A stretch of 64,000 nucleotides of DNA from contig NC_044925.1 in the NCBI RefSeq assembly GCF_003576645.1, forward strand, positions 7,379,254 through 7,443,253. The letters run 5' to 3'. This DNA is from Ipomoea triloba (lineage: Eukaryota > Streptophyta > Magnoliopsida > Solanales > Convolvulaceae). The notes below the pieces were generated by a model. That model made no database searches. It saw only the letters and a program-made list of their open reading frames with translations, and was not told the origin of the DNA. This document shows, in pieces, positions 1 to 64,000 of this stretch (the stretch's first letter is position 1; the number at the start of each line of letters is the position of its first letter). Position numbers and translations under genes: made by a program.

Positions 1-259
1 ATTCACATCCTTCTAAACTTATTTCCCAACCCTTCTGAACCAACAAGAGAGGTGCAAGAATGAACACTCCTAGCTCCAACGGTGGTAGTACATAGAATAA
101 TAATGTCACTTTTTGTACAACAATATTTTAATCTGAATTTTTTTTTTGATCAATAAGAAACAAATTTGTTCAAAGCGGATTTGCAGAAATTCCTTTGGTA
201 AATATATCCTATTGAGTAATATAATTAAAATCAAATTGAAAGTGAGCTGACATTTATTA

Positions 260-2759
260 TCATATCATTGGGTTGTATGGCGTTGCCACCAAGTAAAGGT
301 CATCCTTCTTTCCAGCAGTGATTCCTGAGGATTCAGTTAAGTCCAAACCTTTAGAATACTGAGGTTCTTGAGGGAGTTCCCAATCAAAATGGAATAGCAA
401 TTTGGCTAACGGAAGAATAACGTTTGCCAAACCAAACGACATCCCGGGACATATCCTCCTCCCGCCCCCAAACGGGAGGAACTCGAAGTTATTCCCCGAG
501 AAATCGATGGAACTATTCTCAAATCTCTCAGGTAAAAAGCTCTCAGCATGGTCCCAGTAGGCAGGATCCCTACTTATGGACCACACGTTGACCAAAACCC
601 AGGTTTTGGGTGGGATTTTGTAGCCGTTGATCTCGGTTTCCTCCCGGCATTCTCGAGGGATTAAGAGTGGCGAAGGGGGATGGAGACGGAGAGTTTCTTT
701 GATCACAAGTTTCAGGTATTTAAGATCCTCCACGTCTTCTTCGTTGAAATCGCCTTTAAAAGCCTGTCTAACTTCAGCTTGAGCCTTGGCTAGTATGCTA
801 GGATTTCTCAACATTTCTACCATTGCCCACACCACTGTAGTGGATGAAGTCTCTGTTCCAGCAGTAAATAAATCCTGCATGATATGGGCGTCCAAACATT
901 ATTAGCTTTAGAGTTATTAATACCCGATTTAGTCATCAGCTGTAGTAGTTTTACTCGATTTAGTCTTAATCGATTTTTTGTGGTCGATCAATTAAATGAT
1001 CTATTAATATAGCTTGGTAATATCATTGACTATAGTAATTTTAGTCTTGGACTATGATAATTTTATCCAATTTAATTTTTGACTATAGTGGTTTTATCCA
1101 ATTTAATCATTAACTATAGTGATTTTTATGATTTAGTCCGTGATTCTAACAATTGATGACTCAATTGGGTAAAATAGTCAAAATTGTGTACCTAATTAAG
1201 CACAAAAAGTAGTTTAGAACTAAATCTAAAAAACCACTATAGTGGACTAAATTGGATATTAATTCTGCATGTAATAATGTAATATAATATAATGCACTTA
1301 CAAACACAATAGCCTTAACGTTTTGGATGGTGATGGGGAACTGAAAGCCGTCATGGGTATCCATCATCCTGAGCAGAACGTCGATCAAATCCTCGCTACC
1401 ACCGGTGTCCACCTTCTTTCCGGCCGTCAAAGTCTTCTTCTGCCGCCTATGATCGCCGATGACGTTTTCCACGATAGCGTCAATCCTGTTGTGCACTCTC
1501 AAGATTTTGCGCTTCATTCCGCTGAGGCCGTGGAGGAATTTGAGAGAGGGAAAAATGTCGGCCACGTCGAACCCTCCCAACAAGATCAACACCTCCTTTA
1601 TGAGGGCGATGAACTCGTCCTGCTCCTTGAACACACACCCGAACGCCGACCGGCACGTCATCGAGCTCGTGAACTGGAACACCTTTTCCGTGAGATTCAC
1701 CGGCCGCCCGCCGGACAACCGAATAAAGTCTAAGAGCCGGGATACCTGCACAAATATATTAAAGAAGCTAAGATCGATATTATTATTATCATTATTATTA
1801 TTATTATTAGAAAAAATATCAAATAAGCTCCTAAACTGTACCTACAAAGTCAATTAAGTCTCTAAATTTTTAACATTATAAATTGGGCCAATGAAGCCTA
1901 AGAAAAGGTAATTAACCTGCTATTATAAGTCATTTTAGTTCAGACATGAAAATCTAGCGATCGGCGATGGTGTGGCCATTCCTGGTGAAAAGCGACCGGT
2001 CACATTTCCTAACTGATCGCCTTCCGTTGGGGAAGGTGACCAATCGCCTTCTCCATGGAATGGAGACAAGTGACAGTTCGATTGTTGCCGGTAGCCGTAT
2101 TTTTACGCCAAAACTGAAATGACTTGCAATGACGAGTCATTTACTGGTTTTTGAATTTCATAATTATCCCAATTTAACATATTAAATGGTGTAGTTGCAT
2201 TTTTTAAAAGTTTAAGTGCCTAATTGACTTTTTAGGTAAAGTTTAGGATTTTATTTGAACTTTTTTCCATATATATATATATACACGGTATACCTACCTC
2301 CTGGCGCCTAATGGTGCTGAAACCCTGAACATTTCTAGTGCTAAGAACTTCAACCACACATATTTTGCGCATTTGTCTCCAATAATCTCCGTAAGGACAG
2401 AAGACGATGTCAGAGCTGTTATAGGACACAATGTCGGCGAGCAACATTTTGGGGCGGGAAGCAAACGCGAGGTCGTGGGTCTTTAGCACAGATTTGGCCA
2501 TGTCCGGAGACGACACCACCACCGCACAAACTTGGCCTAATTGGACGTGCATGAGGGGACCATATTTCTGGGCTAAGTCCCTTAATCGACGGAGCGGAGA
2601 CGATGCTGCACCACCGTATAGGTGGTGCATGCTTCCCAGGAAAGGCAACCTCCACGGTCCGGGCGGCAATTTTTTACCTCTCCACTTGTTCTGCTCTCTA
2701 GCTACCAACGCAAGGAAGAGTAGTAGTAAGAAACAGAACAAGTTGATGAGGAGCTCCAT
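260..2759 (-). CDS. Cytochrome P450, CYP71 clan (CYP71D-like), three exons, apparently intact
   Basis: Exons on the minus strand are 2759-2298, 1745-1302 and 874-260, joined at GT-AG borders in phase 0 to give 506 residues, a normal P450 length. Residues 1-20 form a hydrophobic ER anchor, followed by the LPPGP hinge (31-35). Other landmarks are the C-helix WRQMRK, the I-helix oxygen-binding AGTETS (307-312), ExxR (E362, R365), PERF (417-420) and the haem loop [10 protein letters not shown] with Cys444. All key residues are present. Known for the family: ER-bound monooxygenases using NADPH-P450 reductase; CYP71D members often oxidise sesquiterpenes or monoterpenes. The divergent terpene synthase next door suggests a terpene substrate (inference). 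Odd point: intron 2 (875-1301) sits at the usual CYP71 position before the I-helix, but intron 1 (1746-2297) is extra and is mostly one MITE. Intron 2 is full of decayed inverted ACTATAG-containing motifs. Subfamily and substrate are not certain. Confidence 0.93.
1810..2267. mobile_element. Mutator-type MITE filling P450 intron 1
   Basis: The first and last ~64 bases are inverted copies at roughly 80% identity; both arms contain CAAATAA, CCTAAACT, TACCTA and AAGTCAATTA in order. A further inner inverted pair (AAGTCATTTTAG against CTGAAATGACTT) lies near 1930 and 2120. The element makes up about 458 of the 552 bases of the intron. Both flanks are simple repeats (ATT)n and (AT)n, so no clear target duplication can be read. 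Confidence 0.7.
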
Positions 2760-2818
2760 TAATAATAATAATATTGCTTACTTGTTATGGTATGTATTGT
2801 AGATAGATGATGGTATGG

Positions 2819-2826
2819 TATTTATA
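2819..2826 (-). promoter_or_regulatory. TATA box of the P450 gene
   Basis: TATAAATA on the minus strand, about 60 bases upstream of the P450 start codon, at a normal core-promoter distance. It mirrors the TATAAATA of the divergent terpene synthase. Confidence 0.7.
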
Positions 2827-3171
2827 GCAGCAGCTAGCCATCAAATTTGACCTGAATCCAGAGAATTGAAAAACGTGCAAGCTAATAGCTAGAAGAACGT
2901 ACGTAGACCAAAACCCAGCTGCAAATGTAATGAAGTTAAAACAAGAGTGGTCTGTGCGTGGTTGGCAATGCATGAACGGTGGTGAAGATATGTTTTCAAA
3001 AAAAAAAAAAGGGTGGCGAAGATATGATACAAGTAGCTTTCGTCTTTTGAATAATCATATCGTATGTTTAATTTTGCGGCGGTAGCTATAATGACTAATG
3101 AGCTTTTGAAAAAATATAACAAAAAATAACAAAAAACTTTTGGCCTGTCTTAATTAAATAGAAAATGACAA

Positions 3172-3236
<65 letters not shown>

Positions 3237-3632
3237 CTTTTACATTTTGAATTAAAAGTATTGCATTTTTATTTTTCTTTATAAGTAGCAAACATGGGCC
3301 AACATTACTAAAATGTAATACTTTTGATGAAAGTTTAATACTTTTCACTTATTTTATAAGTAACAAATACTTATTTTATTTCTAATTGGTATAACAATTT
3401 TTTGTGTAAGTACGTATTACAATTTACAATCTCTTATTATTGACTTGACTCGATTCGACTTGTCTCACAGATAAGGATCCGTGAGATGGTCTCCGTACAC
3501 AAATGTGACACTATTTTTTAGTCTAAGTATTACAGTTTCATATTAACTTCTCACACAAATGTGATCCTATATATATAGGAGACAGATCAATTGAGAACTA
3601 CATGCCCAGAATAAAAATGAGAACCCATTGTA

Positions 3633-3785
3633 GTCATCCATCTGTCTAGATCTAGCACTTGCACCAATTATTTACACTTATAACACATATTACTTGTACT
3701 AAAGTTTGAATTATTTATAAAAATGTCACCGCATTTTTTTAAAAAAAGTTACATATAATTTGTTAGATCTAGACAGATGAATGAC
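3633..3785. repeat. Inverted-repeat (MITE-like) segment
   Basis: A 22-base arm at 3633-3654, containing CATCTGTCTAGATCTA, is matched in reverse complement at 3764-3785 with one mismatch, with about 109 bases between them. No clear target duplication was found, so the class is unknown. It lies inside promoter copy 1 and contributes to the insertion block there. Confidence 0.5.
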
Positions 3786-3904
3786 TGCAATCAATTTTCA
3801 TTCCTCTCTTAGGCATTTGTTCTATCCTGACTGCGTAAGCACACACACATACGTACGTACGTACATACATACATACGTACATACATATATATATATATAT
3901 ATAT

Positions 3905-4265
3905 AGGAATCTATTCAAATGTGGTCGCGCCTTCCCGTGGGATCGGTGCTGTTCGCATGAGTCAATGTTAGAAAATGCACCACTCAATGTTAGAAAACGC
4001 ACCACAATGAAAATACACAAAAACACCAAAACACACACCACACGCCTAAAATAATGCACCATAACTCTCCTGCCCCTAATGGTGCATTTGCTAACACTGT
4101 GTGGTGTATATTTTCATACCTAGTGTTGTGTTTTTTGGTGATGCATACCTAATGATGCATATTTGTATGGTGCATTTTTTAACATTGAGTGGTGTATATT
4201 TGTATACATAGTAGTGCGGTCGCACTGATCACACGTTAAGGAGCTACAACACATGATTATGACTC
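3905..4265. mobile_element. Dispersed repeat of the CACCACTCAATGTTAG family, copy A
   Basis: This block is highly similar to 32550-32875: the same ordered strings occur in both, including ACTCAATGTTAGAAAA, CCTAATGGTGCATTT, AACACTGTGTGGTGTATAT, TTTTTGGTGATGC and CGCACGTTAAGG-like ends. It carries internal inverted copies of the CACCACTCAATGTTAG motif. Both copies abut AT-microsatellites. It is non-coding and reads as a small non-autonomous element; class uncertain (MITE or Helitron-like). Confidence 0.6.
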
Positions 4266-4268
4266 TCT

Positions 4269-4272
<4 letters not shown>

Positions 4273-4325
<53 letters not shown>
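4273..4325. repeat. (TA)n microsatellite
   Basis: About 26 uninterrupted TA units at the right edge of the copy A repeat. Similar tracts occur at 6003-6040 (TPS intron 1) and 38451-38502. Confidence 0.95.
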
Positions 4326-4330
<5 letters not shown>

Positions 4331-4532
4331 GTTAACTGTTTGTATTTGTCAAGTCCTTAATATAAGAAGTTTAGTTGAAGTGTATTTTAAAATACAGACG
4401 ACATATATTTATGTTTAAGGATAAGGAATGAAATAAAGTCCAAATTAAATTCTTCAGTCAGCTGCTGCTCGTGGGAACATAGATTTTTCTTCATCCGTCA
4501 GATAGTTGAGATTACTTACGTACAAGGTATAG

Positions 4533-5640
4533 CTAGTAGAACGTGGACCAAAACCCAGCTATATTCTACGTACTACAAATGTAGTGATGTTAAAACAAGA
4601 GTCGTCTATGGTTGGCACTTGGCAATGCATGAACGGCGAAGATATATATGAAACAGTGGGAACTTTCCTCTTTTAAATAATCATATGGTATACCATACAT
4701 TTTAATAATTATCAATTTTTCTATGCAAACTTAAACATTAATTCTTGTTAGTTAGACGGATCCGAGTCAAGATTAAATATAATACATACAGTAAAAAATG
4801 CATGTAATACTAATATGAATAACATGTTTATTACTACTTATATTAAAAAATTAATACTTTTGAATATATATATAGATTTAAAAGTATTACATTTTTCTTT
4901 AAAAATATTACATTTTCGCTTACAAGTAATAAACACGGACTAACATTACTTATAAGCGTGGTTGAAAAAACCACTAGGCGTTCGGGACGCCTAGGTGGAT
5001 CGGAGATTAATATAGGCACCCGTGCATTTTTTATTTTATTTTTATTTTTATATATATTTTAAAAATTTTAAGACTTGATAATTATAACCTATTTAATACT
5101 CCGTATTTTAATATTTAATACTAAAATATTAAATATTAACTTAAAAAATATCTAAAGTTTGAACAATTTAGGAATGTAACAATAGCTAATCGACCGACTA
5201 GGCGACCTAGTTGGTGCCTAGTCGTCCTAGTCGATGCCTAGGCGGCACTTAAACGGCCTAGTCAGCCACCTAGCCGATCAGCCGCCTAGACCACCAATTA
5301 TGATGATACGCTAGGTAGCAATATAATTAGTCATTGCCTAGATAGGATTTTTGCAATACTGCTTATAAGGAAAAATGTAATACTTTTGATGAAAATATAA
5401 TAGTTTTACGTCAAAATATAAAAGTATATCAATTGGTTAGCTGTTTCTATTTTCTAAGTCCTTATTAATATAAGAAGTTTATTTGAAGTGTATTTTAAGA
5501 TACAGATGACATAGATTTATGTTTAAGGATAAGGAATGAAACAAAGTCCAAATTTAATTCTTCCGTCAGCTGCTGCTCTGCTTGTGGGAACATAGATTTT
5601 TCTTCATCAGCCCCAACGTCAGCTAGTTCAGATTAAGTTA
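4533..5640. repeat. Copy 2 of the tandemly duplicated promoter unit
   Basis: Blocks P (4533-4655), R (4850-4955 and 5370-5425) and T (5431-5632) repeat the order seen in copy 1. R is interrupted by a 405-bp hAT-like insertion, whose empty site is visible in copy 1 near 3310. Copy 2 lies immediately upstream of the terpene synthase, and copy 1 immediately upstream of the P450. Confidence 0.8.
4957..5361. mobile_element. Non-autonomous hAT-like MITE with 8-bp target duplication
   Basis: The 405-bp element is flanked by an exact 8-base duplication, CTTATAAG (4949-4956 and 5362-5369). Ends are imperfect inverted repeats: CGTGGTTGAAAAAACC at the left and, in reverse complement, CAGTATTGCAAAAATCC at the right. 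The interior is rich in CCTAGGCG-like motifs on both strands. An 8-bp TSD is typical of hAT. The duplicate promoter copy shows the uninterrupted site. Confidence 0.8.
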
Positions 5641-5817
5641 TCAGATTGGCCTTATTTTGTTGAATTGAATATGCCTTATTTTGGCATGCATGCAGATCAG
5701 AATTTATACGTACCCATCCTAGGAAAACAAATTAAATTTTAACTTATTTCCTTAATGGCGGCGGCGGCGGCGGCTGTAGATAGGATAGGATAGTATCGTA
5801 TGAGAACCTCGTATGGG

Positions 5818-5825
5818 TATAAATA
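5818..5825 (+). promoter_or_regulatory. TATA box of the terpene synthase gene
   Basis: TATAAATA lies about 90 bases upstream of the ATG at 5916. A short (GGC)n run lies at 5757-5773 just upstream, and a CATGCATG-type motif near 5684. Confidence 0.75.
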
Positions 5826-5915
5826 CTGTTGCCTTGCCCTTCATTTCTTCATCGCAACATAACCTAGCTACCTGGCCTCATAGTTGATCTGATCTCTACT
5901 CCCGCTTGCAATATA

Positions 5916-6000
5916 ATGGAAAACAATATCCTACGCCCTGTCGTCAACTTCTCTCCTAGTTTATGGGGTGATCAATTCCATTCATTCTCAATAGACAATC

Positions 6001-6042
<42 letters not shown>

Positions 6043-8746
6043 CTACCTCTGTCCCATTTTACCGGTCTTACTTTCTTTTTTAATTTGTTCCAAAATGTTG
6101 TCCTATTTTCAAAATTGAACATCACCATCATTCTACTTTTCCTAATTTTAACTTTTGCTTTTTTTAATAGTTTTATTTTCAAAAGTGAAAAAATTGGGGG
6201 CATAATTAGGAAACACATCACACTTACTTTAATTTCTTAAAAAGCGAGCAAAAAGCAAATGAGACATCTAATTCGGAATGGAGGGAGTATATATATTAGA
6301 CATTATTTATTTATTTAGTAGGTGGCCTATCTGGTATGCATAGAATCTATCAGAAACCTAACCTCCTAGTAGTGAAAGTGGAAATTTACTTTTTTAAACG
6401 GTAAATTTGTAGAGTGTTAGTAGTTTTGTCTCATACTTAACTCATAATTCAATCTATATGGTGTATTGGTATTATTCTGAGAGTACCTAACTTTATGTGC
6501 TATATGATACATGTCTTGTATCCCATTAATACATGCTTTATATAATGTATGGCCTATCTGGAATATAGACTAACCCTAAAAGTATGTTCTCCCAACAAAC
6601 ACTTGCACCATATAATTAAGGCTCATAATATATAATATATACATATTATATGGGAAAACCTTACACTAGCTTCTAATTTAATAAATATATACTTGCAGGT
6701 TGCTGAAGAATACGCAAGAGAGATTGAAATTTTGAAGGAGCAAATAAGGGCTACGCTGCAGATTGCTTCAGGAAGCAGTAATGTGGCGGAGAAATTAAAA
6801 TTCATCGATCTGCTAGAACGCCTTGGAATAGCATATCACTTTGAGAAAGAGATTGATGATCAACTCCAACATATTTATACCCACCACCCCATGCACTCGC
6901 ATGATTTGGAAACCGTTGCTCTTCAATTTCGATTGCTCAGGCAACATGGTTACAAAATTTCTACTGGTAATTTCTTAATTTATATATATATTAGCCGGGA
7001 TTATCACTAAATTAACTAATTTTGAGTACTACTGACTTTGTACAACGTGCATGTAGATATTTTCAGCAACTTTGTTGACAGCAATGGAAAATTCAGAGAC
7101 ACCTTTGATGTGAAGGGTCTGCTGAGCTTGTACGAAGCTTCGTACGTGAGCACACACGGTGACGACATTTTAGAAGGTGTGGTCGCTTTTGCGGCGACTC
7201 GTCTCCGATCTGCAGCACCACTTCTAGAACCCAACAGCACTTTAAAAAAGCTGGTGACGCATGCCCTGGATCAGCCATTGCACACCGGCATGCCCAGAAT
7301 CGAAACGCGCTTTTTCATATCGGTGTACGAAGAAGAAGAGGACTCGTCCAGGAACGATGTGTTGCTGCGCTTTGCAAAATTGGATTTCAATTTGCTGCAG
7401 ATGTTGCACAAGCAAGAGCTCAGTGAAGTATCAAGGTTTGTTCAATTCGTCATACAATTATATATAGCTAATTTAATTTGTTATTATCACTTTGTTGAAT
7501 TATATTATATTGTTGAACAAGCATGCATGTGTACGTGTATGTAGGTGGTGGAAAGAGTTGGACTTTGCCACAACACTTCCTTATGCAAGGGATAGAGCAG
7601 TTGAATGCTATTTTTGGGCACTAGGAGTATATTTTGAGCCTCACTATTCTAAGGCTCGTGTCATGCTTGCCAAAAACATTTCGATTGTTTCGATTTTAGA
7701 TGACACCTATGATGCTTATGGTACCTTAGAAGAATTAGATGTATACACAGATGTCATACAAAGGTATAATATACACAAAAATATACTAATGTATATATGT
7801 TCATTTATATATGTATGTCGGTGTCATTTTTCTAATTAAGTTTATCCTTTTTTATGGCCTTTAATTAGGTGGGACATTAGTGAAATTGATCGGCTGCCAA
7901 ACTATATGAAAATTAGCTATAAAGCTCTGTTAGAACTTTTCGATGAAGATGAGAAGGATCTCTCAAAAGAAGGAAGATCATATGTCGTCCAACATGCAAT
8001 GGAAAGAGTACGTAAGAATAGTAAATTTGTTATATGATGTCTTATTTGGTTTGATCAAATCTTATATAAAACTGATTAATCTATTAAATATATAGATGAA
8101 GGAACTTGTGAGATGCTACTTTATTGAAGCCAAGTGGTTCATTGAAGGAGAAAAGCCTGTGTTTGCTGAATACCTTAGAAATGCATTTGTTAGTTGCACT
8201 TACTATTTGCTGGCCACAATATCTTGCTATGGCTTGAAGTCTGCTGACGACAAAGTATTTGATTGGTTAATGCAAAATCCTAGAATTCTTGAAGCAAGTG
8301 TTACATTATGCAGGGTCATCGACGACATAGCCACCTTTGATGTAAGCTTACAGATGTCTATATTTTAAACATAGATCAAACAAATTTAATTCCTTTAGAT
8401 GTACCTTAACATGAACTACTTATTATTATTATTGATTCTATTTTGATAGGTTGAGAAAGATAGAGGGCAAGTTACAACAGGCATTGAGTGCTACATGAAG
8501 GAGTATTGCGTATCACAAGAAAAGGCAATGGAAAAGTTTCAAGAAATGGCTGAACTTGGCCTGAAGGATTTGAATGAAGGGCTCATTAAACCAACACCTG
8601 TTCCTGCAGAGATTCTCTTACGTATCGTGAATCTTGCTCGAATTGTTTTTGTCACATACCAGCACAACCAAGACGGATATACTCATCCTGAAAAAGTTCT
8701 GAAACCTCACATTATTGCATTAGTCGTGGATCCTATACCAGTATAA
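5916..8746 (+). CDS. Sesquiterpene synthase, TPS-a class, seven exons, apparently intact
   Basis: Exons: 5916-6002, 6699-6966, 7057-7435, 7545-7763, 7869-8007, 8096-8341 and 8450-8746. All junctions are GT-AG and in frame, giving 544 residues, the usual length and exon count for class III plant TPS. Residues 1-29 carry the RP(x8)W motif (R7, W17) and no plastid transit peptide, which points to a cytosolic enzyme using farnesyl diphosphate. Metal-binding motifs are complete: RDR (260-262), DDTYD (297-301) and the NSE/DTE-type motif DDIATFDVE (440-448). The gene diverges from a CYP71D-like P450, so oxidation of its product by that enzyme is plausible (inference). Intron 1 holds a Stowaway MITE and a (TA)n tract. 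AATAAA signals follow at about 8790 and 8930. Product identity cannot be read from sequence. The start codon is the only ATG before the conserved N-terminal motif. Confidence 0.95.
6043..6287. mobile_element. Stowaway (Tc1/mariner) MITE in TPS intron 1
   Basis: Ends are CTACCTCTGTCCC and GGAATGGAGGGAG, inverted and flanked by TA (6041-6042 and 6288-6289). The body is the reverse complement of the element at 29003-29253. It lies wholly within intron 1, next to a (TA)n tract (6003-6040). Confidence 0.85.
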
Positions 8747-9463
8747 TTAGTTAATTAAACCTTAATCATATATGTTGTGTATTTAATTTAATAAAATGTC
8801 GTATGAGCAAGTCTTAGCTTGTTGAGTTGTGGACTTGTGGTAGGGCAATTATTTTATATGTTCATCATTGTGTATTTGTGAGGAACTTGTTCTCCTCCTC
8901 TATGTAACTGATTCTTAAATTTGGTGATTAATAAATTTCTTAGCATGCATCTTTAATCCGATCCCAATTCCCAAGGCTAGGAACGAGCATGCACATTATT
9001 TTATGCAAGGTGCACCTTGAAAATGGCCTTTGGAGAAAATCTTGGAGGAAGATGATTGTGATATAATACATCATCACTTTAGCGGTGAAATTCCTTGATG
9101 GATAACATTCGTTTTTCTCAAGATTTTAGAAGAGATTCGGGAGATTAGAACTTTTAAGAATGGTGACCCACAGTGACCCATCTTTATTATGTCCAATTAA
9201 TCACTTGCATTTCTTTCTTTTTGGTCACCTTCCTAAATTTTTGCTTACTGAACATAAGAAGTCCCTTCACTTTAGAAGTTCATTTTCAAACTTTACATTT
9301 TGACCAGTTGAGCTGTTTATGCGGGCAGTGAGCCACCATTCTTGTTAGATCACGTAGATGATTGATATTCTCATTCCTTACCGTCAAAATTTTCTGCAAT
9401 TCAACCCTCTCAACTACCTAAAGACCAAACAAAGGTAAGAAAAATTGTAAAATATTGAAGGAC
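8747..9463. other. Terpene synthase 3' flank, no gene seen
   Basis: Contains the TPS 3' UTR signals and then unique-looking, non-coding sequence with stops in all frames. No repeat structure recognised. Confidence 0.6.
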
Positions 9464-9950
9464 CACTACACCAAAAAGGTTATTTATTATTTTGTTATTT
9501 CGCTGTGGTTGGTAACCGCCACTAAATTGTTTAGAGGAAGTTCTTCAATCGTGCCTAAATATGAGATAGTTTGCCTAAATAGTGACGCTTATTAAATGTT
9601 GCTAAATATTTTTCTTTATTTATTTTTAAAAATTCTAGAGGCAGTTATCAAGTGTCACTAAATATTTGTCTTTATTTATTTTTAAAAATATTAGAGGTAG
9701 TTATTTAAGTGCCGTTAAATAATTTTTTGTTTTCATAATGAAGTGTCATTAAATATTTTATAATTGCATTATTATATTATCATAAATAAACTATATGTAC
9801 ACATTTAAATGGAAAGAAAATCAGTTGTAACTAACATTCAATAGTATTCAATAATATTTGAGCATAGTAGACTACATATTTAATTAAATAAGTATTTTTG
9901 ACATAACAACAACAAAAACAAGTGATTCATCAATTAATATTTGAATCATC

Positions 9951-10745
9951 TAAGATAGGATCGTGGATCATGAATGCATAAGATAAGCCTAAGGTTCCTA
10001 CTTGATTTTACCAACATTAATTATCTGGATAGATTACTGGATCATATTCAGATAAAAAATAAATAAAACAATAAGTAAAAGAAAAGGAACTAGACACCGA
10101 AGAATTGTTTATGAAGTACGGAGCTATACTCCCACGTATGCGAGGCAACTCACGTCAACCCAATCCACTAGATAATCACAAGGGGTTACAAGGAGCAACA
10201 CAAAAAACCATACACACTATGGTTTACAAAAATACTCCAACAATAGCCTTCATCATCTTCGTAGTTGACCACATGCATGCCAAACTCAATTACCAACAAC
10301 AAACATCATCAAACACTCATATAAAGCTGATAGATCACTCGAAATGATAATAGGAAATTTTAGAGAGCTTAGCCAAACTGCTGGATCAGACTTATCAAAT
10401 TAATTCAACACAAATACCAAGCTTGAGTGATGTATTTATATATAGTAGAAATTTCCAACCGAACCAATCTGAATTTTTGCATCTTAGATCACCTCAAAAC
10501 GTGTTGTTACATTCATTTAAAATCCCAGTAAAAATAGTAGATCATGGAGACCATATTTGGTTAGAGGAATATGCCCACTGGACTGCATTCTGTCTCTGAT
10601 CCAGGCTGCCTATAGCGAGTTCTGACTTTGGTCCAGAAAACTGATCCAGCATAATAAAATGCAACCTATAAAAAAAATCTTATGTTCTGACTAATAATTA
10701 AGCCAATATAAAAGGGTCCAAATGTGTATAATTTGTATACTTACA
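9951..10745 (-). repeat. 3' LTR of the gag-only Copia-like element
   Basis: A 795-bp LTR matching 16405-17676 without the MITE. Some scattered transitions separate the two LTRs, and the outer end is TTA where the other copy has TCA. Confidence 0.85.
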
Positions 10746-11695
10746 ATCTCCCCCTTTGACAATTATTTGTTAAAACACACAAACAAATATACTCTTAAGG
10801 AAAATTAAATATTTGATCAAATTTATTAAAACAACCATAAGTATATTTGTTTACCAGAAATAGCCTATGAGAAATAAAAGCATACAGACTCAACAAGCTC
10901 CCAATAGTCTTTTAGAGCAAAGACTTCCATCAGTACACAATATCACCATGCCAATTCAATTTCCAGAACATACCAATAACACCACACCAATCAATATCCG
11001 ACATTCATAACTCACACATTTCATACTTCAAAGATAATCCACTCTGAGAAATGAACCAAGACAAATCCAAGAAAATACCTCTATAAAATTCCATAAAAAT
11101 ACCATACCAGAAACTCCCCCTTAATATTTGATCCCCCTTTTTGACAAAGGAATTGCCAAAGGTGATCATCAAGATTCAGGACTGAAAGCTGACGGGTGAC
11201 CAGAAGATCTATATTACTGAATATACCCTCATGATCAATCAACATGATTAATATTCACAACCAATTCCCCATACTATTCATCATCCATATCTTATCCATG
11301 CATCACTAAGAATCTCCATATTCACCACTTGGATATAGTAAATTCATCAATCTCATTCATCAACAAAAGAATCTATCAATCAGTAAAATAGTACAGATAA
11401 GATAATAATCCAAATGATATGAATATCCAAAAAATATGATAATCCGGATGATTAACCAAATAATATGATAATCTAAATGATATGATCACTAGATAATATG
11501 ATAAGTAGATAACCGTGCTCCTCCTTAATTTGTACATCGTGGCAACTTCATCACAATAGCATCATAATAAGACAACTCTTAGAGCAAGTTTCTTGAAGCT
11601 GTAACAGGAACCTGCAAAAGTAAATTAGAAACGAGACCCTCAGAACTAGACTCATGTAACTTGAAAACAACCCAAAAAATAACGCAGAAGCACTA
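10746..11695. other. Non-coding interior of the Copia-like element, 3' part
   Basis: AT-rich, with no reading frame resembling pol. Contains repeated ATGATA/ATCCAAATGATATGA motifs around 11400-11500. Confidence 0.5.
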
Positions 11696-13742
11696 TGTTG
11701 GTCCCAATAGGGTGGTGAAAAGTCTAGAGGGGGGAGTGAATAGACTTTTCTAACAATTAAAAACTTTATAACACTTCAACAACAGAGATTTCAAGTGAAT
11801 AAATTCAACTTGAAATGTGCAGCGGAATATCGTACGGTAAAGTGCTATAAAACAAAACTGCGTAAAACTGAAGAGATACTTGACATGCAATACGCTGGAA
11901 AACCTTAGAATAGCTCAAGGAATATGTATGCAAAGTTTGAGCCACATGCGAACGTGGGAACACATAAACCCAGATGATATGATCAACAAAGTACGTAAAG
12001 GGTTAGTGAGTTACGTTAAAGCATGCAAATAATATAAAGTGCAGTAAAGTAAATGAGAGGCAGAGATTTATAGTGGTTCGGAGATGGTGTAATTTTCCTA
12101 CTCCACTTCTTCCTTCTCCAAGGAAGATTTCCACTATCTTCAATCACCCAGATACAATAGTGAAACTCCCGAGTGCTACGCACAAAGCTACACTCAACCA
12201 CGAGCTCTCCGCACAAAGCTAAGCTCCCGAGCGCTACGCACAAAGCTACGCTCCCCGAACGCTACGCACAAAGCTACGTTCTCGAACGCTACGCACAAAG
12301 CTACGTTCCAACCAAGTGTTACGCACAAAGCTACACTTAGTTCAACCGAGTGTTACGCACCCAGCTACACTCCTTTCTACTCTCAGTAGAGATACAACTG
12401 TTGTTCAAAGAAATAAAGATTTCTTTTCTGAGACTTGAGTTCCTCTCGTGTATAGCTCAATTATCTCAACACTTTGTACTTTAATCGCATTCACCGCTTA
12501 GGAATACCACTTGTTGATTTTCACGTTTTTGGTTCGTAGTGCTGTAACCTCTGCTCTTGTCTTCAAGTCTTCTTGGGCTTTTTATAATTCAAAGAATTAT
12601 TTGCCCGTTATGAACATTCAAATTTTGAACGTTCACTTGATCTGATTGGTCATTCCAATCTGATCTTGATGGCCATACCTTCTCATTTAATGACCATACC
12701 GTTGATCTGATAACTTGCCAATTTGATCTGATAAAATCTCCATTTTGATATGCTCATTTAATGCCGTTGGTAATTTTAGAAAAATCACCTCTGCAAATTG
12801 CTCACAAAGTCTTATTTTACGGCTTGATTGATCCTTGAAACTTGTAGCCTCCAATTTTTGACTTTGTTGCTTTCTCAGCTTGATATTGCGGACTTTGTAT
12901 CCTTCAAAGCTTGATATTCTTCACTTTGTTGTATTCTTGATTTGATCTTGGGCAAGTTGATCTTTCAAAAATATTTACCGGGTGGCTCTTGCTTGAGTAT
13001 GAACAATAATCTTCAGAAAATCACCACCTTCAAGTTTCTTCTGCTTCAGGGTATTACGTACTGAACCTAAAATATTTGAGACATGCAAAAATGACTAAGT
13101 GTTAGTTCCTCTCTTAGTTGCTCCATAGCATGCTTCATAGTGCTTTAAAATGGCTTTCACGCGTGTAGAAATGGTGTAGTGTTCACGCGTATGTAATCCA
13201 TGCAAAGTTGCTCCATGTTGACTTTGACTTCCTCCATTGACCAAAAATTAGCTCCAAAGGTCTTGGCCGTGTGACTAGCTCCAAGGTTCCTCTATAGGAG
13301 CTTTCAAAATGTAACAAGTAAGATTCAAACACCAGACCAGTAGGTATAATTCTAAGCCTTTAACAATTTCTCTGACTAGCTCTATGGAGTTTGACTAGCT
13401 CCACAGCTTCCTCTAAAGACCAAAATATTGACTTAGAGCGTGATACTACTAGCTCCATTCCTTGCTTTCCAAAGTTCAAAATGTTCTCAATAGGATTCAA
13501 ACTCGTGTCTTCTAGCAAAGATAATTCAGCCTTGTCCATTGGATCATATACACTCATGTGTATAGTGGAAGCAAATGACTTACAAGAGTCATGACAAAAT
13601 GAACTCTATAAAACAATAATTCGAACCAAACTATTGTCATGACTTGTCTTCCGGGTCTAAACTCTACACTCTAAAAATAAAATCGGGGATTTCTAAAATT
13701 ACAATTTGGCTAATCAAAACTGTTACAATTTTATTCCTAACA
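11696..13742. mobile_element. Probable solo LTR nested in the Copia-like element
   Basis: Starts TGTTGGTCCC and ends CCTAACA, with flanks CACTA (11691-11695) and CACTT (13743-13747), a 4 of 5 target duplication. The opening (AAGTCTAGAGGGGGGAGTGAA) resembles a common plant LTR type. No coding sequence lies inside. The length of about 2.05 kb suits a large LTR. Confidence 0.55.
12165..12375. repeat. Minisatellite in the solo LTR, unit about 28 bp
   Basis: The motif CGCTACGCACAAAGCTACG, with variants, recurs about six or seven times; units differ by a few bases. It lies within the nested LTR. Confidence 0.8.
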
Positions 13743-14433
13743 CACTTATAGACACAAATTCAAAAAATGTCATTTTGGGTCAAATAATGCAGGAAAATTA
13801 GCACATAAAACAATAAACCCATTCAGGTAAAACATATTTAGGCACAGATTCATAACAGTTAGCACAGAAAGCACACACACAAAGTCAAATACAGTCATGA
13901 CCGGACCAAACAAATAACACAAAGACACAAATGACATAACAAGAATAGCAATATCAGATTCAGACATCAATTTAGAGGAACACATAAATTAACTATGGAA
14001 CAGATACAAGCAATTCAAGCAAAAATATGTTTAGAAAAAGGATAAAGCAAGCACAGGTCTAGAGAATATAACATTAAAAAAAAAAAGAGATACGCCGATA
14101 ATATTAAAAAAAAAAAACATTCAACTTAGTCACATTTAAAGAAAGCATAAATGACACACGAGAAAAGCGAAAAAAATCAGGAAAAATAACGAAAAATAAA
14201 TATCCTAGACACATGTATTGAGAAAATACCAACTAAAGAATAAGAAATAGAAGGTACCAATAATCCTGAAGAGATTTTTCTTTCAGCTTTTAATGAAGCA
14301 CCGAGTTCGAATAAAACTTAGAGATTCCATCTCTGAACAAAGTTCTTGATCTGAAAAGAGAGAAAACTCTTATTAGGAAAAAATATAGCTTGTTGAATTA
14401 TAAATTACCTGGTTTTATTTTGACGATGATCCT
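13743..14433. other. Non-coding interior of the Copia-like element
   Basis: A-rich on the plus strand with no convincing frame. It continues the element interior between the solo LTR and gag. Confidence 0.5.
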
Positions 14434-16255
14434 TCAATGTAGATTCTCTAATCCAATCTCTCTATCTTCCACTAGTTCCCAAGAACCATTTTGTCCTTGA
14501 ACTGCGTGTGGTATTAACTGAGATATAAAATATGCTTTCCTGACCCAAACTTGTTTTACAAATGGAGCGATGCGCTTGTGAGTGTATTTCTCGGCCCCTT
14601 GATCCTTATAAAAATATAAACACTCAGGTCTGGTGTGGCCACGGATCCTGCAATAATGACAAACGAGGTCATAAATCTGTAAGCACGTTTGTTTTGCCAT
14701 ACTTTACCATGATTTTGTCTTGCTGAACTTGACTCAGGAATATCCTCTGGATCTGTTCCAGTTGCTTTGACAAAAATGGTTTTGTCTTTATGGTTGCCAC
14801 TGGTGAAGCCAAGGTCGAATTTTGCCAAGTGTTGAGGTATTATCTACCATTTGTATCTGCTTCTTGAGTGAGTTCAGTTCTTGTTTCAGTGTCTAAATCT
14901 CCCGATTCAACTTCTCTTCTCGATCAGAAGCAATTTTAAGTAGTAGATCTTTATCAGCTTCTTGATTCTTGTACACTTTGCTGACATTTTCTAATATTCA
15001 TACCTGACTACACAGAGAGCGATTAACTTTAAGCAAAATTTCTCACTCGGCATACCGTTTTTTATATTTTACTTCATAAGAAAAAACAGGTAATTCAAAA
15101 TCCTCAGCTGAGTTATATTCACCGCCTTCTGAATCAGCAATATCTTCAGCTTCTAAATCAGCTCTAGTTATGGCCGTGAATGCAACGAAATTGCCAGAAA
15201 TCTCTTCTGTATCAGATTCAACTTCGTTCTGGTTCAGGCTCATCATCGCTCCAAGTTAATGAAGCCATTAACTTCTTTTTTCTTAGATAGGTGGCACATT
15301 CAGCCTGTATGTGGACATATCCTTCACATTCATAGCAGCGAATGCCTTTGCTGCCTGACTTTTCTCTAGTCTGGAATGGTCGGGATGCAGACGGTTTGTA
15401 ATTTGATCCATTTGATTTTGAGTTATTTTTTGACACATTCGAGTTTGAACCTTTGTGATTTTGCGGTTTATTGCCTAAAAAACTGTTCTTTTGTTTAACC
15501 TGTTTCAAAATCATATTAAAAAGTTTGGTTAATACTACCACTGGATCATCATCATCAGCTTCATATGGATCAGAACCAGTTTCTTGTTCAGGTGTAAAAG
15601 CAACACTTTTTTGTTTCTTGGAATGGTCAGTAAGAATTTTCATTTTATACGTTTTAAGATTACCCATTAATTGAGCCAAGCTTTGATTTTCCCAACTAGT
15701 GTGTTCTTGAATAGCAGTTACTTTCATTCTGAACCGAGGTGGGAGAGGCCTTAATACCTTTTTTATCAACTTCTGCTGAGAGAACGGTTCACCAAGTGTT
15801 GTAGCGCGGTTGGCAATATCCTGAACACGTTCATTAAAACTAACGATGTTCTCATTGTCATTCATACGCAGATCTTCAAAAATCGTTTTGCACAAGTTGG
15901 AGCTTAGATTGCTTGACTGACGCAGTACCCTCATAAGTAGTTTCTAAAATCTCCCACCCCTCTTTAGCGGAATCACAACCTGTTATCAAGTTAAATTGGC
16001 TTTCATGAATTAAGGAGAATATAATATTAAGGGCTTTACTATTGTAACTTGCTGTCGTCATTTCTGCAGAATTCCACTCAATTTCATATTTGATAATTTG
16101 AGGGTCATTTTCAGTTGCACCGGCTTTGGTAGGATGTTCCCATCCTGTTAGAACGGATCGCCAAATGAGTTCACCTTGGCTCCGAGGTGCATCATGGTAC
16201 TAGCTTTCCAGTATGCATAATTATCACCCATTAAAGTCGGAGGAGGTCTATTCAT
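14434..16255 (-). pseudogene. Copia-type gag polyprotein, frameshifted
   Basis: Fragments in at least three frames make up a Copia gag. The start region (16255 downward) has the MNRPPPTLMGDNYAYWK motif, a typical UBN2/gag opening. The middle (15934-15218) is a 238-residue open stretch with a gag dimer region and a zinc knuckle CYECEGYVHIQAEC (CX2CX4HX4C). The 3' part (14700-14434) has a second knuckle, CHYCRIRGHTRPEC. Frameshifts near 16060, 15930 and 15040-14830 break it. Known role: nucleocapsid of virus-like particles; this copy cannot make an intact one. No protease follows the second knuckle. Confidence 0.8.
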
Positions 16256-17010
16256 TTTGAAACACTTAGCACCCAATGAGACCGTACAAGCTAAAATAAA
16301 TAAAATAAACACAAAAACAAGGTGAACTCTTGAGTTCAAGAAACACGATTTTGTATCCAGATCGGTTAGACTAATAATTTAAGTCCCCGGCCTATAATAA
16401 CAATTGAAATAGGATCGTGGATCTTGAATGCATAAGATAAGCCTAAGGTTCCTACTCGATTTTACCAACATTAATTATATAGATAGATTACTAGATCAGA
16501 TACAGATAAAATAAATAAATAAACAACAAGTAAAACAAACGGAACCATACACCGAAGAATTGTTTACGCAGTTCGGAGCTATACTCCTACGTCTGCGGAT
16601 TACTAACTCATGTTAGCTCAATTCACTAGATGATCACAAGGGTTTACAAGGAGCAACACAAAAAACCATACACGCTACGGTTTGCAAAAATACTCCAACA
16701 ATAGCCTTCATTATCTTCGTAATTGACCACGTGCATGTCAAACTCAATTACCAACAACACGACATCATCAAACACTCATATAAAGCTGATAGATCACTCG
16801 AAATGATAATAGGGAATTTTAGAGAGCTTAGCCAAACTGCTGGATCAGACTTATCAAATTAATTCAACACAAATACCAAGCTTGAGTGATGTATTTATAG
16901 TAGAATTTCCAACCGAACCAATCTGAATTTTTTCATCTTAGATCACCTCAAAACGTGCTATTACATTTAAAATCCCAACAAAAATAGTGGATCATGGAGA
17001 CCAGATTTGG

Positions 17011-17492
17011 TAGTGGTGTGCAATTTACCGAATTTTTTCGGTTAACCGACCGAACCGAAAAATTTCGGTTAACCATTAACCGAACCGAAAAATTCGGTTC
17101 GGATAATGGTTAAAGGAATCTTGAAACTTTGGTTAACGGTTAATTCAGTTCGAAAGGTCGGTTAACCGAATTTATATATATATAGATAAACAATTAAATA
17201 TAAATATTAAATACTAATTGGATTGAAGATTTGAAGTTATGGATGTTTGAATATTTGAAGTTATGGATGATTTGTATTTTATTTTAGTTTGATTTATTAT
17301 TTTAGGTGTTATTTTTAGAATTTTATATTTTAGATTTAAAAAGTTCGGTTAATCGGTAACCGATTAATCGAAAAAAAAAATCGGTTCGGTTAATTCGGTA
17401 ACACAAACTTCGGTTCGGTTAACGGTTAAAGGTTTTAAAATTTCGGTTAATTTGGTTTGGTTAAAATGGTTCGGTTAACCGATACACCCCTA
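17011..17492. mobile_element. hAT-type MITE inside the 5' LTR
   Basis: The 482-bp insertion is flanked by an exact 8-base duplication, AGATTTGG (17003-17010, 17493-17500). The ends, TAGTGGTGTG and (reverse complement) TAGGGGTGTA, are inverted repeats. The body is packed with CGGTTAACCGAA-type palindromes at both ends. The other LTR shows the empty site. Confidence 0.9.
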
Positions 17493-17681
17493 AGATTTGG
17501 TTAGAGGAATATGCCTACTGGACGGCATTCTGCCTTTGATCCAGGTTGCCTATAGCGAGTTCTGACTTTGGTCTAGAAAACTGATCCAACATAACAAGCT
17601 ATAAAAAGTCCTATATTTTGACAATTAATTAAGATAATATAAAAGAGTCCAAATGTGTATCATTTGTACACTTACACCATC

Positions 17682-18107
17682 AATTCCTCTAAGGTAATCT
17701 TAACCTTCAACAACAACAAGTGATCAAAACAATATTAAACACCAACATTTGACAAACTCCATCTACAGCAACAACAAGTGATGAATCCATCAATTCCTCT
17801 CATCTTAACCAAGTATACTGTTGGGTTGAATCCATCAACAGCAACAAGTGATCATTCACAAACTCTTGGAGGATAATGTCAATGTAGAAATCACAATATT
17901 AAAAACATAACCATATCATGGATTCAAAAAAAATACTAAACACATCTTAGGAATCCTGTTTTTGTAGTGATTTTTCAAGAAAATTCAATAGCCAAGTGAG
18001 ATGGCTTCTTAGAACTTTGCATTGATATCACATTATCATGGGTTGAATATCAATTAAAATAAAACATGACACTACTTACGAGACATAGCAATATTGTGTA
18101 GATTTGA
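17682..18107. other. Non-coding flank, no gene seen
   Basis: Contains repeated CAACAACAAGTGATGAATCCATC-like motifs (17700-17850), related to the left flank of the Copia-like element, and then unremarkable AT-rich sequence. Confidence 0.4.
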
Positions 18108-18575
18108 CATCAATTGGACAAAAATGTGTCATTTAAAAACCCTAGACAAAAACATGCAAAATACCAATGTCATTACCATCTTTTCAAAACCCTGTTTGAA
18201 AATAAGGTAATTGGACTACCTTTTTTTTTTTTTTTACCAGAATTCCCCACAAAGAAGGTAATTGCATTGCCTGCTTTTTACTACTTCGAAAGAAGGCAAT
18301 ACTATTGTCTTCTTTTCACTCTCAATTTTTAATAGGAATTTTTTATTACTTCAAATTTGTGTTTTAAAATTTTTATTTTATTAAATATTAATTAATAACA
18401 TAAAATTTTCGGGAAAAAATAATCATATAAACAAAAATTTTAAAATTTTAAATAGTCAGATTGGCTAAAGTGGTCGTCGACTCTAACAAAATGGCCTGGA
18501 ATCCATATCTCTAAGACGACAACGACAACAACAATAATAATGCCACAACCAAATTCCGTACAACTACTACTACTA

Positions 18576-18608
<33 letters not shown>

Positions 18609-18661
18609 AAAATAAATACCAATAATAATAATATTACAACTAAAAGTAATATCACTAAATT

Positions 18662-18755
<94 letters not shown>

Positions 18756-18812
18756 AAACAAATAAGTAAATAAATGTCGTACTAATAATTATCATAATAA
18801 TACCAAATTTTG

Positions 18813-18864
<52 letters not shown>

Positions 18865-19240
18865 CACTAATTATTATTTAATAAAAATAAATATTTAATT
18901 TTCTAATCAATATCATATAAACAATAAACACTAATAATAATAATAATTATTATTTTTTGAGAGATTTATTATTATTAGTTTATTACATGTAGTTACTAAA
19001 CTCGTGAATTGCAACATTTTTTTTTTTGTTATTACTAATTGTGAGCCTGCCTAGGGAATAAGGAATAGGGATGACTAATTAAATGTTGCAACTGCCTTTT
19101 TCTCTCTGACACAACAACTTTTGTGTTTTTTTTTTCTTTTTGGTAATGAAGGTATGCTCATTACCTTCTTGAAAATCCTAATGAGAAGAAGGTAATGAGC
19201 ATAATACTTTACACATTTTAGTCCAATTTTTTGTTTCTAC
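18108..19240. repeat. Possible foldback element with microsatellite core
   Basis: The left edge (AATTGGACAAAAATGTGT, ending TCATTACC near 18178) is matched in reverse complement at the right edge (AATTGGACTAAAATGTGT, ending TCATTACC). Internal GAAGGTAAT and GGCAAT motifs also recur. The core at 18540-18870 is simple repeats. No target duplication was identified. Confidence 0.4.
18568..18865. repeat. Microsatellite cluster (ATT)n, (AAT)n and (AAAT)n
   Basis: Runs of trinucleotide and tetranucleotide repeats, including about 18 units of TAAA at 18690-18757. They give artefactual poly-Ile, poly-Leu and poly-Asn frames that are not genes. Confidence 0.95.
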
Positions 19241-19325
19241 ACATTTTTGTCTTGTTATCTTAGTTTCTGCACACAAAAAAATCAACAACCCCACTACTTA
19301 TAGTTGCCTCCACTGAAAAATTATA

Positions 19326-20870
19326 GGGATTTTGAAGAAGTTGGATATTGGGTATGAGAGTCAGTTCAAAAGGCTTAGGGATTATGCTCAAGCGTGCTTG
19401 AATTCAAATCCAAGCTCTACAATGAAGATAAAAATAGCCAGGACTTTGAAAAATTCACCATTGGTGTTTGAGAGGATATATGTTTGTTTTATTGCAATGA
19501 AGAAAGTTTTTTTTATAGGGTTGTAGGAGGTTTATTGGACTCAATGACTGCTTTTTGAAAGAGAGGTTGAAGGGTGAAATACTCACAACTGTGGGTAGAG
19601 ATGGGAACAATCGAATGTGTACCCAATTGCTTGGGCTGTAGTTGAGATTGAGAATAGCTCATCATGGATATGATTTCTAAAGCTTTTAAAGGAATATTTG
19701 GGAGTTGTGGACAACACTCAATGGACCTTAATGAGTGATCAGCAGAAGGTAAATCCACTTGAATTCTTTATTTATTGAAATATGTTACTTTACAATATAC
19801 TTGTTATGATTAACTTGAATTTGAATTTGCAAGGGTTATGTAATGAAATACAAGAAGTATTCCCGGGTAGAAATTGTGCTAGGCATGTCCATGCCAACTA
19901 GAGTAAGAAGAACGGAGGGAAGGTTCTAAAGGGTCATTTCTGGCAGATTGCAAAGACCCCTAATCAAGCACTACTTGCAGAGAAGTTGAAAGCTTTGGAG
20001 AAGGTAGATACTACAACAGTTCAAGTTCTAAACAAATACTCTATGTAGTTCAGGTGTAAAGCATTATTCAAAAATGAAGTTAAATGTGACTTGGAGGATA
20101 ACAATTTGAGTGAGACATTCAACAAGACATTGTTGAATGTAAGGTCAAAGAATATTATTCCAATGCTAGAAGATATAAGAGTTTGTGATGAAGATGATTG
20201 CAAAGAAGAAAGCAAATGCTGAAAGATGGAGTGGGAATTATAGGTCATTTGTGATGAAGAAATTGAATGAAAACATACTTGGCAGTGCAGTTGGGAAGTT
20301 GTCTGCAATGAAGTTGATGGATATGAGGTAAAAAATGGAAGATTTCAATTCAAGATCAATTTAGAGTTGAGGACTTGTTATTGTAAACTTTGACAATTGA
20401 CTAGTTTGCCATGTTCTCATTTCATTCGTGCTATATTTCACAAGGGGCATCAACTAGATGAGTACATCTATGAATGGTACAGTAAGGAGATGTACTTGAA
20501 GACTTATGAGCATGTAATAGAGCCAATGAATGGAGAAATGTTTTGGCTAAGAATTGAAGGGAATGAGATACATGCTCCAGTTCCAAGGAAGATGACTGGT
20601 ATACCTAAGAAATAAAGAAAGCTTGAAGATGATGAAAAGAACAAAGACAAAAACAAATTGAGTATAGAGGTTAGAAAGTTGTTAAGGAAAGGAAGAATAA
20701 TAACTTGTCAACTGTGCAACAAAAGATTTTGTCCTAGTTTGTCAAGTCAACAAGTACAATATGGTATTTCTACTACTGTTAGAGGAAGAGGTAGAGCTTA
20801 GACTGGTACTGTTCAAACAGAAAGAGGGACGATATTAACTCAAGAAAGCACTCTTGGAATGTCAGGTAAT
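19326..20870 (+). pseudogene. MuDR-type MULE transposase, degraded
   Basis: Fragments in shifting frames keep the family order: the SNPSSTMKI...SPLVFERIYVCF motif before the catalytic core, then FIGLNDCFLK-like, TTVGRDGNN, WTLMSDQQK, a C-terminal SWIM-type LTSLPCSHFIRAIFHKGHQ (20397-20455), and a zinc-knuckle remnant (TCQLCNKRFCP, about 20705-20735) with an Arg/Gly tail. Stops and frameshifts occur throughout, including at 19525 and 19660. The N-terminal PB1-like exon seen in MULE-2 is missing. Non-functional. Confidence 0.8.
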
Positions 20871-21628
20871 TAGATTAAACTAACAGTTTATGTATATTGG
20901 TTCTAGGAGTATTGGATTATGATAAAAATGTTTTGTTTATGTTTGTAGATTGCACACAACATTGAAGACTTAGAAGATTTTTGAAGATTCTTGCACACAA
21001 CATTGAAAACTGTATTATATGTTGTTAGGAGTGGATGATTAATGGATTTGGCACTGAATATGTTTTGTTTAGCTAGACATGTAAACTGTGCATGTATTAT
21101 TCTATGTAGTTTGGCTATTGAATATTGACTACTGAGTTTATGTAGTTAGTTTTGAGTTTTGACATTGTCTAATGCGAATGCAAACTGATTTTAACCATTT
21201 TGCTTTAGAGTTTTAGCTATGTTTATTGTGAATGTTTGCAACTGATTTTAGGGAAAGGCAGTGAACTTGGCAAACTACACATTTTGGCAATGTGTATTCT
21301 CAAAGAACAAGGCAATGTGTATGTTCATTTTTGGCAGCGAAATTGAAACAACAAACTACAATTGGCAATGTGAGAAATGTGTATTTTCAAAGAACAAGGC
21401 AATGTGTATGTTCATTTCTGGCAGTGAAATTAAAACAACAAAAACTACAATTGGCAATATATACATTCATTTCTAGCAGTGAACTGCACTAGGGGCAGTG
21501 AACTTGAAACTGGAAAGGCAAACTAAAAACAAACAACAAACTGGAACACTAAATGCCTACTGAAATTGCAATTTAACAAACTGGAACATGACTGGCAGAG
21601 ACAAACTGGAAATTGAAACTGCAAACTG

Positions 21629-22119
21629 TCAAATTTTCATTACAATGCACCAACGATTACAATTTCTAATTAAAATTTTTGCTAAAAGCACCACAATTAC
21701 AATTAACAGAACAACACAATTTATCCTTAACACTTCGTTTTTTTTTTTTTTTTTTTTTTTCGTTGTACTATAGTTGTTTACAATTAGTTCTCTCACACCT
21801 TCAATTTCACTCCTCAAAGACACCACCAGCTTCTTTAGGTTTTCATTCTCACTTTTGCACATCCTTGAATTGTGATCCTTCCAAATGAAGAAGCCACAAC
21901 AATTTCCATCATACACAACTCAATTACGAAAAAAAACCCAAAAAATTAACAAACCCTACCTTTAATTTTAAAACAATTGAAAACTCAAATTCATTCAAAA
22001 GTTCAAAAAATTCGTACCTTCCATCTTTGATACCCGAAGAATTGCTTTCCTGACTCTCTACTTGTGCAAATAGGAGTTTTCAACGCACAATTACAATAAA
22101 TACTAGGCTTATACTCCAT
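21629..22119 (-). pseudogene. MULE-borne GRF-type zinc-finger protein (MULE-1 copy)
   Basis: On the minus strand, exon 1 (22119-22018) starts MEYKPSIYCNCALKTPIC and ends ...QFFGYQRWK before a GTACG donor. The next block (from about 21910) resumes CCGFFIWKD and then shows a Glu/Lys-rich coiled coil and a C-terminal hydrophobic segment (VVLLIVIVVLLAKIL). The CxC...C...GxxFFG...CGFF pattern is the GRF zinc finger. The expected GC residue pair is altered (GY for GC), and I could not find an in-frame acceptor, so it is probably broken. Similar plant proteins are annotated as At4g04775-like (from memory). Function within the transposon is unknown. Confidence 0.65.
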
Positions 22120-22745
22120 GTTTACCCTCACTCGTGATGAATTCGATGAAGATGACATCTTCTACGTTGAGTGCTTCGTCGGAGACCAGTTTTTCATCAG
22201 AGGAAATGATTGTGTCTGATTGCATCGTCGGTCGGAACACGTCGACGTTGACTCAGAGCAGTGAATCGGGGAACAATTTGCGAAATGGAGAAGTGAATAC
22301 AATATTAATACTTCAAATTAGGAGTAAATATTACAAATATACTCCACATCAAATTTTAACTAGCGCCATGTCATCAGGGCAAAAAGGAAACCTGTAAAAA
22401 GTCTAGGCGAAAAAAAAAATTATAATTTATGCATTGAATAAGCACTTATGAAAAGACAAGGTGCAACATGAAAAATTGCTATTGGTTCATGATGCGCGGA
22501 TGATACTTTAGCCTAAATAAAATTTTACTAACCACAAGATAGTGACATCATATGCAAATACACGGTAGGATTGTGCATATTTAAATCTGACATTTCAGAT
22601 AATCAGACTATGATAGCCACCAAAGAGGCTAACAACCATTTTACTTGATTAATTAAGTGGTCCCACCTTGGGAAATATCCTACTTAATTTTAGTCTCTCT
22701 GCAAAGAGATTAGAGTCGCCGTATCAGAAGTTTGTCGTTTCAGAA

Positions 22746-25700
22746 ATGGGTTCGGAGTCCAATTCCGGCGACGTGATCTTAGGTGTCGACGGCGGTGCCA
22801 CCTCCACGGTCTGCGTTTGTCTGCCACTTCTACGCCTCCCTGACCTTCCCGATCCTCTTCCCATCCTCGGCCGTGCCCTTGCCGGTTGCTCCAACCACAA
22901 TAGCGTCGGAGGTACATCGATAGACGACTCCTTTCGCTTCCGGATATCTGAACCTACCTGCTTAATTTTCCCAGTTTACACTTCTGATCTCACATGATTT
23001 AAGTCAATTGAGAGCTAAAGCGTTTTCCTGTTCTGTACCTTCTGTTTTTATAGCTTTCTGTTAGTTAAATTCGATAAAATTCAATTGATGTTTGCCTGGA
23101 AATCGCAAGCAGCTAAATTAAGGTGCCTAGTGACATGCATTGGCGATTGGTGCTTATGATGAATTTTTATAATTGGATTGTGCATATGCTTTTCTTCGTC
23201 AATATGATTTAAGTCAAACATTTCCAAGTGCAACTTTGCCCCTTTCTGCAGTTTGGTAAACATTGATTGCGGAATTTGTATCAACTATCATTTCTGGTGC
23301 TACACAGTTTGACTTGTATTCTATGGATAAACCATACCTTTTACTCTATACTTAAGCATGTAAGAGTGCGTAATGTTTAAATTTCTGGATAAGATGGATT
23401 TGCTTTCCCTTTTTGATTAATGGTTATATTTACAGAACATGCGGCAAGGGAAGCACTTGAAAAGGTCATGCAGGAAGCGCTTTCAAATGCTGGTATGAAG
23501 CAATCACATGTACGGGCAGTTTGTTTAGGATTATCTGGTGTTAACCACCCAAAAGATCAGGAGAACATTTTGAACTGGTTGAGGTTTGTTGCCAATGCTT
23601 TAATCCCATACATTTTTTATTGATTCCATTTTCAAGTTTTGCATAGGCATGCTGATAGAAAGGAAAAGATTTGTAGTATGATCAGTTCGTTCATCAAAGA
23701 TTTAATGTGAATAAATTTCTTTGAAATGAAAGTTTATTGGTAGATTTGGAAGAATTTGATTTGAATTTTCTAAGCCTTTGTCAACTGATTTGGTCCTGTT
23801 ACATGATCCTAATGTCTGATTGAAATACTCTGGTATGGAATCAGCTTAATGGTCTATTCAACTCCAAAAGCTTTACAGCTTCCATTATCTAAAAATGTGC
23901 TGGAGTTGTGTTGAGCTGAAGGTGTATCATATTGAGGTGTCTTACACTTTTTTTATGGAAGCAGTTGAGATGCAGTGTAACCAAGTTGATCAGATTTAAT
24001 CCCACTAAGAGTTAGACATAAATCTGTCAAAATGGCAGTAGCATAAAAAACTGCTAGCAAATAACTATCAGAGGTTTCAGGCAACAGTTGCTATATGAGA
24101 TTGCTGATGTTTTTGCCTTTCAAAGTTCCATTTCCTAAATGTCTATTATTCTTTCTAAATGTCTATGATTCTGTTCATAGGAACATTTTCCCGAGTGATG
24201 TAAAGTTATATGTTCGCAATGATGCTATAGCTGCCCTTGCTAGCGGGACCATGGGGAAGCTTTCTGGCTGTGTTCTGATTGCAGGTACAGGAAGCATTTG
24301 TTATGGATTTACTGAAGATGGCCGAGAATCTCATGCTGCTGGGGCAGGGCCTATATTGGGTGATTGGGGGAGGTAAAGTTGGTGCGTACTCATTGTGTTT
24401 TGCATAAATCTTCTGCAGTTGATGCATTTATTCAGTCTTTCAAATAAATCATATATTCTTTTGCACTTTCTTCTATCCTTTTATAGATTTCTGTTGAGAT
24501 TTATTCCATTTTCTTGTTACAAACAAACACCTAAAGAAAGTGTTATTGACTCATGTATTATTTGCATCATATAAATATATTCATTTCAGAAGTTGATATT
24601 CAGATTTAATACTTTTCAGTTTTCACTAGTGTTTTCCATTTTTAGTAAATTATTGAATAAACATCTATTATCCATAGTTTTGGTGTATTTTTACCTCACT
24701 TCTCCCTCAACCACTATATAGTATACAGTCACAAATACATACTGGGGGTGTTTGGTAAATAATTGTTAGCTAATTGGGTTTGTGGGTTTGACTAGTCGAT
24801 AGCATTAGCTGATTGTTGAAAGATGTTTGGTAAATTAGCTGTTAACTGATGACTGATTACATGCAAAATGACTTTCTCAAAAAGCTGTTAACTTTGAGCA
24901 GCTTTTTGAATTTTTAGCGGTTTGGAGCAATAAGCTGTTACAACTTACAAAAAGCTAATTAATCAAACACTCGGGTTGTTTGACCAAGTCAAAGAGCTAA
25001 TAGTGATCAAACAAGCCAAAATTGGCTGATAAGCTAACTATGTTACCAAATAGGGCCAATATCAATTATGGAATACGTCATAAACACAAATGTTCTGCAT
25101 TGTGTGTGTACTACATGAATTAGTTAGTAATATTTTAACTGAATATTAAAGTACATCACCCATATTTGTATGTTTTGAAGGGTGAGCTTTAGTAGATTTA
25201 TTTGAATAAATATCTCATATTCTCGCATGTTCTCCCTATTTTAGATTAGAAAGTTTCTTACTATCTAAATTTCCTTCTTTTATTATTATTACATTTCCTG
25301 GAATGTGAATTTTAGTTGTGTTACAACTTACAACTCTCTTGTGGCCTGTGTTCATATGGTCCCATTGGGTTGGTGTCTGCCTTTAGATGTAATGTATGCT
25401 GGTGATTTTGGTTAGTCAAGGAATATTGTCGTATTTGGTTGACTCTAAAAAGATAGCAATGAAAATTTAGAAATGTGGTTTGATGAAATGTTTGACGTGT
25501 GCGTGATGCCGCGATTCAAGATTATATAAAGAAAAATTTGCTTAGTTGCAGTGGATATTATGCTTCCATTTGCTAATATCTTGAAATAACTATACTTGTC
25601 AATCTCTGGTCTTGCAGTGGCTATGGTATTGCTGCTAAAGCTTTAACAGCAGTGATGAGGGCTCATGATGGTCGAGGTCCACAGACAATGCTTACAAGTC

Positions 25701-27559
25701 ATATTTTACAGTGGCTTGGTCTTTCTTCGCCTGAAGAACTCATAGGGTATATATCTAATGCTACTAATGAGTTTGTACTTACTTTCTCCTATTGGACACT
25801 CATCACCCTATAGTAACTCAAGTGAGATCACTAAAGACCAAGTTAGTTAGGTTAGTCAATTCTAATTTTATGCTTAACTTTCAAGGAGATATGCAAGCTT
25901 CTCCTGCAAATGAAATGAGTGCTACACTATTCTGAAACATGGGTAAGAAGGTTTAAGTTAATATTTCTTGCATGACTGAATCTAAAAACATTTCATTAAA
26001 AGAACACTCTACACCTCGCATCTCAAATTACATTTATAACTTATTGAATTTTCTAAAAGAAGCCCAGAGTGTGATAGTATCTGATAGTGCACATGTTAAG
26101 GTGTGGTGGGAAGGGTTTTCCATTGTCAGTTCATCTAGGTAACTCTTTAGTTTGTCTGCTACAAGATCGCATGCTTAGAAGCGTTAAGATTTTAAGCAAC
26201 ATTTCCTTGCAATCTGCACTTATCAAATAAAAATAAAAAATCCCTTGCAATCTTCAAATTACTTTCCCTGTTCCTAATTTAGCTAAATTAAAAATACGGA
26301 ATGCTAGCTTTAGTTTTGCATGTTTACCATAATAAAAGTTTCTTCTTAGTAACAGCATGCTAATCAAACTTTTAGTGCCACATGTCTTCAGTTTTCCTGT
26401 ATTGATTTTAAAAATCCGTTTTCAATCTTAAGAAAAACTGTCACTTAAATTTATTAATATGTAAATGTTAATTCTAAATGGGAACTTTTCCACCTTATTC
26501 CACATTCTTATGCTATGTAGGGGACCCTATTCCTGCTTGTTCTGCAAAACCTAGCAATTCATTAATACAGCTACTTAGAATTAACATTGATTGGTGACAC
26601 TGGCTTTTAGTGATATCTTCTTACATATGAATCAGGGTGGAAGTAATTTTGTTCCCTTTACTAATTTGCATAGATATTTGGACCTTAACCCACTTTTTGT
26701 GGAGTTGAGTACTTGAGTAGAAAAAACAAGGAGAATATTGAACCATATGTTATAGATGCTGGAATCCATTGTAGAAATTAGTTTGTTGCATTAATGCTTA
26801 ATTCTTTGATTGCTCAAAGGCAATGATGTAGGCCTAGACTAGGCTTGCCAAGAACTTCATTATCATTTAAGGCTTTATTAAATATTGTATTGCTAAAAGA
26901 TTGACATTAGTTGACATAGAGAATTCTGTAAGCAACATGGCATTGCAGTTTGCAATACTTTCACCACTTTCTTATTGGCATCTAGGTGGACCTATGCAGA
27001 TTTATCTTGGGCTCGAATTGCGGCTATTGTTCCAGTAGTAGTATCCTGTGCTGAGGATGGCGATGCCATTGCAAATGAAATTTTAAATGCTGCAGTGCAT
27101 GAATTGGCTATCAGTGTCAGAGCTGTTGTTCAAAAACTATGCCTGGCTGGGAAAGGTTTGGCTTTTATTCACTTAAGGCATTTAAATTAATTACTGTGTG
27201 AGTGCCTCTGACCCAGTCGCAACTTGAGCCATGGCAATATATGATGCAGATATGCACATTTACAAATTCCTTATTATGAATGGAATGCTGTGTCGCCTAT
27301 TTGTACCTAATTAGTTATTGATTAGATGCACTAGTCTATAATGGGCAAGTGGAAATTCATACTCTATGAAATGCAGATGGCAATGATTCTTTCCCACTTG
27401 TCATGGTTGGTGGTGTTCTGGAAGCAAACAAGAAATGGAACATAGGGAATGAAGTTACCAATTCTATTTTAAAGACCTACCCTAGGGCTTCTGTTATTCG
27501 ACCAAAGGTTAGTATTATTTATGTTTTTTTCTTAGTCATATTTTAATGAGGCATTCTTT

Positions 27560-27615
<56 letters not shown>

Positions 27616-28024
27616 TTGCTTTTTCTACATCTTGCTGGGAAATGAAGATTCAAGGAGACATCTAATTATTTTGGACACTTGAATTAGTTCATTCCTCTAG
27701 TTTTCTATACTCTATTTTCAAATTGGAGAAATATACAAATATGCAAGGAAACACATTTTCTGTTTTCCTGTCTCCAATTTTCCATTTCTTCAAACAAAAT
27801 TAAAAATTTCTCCAATTAGTAAACCCATCACAAGGACAGGAACTATTTAATTTACACTACACTGGTGAATGTAATAAGATATTGAGAAATAGAATATGAA
27901 TTAAATATATCCAACTTCTTCGTTTGGTACTTGATGATTTGCTCAGGTTGAGCCTGCAGTTGGTGCAGCTTTGTTGGCAATGAATTTCTTACTCAAAGAA
28001 GCTGAAGCTAATGGCCATAGGTGA
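22746..28024 (+). CDS. NAGK: N-acetyl-D-glucosamine kinase, seven exons, apparently intact
   Basis: Exons: 22746-22911, 23436-23583, 24181-24372, 25618-25746, 26986-27155, 27377-27507 and 27947-28024. All are GT-AG and in frame, giving 337 residues, close to the usual plant length. The N-terminus carries the ATPase phosphate loop LGVDGGATST (12-21). Further landmarks are AGCSNHNSVGEHAARE, the second ATP/sugar region KLYVRNDAIAAL, LIAGTGSICYGF and AGAGPILGDWGSGYGI, then VMVGGVLEAN and a C-terminal VEPAVGAALLA. This is the BadF/BadG/BcrA/BcrD-type ASKHA kinase fold. It phosphorylates free GlcNAc in the salvage route to UDP-GlcNAc, presumably in the cytosol. The gene is a single transcription unit with no functional neighbour. 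Intron 3 (24373-25617) contains a MITE, and intron 6 has a (GT)n(GA)n tract. No clear TATA box was seen. Confidence 0.95.
24744..25057. mobile_element. MITE in NAGK intron 3
   Basis: Ends GGGGGTGTTTGGTAAAT and, in reverse complement, GGCCCTATTTGGTAACAT are inverted repeats. The interior has several TTAGCTGTTAACTGA-like motifs on both strands. A TSD could not be fixed. hAT or Harbinger type. Confidence 0.6.
27558..27613. repeat. (GT)n(GA)n compound microsatellite in NAGK intron 6
   Basis: GTGTGTGT followed by about 18 GA units, 50 bases downstream of exon 6. Confidence 0.95.
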
Positions 28025-29002
28025 ACTGAAGGCACAATGTACAGATAGCAACTGTATAGCAATTGAAATATCTCTCTCTCTTTCTCTCTCACTCTGGGGG
28101 GTGTTTGGGCAGTACTAACGTTAATCTGCTGGGTTTTTGTATCAGTATGTATACTGAATTCCACAATGTAACTTTATTATGTGTCATTGTCTCTCGTCTT
28201 TTATTGCGGACGCAGAATTGTTCTTTCGTATGGTAGTGTCCTTCCCATGAGGCCATGACACGAATATTATTGGAAGGACAAAGAAGCAATAAGTGTTTTA
28301 TTATTTTTCCTTCTTGATTTGGATGATCTGGACTTTATTACTCTATAGTACAGAGAATGATAAATAAGCACTTTTAATTGTAGTAAATATACAATTTGAT
28401 CATTCAATTAAAAACAATGTGCAATTGAATCATTCTACTTTATAAAATTGTACAATTCATCCGTCACAATTCTTGCAAATTATTATTATTATTATTTGAC
28501 AAATTCTCTTATGAGACCGTCCGACGGTTTTTGGTTTTCCTATGAGACCGTCTTACGGCTACGAGGGGTCAAATTTTTTATAATTATTATATATATTCTC
28601 ACATAAGTATTACAATTTTTTTTTTATCATAAGTAACTTTTTAACTCTTAATCTTATACTTTAATTTAAAAGTATTATATTTTTTTATCATAAGTATTGT
28701 ATTTTCTCTTATAAATAATACGGAGTAAATAATAATTGAACAATTTATCCATGATTAGTATTACAATTTTTTTTTTTTGCAAGCAGTATTACAATTTTTC
28801 TTAAGTAACTATTCAACTCTAAATATTACATTTTGATTTAAAAGTATTATATTTTTCCTCATAAGTAACTTTTCACCTATTAATTTTACATTTTGATTTA
28901 AAAGTATTATATTTTTTCATCAAAAGTATCACATTTTTCGTCATAAGTATTATACTTTCTCTCATAGCTAACAATAAAATAATATATCAATGATAAGTAT
29001 TA
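28025..29002. other. NAGK 3' flank and AT-rich dispersed repeat
   Basis: No gene. From about 28600 the motif AAAAGTATTATATTTTT...CATAAGTAAC recurs many times. The same motif forms block R in the P450/TPS intergenic region (3232-3420, 4850-4950), which indicates a dispersed AT-rich repeat family. A pair of AGACCGTC(C/T)GACGG-like motifs lies at 28508-28562. Confidence 0.5.
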
Positions 29003-29253
29003 CTCCCTACGTCCCGAATTGGATGTCTCATTTGCTTTTTGCACGCTTTTTAAGAAATTATAGTAAATGTGATGTGCTTTCCAATTATGCCCCAATCTTT
29101 TCACTTTTGGAAATAAAAACAATAAAGAAAGCAAAAGTCATAAGGGTAAATTAGGAAAAATAGAATGATAGTGATGTTCAATTTTGGAAAGAGGATAACA
29201 TTTTGGGACAAACTAAAAAGGAAAGTAAGACAGGTAAAATGGGATAGAGGGAT
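29003..29253. mobile_element. Stowaway (Tc1/mariner) MITE
   Basis: Starts CTCCCTACGTCCCG after TA (29001-29002) and ends GGGATAGAGGGAT before TA. It is the reverse-orientation relative of the MITE in TPS intron 1, sharing the GTGATGTGCTTTCC, AAGCAAAAGT and TGATGTTCAATTTTG segments. Confidence 0.85.
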
Positions 29254-29581
29254 TACATTTTTTTCTCATAAGTAACTATTCAACCCTAAATATTACGGAG
29301 TATATTTTTAGTTAAGAGTATTACATTTTTCTTTTCTCATAAGTAACAAACAATTTATTCTTGATTAGTATTATATATTAAGCATCAGTATTGCATTTCT
29401 ATCATGACCCGACCTATCACACATGAAACTTACTCTTATTATTTTAGGTAAACTCAGGTTTCGTAGAGAAATGATTATGGCAACTAAATGACGAGGGAGG
29501 TAACTATGGTTGTCTCCCTTTGAATAGATGGGCAAATTTTCTTTATTTTTTTATCATAATAATGGATTTAGGATGCCATCT

Positions 29582-29622
<41 letters not shown>

Positions 29623-30282
29623 CAACACAAAAGGACTTAATCATTAATAATCACATGTTGAATACAAGAAAGATAAACAGTAAACCAATGTCCAGGACCA
29701 GACTGAGAAGAAGCGGCTCTTGCTAAGGCGTGAGCAAGCTTATTCACTGATATAGGAACAAATTTAAACAACACAGATTCAAAATGTCGTTTGAAATTAA
29801 GACAATATCTAAGAACACATCCTGCATAGGAGAGGTTTGGAGAGGTGGAATTTAACAACGAGCAAAACATTTGACAATAAAAAAGAAAAAAAAAAAACAG
29901 CCACCTTACGCCAACCACACTCCATAGCCCAAGATAAAACTTCTTTTACCGCCATGGCCTTCACTAGGTGGGGATCACGAAGACAACGAACATGAGAACT
30001 CTGAGCAGCCATAAATCTTGCATTCGCATCATGAACAACCGCCACAATGTATCATCTATCCTCACCATAGTCAATCGCATCATCAACATGGATATGGACG
30101 GAGTCACCTAAACCAATCTCTACGCCACCTACATTAACAGAACTGCTAGCATTATGCTCATCATGCAACATATCATCTTTCCAATCATCAAGTAAGGTAT
30201 TTGCCAACCGTATCACATTGCCAGGATCCCAAGGTTTAGAATTCCAAACAAACTCATTATGACAACTCCAGATTGACCAATG
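29582..30282 (-). mobile_element. 5'-truncated L1-type LINE, RNase H end only
   Basis: On the minus strand the block encodes the C-terminal RNase H region of a plant L1: (WSIWS)CHNEFVWNSKPWDPGNVI near 30280, then VAVVHDANARFMAAQ, VKAMAVKEVLSWA and LAHALARAASS, in broken frames. It ends in a 37-base poly(T), which is the poly(A) tail on the element strand. Its homologue is the RNase H of the LINE at 53787-58981 (AESMAVKEALTWL, VAHVLARAAGS). It stops abruptly at 30282, where an LTR-like sequence starts. Confidence 0.75.
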
Positions 30283-31612
30283 TTAGAGAAATAGGGTGTT
30301 AGTTGAGAGAATTACTCTTAGCCTTAGGTTTTGGTGTTGATAACCACCAAGAATAGTCTAATTTAAGGGTCAAAAATAGAATAGAATAGTGAAGTTTTGC
30401 CACCCATTTATAACAATTTCATGCATTAAGGCTCGGATGTGATAAAAAATCTCTAACCTAACTTTAGAGAATGTTTTGAAGTTAATTCCACAGATTGAAA
30501 AGGGATTCGAGGCCAAAATGGAGCGGAAAGTAAAGAAGCCGCCGAGCAGGAACCGTCCACGCAGCCAACACGCGTGTGGGAGGCGTGGATCATTTCTAGT
30601 AGCCATCCACGCCTCCATTCACGCGTGAAGGTGGCATGGTCAGGCCACAGGGGCCATTTCGGGATTGTGACTTCATGTTGCCTATTTAAACCCTCTTCCT
30701 GAAATTTGAGGGAGGAGAGTAGCAAAATAGTTTTTAGATATGAAGTTCTCTTTGTTTTCTCCCCTCTTGGGGGAAAACTTCATTCCCTTAGATTAGATTG
30801 AAGAAACAATGGTAGAAGGGTAGAAGATTGAAGGCAAAAATGTAATAGAATCCATTCTCTATGGATGGTAACTCTTCTTTTCACTATCTATTTCAATTTC
30901 ATTTTTGTTTCCTTTGAATCTTCTATTGCTTTTTCTTGTTTCCTTACTTTAATGTTTGCTTAGATTAGATAGGGGATTAGCGGCCCCGAAACTAGCTATG
31001 TGGTTGAATTGTTGAAGAAATTGCTTTAAAAATGTGAGCTTTATGCATTTAGATTTAAATACTTGTGTGGTTGATGTTTGATGTGCTTTGTGCCTAAGTG
31101 TGACCACATTAGATAGCAAATCCTGTGAAAGTGAGTGTGTGCGCGATAGCGGCCTCTCACGAGTCCAACTCATCCACATCCCCGCCCTTAGTCCGAAAGG
31201 AAGAGGTCCGGGAGGAGTGGTAGACAAGGTGTTCGATGAAATGCCCCAACCAAATGAGGATGTGGGAGTCCAAGTGTGACGCCACTCGGTGAAGTGCCGT
31301 GAACTCCCTAGTTGAATCCGAATCGTTTGCTTGCAAACCCAATAAAATAGTAGACCATGTATGCTAGCCACGAGCCCCAATCTCCATTTTACTTTTTCTT
31401 AAACACCACCATTCCAAACCTTAAACTCTTGTACAAATGCCATTGAGTCTAGTCATTCACGTAACTCTTTTCCTTCAACCTCTTATATGCCAACATTAAC
31501 TCGACTCCAAATCTGCCTTCCTTGAGAGACCGACACTCAGGGAGTCTTGACTCTTCGTTTTAGCACATCCCATACCCGACATATACCTCACCACAAACAA
31601 ACCTACCTTCAG
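30283..31612. mobile_element. Probable Ty3-type LTR or fragment
   Basis: Starts TGTTAGAGAAATAGGG exactly where the LINE fragment ends. It has a TATTTAAA-type core signal near 30680, and its 3' part has the CTTGAGAGACCGACACTC motif common at the ends of plant gypsy LTRs. No coding sequence and no second copy occur in the window. The right end was not fixed. Confidence 0.4.
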
Positions 31613-31613
31613 G

Positions 31614-31754
31614 TGTTAGGATTCTATGTCTAGGGTTAGTTTTTTTCTTGTATAAGTAGCTCTACACTCTGTACATATGATCAGAATATAAGAATATCAT
31701 AGAGAATATATACAAAATACTAGTTGAGTTTTCTGGTTAGTTTATTGTTTAACA
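31614..31754 (+). mobile_element. Short LTR with initiator-tRNA primer site (Copia or TRIM, partial)
   Basis: A 141-bp segment running TGTTAGG...TTAACA is followed directly by TGTATCAGAGCC (31756-31767), a near-perfect initiator-Met tRNA primer site. The LTR contains a TATAAG box and an AATATAAGAATATC region. About 600 bases of interior follow, but no 3' LTR was found, so the element is truncated. The short LTR suggests a TRIM or a small Copia. Confidence 0.65.
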
Positions 31755-32325
31755 TTGTATCAGAGCCCGGTGGGCATTGATCTACGCAAGGAGGCGACGC
31801 CGCCGGAGGAAGCGAGCAGCTAACGGAGCCGCTGACCAGAGCTCCAGTGAGCACACGCCGAAGCGTGAGGTCTTTTCCGGCGACCTTTTTAGCGGAAATT
31901 TGTTTCGTTTGACTCGTTTTGTTCGTTTAAGTTGTGCAGAGGTCAAATATTGCTTCAGATGGGCTGTGCCACACTTGTTCGGAGGAGTTGGTTTGCTTTG
32001 GCGTTGACTAGGCAGAAGCAGGGAGGTTTTTTGGTTTTCTTTATGGTAAAGATGGAGATTTATGAGTTGTGTAGAGGGGTGGCTAGAGTGTATGAGTTCC
32101 ACCTGTGAAAGATGCTTTGGAAGTGGTGCAAGGAGCGAACCTAAGGCAATAGGTTTTGGATGATTAATGATGAAGCTAATAAGCGAATAATTGAGCAGTA
32201 GATTTTTTGTGTTTGATTGGTTTATTTTATTTTATTTTATTTTGTGAGTTTGTTTTTAATTTAATTTGGTCTTTAAGTTGAGTTGGAGTAGTGCCTGAGT
32301 ATGAGATTTGAGTCAGTCCTTGTCC
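31755..32325. other. Interior remnant downstream of the short LTR
   Basis: GC-richer 5' leader-like sequence with an open stretch at 31777-32007 that matches no family I know. It ends in a (TTTTA)n run at 32222-32250. Confidence 0.4.
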
Positions 32326-32329
32326 AATG

Positions 32330-32875
32330 TAAGTAAAATGCACCACTCAATGTTAATAAATACACCACACAAATATGCACTATTAGGTACACATCACCAA
32401 AAACACACCACTACGTATGAAAAAAATACACCACACAGTGTTAAGAAATGCACAATTAAAAACAGGGGAGTTATGAGGTGTTTTTATGCATTTTCATTGT
32501 GGTGCATTTCTTAACATTGAGTGATGTAAACCGCACGGCCGCACGGGAAGGCGCAGCCACATTCTCGTGCGGTCGGTGCGGTTCACACCACTCAATGTTA
32601 GAAAACACACCACAATGAAAATACACAAAAACACCATAAAACACACCACACACCCAAAATAATGCACTATAACTCCTCTGCTCCTAATGGTGCATTTAGT
32701 AACACTGTGTGGTGTATATTTGCATACCTAGTGGTGTGTTTTTTGGTGATGCGTACCTAATGATGCATATTTGAGTGGTGCATTTTCTAACATTGAGTGT
32801 TGTATATTTGTATACATAGTGGTGAGACCGCACTGACCGCACGTTAAGGGGCGGTCATACCTGATTATGACCCTA
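32330..32875. mobile_element. Dispersed repeat of the CACCACTCAATGTTAG family, copies B and C
   Basis: 32550-32875 matches copy A in the P450/TPS intergenic region. 32330-32540 is an inverted, shortened relative carrying the same ACCACTCAATGTTA and CACAGTGTTAAGAAATGCAC motifs. The centre holds GCACGGCCGCACGGG and CGTGCGGTCGGTGCGG palindromic sequence. Confidence 0.6.
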
Positions 32876-33017
32876 TATATATATACATACATATATATAT
32901 GTGTGTATGTATACATACACACATATATATATGTATGTATATATATATATATATATGTATGTATATATGTATATATATGTATGTATATATGTATATATAT
33001 GTATGTATATATGTATG

Positions 33018-33048
<31 letters not shown>

Positions 33049-33073
33049 ATATGTATGTATGTATGTATGTATT
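32871..33073. repeat. (TA)n/(TATG)n microsatellite
   Basis: About 200 bases of alternating TA and TATG units, giving false Tyr/Ile reading frames on both strands. Confidence 0.95.
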
Positions 33074-33634
33074 GATTCGACTATATGAGATGTTAGGGTT
33101 AAAGGATTGCGATGATCTTTGTTTTCTTTTTTTGTTGTTTTTTTTTTTTTTGTCGAAGACAATTGTAATGAGTTGTGTGTGTGTGTGTGTGTAGAGAGGG
33201 GGGGAGAGGGGTTTATTTCATTGGGCTTTCTATTTATTCATTTATTTGTTATATTTATTTATTTATTTACTTAGATGAATAAAATAATAGTAATAATTAT
33301 TTTCTACATGTATCTATATTAAATGACATGTATACAATATATTTGGACTATGCATATTACTGACGTATTTTATGTATGTGTAATTTTATATTCTAATAAA
33401 ATAAAATGAAATTTTCAAGTAACAAATTATTATGTGAAATTTATTCTAATTAGATAGTATTAGAGTGTTCTATTTAATTTAATATCTTCATATTGTAGAT
33501 ATCTTTTGTATTTCAGTTCAAAATTTTTAAAATTGAAATAATTTTATTTTATATGAATTTAATTGTATATATTTTCAATCTTGTATTTAAATTACAGTAA
33601 AGATTAATATTTGTATTGATTTAAGCTTAAAATA

Positions 33635-33739
33635 ATGGCCAAACCTTGTGGTTTAGTGGCACCTAGTGTCCCGGTTTACAATCTCACATGGATGATGGGA
33701 GTGGATTCGAACCGGTGATTCTTTGCGTTTCAGTAGGTA
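33635..33739 (+). mobile_element. tRNA-derived SINE, 3'-truncated copy
   Basis: Shares CCTTGTGGTTTAGTGGCACC (A-box region) and GGATTCGAACC (B box) with the SINEs at 33926 and 44061. It lacks the 3' tail and poly(A). An exact 12-base flank duplication, AAGCTTAAAATA, lies at 33623-33634 and 33740-33751. Confidence 0.75.
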
Positions 33740-33925
33740 AAGCTTAAAATATTAAAAATGAATTGTACTGAAAGTAATGGTAATAATTCATAGTTTTAAT
33801 AATTTATGCTAGTTACGGATTATATTAATTCATACAAATTTAATAATTCAATTCTTTTAATTTGTACATGCAGTTTCCTTAATTATAATTACTAAAATAA
33901 GAAATACCTTAATTATAATTAGTTT

Positions 33926-34076
33926 GCCAAAGACCTTGTGGTCAAGCGGCACTCGGTGTACACTCTTATGTGGAAGGGAGTGGGTTTGAGCCTCAGTGGA
34001 GGCATCTGTTGACTCGTTGTGCTTCAGTATGTTGAGAAAGTAGTTATGAACAGAGTCGGTAGAACTCAAAAAAAAA
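33926..34076 (+). mobile_element. tRNA-derived SINE
   Basis: Pol III A box TGGTCAAGCGG (33939-33949) and B box GGTTTGAGCC (33983-33992), followed by the family tail (GTGCTTCAGTATGTTGAGAA) and a poly(A). It is collinear with the copy at 44061. Confidence 0.85.
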
Positions 34077-34503
34077 TAATTACTAAAGTAAGAAATAAAA
34101 TTATCATATTAACAAAATTTGTGTTCATAAATATTTTTTAAAAAATAAATTAAATAAATACATACATATACTTATGCACTATATTAATCATACAAAATTT
34201 ATATAATACTTTTTTAGTTTCTAAATATAATTATTTTAATTATAAATCTATCAATATCTATACTTCCTACTAATAAAAAACAAATCCTACATTTGCAATT
34301 GCCAGCCTAAACTATTACTATATAAAATCTAATAACTATAATAGGTTAGTTAAGCTACTAATTGCATAAATATTAATATAATTACAAATAAACATGGTAT
34401 AAAAGTATAATTGCACAATATTAGTATAATTACCTAATAATTACTATGGTAATTAAGAAATTAATTACACAGATAATAGTATAATTGACTAATAATTATT
34501 ATG
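34077..34503. other. AT-rich intergenic, no gene
   Basis: Low-complexity A/T sequence with repeated TAGTATAATTG(A/C)CTAATAATTA motifs, which recur at 35640-35700 on the far side of the foldback element. Confidence 0.5.
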
Positions 34504-34512
34504 TTAATTAAA

Positions 34513-35437
34513 GGGAAAATGGCATCTTTAGTCCCTGAGTTATAGGGGTAGTGTAGACTCAGTCCCTGAGTTATGGCCGTATGCGAGTTTAGTCCCTCAG
34601 TTATTCGCGAAGTGGCGAGTTTAGTCCCTGGCCATTAAATTTGACGAAAAAATTTAAAAATAATCAAAATTTGAGGGATAAAATAGGAAATTCACATTTT
34701 ATTCTTCTTCTTATATCAAAACCACTTTTACAATATTATTTTTCACTTCTTAGCCTAATTATTTTCAAGATTCTTCAATTTTAAAAGCATTTTAATAACT
34801 TTCAAATGACTTGTTAGGAACCTGACTCTCGTATAACGCACTTAAAACTTAGCACAAATAAAGAAATGCATGATCATTGTATTTAGGTGTATGAAACACA
34901 CTATCCTAACAAGTTTTTATTTTTTTACTAAGCAACAAATGTAATAAAATTAAAAATTTTGAGATTTTTTTACACACTATCCTATCTCAAAATTTTTAAT
35001 TTTATTACATTTGTTGCTTAGTAAAAAAATAAAAACTTGTTAGGATAGTGTGTTTCATACACCTAAATACAATGATCATGCATTTCTTTATTTGTGCTAA
35101 GTTTTAAGTGTGTTATACGAGAGTCAGGTTCCTAACAAGTCATTTGAAAGTTATTAAAATTCTTTTAAAATTGAAGAATCTTGAAAATAATTAGGCTAAG
35201 AAGTGCAAAAATAATATTGTAAAAGTGGTTTTGATATAAGAAGAAGAATAAAATGTGAATTTCCTATTTTATCCCTCAAATTTTGATTATTTTTAAATTT
35301 TTTCGTCAAATTTAATGGCCAGGGACTAAACTCGCCACTTCGCGAATAACTGAGGGACTAAACTCGCATACGGCCATAACTCAGGGACTGAGTCTACACT
35401 ACCCCTATAACTCAGGGACTAAAGATGCCATTTTCCC
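34513..35437. mobile_element. 925-bp Mutator-type foldback element, near-perfect palindrome
   Basis: Two arms of about 453 bases (34513-34965 and 34984-35437) are reverse complements with only a few mismatches, separated by about 18 bases. Ends are GGGAAAATGGCATC inverted, and an exact 9-base target duplication, TTAATTAAA, flanks the element (34504-34512, 35438-35446). The 9-bp TSD and TIR start fit Mutator-type elements. There is no coding sequence. Confidence 0.92.
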
Positions 35438-35755
35438 TTAATTAAACTAATAATTATACAAATATTAGTATAATTACAATTAAACATGTGTTGTTAGATT
35501 TTTTTTTATAATAATTGCAATTAATTCATTCAGATATGGAGGGCGATGAAAAAACTAAATGCGATATGGTGAAAATAAATATATACTTAAGATATAAAAG
35601 TATAATTGCACATATATTAGTGTAATTGACTAATAATAATTGCCTAATAATTATTATGGTAATTAAGCTAAACATTGGTTGTTGGATTTATTTTTATAAT
35701 AATTACAATTAAATTATTTCTCATTTTTCCATATTTATTTTAGTAATAATATAAT

Positions 35756-36254
35756 TGTTAGAAAATTAAATTCTAAGAGTTGGTCAAAACCTTGGTTGTC
35801 TCATATTTTTTTGCTACAAATAATTCTTAGTCCAATCTTTTTGTGTGGCTGCTAATTTTATACTTAAATGAGTGATTACCATTTAATAAGAATGAGTGAT
35901 GCAGCATTACTTTTGGATTCTCATGGCTGAGAAGTGAGCATGGCTTTGTATATAAAGCTACATTCATTTATTCATTCAACACACCAAGAATCTCTTCTTT
36001 CTCTTTAGTTCTTTGGTCCATTTGTCTGAGCAAAGTCAGGTTCACTTGCGCTATAGTTGGTGTATGCTAAGCGTAGTTACTCTGTATAACCTGTTGAAAG
36101 CGTGCCAAGATTTTTTACTGCATTGTCACCGAGCAAATAATGCTTTTAATGCAGTGTTATTATAACACGGCACAGACTTCGTTTCCCGCTTGTTTTTGTT
36201 CTCCTTTCTTAAAGAGTGCCAGCCTTCGTTGACGTTGCTATTATTTTTCCAACA
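35756..36254 (+). repeat. 5' LTR of the second LTR element
   Basis: 499 bp, paired with 43180-43678. Contains TATATAAAGCT (core promoter, about 35950) and ends TTCCAACA. The sequence after it (GTTAAAAGCG) does not match the initiator-Met primer site. Confidence 0.88.
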
Positions 36255-36297
36255 GTTAAAAGCGTTATTTTACAGCAACAGTCAACCTTTAGGATCG

Positions 36298-36778
36298 ATG
36301 GCTCCTTCTGCCATACCCGATCTATCTAAGATCACTGCCCTCGATGGGAAAAACTAGAGTGGTGAGCTCACCCGAACTTACTCAGCTAGTGTTCCCGTTT
36401 GTTAGTCAAGAATTGAGAGAAGTAAGCTCTGAACCGGATTACACTCCTGGACAAGCATGGGGTGTAACTCCGATGAAATTTGAAAATGACAACATGGCCG
36501 CCAGAGAATAACTTCTGTCACAGATGAATGACAAGTTCTTTGACATTTTTGTCAAACAAGACTCGACAAAGATTATTTCAGAAACGCTGTCAGAAAAATA
36601 TGGTGCAAATGATGCTGAAAGTCAAAGTGTTAGAAATAACAAGAACAAAAGGAGTGGAAAAATCAAGAAACTCAAATGAGTCTGCTTTGTGTGTAGTAAA
36701 CAAGGACACCGAGCATTTCAATGCTATTATCGCAAGGGCAAAACTAGTAGAGGAAAAAGCTGAACCAGATTGAACCAT
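36298..36778 (+). pseudogene. Copia-type gag remnant
   Basis: Opens with a Met (36298) followed by APSAIPDLSKITALDGKN, the usual Copia gag opening, then a stop. After several disruptions a zinc knuckle CFVCSKQGHRAFQC (about 36678-36720) is readable in another frame. Capsid and pol regions are missing. Non-functional. Confidence 0.7.
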
Positions 36779-37868
36779 ACATCAATATAACAAGAACAAG
36801 ATGAGTATTACTATTATTTTAACTAGCAGTTTTTTTTAGTACCTTGTTTTGCTCTAGTTACTAAGAGTTAAATTAAAATGTGATATTATTAGTGCGAAAT
36901 GTTAGTTGAGTTGTCTAAATCTTTGAATGCATGTTAGTACTTATTAGTGTGTTGGTAGCATGGAAAAGTCATCATTCTTGAATACTCTATCTAGGAAGGT
37001 GATTTTTAAGTAAACTTTGGTTTCACCACTCGACTTGGGAGTATCTATGAAGTAGGGGGTTGATCATGTAGGCTAGTTGAAGCGCTACTTGATCCTCACC
37101 TGAAATGATGTTTACTTTAAAATGCTATTAAACAATCAAAGCCTTGCAATAGAGATTGCTTAAGTAATGCAATAATAGTGTTGGTTTAAATTGCCTTTTT
37201 TTTTTTTAGTTAATTTGCATTACATCAAGGCTATATATAAGTTATGTAGTGAAGGGAAAATTGTGAAGTTGAAATTAACTTTGAATGCTAAAGTTATAGA
37301 TGCTAAATTTCATCTTGTTGAAATTTATGTAAATAAATATTTCTCTAATAAATGCAAGGTATAATCTTTGAGTATGAGACTTAATTTTCTTAATGAAGTA
37401 TGTGAAATTTATGATTGTGTTTTACAATCTGAAGCAACGTGCAATAAACATTATCTATATGACTTACTGGCAATAAGCACCTATACATCTTATTTAAATT
37501 CTTAATTGAGTCAATTTGAAGATCTCCGAGTATTCATATATAAAAGAAACCTTAGTGGTTTGAGGCAACCTATTTGGTTGATATATATTCCACTATTAAT
37601 TATGTATTAACCAAGTGCATAGTTGCTACAAAGTCTGCATAGCACAGTATGCTCAGCGTAAGAAAACAAATATTTTGAGAAAAATATTTGTAAGTGTTGC
37701 ATTGTGGGGGTAATTAACTCCGTACATTTCTTGTTTAGAAGCTTGTCAGTGGTACCTTGAATGATGAAAAATGTTTCATGTTAAGCATGAAAAACTCAAG
37801 GGAATTACTTGTGAGTAATTAAAGTACATGTCAAAGTGTACGTAAGTTGATGGAGAGTATCAACTTAG
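36779..37868. other. Non-coding interior of the second LTR element
   Basis: No reading frame resembling pol. Simple AT-rich sequence up to the CACTA insertion. Confidence 0.5.
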
Positions 37869-37894
37869 TTTCACTACTACAGAAATCACATACA

Positions 37895-38415
37895 ACGTCG
37901 GCTAAATAATTAGCCGACGTTATATGTTATTTAAATAATTAAAAATAAATAAAAATCCTATAACGTCGGTTATTTACTAATAACCGACGTTAAAGGGTGT
38001 ACTTTATAAGACGGTGGGATACGACGTCGGCTAAGAGATTAGCCGACGTCGTATCGTGTATATTAGCCATCGACGGACGATACGACGTCGGCTAACCTAC
38101 CTAGCCGATGTCGTATCCCGCCTATAATTGAATTCGAGCTTCGATACGACGTCGGCTAGGAAGGTTAGCCGACGTCGTATCCAATTAGTATTAAGCGAGA
38201 ATGATACGACGTCGGCTAACCTACCTAGCCGACGTCGTATCCCGCCTATTTGAATTCGGGCGTCGATACGACGTCGGTTAGGAAGGTTAGCCGACGTCGT
38301 ATCATTAAGGCCGGGCGCGATACGACTTCGGCTACCACCTAGCCGACGTCGTATCGCGCCGATTTATAATATTTTAACTTACAACGTCGGTTATTTATAA
38401 TAACCGACGTTGTAG
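37895..38415. repeat. Left subterminal palindrome array of the CACTA element
   Basis: About eight hairpin units in which GATACGACGTCGGCTA and TAGCCGACGTCGTATC face each other across 5 to 30 bases. These are candidate transposase-binding repeats. Confidence 0.9.
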
Positions 38416-38419
38416 GGTT

Positions 38420-38443
38420 TTGAATATACTCCAAATAACCTTC

Positions 38444-38509
<66 letters not shown>

Positions 38510-39174
38510 ATATATATATATATATATAATTATTTTATATTAAAAATAAAAATTAAACTAAACCCTAAGCTAAAAGGAAAAGTAAAGAGACCAGCCGCAC
38601 TGCAGTCTTTGCCTCTTCTCCTCTTCCCCTCTTCGCCCTCTTCTCATCTTCGCGAGTCGCGACAGTCACGAGCGTCGTTCAGCTTCCTCTCTTCGTGGCA
38701 GACCACCGGCAACCGGCTATTCGCCCTCTTCTCATCCTCGCATATTCTTCTTGTGGACAGATTTATCTAGGTATTATTCTTTTTGTTATTTATATAATGT
38801 TTGTGCACAGATTCATCTAGGTAGCAGAGGCCGGAGGACAAGCTTCTTCTCGCTACTCCTGAGTCCTGACTCCACTCCAGATCTGTCACGGTTCCAGCGT
38901 AGACTCCAGGCAGGCCACCCGGTAGATCCGTAGACGGCAGACCCTTGGCCTGCCGTAGGTGGAGGAGCTCTACCTCGGCGGCAGATCTGCACTAGGTGTC
39001 TAGAGCTCTTCCTTTTTTTTTCATCTTTAGTGTATGATTTTCTCTTCTCTCATGTTGAGATTTGTATTTTGTATAGTGGATCTGCAAGATTTTGACTCCG
39101 GTGATAGCTCGAGTCCGGTGCTTCTCCAGCGGCAGAGGACGGAAGTAGGTAGCATTTTACAGTAACATACTTGT
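38420..39174. other. CACTA interior, (TA)n tract and possible captured sequence
   Basis: A (TA)n tract at 38448-38530 is followed by a C/T-rich, GC-richer stretch (38590-39000) that looks unlike the surrounding AT-rich DNA. It could be a captured host 5' UTR/exon fragment, but I recognise no protein in it. Confidence 0.4.
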
Positions 39175-40608
39175 TGTTGGGAAACAATTCTCGAAATACC
39201 CAAAAAAATGGACGAAATAGAAAATCCACTAAAACAAATATTACAAGAAATATTACAAAATTCCAGGAATTTAAACCTACAACAAAGGTTCAATAAACCT
39301 GGAAAACAAGGGACGGGGAGAACGGACTTTTGGGGTAGTTGTAAGTACGAGTCGAGTTGCCTCTATCCTTAAAACCTTATTTACCGCTTCCCGAGGTGCT
39401 GGAACGTTGCGGCCTAAGTTTCCCAGGATAAAACGTACTACGATCCGCCGTTTGAGCACACAAACTTGGATCCAGCGAACGAGAACGTGGGATGAACACA
39501 GGTGGCTAGAACGAAGGAGGAGTAGAGTTTTGAGGTTCAAAACAGATTTCTTTCGTTGTTGTAAATCTCCTGCTCAACCTGGAAATATATAGTAGAGGAT
39601 GTGATAAAACAGCATTGATAATGGCATTCATTCCTCACATGTAACCTCCTTCCACTAAGCACGAATTTACTTCCCACTAACAGTCCATTAATAAGAAATA
39701 ATGGCAGGATTAATCACATTAATTCCTTAATGCCAAAGGTCATTCTTATCAACGGTCACAGTGGAAGTGATACGTCGCTACTGGAGATCACTACGAGTTA
39801 CCGTGGAAGCCACGAGACATCGCTCGTGAGAAAGGTTCGAGGCATTGGAAGCCACGAGACATCGCTCGTGAGAAAGGTTCGAGGCATCAGCCTTCGAGAG
39901 GTATCGCTCGTGAGAAAGGTTCGAGGCATCAGCCTTCGAGAGGTCCGCAAGACACCATACCGCGTGACCGGCTTCCTTCGAGAGATCGCGTCTCTCGGGT
40001 GTAACTCGCCCGCTTCGAGACATCACTCAAGTGATGTCTCGAACGCTACCGCGAGACATCAGCGATGTCTCGCACAACCAAGGCATGCAACGAGACCTCT
40101 CGCGATGTCTCGAACTCATCCTTGTCGCGGCACTTGAGATGGAAAAATGTTCGGAAATTCGGCATAACTTAGCCCGCAAGGCCAGCCAATTTTCCGAATG
40201 ACATTCGTGCCCGCGCACAGAAGTTCAAGCCTTTCGAACTCATTTTGGGATTTGATTTGCACCCCCCCCCCCTTGCGCGTGAGAGAGAGCCTCTATGTCA
40301 TACAAGTCAATTAGCTTAAGAAAGCCTCTTGTATATATAGTGGGTGAAATCTTCTTCCCAAACCAATGTGGGACAAATGCTTTTCCTTAAAGCTTTTCCC
40401 ACAATTTTCCATCTCAATGGGTTTACTTTGAGAACCAATTTCTCATTCACCCATTATCCATTTTGAGCGTATAATATATCGATCTCTTCGTCTCACTACG
40501 AAGAATCTGAATCCACTTTGACCCGACCCAAACCGGATGTGGACCCTACATATATTTATACCACAAAATGGCCACTTAAAATGCCATTTATTGCCATTTT
40601 TTCCAACA
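39175..40608. mobile_element. Solo LTR inside the CACTA element
   Basis: Starts TGTTGGGAAA and ends TTCCAACA, flanked by an exact 5-base duplication CTTGT (39170-39174 and 40609-40613). 1,434 bp, non-coding. Contains a poly(C) run at 40262-40271 and, at 40360-40375, the CAATGTGGGACAAATG motif common in plant LTRs. Confidence 0.88.
39806..39990. repeat. Minisatellite in the solo LTR
   Basis: The string ATCGCTCGTGAGAAAGGTTCG with GAGGCAT spacers is repeated three to four times, with a unit of about 40 bp. Later degenerate GCGATGTCTCG copies run to 40120, some inverted. Confidence 0.8.
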
Positions 40609-40613
40609 CTTGT

Positions 40614-41289
40614 TTTGGTATGAGTCAGGTTAGAAGAGGATTATTGGAATAATTTTATGTGATTACAAAGCTTAGGCATTATTGGAATAATTTTACAGTA
40701 ACATACTTGTTTTGTTTTTGGCATATATCCTAGAAATACAGTTTAATTTATGTGATTACAAAGCTTAGACTTTTATTTGTTTATGACCTCAAAAAGATTA
40801 GCCCATACTCTATTTTTTTACTGTAAGATTCATAAATTTCAGTATATTTTGCATTTGAATAATATGGAGCTTCTAATCTTGTATGGTATTAGCTGGGTAT
40901 GATTCTTTTCTTCCTATGAAGTTTAGATGTTTATGTTGTTTATCACATCAACAAAGTGATTTAGTTTATTTCAAAATATTATGTTGCTTCTACCCTCATT
41001 CCTCCTTATGCTGATAATACTTGTTAAATACTCTACAGGAGAAGTACAAATTTCAACATCCACGGCCAGATAGACCAAAGTCACTGAGAAAGAACAGACT
41101 AAAGTCACTGAGGAAGAAGAACCAGTTGAAGCGCAAACTTAAAATTTTTATTTTAGTACTGTATTTAGTAAATGAGTTTGATGATAGACTTTTTGTTATT
41201 TTAATGTAATTCTTGATTAGTATATTCATGTAAAAATTTATGCTATTTAAATTTAAATTTTTATTAGATTTTATCTTAAATTATTGAAA
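40614..41289. other. CACTA interior, right side
   Basis: AT-rich, with a local duplication of ATTATTGGAATAATTTTA and of ATGTGATTACAAAGCTTAG. A short Lys/Arg-rich frame at 41021-41209 has no family match that I can see. Confidence 0.4.
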
Positions 41290-41299
41290 AATTAAAAAA

Positions 41300-41497
41300 A
41301 AAAAATTGAGTCGGGCATTTCAAATTCGAATATTCGAGTCGAATCGAATATATTCGAATAAATTGATCGAATCGAATTCGAATCAAATTTAAGATTCGAA
41401 TATTAAACGAATCCAAATTCGAATATCTATCAAAATAGTCGAATTCGAATCGAATATTCAGATATTTGACTCAATTCGATTCGTTTACACCCCTATT
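41300..41497. mobile_element. Fragment of a TTCGAAT-rich hAT-like MITE
   Basis: Dense GAATTCGAAT palindromes, ending in TTTACACCCCTA, the same terminal type as the hAT MITE at 17011-17492. The left terminus and TSD could not be found. Confidence 0.45.
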
Positions 41498-41499
41498 TG

Positions 41500-41985
41500 T
41501 AAATAGACGACGTTGTAGGGTATTTAAGTAGTTTTTAAGTTACTTACAACGTCGGCTATTTACAAATAGCCGACGTTGTAGGGTATTTTAGTAGTTTTCA
41601 AATTACCTACAACGTCGGCTATTTGTAAATAACCGACGTTGTAGGGTATTTTAGTAGTTTTTAAATTACCTACAACGTCGGCTATTTGTAAATAGCCGAC
41701 GTTGTAGGGTATTTTAGTAGTTTTCAAATTACCTACAACGTCGGCTATTTGTAAATAGCCGACGTTGTAGGGTATTTTATATGTTTTTAAGATACCTACA
41801 ACGTCGGCTATTTGTAAATAGTCGACGTTGTATGGGTACCTTACAACGTCAGTTAACATATAGCCGACGTTGTATATGTACCTTACAATGTCGGCTAACT
41901 TTTAGCCGACGTTGTATGTGTACACTTACAACGTCGGCCAGATCAACGTCGGCTTTTAGCCGACGTTAAAGGGTTTATTTAGCTG
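41500..41985. repeat. Right subterminal palindrome array of the CACTA element
   Basis: About seven head-to-tail units of roughly 63 bp, each holding the hairpin ACAACGTCGGCTA...TAGCCGACGTTGT around TTTGTAAA. Related to, but distinct in spacing from, the left array. Confidence 0.9.
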
Positions 41986-42174
41986 ACATTAAAAGCCGTC
42001 TGTGTAGTAGTGTTTAAAAGAAAATACTAATTATGAGGTTAGTCATTGAATTATTCATGGGGTGACTTAAAGTCCAAGAGGTGATGAATTCGTGGTGGAT
42101 TCCACTTTTTGGTCAAACGAAGCCATGTAAATAATCATAATGTAGTACACTAATTGGCCATTCCAATGATATGT

Positions 42175-42400
42175 GCACTAGTGAGGTTGAGCTACAACTC
42201 TTAATGAATTCCTAACCATATGAGATGAGGTGGTCCTATTGAGACGGATTTAATGAGTTCACCGCTTAATTGAGAGGGTGGCATAAAATACTCTTAATGA
42301 ATTCATAACCTTATGAGATGGGTGGTCCTATTGAGACGGATTTAATGGATTCACCGCTTAATTGAGAGGGTGAGCATAAAATGCTCTAAATGATTTCATT
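42175..42400. repeat. Two tandem ~100-bp units in the LTR-element interior
   Basis: Both units share GGTGGTCCTATTGAGACGGA, TTCACCGCTTAATTGAGAGG and CATAAAAT in the same order. Confidence 0.85.
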
Positions 42401-42659
42401 TGGGTAGTATATATTGAGATAAACCTAACGAAATCACCTACTAGTGAAAATAATTAACCATCCTTTATGAAAGATAATGAGCTATCTTTCTAGAGGAGTT
42501 GAGTTAAAATATATGAGAAACATGCCAACACTTCCTATTATTATGGTGTGCACTTAAAAAAGGATTACAGGAACTCTGGATCCCAATAAGAGTATCCTAA
42601 AGTCATATAAAACATGATGTTCTTAATGAACTACCAGATTTATGTCTTTAACTACTCTG

Positions 42660-42868
42660 TAACCTTTAAAGGTGGTCTATACTGAGATAGACTTGACAGA
42701 GTTAAATGTCTATACTGAGATGGACTTGACATAGTTAAATGTCTATATTGAGATAGACTTGACATAGTTAAATGTTCATACTGAGATATAATTGACAGAG
42801 ATAAAAGTCTATGTTGAGATAGGCATGACAGGGTTGAAGGTCTATATTGAGTTAGATACAACAGACTT
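42660..42868. repeat. Minisatellite, unit about 37 bp, five to six copies
   Basis: The unit contains TCTATACTGAGATAGACTTG and ACAGAGTTAAATG, with drift toward the right end. It lies 310 bases upstream of the right LTR. Confidence 0.88.
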
Positions 42869-43179
42869 GAATACTAATGATTCATTATAAATAGTCAAAG
42901 AGTTTGACTTTCATAGAACCTGCATTTAGAGTTGATGTGTGTCTTGAGTTCAAAATTTGTCTAACCGATGAGTTCAAGATTCATGTCACTCTTGGGAAGA
43001 AAATTACTCAATGTCACTACGTATCAGTTCAAGTTTAAACACTAATATTAAGGTTAGCTCGTTTTCATTGCTCAGACATTGTCCTTTCTAGACTTTTACT
43101 TTGAATGTGTTGGGGATCATCATTTCTTGTGAACATCCTAGACAAATCTTCTTGACAACTCTCAGAATTTGTGGAAGAT

Positions 43180-43678
43180 TGTTGGAAAATTAAATTCTAA
43201 GAGTTGGTAAAAACCTTTATTGTCTCCTATTTTTTGGCTACAAATAACTCTCAGTCCAAGCTTTTTGTGTGGCTGCTAATTTTCTACTTAAATGAGTGAT
43301 TCTCATTTAATAAGAATGAGTGATGCAACATTACTTTTGGATTCTCATGGCTGAGGAGTGAGCATGGCTTTGTATATAAAGCTACATTCTTTTATTCATT
43401 CAACACACCAAGAATCTCTTCTTCCTCTTTAGTTCTTTGGTCCCTTTGTCTGAGCAAAGTCAGGTTCACCTGCACTATAGTTGGTGCATGCTAAGCGTAG
43501 TTAGTTTGTGTAACCTATCGAAAGCGTGCCAGGATTCTTGACTGCACCGTCATCGGACAAATAACGCTTTTAAGGCAGTGTTATTATAACACGGCAGAAA
43601 CTTTGTTTCCTGCTTGTTTTTGTTCTGCTTTCTTAAAGAGTGTCAGCCTTCGTTGATGTTGATACTATTTTCCCAACA
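43180..43678 (+). repeat. 3' LTR of the second LTR element
   Basis: 499 bp, the same length as the 5' LTR, with scattered substitutions. Followed by TAATT against ATAAT before the 5' LTR. Confidence 0.88.
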
Positions 43679-44050
43679 TAATTACATAAGTCACATTGCA
43701 TATCGATCTTTTTAAGATAATTGTAGAAAAATAAGTCATATATTATTCATTTAATTGGGCACTATTTTTGCATTAATCAATCAAGGAAAACATCAAAAAA
43801 TATAATCGATCCAACCAATTTCATCAATTGCACTATATAATATTCATTGTTATAATTTATATATAATTGTACATTGATCCAAATATTTTTAAAATATTAT
43901 AACAAATACATTGCGTGCAACGCATAGGTAAAAATACTAGTAGATGAGAAGAGCATTTTCTCGATACAAGGGAATAAACAGAAAATTAAAGAAAAAAAAT
44001 TACATGAGACGTGGCTTGGCCACAAAATCCAACTAGCCTTTAACTAAAAG
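43679..44050. other. AT-rich flank, no gene
   Basis: Continues the AT-rich sequence interrupted by the LTR element at 35755. Nothing recognisable. Confidence 0.5.
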
Positions 44051-44060
44051 CATTTCAGAC

Positions 44061-44232
44061 GCCAATGACCTTGTGATCTAGTGGCATCCGGTTGCACCCC
44101 ATGTTGGAGGGGGCAGGTTCTAGCCTCAGTGGAGGCGATGTTGACTCTTTGTGCTTGAGTAGGTTGAGAAAGTAGTTTATGAACACATACTATATTGTAA
44201 CCGAGTCAGTAGTACTCAAAAAAAAAAAAAAA
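44061..44232 (+). mobile_element. tRNA-derived SINE, full copy
   Basis: Collinear with 33926-34076, with poly(A) at 44219-44232 and an exact 10-base target duplication CATTTCAGAC (44051-44060, 44233-44242). The A box has one change (TGATCTAGTGG); the B box reads GGTTCTAGCC. Confidence 0.9.
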
Positions 44233-44441
44233 CATTTCAGACAAAAGTTAAAACTTTAATATTTAGAATTAAGCATGATTATTTTCCTCTCCATAAATAA
44301 TCTTACTTGTCGTGAATATCATTCAAGTTTGGATTATTAATAATTATTAATTTCTTTCTTTTGCTCGATCACAAGGCGAATTTCATTTAAAGCGCACTTC
44401 CAAGTAATGAATATGGACTATTATCATAAATAAAAGTTTTA

Positions 44442-45708
<1,267 letters not shown>

Positions 45709-46793
45709 TTAAAGTATTAATAACAATAACGTTAACATCGGGATATATTTTATTATCTACTTAAACAAATATTAATTTTATTTAAAGTCTATTTGTATCC
45801 TTACAAGTTTAACCAAGACCAAGCGACCCACTTGCGAATTTTGTTGGATTTCAATTACCAATAACCAAAAATTACTTTCGTATGAAGTGTTCTAAAAATA
45901 TACCTATAAACTATTTTAACAAAAGTGTCATCCCGCACCATCAACCAATCACGATTATTCACCTCGCACCATGATCTTCAATAAGTGATTATTCGAACCA
46001 TCAACTAAATTTTTTTTCCGTCTAGCATATTTTGTAGGTTTTCCGATATTGTGGATGACATGTCACCGGTTTCAAAGCTTATGTGGTTTTTTTGTTAATG
46101 AGTTGGCTGTAATTTCTGTGTGATGTAGTCCATGTAGGATTATAAAATAAAATAAATAATAATAATAATAATAATAGTAATACAGTAAGAGACGGTAGAT
46201 CGACAATAAACAATAAGCCCTAATTTTTCTACTGCTCAACGACACCCACGCAATCCTCCCGGCGAAATCAACGTTACCCAGTCCGAATCGATGAGTCGTA
46301 ATTCTTCTGTCGAAATCGGCGAATGCACAGTGTAATCCATCCGAATCGACGAGTCGCAATTCTTCCCTATTGCTTCTCTTCGACTGTAGCGACTGGACCC
46401 AATCTACGAGTCGCAATTCTTCCCTCCGGCAAGTAACTGTGCAATTGGCGTCTAAGGTACGACATTGTTGTTGTTCATATAGTCTTTAACTGTGAACTGG
46501 CAGACTCCCTTAAATACACGAGAACTGGCAGATTCCCTTGAATTATGTGGTGTGGTCCTGGTTTGAATACTTTATTTTATGCTTTTGATATAGTGGGGTC
46601 TACTATCTTTATCTTTTGGAATTTGTATGTATAAATGTGGTCGTGAAAACAGTGGTTTGCAGCCTAAATTTTGTCTCTTTGTTGTATATAAAGCCATAAA
46701 GTGTGGTCTATGGTCCATGCTTTTATGTTTATAATTGTGGTCCTGCATAGTGATGGGTAGGTTTATTGAATATGTTTGGTTCTTTTTCTTTGA

Positions 46794-49737
46794 ATGATTG
46801 ACTCTATGGAATTAATAATTCACCATGTTGGTAACTTTGTGAAAAAACCTAGGCTACAATATTTGAATGGTGAGACTGAGGTAGTGCATTTGGACCCAGA
46901 CTTTATATGTTATCCCCATTTACTTAAATATATAACTGACAAAACATATGGAAAAATAGTCTCACTTACATACAAGTTGCCTTCTGAACCCTTTGAAGCT
47001 TTAAAACTATTAAACAATGATAATGCTAGTAGTCTACACTTAGCTCATATTAGTAGTCAACATAAGAAGTTTGAGATTTATGTTGAACATGGAATAGATG
47101 ACCCTCAAGTAATTGGTTTATGTTTACCGGGGCCTGAAGGGGGTGAAACTCAAGGTGAGGATGAGTTTGAGGAAGAAGTAGGGGGTGAGCATGGGGGGAG
47201 TGAATTTGAGGGAGATGCTGAAATTGTGAGTGAAGAAGGGACAAATGTTGATATTGGGAGTGAAATAGAAAGTGACACTGAGGGTGAAAGTGACACTAAC
47301 ATTGAGCAGGGAGTTGGCAGTGATAGTGACTAAGAGAGAGAGCATAACAGTATTCCAAATTAGGGCAAGGATAAGAGAAAAAGAAGAGCAAGATTAGATG
47401 AGTCAAATGTACCACAGTATGTGCCACCATAAGATATTCCTGAAGAAGATGCCCAAGATTCTGAATATTATGATTCAGAAGATCCACCTACTGTCCAAGA
47501 AGATTTGGAGAATGATGGAGAGAATGAAGTTCAGTCTAAGTTCAATGAGAAGTACCCAAAGTTCAACCCTAAATCCGATCCACCTATTATTGAATTAGGT
47601 ATGTGCAATTTATTCTCTAAATATTTTGTTATTCATTTCATGAATCTATTTTTTTAAAGTTGATAAATCTATTTTATGAATCTGTTTTTTGCCCAATTTT
47701 ATGAATCTGTTTTTTCCATAACTTTATGAATATGTTTTTGCCATCAGTTATATTTCGGAGTTTTTGCCATCAGTTTTATCATTAGTTTTGCCATCAGTAT
47801 TATGAATCTGTTTTTTGAATATGTTAATGAATCTATTTTAGGCTTTATGAATCTGTTTTTTTTTTATTTATGAATATGAATCTGGTTATGAATCTGTTTT
47901 TGGCTTTATGAATTTGTTAATGAATCTATTTTAGGCTTTATGAATTTGTTTTCTGATTTGTCACCAGTTTATGAATGTATTTTGGCTTTATGAATTTGTT
48001 AATGAATCTATTTTAGGCTTTATGAATATGTTATTTGATTTATGAATATGAATCTGTTTTTGGCTTTGTGAATCTGTTAATGAATCTATTTTACGCTTTA
48101 TGAATCTGTTTTCTGTTTTGCCACCAGTTTATGAATCTGTTTTTTGTTTTTTTTTTTTTTTGAATCTATTTGAATTAGGTATGTATTTTGATGACAATGT
48201 GCAATTTAAGCTTGGTATGATTAGTTATGCAATACACACAATGAGGGATTTATTTTGAAAAAAATAGATTATAGTATGTTAGGGCAAATTCACCCTTGGT
48301 ATTTGAGCAAATTTATGTATGCTTTAATCCCATGAAAAATGGATTCTTAGCGGGGCATAGGAAGTTTATTGGACTAGATGGATGCTTCTTGAAGGGAAAA
48401 TTGAAGGGTGAAATCCTCACATCTGTTGGAAGGGATGAGAATAATCAGATGTACCTAATTGCTTGGGCTGTTGTGGAGATTGAAAATAGTTCTTCATGGA
48501 GGTGGTTTTTGGAGCTTCTAAAGGCTGATTTGGAGATTGTGGACAACAGTGAATGGACACTAATGAGTGATCAACAAAAGGTAATTAACCCAATTTCATT
48601 TGTGCATATCAGTTTCTATTCATTTTTCTGCCTTATTCATTGTAGGGGTTATCTAATGTCATTCAAGATCTATTCCCAGGAGTTCAACACAGAAATTGTC
48701 CTAGGCATGTACATGCCAATTGGAGTAAGAGCAACAGAGAAAAAGTTTTGAAGGGTCACTTTTGGCAAATTGCGAAGACACCAAATGAAGCACAACTTGC
48801 TGAAAAATGAAAATATGAAGGCTTTAAAGAAAATTGATTCTGTTGCCTGGGCTAGACTTGACAAATATCCAAGCAAAGTTGTGCTTCAAGGAAGATGTCA
48901 AGTGTGACATGGTAGATAACAACCTAAGTGAGGCATTCAACAGAACTTTGTTGAGTGCAAGACCAAAGTTTATTATTCCATTGCTTGAGGATATATGAGT
49001 TGCAACAATGAAGAGGGTAGCAAAGAAAAGATCAATGGCTGAAAAATGGAGAGGAAATTACGGGTCATCGGTGTTGAAGAAACTCAATGAAAGCATACTT
49101 GGGAGTGCAGGTTGGGATGTGGCATTCAATGGAGTGGAGGGATATGAGATAAAAAAGGGTAGATTTCAGTTCAAGGTAAATTTGTAGTTGAGGACTTGTT
49201 CTTGTAGGCTTTGGCAATTGACCGAGATTCCATGTCGTCATGGCATTTGTGCCATATTCCACAAAGGACATCAGCTTGAAGATTACATCCATGAATCCTA
49301 CAGCAAGGAGCTTTACTTAAAGACTTATGAGCATGTAATCCAACCAATTAATGGAGAAATATTTTGGCCAAATACTCAAGGTGATGAGATAATGCTCCTG
49401 CTCCAAAAAAGATGACTAGTAGGGTAAAAAAGAAAAAAAAAAGCTTGAAGATAATGAAAAACAAAAGCAGAAAATCAGTTCAGAGGTTAAGAAATTGTCT
49501 AGAAAATGAAGGATTATGACATGTCAATTATACACGGGAAAGGGACATAATAAACGATTTTGTCCTACACTCTCAAGCCAACAATCAGAATCTGCCAGTT
49601 CTTCTGCTGTTAGAGGAAGAGGAAGAGGACATACTGCTGCAAGGGGGAGAGGTAGAGGAAAAGGGAGAGGAAGTGGAAGAGGGACATGCTTATCACAGGA
49701 AAGCTTAGTTGGAGTTTCAGGTAAATTAATTGAGTAG
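46794..49737 (+). pseudogene. MuDR-type MULE transposase, degraded
   Basis: The 5' exon (46794-47333) is open and gives a PB1-like N-terminal domain (MELIIHHVGNFVKKPRLQYL, ...DDPQVIGLCLPGPEGG), then an acidic Glu/Asp/Gly tract and stops. After a 600-base minisatellite the core resumes at 48290 (SPLVFEQIYVCFNPMKNGFL, FIGLDGCFLKG, TSVGRDENNQMYLIAWAVVE, WTLMSDQQK), then a SWIM-type C-terminus (CSCRLWQLTEIPCRHGICAI, 49195-49253), a zinc knuckle with one Cys lost (TCQLYTGKGHNKRFCP) and an Arg/Gly-rich tail (49600-49690). Frameshifts at about 48640, 48800 and 49190 break it. The region between the PB1-like domain and the core is partly deleted. Known role of the family: cut-and-paste transposition. 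Confidence 0.85.
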
Positions 49738-50489
49738 AATTATTCCTTTAGATGGTTGTAAGCAATGCTAGATTAATTGACAATGATGCCTTTATTTATG
49801 TAGCTTTAATAGAGTGAAGTTCAATGGAACCATGAAGGCAGATGAATATTGATGAAGACAATGATGTATTTTGTGTTTTTGTAGCTAGTCTTTTGTAGAT
49901 GTATGAACAAATGATTGTAAATTACTAGCTGTTTTGGTGATACTTTAATGGCAAATGATTGTAAATTACTAGTTGTTTTGGTGATACATTAATGAGTGGC
50001 AGGCTTATGGTCTATGGTTTGTGAATCTATTGTATGAATCAGTTTATGAATGTAGAATTGAATCTGTTTATGAATATGTTTTATGAATATGGTTACTGTA
50101 TATTTATGAATCTGTTTTATTAATGAGTGGCGGGCTTATGATCTATGGTTTATGAATGCAGAAGTGAAAATCTGTTTATGAATATGGTTACTATATGCAG
50201 AGTTGGTTTATGGTTTATGTTGGCAGGATTATGGTCTATGGTTTATTGGTATATGGTTACTATATGTCTATATGTAGAATTGGTTTATGGTTTATGTTGG
50301 CAGGATTATGGTTTATTGGTTTATTGGTATAAGAAACTCAATGCAGAACTGGTTTATGGTTTATGTTAGCAGGATTATGGTTTATTGGTGGCAGGATTAT
50401 GGTCTATGGTTATTGTATGAGGCACAACATTAACATTAACATTAGGGCAATAATGAGGAACAACATTAACATTTTTCATTCATTACATC

Positions 50490-52045
50490 TCAAACCAACA
50501 ATTTGACTAAAAGTACTACAATTACAATAATGAAAACAAAACACTTCTTTCTTAGTACTTTGTTTTCTTTTTTCATTTCGCTATACTCGGTTACAATTAG
50601 GTCCCACACACCTCCTATTTCACGACTCAAAGAGACTAGCATCACGTTTATGTCTTCGTGCTCACATTCTCCCCTTCTAGAACTTTGATCCTTCCATAAG
50701 AAAAAGAAAAACCCGCAACCGTTTCCATCTTGTACATGCAAAATTAAAATAGTAAACAAAATTGCATAAATCAATCTATCCACAAATAAATAAAAACGTA
50801 AAATTTTAATTTGCACAAAATTTCAATTTGCCTAAAAACAAATTCCAATTCCACTGCCTACAATCTGTCCATTCCTTAAAAAATTCCATAAACAAATTCC
50901 AATTTGCAGAAAATTCTAAATTGCCTAAAAACAAATTTCCAAAAACTTAATAAAAACAAAACTAAGAAAAAGTACATAAGGATGAAGAAATTTAAGGCGA
51001 AATTACAGAACAAATGGAAAAAAAATGAATAAAATTGAAATATATATTCGCCAAATGCCTACCTTCCATCTTTGACACCCGAAGAATTTTTTGCTCAAGT
51101 CTCTAGTTGTGCAAATTGGAGCTTTCAAACGACAATTGCAAAAGGGCGGGGCAGGCTCTGATTTTCTATGCCCGTATTTTGGCGGGCTTTTTTGCCCGCC
51201 CTACGGGCTTGGCGGGGCGAGTTGGCGGGCTGGCGGCTCGCCAGCCCGCCTATTAATTTAAAAAAAATCAGATTTATGTTTTCCCCAATTCCCACACTGC
51301 CAGGCGCCTGCACATTGAAAAGGATAAAAAAAATTGTTGTTCCCAAAGAATTCCCTCAACGTTGCCATTTCCCGATTCTTTTTTAAAAATGAAAATCATA
51401 ATCACATAACCCATTTCACCACTTGTGCCCCACGCCCCCCCTGCCCATTCCATAATTCCTTTAAACCTAAACCATTTTTTATTTTTGAAACACTGAACCT
51501 AAACGGCAAAACCCATTTGCAGATTCGCAGTCTCCTTCTTAAATTTTCATAGCTTAAATTTTCATCTCTTCCCTTACTTGCCTACCAAAAATGACATCGC
51601 AGGCTCGCAGCTTGTTTAATCTCCGACCACTTCCTCAATTCGTCCAATTGCACAGTTCGTCCAATCTATGACTACAGTCCGTCCACAACCATGTAAATCT
51701 AGTTATTTTTTGCTTTGTAAATCTAGTATGTCGCTAGTGCATTCAAAAATTTCAATACTTAATTTTATAATTATTATTAAGTCTCTCTATTTGTTCATCA
51801 CTTGATTTCACCGTAATTGTATTATTCATTTATTCCTACAATCATAAACTCATAATTCCTAGTTTCCTACATATGCATTTAAATTTTTTTTAAAAAAACG
51901 ATGGGGAGGATTTGGCGGGCTCCCGCGGTTCCCGCGGGCCTAAGGGGGGCGGGGCGGGGGGGGCCATTTTTGGGCCCGTTTTTTGGCGAGCTGTTTAGCC
52001 CACCCCGCCGGCCCGTTTTGACAGCTCTACAAAATATACTAGGTT
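50490..52045 (-). pseudogene. MULE-borne GRF zinc-finger gene, split by an insertion
   Basis: On the minus strand, FCNCRLKAPICTT and KKFFGCQRWK (about 51140-51065, ending at a GTAGG donor) are followed after an intron by DGNGCGFFFFLWKDQ and a Glu-rich coiled coil, then a C-terminal membrane-like segment (VFIIVIVVLLVKLLV, ending 50490). This is the GRF zinc finger CxC...C...GCQRW...CGFF. It matches the MULE-1 copy and runs convergently to the transposase. An ~885-bp GC-rich element is inserted just upstream of the CxC pair, separating the N-terminal residues (52045-52029). Exact intron acceptor not resolved. Confidence 0.7.
51144..52028. mobile_element. GC-rich hAT-like MITE inserted in the MULE GRF gene
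   Basis: MULE-1 has an uninterrupted sequence at this point. Both ends are rich in GGCGGGCT/GCCCGCC motifs; the right end in reverse complement reads AGAGCTGTCAAAACGGGC, a common plant hAT-MITE terminus. Flanks TTGCAAAA and CTACAAAA are a weak 8-base match. The interior (51250-51900) is non-coding. Confidence 0.6.
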
Positions 52046-52449
52046 CGTACTCCATATTTGCTCTCACTCGTGAAGAATACGAAAAAGATGACATCTTCCA
52101 CAATGTCTTCTATGTTGATGTTGATGAACCCTACGAGAGAGGAGAGGGGAAGAAATCAAAATCAAAGCCAAATTTGTAGGGTTTTTGTTCTTAGAAGCCT
52201 AATTTGAGGGAAAATGAAGCCATCTACGTGTTTATAACCTACAGATCTGGTCTGAGTCACCAAATTGCCACATAAGCTTTGAAACCGGCGACATGTCATC
52301 CACAATACTGGAAAACCTACAAAATATGCTAGGCGGAAAAAACGATTTAGTTGACGGTTCAAATAATCACTTATTAAAGATCATGGTGCGGGATGAATAA
52401 TCGTGATTGGTTGATGGTGAGGGATGACGCTTTTGCCAACTATTTTTAA

Positions 52450-52643
52450 CAATTAAAGTGTTTTGAAAGAAACATACATATTTATACAGACAGTACAACA
52501 AAACAAACGCACATAAACAAAGATACCGATTCTTTTTTTTTTGTACGTCTGGCTTAATGCAATATATGTACAAGAGTGTACAACATATAATATATGTTAT
52601 GAGTGTTTGACTCAAGTAGATGAAGCACAAAGAAATAAATAAA
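52450..52643. other. Short flank between MULE-2 and a MITE
   Basis: AT-rich, no gene. Confidence 0.5.
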
Positions 52644-52903
52644 GAGTTAATGACTGATTTGTCTCCCATAACTATAACGAAATTATTGATTTGGTCATCG
52701 ACTATCATCATTACCAAATTAATCCTCAACTTTGAAAATCCTTCTCAATTTTGTCATCCATTATCATCCTACAGTTCAAATTGTCAGGAAAACGAAACTA
52801 TGTAAGATTTTCAAAGTTGTGGACTTAATTTGGTAAGGATGATAGTCGTGAACCAAAAATAGTAATTTTGTTATAGTCAAGGGACCAAATCAGTCATTAA
52901 CTC
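52644..52903. mobile_element. Mutator-type MITE of the GAGTTAATGAC family, copy 1
   Basis: Inverted ends GAGTTAATGACTGATTTG, with an exact 9-base target duplication ATAAATAAA (52635-52643, 52904-52912). Arms pair over much of the 260 bp. Same family as 60411-61101. Confidence 0.88.
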
Positions 52904-52980
52904 ATAAATAAATTACTTTTTGAGTAGGCTTTTTAGGATGCTAAGATACTAGTTGTGGAAAAAAAAAGTGTGTTACACGT

Positions 52981-53119
52981 ATTTTTTCTTCTTTTTTTTT
53001 TGGGTACTATTGACTCTGTTATAATGCAATATTTGTTCATAACTACTTTCTCAACTTACTGAAGCACAAATAGTCAATATCGTCTTTACTGAGGCTCGAA
53101 CCCATCCCTTCCACAAGGT
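52981..53119 (-). mobile_element. tRNA-derived SINE, internally deleted copy
   Basis: In reverse complement it carries CCTTGTGG, the B box GGTTCGAGCC, the family tail and a poly(A) (seen as poly(T) at 52981-53000). Flanks GTGTGTTACACGT (52968-52980) and GTGTGTTACATGT (53120-53132) are a 12 of 13 match. The segment between A and B boxes is missing. Confidence 0.8.
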
Positions 53120-53132
53120 GTGTGTTACATGT

Positions 53133-53768
53133 TTTAATTTCTTATTATTGTTATACAATTAAGAACAATAATTAAACGTGTTGATATGATCATTAACTTA
53201 TTTGATATGACATTGACATCATCTCTGTCATATTATGATACATGTCAACTCATATATATTTTACAAATATTTAAAATTAATTAGTTTTTTTGCATTAATA
53301 TGTCCAAACACATTTTGATTCAAACACTTGACCCATTGCATAAAAAGACTACCCATTACAACTTTGCTGCACACTCATCTTGTCATTTAATTGCAAAATA
53401 TGATTAAACACCATAATAAAATGGGATAAGCCTTCCCTAAGAGTTAATTTTGACAGAATTTTTGAGACAAAAGAAACTAAGTATTGTTGTTTTTAACAAA
53501 TGGGAATGTTAGTTTTTGGAGAAATTTTTCTCTTGTAACACCCCCGATTTTTGTCAGTTTATTTTTTTTAAAAAAAAATTTCAATGAGAAGCGATTGTAT
53601 CTCACTGGCTGTTAGGCGGCCACTCTCAATTGAAGTTTGTTTTTATTTTTATTTATTTATGCTTTTTGTTTTTCAGTTGGCCAACAGCCAGCTACATTCT
53701 TTTTCTTTTTTATTTTTTATTTTATTTAATGTTGGCTGTTGCAACGGTTAGTTTTTTTTTTTATTATT
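53133..53768. other. AT-rich intergenic, no gene
   Basis: No reading frame of note. It contains a short pair of GTTGGCTGTT/CCAACAGCCA motifs at 53660-53745. Confidence 0.5.
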
Positions 53769-53992
53769 AAATATTTACCTAGTAAACAATTGTTTCACCA
53801 CTTTTAAGATTCACACAACTAGTTAATTAATGCGGTTTTCTCTCTAGCTTCCCTAGAGAGTTTTCTCCCTACAGTTTTCTAGGGTAGTTTGCTTTTTGTC
53901 TTGTGCAGTTTTCTTGGTTGTCTGACTTGTTTCATTGTTTTCTTCAGTGTCTTCACCATTGGTTTGTTTGTAATTCTCTGTTGTTTCGTGTC

Positions 53993-54991
53993 ATGGATGT
54001 TCGAACTTTGGAGGAGGGGTGTGCAGGTTTGACTTTGGATATCGAAGAGGATGGGGGTTTGGATGCGCCGGATTTTGCTCAGCCTAGTGGAAGTGTTACG
54101 TACTATGAACTTGTTGGAAGGTTTCTCACAGATCGTTCAATCACATTTGAACATATGCAACAGGTTCTAACTTCAGTATGGCAGCCTGTAATGGGAGTTA
54201 GAATTGTTCCGCTGAATGATAACCTCTTTGTTTTCCAGTTTCCTCATTCACGTGATATGACTCGGGTGCTAACTGAAGGCCCTTGGTCTTTTGAGAATCA
54301 GACTTTGGTTTGCAAACAGGTGCCTAAAGGTTGTCGTCCTGAGGACGTGTGTTTAGATACGCTGGATTACTGGGTGCAGATCCATGATGTTCCTACCATG
54401 TACGCCCAGTCTGATTTCATTGAAAAAATAGGGAACTAGGTTGGCCATTTCATAAAGGCGGATCCTATCAACTTTGGTGGTAGTTGGCGCAGTTATTTCC
54501 GTGTTCGTGTTACGCTTAATCTATGCGAGCCTATCAAACGTAAGATGAAGATCCGTATGAAGGATGGTTCTACTCATTGGGTCTCTTTCAAATATGAGAG
54601 ACTAAATATCTTCTGCTTCTGTTGTGGGTTAATTGGACATTCGGATGTCTTTTGCCGAAAAGCGTTTGAGGAAGGTATATAACCAAAGGATTATCCCTAT
54701 GGTTCTTGGTTGAGGGCTGGATCCAAGAGACAGGTCAAGCCTGTGGGGGCTAAATGGATTTTACCGGAACTTCCAATGCAGTCGGCGTGCGTTCCGACTA
54801 CCCCAACAATCCCTACGACAAATCCTATACAGATTGAGGACTCTAGTATTGTGCATGCTGATTTGAAGCGGAGACGGGAGGATGTTGTTAGTGGGGATGA
54901 TCCCTTAACAGTTGATGTTACTATGGCCGATGCTTCCAAAAGCAAAGGTGAGGTTTCAAAAAACTTGGTTTTGGCAGGTCTGGAATCCTAG
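53993..54991 (+). pseudogene. LINE ORF1 (DUF4283 and zinc knuckle), two internal stops
   Basis: Starts MDVRTLEEGCAGLTL at 53993. A DUF4283-type RNA-binding region follows (LVGRFLTDRSI, WSFENQTLVCKQ, DYWVQIHDVP), then a zinc knuckle CFCCGLIGHSDVFC (about 54610-54655). A TAG at 54437 and a TAA at 54680 interrupt the same frame, and the frame then runs to 54991. The first stop falls where the family has Trp (IGN-W-VGHF). Known role: nucleic-acid chaperone of the LINE particle. Confidence 0.85.
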
Positions 54992-55005
54992 GCTCGCCTA
55001 GAGCA

Positions 55006-58000
55006 ATGAGTACTCTTAGTTTGAACTACCAGGGATTGGGTGGCCCTAGGACAGTTCGAGAACTATTGGGCTTTGTGTCCGCTAAACGAACCAACTTTGT
55101 CTTCCTCATGGAGACAAAGGCTAAGATGAATCAGTTAGAGCAGTTACGTTTTCGTTTGGGATATGAAGGTTTACTGGGTGTTGATAGAGTTGGTTTAGGG
55201 GGTGGTCTAGCCCTCCTATGGCAGAACTCGAATATGGCGGATCTTCTTAGTTATTCGAATAATCATATTGACGTTGTTGTGAATGTTGCTTCAAAATCGC
55301 CTTGGCGCCTTACATGTTTCTATGGATATCCGGAGCGGGCAAGGAGACAGCAAGCATGGGATTTTCTCCGGGATTTAAAGCGTCGATCATCCCTCCCTTG
55401 GGTTGTTATCGGCAATTTTAACGATCTTGCATGTCACTTTGAAAAAATAGGCGGTGTTGGTCATCCGGAAAATCTTATTCGTGGTTTTAATGACGCGCTC
55501 CAGGATTGTGAATTATTTGACTTGGCTACCGTGGTTATGGCTTTACTTGGGAGAGGGGTCGGGGTACTGATCATTGGATTGAAGAATGGCTCGATAGGGC
55601 AGTGTGCACCCCACATTGGCGTGATTTGTATAATGATGCTTCTATTCTTACTTTACATTCCATCTCTTCGGATCACAGTGCGATTTTTATGGACTTGAAC
55701 AGTCGCAATATTCATCATCCCCCCAGGCGGTTTAAATTTGAGGCTGCATGGCTACTTGATGCAAACTGTAAACAAGTGGTCGAAGCATCGTGGTAGTAGT
55801 CCACTGGCTTAGATTTCCAGCAGCGCATTCACAGTTGTGGTTAAGATCTCCGGCGATGGGGTGGAGATCACTTCCAAAAATTTGGTCGAAGAGCTCAGCA
55901 ACTTAAGGAGCGACTTGTATTATTGCGTGGTAGTCGTGATCCTATTGACGTTGCTGCATTCAAACACTTAGAAAAAGAGTTGAGTTTGCTCATCGCTCAA
56001 GAGGAAGTTTATTGGCGTCAGCGTTTGAAGCAGCTATGGTTGAAGGAAGGGGATCAAAATACAAAGTATTTTCATAGATTCGCAAGCCAAAGGAGAAAGT
56101 CCAATTTTTTGAGTAAACTGAAGGATACGGAGGGTCACTGGGTTGAGGGTGTTGCTATGCAGACGAAAATAATGAATTATTACTCCTCTATTTTCCAGTT
56201 GGTTGTTGTCGCTATTGACTTCTCACAGCTTTCGAATGATAAGCTCCTAAGGCCGATTGATCCTGATGAAGTGCGAAGTGCACTATTTTCCATGGCACCC
56301 GACAAAGCTCCCGGTCCCGATGGCATGTCACCAGCTTTTTATCAATCTTTTTGGGTGGTAATGGGGTATGATATCACTGCTTTTGTGTCTTCTTGTTTTG
56401 ATAATTGCATGTTACCCCCGGGGCTTAATAATACTGATGCGGTATTGATCCCAAAGAAGAAAGTGCCTGAAACTGTAGCAGACCTTAGACCGATTGCATT
56501 GTGTAATGTAATCTACAAAATCTTTGCTAAGGTTCTTGCCAATCGAATGAAACATGTACTTGATGATATTATTTCGTTAACTCAGAGTGCTTTTGTCCCG
56601 GATCGTTTGATTTCGGATAATATCATTGTTGCGGGAGAAATTGGGCATTACTTAAAAACTAAGCGTACAGGTATTACTGGTTGGGTTGCGCTTAAATTGG
56701 ACATGGCCAAAGCCTATGACCGAATGGAATGGCTTTTTTTGGAACATATGTTGCTTGCGTTGGGCTTTGCTAGACGTTGGGTTGACTTGGTGCTTCTATG
56801 TGTCAGGTCTGTTAATTATAATATTTTGGTGGACGGTGTTTCAGCGGGTATTGTGATCCCTACGAGAGGTATTCGGCAAGGGGACCCTATATCACCATAC
56901 TTGTTTATAGTGTGTGCAGAGGGGTTGTCCGTTCTACTTCAGAAACAAGAAGCCAGAGGTTTAATTCAAGGCATTAAAATTGCCAGGGGTGCACCATCGG
57001 TATCTCATCTGTTTTTCGCAGATGATAGTTTACTATTTTTTCGGGCAAATGATCAAGAGGCTCAGGAGGTGAAGGGATGTTTGGCTGCTTATAGTTCGAC
57101 ATCTGGCCAAGCAGTGAACTTTGATAAATCCAGCATCACGTTCAGTTCAAACACTGACCCTGGAACATGTAGATTTGTGGCAGGGGTTTTTGGTGTGCGT
57201 CAAGAAACAGATTTTGGAAAATACCTTGGCCTCCCTTCATTTCTAGGACGTAATAAGGCAGCTGTGTTCCGGTATGTTGAACAAAGGGTGCGTGATAGAG
57301 TTAATATGTGGCATAAAAAGTTTTTATCACGGGCTGGTAAAGAAGTATTGGTGAAGAGTATTGCCCATTCAGTATGTGCATCCATTGAGCGGATTCTGAA
57401 TAGATTTTGGTGGAGTAAAGCTTCGGGTGCTACGAGAGGAATTCATTGGCTTAGTTGGTCTAGGTTGTCGAAACCTAAGTGCAATGGAGGAATGGATTTC
57501 AAACGTTTACATGAGTTTAAAATATCTCACCCTTGGCTAAGCAGGGTTGGCGGTTGCTTGTGAATCCTACTTCGCTTGTAAGTCGCCTACTAAAAGCTAA
57601 ATATTATCCTCATGTTTGTTTCTTGGATGCCACCATGGGCCATAATCCCAGCTATCTATGGCGTAGCATCCTTGCTGCCCAAGATTTGCTGTGTCAAGGT
57701 GTTGTACGTCGTATTGGCAATGGCGTGGACACTCTAGTTTGGGATAAACCTTGGCTTGCTGACAATGAAAACCCACACTTGCACACGCCATGTGTGGCGG
57801 AATTACGAGAGGCAAGGGTATGTAATCTGCTTACTACTAATGGTACATGGGATGAAGATTTATTGCGTGACATTTTTGTTGAAGCTGACGTCCCCCGCAT
57901 TCTTCGCACCCCTATTTCGCCTGCTTATACGGATTCATGGTGCTGGAAACTTGACTTGCATGGATCCTACTCGGTACGTTCAGGCTACCATTTTCTAACA

Positions 58001-58960
58001 AATGATTTCATGCAGCAGGAGCAGGTGGTGGAGTTTACTAATTGGAGAAGATTGTAGAGTTTGAAAGTGCCGGCCAATGTTAAGAATTTTCTATGGCGAT
58101 GTGTCAGAAATGTGGTGCCAGTTTTGGAGATTTTACGATCGAAACAAATAGTTGGTGGTGGTTGTTCACTATGCGATGCTGTTTCTGAAACTCTAGAGCA
58201 TGTGTTATGTGAATGCCCTATTGCATGCCAAGTTTGGGGGAGAGATCAGGTAATGAATGGCCTTTCCGTTGTGGAATTTGTGTCCGCTGAATTGCATGAT
58301 AATGAGCGCGCATTACGTATGGCTTCGATATTCTGGACCTTGTGGAAAGTACGTAACGATCGAATTTAGAATAATGCCACTTGGTGTATCAAGTTAATTA
58401 AAGCCCATGCAGACTCCACCCTATTAATTTGGAAGGACACGTACACTGCTTCTATGCATGTTGCTCAAGGTAATACACCAGCTCTTGCTACTTGGCTTCC
58501 CCCTAGTATTGGCAGGTTAAAGTGTAATGTGGACGCAGCATTGGTGAATGGTTGTGTGTCGTTTGGTGCAGTGCTACGCGATCATTTGGGAAATTTTGTG
58601 GCAGCATGTGCAGGACGTCTGAATTGTCCACATGACCCTTATCTAGCTGAGTCCATGGCAGTTAAAGAGGCCCTAACCTGGCTGAAGGATCGCACTAATT
58701 CGCATGTTACTATTGAAACGGACTGTTTGAATTTCTGTCGTACTTTTAATTCTTGTGTTAAGGACTTTTCTTATGTCAGTGTAGTTGTTAAGCAATGTTG
58801 TTCTATTGATAGAGACATCAGGGACATTGTTGTCTGCCATGTCAAAAGGTTAGCGAATCACGTGGCTCATGTGTTGGCACGGGCAGCTGGTTCTTTCCCT
58901 GTCCTTTCTATGTGGGATTCTGTCCCTCCAAGTTGTATTTCTGATTTGGTTGTGTTTTAA
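55006..58960 (+). pseudogene. LINE ORF2 (endonuclease, RT, zf-RVT, RNase H), disrupted
   Basis: Order of domains: apurinic-type endonuclease (55006-55796, with a frameshift near 55540 and a changed motif GNFND for the usual GDFN); linker with TAG TAG at 55794-55799 and a TAA near 55842; reverse transcriptase (55923-57530) with PGPDGMSPAFYQ, DLRPIALCNV, LDMAKAYDR, IRQGDPISPYLF and the catalytic FADD (about 57017-57028); a frameshift at about 57520; zf-RVT (57533-58369) with a TAG at 58055 and another at 58367; RNase H (58454-58960) with VDAA, AESMAVKEAL and ETD. Most of it is readable, but at least five stops and two frameshifts prevent a full protein. Confidence 0.9.
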
Positions 58961-58999
58961 TGAAGTTGATTTGGTTTTCAAAAATATTTACCTAGTAAA

Positions 59000-59357
59000 A
59001 TTACTTTAAAAAATAGTAAATCTTTATAATTATAATTTTTTAACTTTTAATATGTTTAATTTAAATATAATAGAAAATAATAATTGTAATTATAATTTTT
59101 ATAATGATAATAAATAAAGAAATAATTAACATATAGTGTTAAAATGGTGGGTCCACAAAAAATTTGAGAAAAAAATCTAAAATTAATGGGAATAAGCGTT
59201 TTTGTGATTGAGTAAGATAGTAGATGATGAGGTCGAGGCTGGAGCCCACAAAAATTAGAAAAAAATCTCAACTATTGAGGAAGGCCGCCTTAAGAAGTTA
59301 CATAAGATAAATAATATATTAAAATAAAATAATTTAATTTATGTTGATAAAAATTAA
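59000..59357. other. AT-rich intergenic, no gene
   Basis: No gene or repeat structure recognised apart from poly-A/T runs. Confidence 0.5.
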
Positions 59358-59576
59358 GAAAAATTACACTTTTCGTCCCTAAATTATAGAGTAATTGTAA
59401 AATTCGTCCATAAGTTATCATTGACGTTGCACTTTTCGTCCCTTTCCTAATAAAACATTAGGGACGAAATTTGCAATCTTAGTATAGCTTAAGAGACGAA
59501 AAGCGAGCATGACCAACACTCATGGACGAATTCTACAATTACCCTATAACTTAGAGATGAAAAGTGTAATTTTACC
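59358..59576. mobile_element. Small foldback MITE
   Basis: Ends AAAATTACACTTTTCGTCCC and, in reverse complement, AAAATTACACTTTTCATCTC are inverted. An inner pair, TTTCGTCCCTTT and AGGGACGAAATT, also folds. No clear TSD. Confidence 0.65.
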
Positions 59577-60410
59577 TAAAGTTTAATAATGAAAATTACA
59601 TTTTTACTATTTAAATTTAATCATATTTTAAAAATAAATTAACATCGCAATTCATAAATAAAATTTTATTAATGTTACTATTTTTTAATATACTAATAAG
59701 TGATATGCATTTTAATATAAAATATAAAATGTAAGTTATTAAAATATTATAGATTAGAATAAATTAAAATATTACAAATTTATTCATTATTATTAATTTT
59801 TTATTAATATAAATGTAAAACTTTTTACATATTAATTTATTCTAAAATTTATGGAACTTTTTAAATGCAAATAATATGTTTTACATCCCTATTTCATAGT
59901 TACATTTAATCATACTTTACAATAAAATGATAAGATAAGTGTGTTGTAAAGTGATACTGGATAGTCTTTGTTATGTAATAGGTTGAGTGTTCAAATTTCA
60001 ATATGAAGATATATGTAATTATTTATTTTTGAATATATTAATATAACATATTAGTGGTAAACATAATTAATTTTAAATATTTATAAAATAATATATGAGT
60101 TGACATGCAAATATTATGTTATGACAACGATAATGTTAGTGCCATGTGCCTTATATGTACTTTGACAAAAAAAAAATACTACATCTATCATATTTTATTT
60201 ATAATGCTTATTATTTATTAGACAAATTAATTCTTTATTTTTTTTTATTTTCTTATATTTTTTTAAATATATATATTTTTGTAACAGAGTCATAGTACTC
60301 AATTAAAGAAAAAAGTTAAATTTTATTAACTAAATCAGAGAACCATAAAATGAGACAAGAAAGTATTATAGTTGAAAATTTAAAAATATTATATTTCATA
60401 TTTATTTTTT
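59577..60410. other. AT-rich intergenic, no gene
   Basis: Very AT-rich. A short SINE tail remnant (GTAACAGAGTCATAGTACTC) lies at about 60281-60300. Confidence 0.5.
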
Positions 60411-61101
60411 GAGTTAATGACCGATTTAGCTCATTGACTATAGCCAAATTATCGATTTGGTCATCAACTATTATTATTATTAAATTAAGTCTTTAACTTT
60501 AAAAGTCTTACCAAATTTCGTCCTCCATTATCATTCTATTATTCAAATCGACTATCATCATATTGCTCAAACCGATGGGAGAACAAAAATTTGGTAAGAT
60601 TTTCAAAATTGATTACCTAATTTCGTAAGGATGATAATTAATGACTAATTCTGTAATTTTAATATAGTCAAGAGACCATATCAGTTAGAGTTTATTACCG
60701 AAATGATCCATCGACTATTACGAAATTACTATTTTGGTTCTCGACAATTTTTCGTGCCCAATTAAGTCTTTCGACTTTGAAAATTTTAACCAATTTGGTC
60801 CTCCGTTTATTTTGCCGTTAAACATCCGTTAAGTCGAGGTCAAATTGGTAATTTTGCTATAGTCAAGGGACCATTTCAGTGAAAAATTAATTACCAATTT
60901 GGTCCCTTGATTATAGCAAGATTACCAATTTGGTCCCAATTTAACGGATATTTAACGGCGAAATAAACGGATGACCAAATTGGTTAAAATTTTCAAAGTC
61001 GAGAGACTTAATTGGGCACGAAAAATTGTTGAGAACCAAATTGATAATTTCGCAATAGTCGAGAGACCATTTCGGTAATAAACTCTATCGGTTATTAACT
61101 C
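60411..61101. mobile_element. Mutator-type MITE of the GAGTTAATGAC family, copy 2, with nested element
   Basis: Ends GAGTTAATGACCGAT and, in reverse complement, GAGTTAATAACCGAT. Flanks TTATTTTTT (60402-60410) and TTAATTTTT (61102-61110) match at 8 of 9. Without the inner insertion it is about 284 bp, like copy 1. Confidence 0.85.
60688..61085. mobile_element. 398-bp foldback MITE nested in the previous MITE
   Basis: Near-perfect inverted arms starting GAGTTTATTACCGAAATG meet near 60890. Target duplication TATCAGTTA (60679-60687) against TATCGGTTA (61086-61094), 8 of 9 bases. A 9-bp TSD supports the Mutator type. Confidence 0.9.
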
Positions 61102-61110
61102 TTAATTTTT

Positions 61111-61595
61111 TAATATAATAATAATAATAATGGTTTCTCTAAAAAGAAAATAATAATAATAATGGTATAAATATATCCAATTTGACTCGGGACGCAGATG
61201 TGGAGAGTGGAGACCACCATCTGAACCGGTTGTCTCCAGAAATCCTCTGTGTCTCCGGGAAAAGAAACCAAACACCATAGAATCGTATCGCTACTTTTCA
61301 TTGTTTTCAATTCTCAATAATTTTCTGCGTTGAATCTGATTTTCTTTTCAGTTTTGATCAATTGCTCTCCCTGGAAAGTCAAAAGCATACCAACTCGTGC
61401 ACAATCCGTAGTTTTTTTTACGGAGAAGGGTATCATTTCTTTTTGTGTGTTTTTTCATGACATTGAGGAAAATAAAATTAAAAATATAAAGAAATTTGGA
61501 TAAGATTTGCACGTCAGAATCGAATCGGATACGCACTGTTGGATTTCTGGAGATTCATAGCCCATCGCTTGTTGTCTGTATTTTGTTTGCTTGCA
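61111..61595. promoter_or_regulatory. Upstream region of the LSD1-like gene
   Basis: No reading frame of note. (AAT)n runs occur at 61113-61127 and 61150-61165. The sequence becomes less AT-biased from 61185 onward, as expected of a promoter. Confidence 0.4.
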
Positions 61596-61603
61596 TATAT
61601 AAA
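61596..61603 (+). promoter_or_regulatory. Candidate TATA box of the LSD1-like gene
   Basis: TATATAAA, about 270 bases upstream of the ATG in genomic DNA, but only a few tens of bases from the first (5' UTR) exon, which ends at a GTGAGT donor at 61641. Confidence 0.55.
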
Positions 61604-61864
61604 CTTCGCTGTTCGGGCGTCAGATTTCTTACATCGTCACTGGTGAGTTATTCTTCTCCATAGATTTTTTCCTTTATGGGCTTAAGCTGATTTTAGATTT
61701 TGTAATTTTCTTTCTGGGTTCTCAAATTTTAGTTTGATTTCTTGAAAATGAAATTTTGTTTCTATTATCAGCAAAAGATTGAATTTCGTTTTTTTAATCC
61801 TCATAGTAATTAGAAAGTTTTTGGACTTGAAATATCGATTTATGCGGTAGCATTTGGCACAGAT

Positions 61865-62765
61865 ATGCAGAGCCAGTTGGTTTGCAGTGGGTGTAGGACT
61901 ATTCTTCTTTATCCCAGAGGAGCTACAAATGTCTGCTGTGCAGTGTGCAATGCCCTCACTCCTGTGCCGCCTCCTGGTATATCTGCTTCTTGTCACAAGA
62001 TCCTTAATGTTGGGTAGTTTCAATCTTTCCTCTGTAAAGGACGATGAGAAGAGAAAATAGAAGTGAATGTTTGGTCTTGGTTACTTATATCTAATTTTGA
62101 CCTTGTTTGCGAATCATCAATATATTTGGCATAATGTGTGTAAGCAACTATTTTAATTTGATTGGACTTGATGATCTTACTAATTCATTCCTGCGAGAGA
62201 ATATAGGAGAAGGGAAAAGAGGAGGAAGAGCAAAATATAAGAAAAAAGAGAGCGAGAAAGAGAGAGAGAGAAAATTGTTGGGTATGTCAACTATACAAGA
62301 AGCACAGGAAATGAGAGAGAGAGAGGGGGGCTTGCCTGCAATATTGATTGATTATTCCATTGATCATTAGGTTTCATGTATGCACATTAATTTTACACTA
62401 GGCTGCACAGTATGCATCTTAACTGTTACATGGTAACAAATATTTTAATGGAGAGTTGTTCAGGGCTTCACTTAATACTTGGTGTTTTTCACAAATCTTA
62501 ATAAATATGTAGATTAAATACCATGAGTTACTCCGATGCCATTGTAAAAGTGGCTTTGCTACACGAAATACCATGATTCAGTTCATACTGGATTAGCATA
62601 TTTCTGTTCGTTGCAATGTTATTTAAAATATTGCCTTTTATGCAGGAATGGAGATGGGTCAGATGGCTCAACTGATATGTGGGGGTTGCCGCACACTTCT
62701 GATGCATCCACGGGGAGCAACCAGTGTAAGATGCTCCTGCTGTCATACGGTGAACCTTGTGCCAG
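61865..62765 (+). CDS. LSD1/LOL-type zinc-finger protein, 5' part; gene continues past the window
   Basis: A 5' UTR intron runs from the donor at about 61641 to the acceptor at 61861-61862. Coding exons are 61865-61976 and 62646-62765, joined in frame at GT-AG borders. Exon 1 encodes [19 protein letters not shown] and C25-x2-C28; with C7-x2-C10 this is the first LSD1 finger (CxxC-x14-CxxC). Exon 2 encodes the second ([23 protein letters not shown]). LSD1-family proteins usually have three fingers, so the third should lie beyond a long intron that fills 62766-64000. Known role: nuclear regulators of cell death and stress responses, scaffolding bZIP factors and metacaspases. Which member (LSD1, LOL1 or LOL2) cannot be told from two fingers. 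Confidence in the family is high. Confidence 0.92.
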
Positions 62766-63967
62766 GTAAGAATATCAAGATTTATTTTCATATGATATGA
62801 AAGATTAACATTTAGTGTGGTTATAAAAAAGGACTAGACATAAAGACTAACATAGATCTGCATGGTGAATAATTCTGTTCTTCTGTTGGAATGTCATGTT
62901 GTGATTATCAAAATAATGTGTTTTCCTAGGTATGGATGTGTGTGTTGATCTTTTGAGGGTTTTAAACCTAATTCAATCACTGTGAGTCTTTTGTATCACT
63001 TAAGTGTTTCCTTTAATTTAATAAAATTACTTTAACTTATGAAAATGGGTGGTTTACAAAGTTAGAAAAGGTATGAAGATTAACATTTTGAATACTTTGG
63101 TTCTAGTGTTGGCTGTTGAAATGTCATGATATGATGTTTGAGCAAGATTAGCATCATGTGTAGCTCCTCAAGTTAATAGAAGCTTAAGCTCTAGTTATGT
63201 TTTATGCTGTTGATCTGCAATTGATTATGAGATATTTGAATGTCTCTGTAAGTGGAGAGTGAAAGAATAGATACAGTAATTTGATATAATGTATTGCAAC
63301 TGGTAACCAGTTAAATTTGGGTTGCTAAAAAGATTTGTCACAGAGCTTGAATGCTAATATGTTATATGTCTAGTATATAATCAATTCCAAGATGATATAA
63401 TGACTTATGAATAGATCTGTTTTGTTTGAAAAATTGTGGAAACAACCCTTTGCACAATATGATCCTTATAGAGAACCATGAAGCATGAATAGCAAATATT
63501 TTGAAAAGCAAAAATGTGGAATCTGTACATAGAATTAGGACTAGATTCTGATCAATTTTACTCTTTTGGCCTAAAGGAAAAGTAATGGATGACTTGGTGA
63601 AATTTATGGACACCTATGGTCTCTAAAAGTATAATGCTCTTTGTAATATTTCTTCAGCACCAAATTGGCTATGTTTTCACATTTACTTATAAAAGAAGTT
63701 TTCTCTTATGCTGCATGGTTCCGATCAGAGTGTTAAATACCATCGTTAACCTCTAGACCATTTCCTACTTTTCCACCATTTTCCAATTTTACATATTTGA
63801 CTACCAGCTCTTGTAGTTCTGTTTGAATTTTACCATTCCATGATATTACTTGCCCACCACATAGAAAACACAGTACACTTTTCTAGACATGTCTGCAAAA
63901 CTAAGCTGATTTTTCCATTTTTGTGATACTAATCTAAACCATATGTGTGTGATAAACCACAGAAGTT

Positions 63968-64000
<33 letters not shown>
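62766..64000 (+). other. Intron of the LSD1-like gene, no exon seen
   Basis: Starts at a GTAAGA donor. No CxxC-type exon or other gene was found. The window ends in about 30 T residues, which may be a real tract or a sequence-end artefact. Confidence 0.6.

Follow-up and report, generated by a model that had tools for sequence, protein, structure and literature searches.

A terpene synthase gene and a cytochrome P450 gene lie head to head in Ipomoea triloba, and this arrangement raises the question of whether they form a working sesquiterpenoid module or happen to be neighbours. A sequence-only reading of the locus had proposed a candidate two-gene terpenoid module, offering the cooperation of the two genes as an inference, and our analysis of the window (the whole 64-kb stretch of DNA) supports that proposal. 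Judged by comparison of sequences, the pair is probably a divergent two-gene sesquiterpenoid module that corresponds, in the Convolvulaceae, to the EAS-EAH and premnaspirodiene synthase-oxygenase genes of the Solanaceae.

Gene models and enzyme families

In the spliced gene models, the interval 260-8746 is bounded exactly by the stop codons of a CYP71D-type P450 on the minus strand (2759-260) and of a TPS-a synthase on the plus strand (5916-8746), with the features listed in Table 1. The claim that both divergent genes are intact was confirmed, as the P450 model has 506 aa in three exons, the synthase model has 544 aa in seven exons, and all introns of the two genes (8/8) have GT-AG boundaries. 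Both models were 100% identical over their full length to NCBI predicted proteins of I. triloba (P0121 for the P450 and P0001 for the synthase), which are carried on one 29.8-Mb contig of this species.

The catalytic motifs, which had been described as complete in both genes, were indeed all present in the spliced models, and the Pfam matches agreed. The P450 contained the PPGP proline-rich hinge, AGTETS (AGTxT), ETLR (ExxR), PERF and FxxGxRxCxG motifs, matched PF00067, and was 65% identical over 95% to CYP71D20v2 (P0150). A P450 is named CYP71D when it is at least 55% identical to a named CYP71D, and the I. triloba protein has this identity (at least 55%) together with the family domain, the motifs and a hydrophobic N-terminus. 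TPS-a sesquiterpene synthases have seven exons and an RPx8W motif too near the N-terminus for a plastid transit peptide to precede it, and in the I. triloba synthase, with its seven exons, this motif begins at residue 7. The synthase also contained RxR (RDR), DDTYD (DDxxD) and NSE/DTE motifs, matched PF01397, PF03936 and PF19086, and grouped with EAS/HPS-type enzymes in trees. Its closest solved structures by sequence were vetispiradiene synthase 5jo7 (800 bits, 67.9% identity) and 5-epi-aristolochene synthase 5eas (786 bits, 67.0% identity), and all 18 of the 18 catalytic or pocket positions compared were the same as in both enzymes. These positions include D444, Y520 and D525, of which D444 and Y520 are named as the acid-base pair of EAS in a section of PMC10992375.

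Table 1. Features of the I. triloba locus, in window positions
Feature	Positions	Strand	Remarks
P450 exon 3, with stop codon and heme motif	260-874	-	
P450 exon 2	1302-1745	-	GT-AG on both sides
Inverted-repeat (MITE-like) element, most of P450 intron 1 (1746-2297)	1799-2281		arms 1799-1873 and 2204-2281
P450 exon 1, hydrophobic N-terminus	2298-2759	-	start codon 2759-2757
TATAAATA (TATA) box of P450	2819-2826	-	5' end 67 bp before P450 start
Tandem duplication copy 1 (P450 side)	2856-4514		~965 bp of inserts (3346-4310)
Inverted-repeat element in copy 1	3862-4315		3978-4324: 87% identical copy at 32586-32932
Tandem duplication copy 2 (TPS side)	4493-5635		
Insert in copy 2	4957-5361		flanking 8-bp direct repeat CTTATAAG (4949-4956, 5362-5369)
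TATAAATA (TATA) box of TPS	5818-5825	+	5' end 98 bp before TPS start
TPS exon 1, start codon, RPx8W	5916-6002	+	
MITE-like element, TPS intron 1	6046-6316		85% identical copy at 28977-29250
TPS exon 2	6699-6966	+	
TPS exon 3	7057-7435	+	
TPS exon 4	7545-7763	+	RxR, DDTYD
TPS exon 5	7869-8007	+	
TPS exon 6	8096-8341	+	most of DDIATFDVE motif
TPS exon 7, stop codon	8450-8746	+	end of metal motif, Y520/D525 equivalents

The intergenic region and the rest of the window

A collinear tandem duplication makes up the gap, with one copy on the side of each gene. When the copies were aligned, 154 of 172 aligned bases were identical at the P450-side end (79 gap positions) and 176 of 189 at the TPS-side end (18 gap positions), and the insert at 4957-5361 was missing from the corresponding site of copy 1. 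The start codons formerly lay ~1.1 kb apart. Both the duplication and the transposon-like inserts within the gap were observed in addition to what the sequence-only reading had reported.

A TATAAATA core had been noted before each gene, and we recovered both boxes, each on the strand of its own gene. As the two strands of the 64 kb together contain 18 copies of this word, two boxes so placed would not be expected by chance. The W-box core was not enriched in the gap (2.22 per kb, versus 2.41 in the window), and its longer form occurred at 1.58 per kb in the gap versus 1.41 in the window. A GCCGCC run (5757-5774) before the TPS box, a GGC microsatellite, was given no weight. The statement that nothing coding lies between the genes held as far as it was tested: the four ORFs of at least 80 aa that are wholly intergenic had no Pfam match above the curated cut-off, and tblastn found no further TPS or P450 pieces in the 64-kb window.

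Plant biosynthetic gene clusters in the strict sense, as defined in a passage of PMC9298681, comprise at least three genes that differ in origin. No third pathway gene was found in 18 of the 29 ORFs of at least 105 aa between 8.8 and 64 kb, a search that short-exon genes could escape and that leaves the left flank outside the window, and no tRNA or known RNA was found in the window.

Relatives of the pair in Solanaceae and Convolvulaceae

Pairs of EAS and EAH genes make capsidiol in Nicotiana and Capsicum, and the pepper pair has a bidirectional promoter, according to parts of PMC9298681; the reactions of CYP71D20 and CYP71D55 are given in a portion of PMC5842272. The I. triloba locus resembles these pairs in that a TPS-a synthase adjoins a CYP71D P450 across a shared upstream region, the two genes are divergent, and each is sister to its counterpart in the Solanaceae pairs, so that it appears to be a further pair of the kind already known from tobacco and pepper, where the product is an antimicrobial terpene. 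It differs in belonging to the Convolvulaceae, in being the one pair in its window, and in its divergence (~67% identity to TEAS and 65% to CYP71D20v2). The names that both I. triloba proteins carry in the database suggest the premnaspirodiene pathway, a likeness to the HPS/CYP71D55 system (Hyoscyamus, solavetivone) that is shared by the top solved structure for the synthase, vetispiradiene synthase 5jo7. With the generic eudicot TPS-CYP71 pairs associated with MITEs that are described in part of PMC9298681, the locus shares adjacent non-homologous TPS and CYP71 genes and MITE-like elements, but here one can argue for kinship with a particular Solanaceae pair, beyond family membership. A search for TPS-P450 pairs in Ipomoea by titles and the starts of abstracts, with most subscription journals outside it, found no publication on this pair.

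In the trees, the Convolvulaceae synthases were sister to the Solanaceae synthases (joint branch 100/99) and the Convolvulaceae P450s to the Solanaceae EAH/HPO-type P450s (99/96). The rows were chosen by us among the matches listed; the quick trees had 37 rows and the careful trees 34, after P0013, P0021 and P0063 had been dropped for the synthase and P0143, P0273 and P0281 for the P450. In a tree that contained the long-branched P0273 of I. nil, the Convolvulaceae P450s united with a support of only 24. The Solanaceae synthases formed two clades, as did the Solanaceae P450s, and the same clades went together on 19 of the 20 Solanaceae contigs with both genes (V-A 6, E-B 13, E-A 1). Species are not independent, and when the contigs were collapsed to genus by combination, Fisher's test gave p = 0.033. 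We read this pattern as one old pair that would have been duplicated as a unit in the Solanaceae.

Linkage in relatives was partial. Among the matches listed for Solanaceae and Convolvulaceae, with contigs recognised by their length and each 90% cluster represented by its longest contig, 19 of 29 species had a contig with both relatives and 10 had no shared contig; Cuscuta europaea, with no P450 among the matches listed, is outside this count. Both relatives shared a chromosome in 15 of the 22 chromosome-scale species, compared to a mean of 7.71 under a simple 12-chromosome null (P 0.00046), and in only four of the nine chromosome-scale Solanum species. Without one P450 contig of Solanum stoloniferum, which the count of 29 species does not include, the null has a mean of 7.60 (P 0.00045). 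A shared contig or chromosome is a weak sign of adjacency: despite a shared chromosome, the locus tags were ~2,700 numbers apart in Solanum pinnatisectum and ~200 apart in Anisodus acutangulus. Locus tags were neighbouring in Datura stramonium (HAX54_040704/040705) and Solanum stoloniferum (AABB24_038069/038070). One contig of Cuscuta campestris carried both relatives, and the listed relatives of C. australis and C. epithymum were on different contigs.

Within Ipomoea, a single 3.25-Mb contig of I. nil carried a synthase (P0002, 94%) together with a second, truncated copy, and no close P450 orthologue of I. nil was found among the matches listed (best 120 of 7776; 120 of 173), the nearest being P0273 at 50%. 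Only partial P450 models of I. trifida and I. batatas were among the matches listed, no synthase orthologue of either species was among the 120 listed, and no intact annotated pair was listed for a second Ipomoea. Conservation of the pair in relatives, whose failure had been named beforehand as grounds for rejecting the module, came out favourably at the level of the order, through the Datura and Solanum neighbours, the C. campestris contig and the two agreeing trees.

Predicted product and alternative explanations

We infer that the cytosolic synthase would most likely cyclise farnesyl diphosphate to a bicyclic eremophilane- or vetispirane-type sesquiterpene, that the membrane-anchored P450 would then hydroxylate this hydrocarbon to give a defence compound, and that transcription of both genes may be set from the intergenic space. 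For the eremophilane/vetispirane skeleton taken alone, our confidence is only a little better than even. At what we take to be the positions of the nine sites that distinguish TEAS from HPS, the I. triloba synthase had four HPS-like, three TEAS-like and two other residues, thus departing from TEAS at six of nine and from HPS at five of nine, and its product cannot be named because it mixes both types. These nine specificity sites are discussed in sections of PMC3962182 and PMC10992375. Their use as a guide to product was rejected, since six Solanaceae rows (P0014, P0017, P0019, P0020, P0022 and P0030) carry all nine HPS residues under differing names (viridiflorene, humulene/caryophyllene, vetispiradiene synthase, sesquiterpene synthase 31), so that the residues do not fix the product. 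In the 12 TEAS-clade rows that we chose, the HPS residue occurred in 7 to 11 at eight of the nine sites and in 6 of 12 at site 439; the nine Lamiales rows were variable at eight sites, and 439 was always Ile. The P450 has Ser at the position of EAH S368 and Ala at that of EAH I486, where CYP71D55 presumably has Val and Ala.

The same six rows speak for a working module acting on another skeleton, for instance an olefin of the germacrene, humulene/caryophyllene or viridiflorene type, to which we give a substantial chance, though clearly short of even; the D444 and Y520 equivalents that are kept in the I. triloba synthase argue against it, but they are kept too in rows with other names. A different objection is that two functional enzymes of separate pathways became neighbours by chance, or came together independently in Ipomoea. 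In favour of this, there are many TPS and CYP71 genes, and they often form tandem arrays. Pepper TPS genes are so described in a passage of PMC10721696. The 10 of 29 species lacking a shared contig point the same way, as does I. nil, where no close P450 is among the matches listed and hence none on the synthase contig. We nevertheless consider this unlikely, because the lineages that are joined are the sisters of the Solanaceae pair genes, in the divergent orientation that the pepper bidirectional promoter implies, and because the clades match on all but one of the Solanaceae contigs and 15 of 22 chromosome-scale species share a chromosome, compared to a mean of 7.7 under the null.

A once-working pair might also have been uncoupled or silenced by the insertion of transposons and by the duplication in the gap. 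The MITE-like elements found in the gap and in the first intron of each gene, transposon genes elsewhere in the window, and the truncated synthase copy of I. nil with no close P450 among the matches listed would fit such decay, which we judge quite improbable given that both reading frames, all splice sites, the checked motifs and both TATA boxes are intact.

For the probable module, the ancestor of the Solanales may already have had both genes side by side. We tentatively suggest, at clearly less than even odds, that the I. triloba pair is the unduplicated sister of a module in that ancestor; that the Solanaceae duplicated the pair as a unit into two pairs, with premnaspirodiene synthase now found in one of the resulting lineages and 5-epi-aristolochene synthase in the other; and that Ipomoea later duplicated the shared promoter region in tandem, giving each gene its own copy, with enzymes that may keep a mixed premnaspirodiene/aristolochene/4-epi-eremophilene-like activity. 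Part of PMC3962182 suggests 4-epi-eremophilene as possibly ancestral, and a passage of PMC9298681 describes EAS-EAH pairs as later-evolving, a Solanaceae example. If our reading is true, a co-orthologous Convolvulaceae pair would mean that the pairing predates the split of Solanaceae and Convolvulaceae, and that the two enzymes stayed together through duplication of the whole pair. The evolution of specificity has been studied extensively in TEAS and HPS, and a natural outgroup synthase with a mosaic of the nine residues, beside its own P450, would make the ancestral 4-epi-eremophilene idea directly testable. For sweet potato, of which I. triloba is a wild relative, the module would be a candidate pathway for making a defence compound.

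The divergent gene pair and its window

An intact TPS-a-type terpene synthase (TPS) and an intact CYP71D-type P450, arranged head to head with nothing coding between them and each with a TATAAATA core, had been proposed in the sequence-only reading, and these observations were borne out. The spliced models of both genes contained the expected motifs, had GT-AG borders at 8/8 introns, were confirmed in their family assignments by Pfam search, and were 100% identical over their full length to the predicted I. triloba proteins P0001 ('vetispiradiene synthase 3-like', for the TPS) and P0121 ('premnaspirodiene oxygenase-like', for the P450), both encoded on one contig of 29,809,665 bases. The TATAAATA box begins 98 bp 5' of the TPS start and 67 bp 5' of the P450 start. 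None of the four ORFs of at least 80 aa lying wholly between the genes had a Pfam match over the cut-off, and tblastn over the 64-kb window returned no TPS or P450 piece beyond the pair.

Features of the window and their positions
Feature	Position	Strand	Details
P450	2759-260	minus	3 exons, 506 aa, spliced model
Tandem copy 1 (P450 side)	2856-4514		
Tandem copy 2 (TPS side)	4493-5635		
Terpene synthase	5916-8746	plus	7 exons, 544 aa, spliced model
MULE transposase ORF	48275-48751		
LINE parts	53888-58960	plus	in order: DUF4283, endonuclease, reverse transcriptase, RNase H-like ORFs

A MITE-like element was present in intron 1 of each gene. The P450 intron at 1746-2297 (after residue 154), additional to the intron just before the I-helix, consists mostly of a MITE-like inverted-repeat element. 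A GGC microsatellite (5757-5774), whose minus strand reads overlapping GCCGCC, lies 43 bp 5' of the TPS TATA box. Elsewhere, between 8.8 and 64 kb, 18 of the 29 ORFs of at least 105 aa were scanned, and the Pfam matches above cut-off were Copia gag, MULE transposase and LINE parts. The MULE stretch (48286-49527) recurs at 19451-20711 with 74% identity. Two further regions match their own reverse complements: the 966 bp at 34492-35457, at 97%, and a dense tandem array at 41493-41938.

Duplication of the intergenic region

The two tandem copies are linked by four collinear blocks in a chain. At their P450-side ends, 154 of the 172 bases aligned are identical, with 79 gap positions and an alignment score of 180 (the top of 300 random window places scored 54.5); at their TPS-side ends, 176 of 189 are, with 18 gap positions. 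Copy 2 carries an insert, bordered by the 8-bp repeat CTTATAAG, that is absent from copy 1 at the corresponding place, and copy 1 has about 965 bp of inserts of its own. Subtracting the duplication together with the insert in copy 2 would put the start codons about 1,098 bp apart. Each gene has kept a core promoter of its own, and each now has a complete copy of the formerly common upstream region. The same intergenic order would also arise from two adjoining pairs fused through loss of the inner genes.

Kinship of the two enzymes

By sequence, the closest solved relatives of the TPS were vetispiradiene synthase (67.9% identity) and 5-epi-aristolochene synthase (EAS; 67.0%), and the TPS matches both at each of the 18 catalytic or pocket positions compared. 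At the nine sites that we take to govern specificity between tobacco EAS (TEAS) and Hyoscyamus premnaspirodiene synthase (HPS), four TPS residues were HPS-like, three TEAS-like and two other. The P450 was 65% identical to CYP71D20v2 and has Ser and Ala at the positions of S368 and I486 of EAH (the CYP71D20-type P450), which presumably govern specificity. The nine-site conversion of TEAS into premnaspirodiene synthase is an experiment in excerpts of PMC3962182 and PMC10992375, and the reactions of CYP71D20 and CYP71D55 (premnaspirodiene oxygenase, HPO) are described in part of PMC5842272.

In the careful synthase tree, with Lamiales as outgroup, 10 Convolvulaceae rows grouped together (100/100), as did 15 Solanaceae rows (99/96), and these two sister clades were joined at 100/99. 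For the P450s, seven Convolvulaceae rows (100/100) and 16 Solanaceae rows of EAH/HPO type (97/97) were likewise sister clades, with a joint branch at 99/96 and four other Solanaceae rows outside it. These trees omit three rows of each quick tree, including the long-branched proteins P0013 and P0273; with P0273 kept, support for the Convolvulaceae P450 grouping in the quick tree was only 24. Solanaceae synthases fell into clades V (member P0014 being 92.1% identical to HPS) and E (member P0060 being 92.2% identical to TEAS), and Solanaceae P450s into clades A (containing P0147, named premnaspirodiene oxygenase) and B (containing CYP71D20v2), on branches with quick-tree support of 96 to 99.

Linkage in relatives

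Among the matches listed, both relatives lay on one contig in 19 of the 29 species with both, namely I. triloba (Convolvulaceae, Solanales), I. nil, Cuscuta campestris and 16 Solanaceae; the 10 species with no common contig included C. australis and C. epithymum. Among chromosome-scale species, 15/22 had a common chromosome, vs a mean of 7.7 expected (P 0.00046) under a simple null of 12 chromosomes with species counted as independent (Solanum 4/9, Capsicum 5/5, Nicotiana 2/3, Lycium 2/2, Anisodus 1/2, Withania 1/1). Locus tags adjoin in Datura stramonium, where 040704 and 040705 belong to a contig of 103 kb, and in Solanum stoloniferum (038069/038070); a second Datura model, P0170, fuses a TPS N-terminal domain with a P450. 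Tags were about 2,700 numbers apart in Solanum pinnatisectum and about 200 in Anisodus acutangulus, so chromosome sharing need not mean adjacency.

I. nil was counted through P0005 and the distant P0273 on one contig (5952286), possibly another TPS-P450 pair in Ipomoea. Other results tell against conserved linkage: although P0002 and P0015 (truncated), both I. nil synthases, lie together on a contig of 3.25 Mb, the best 120 of 7776 matches to the full-length P450 and the best 120 of 173 to its residues 150-330 included no close P450 from I. nil. I. trifida and I. batatas had only partial P450 models (P0151, P0237) among the matches listed.

Clade membership was compared on the 20 Solanaceae contigs with both genes: 13 were E-B, six V-A and one E-A (Lycium barbarum, 153603042). 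The Fisher test of this association, in which shared descent is still included, gave p = 0.00018 by contig and p = 0.033 after contigs had been merged by genus and combination. This is most simply read as the duplication of one whole pair within Solanaceae, after their split from Convolvulaceae.

The kind of pair is already known from reports on Nicotiana and Capsicum (pepper). According to excerpts of PMC9298681, EAS-EAH pairs in Nicotiana and Capsicum produce capsidiol, three such pairs in pepper are driven by a bidirectional promoter, these pairs are a later-evolving example, and MITEs occur close to TPS-CYP pairs; parts of PMC8418127 and PMC10721696 give, respectively, the pepper capsidiol cluster and an EAS-like pepper TPS co-expressed with CYP71D7. 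Our literature search, by titles and abstract beginnings, found no paper describing the I. triloba pair. The standing of TPS and P450 as a candidate module is supported, and we infer that the enzymes may cooperate in forming a product and that the genes may be regulated in common. What seems new is a co-orthologous divergent pair beyond Solanaceae, together with its duplicated promoter region.
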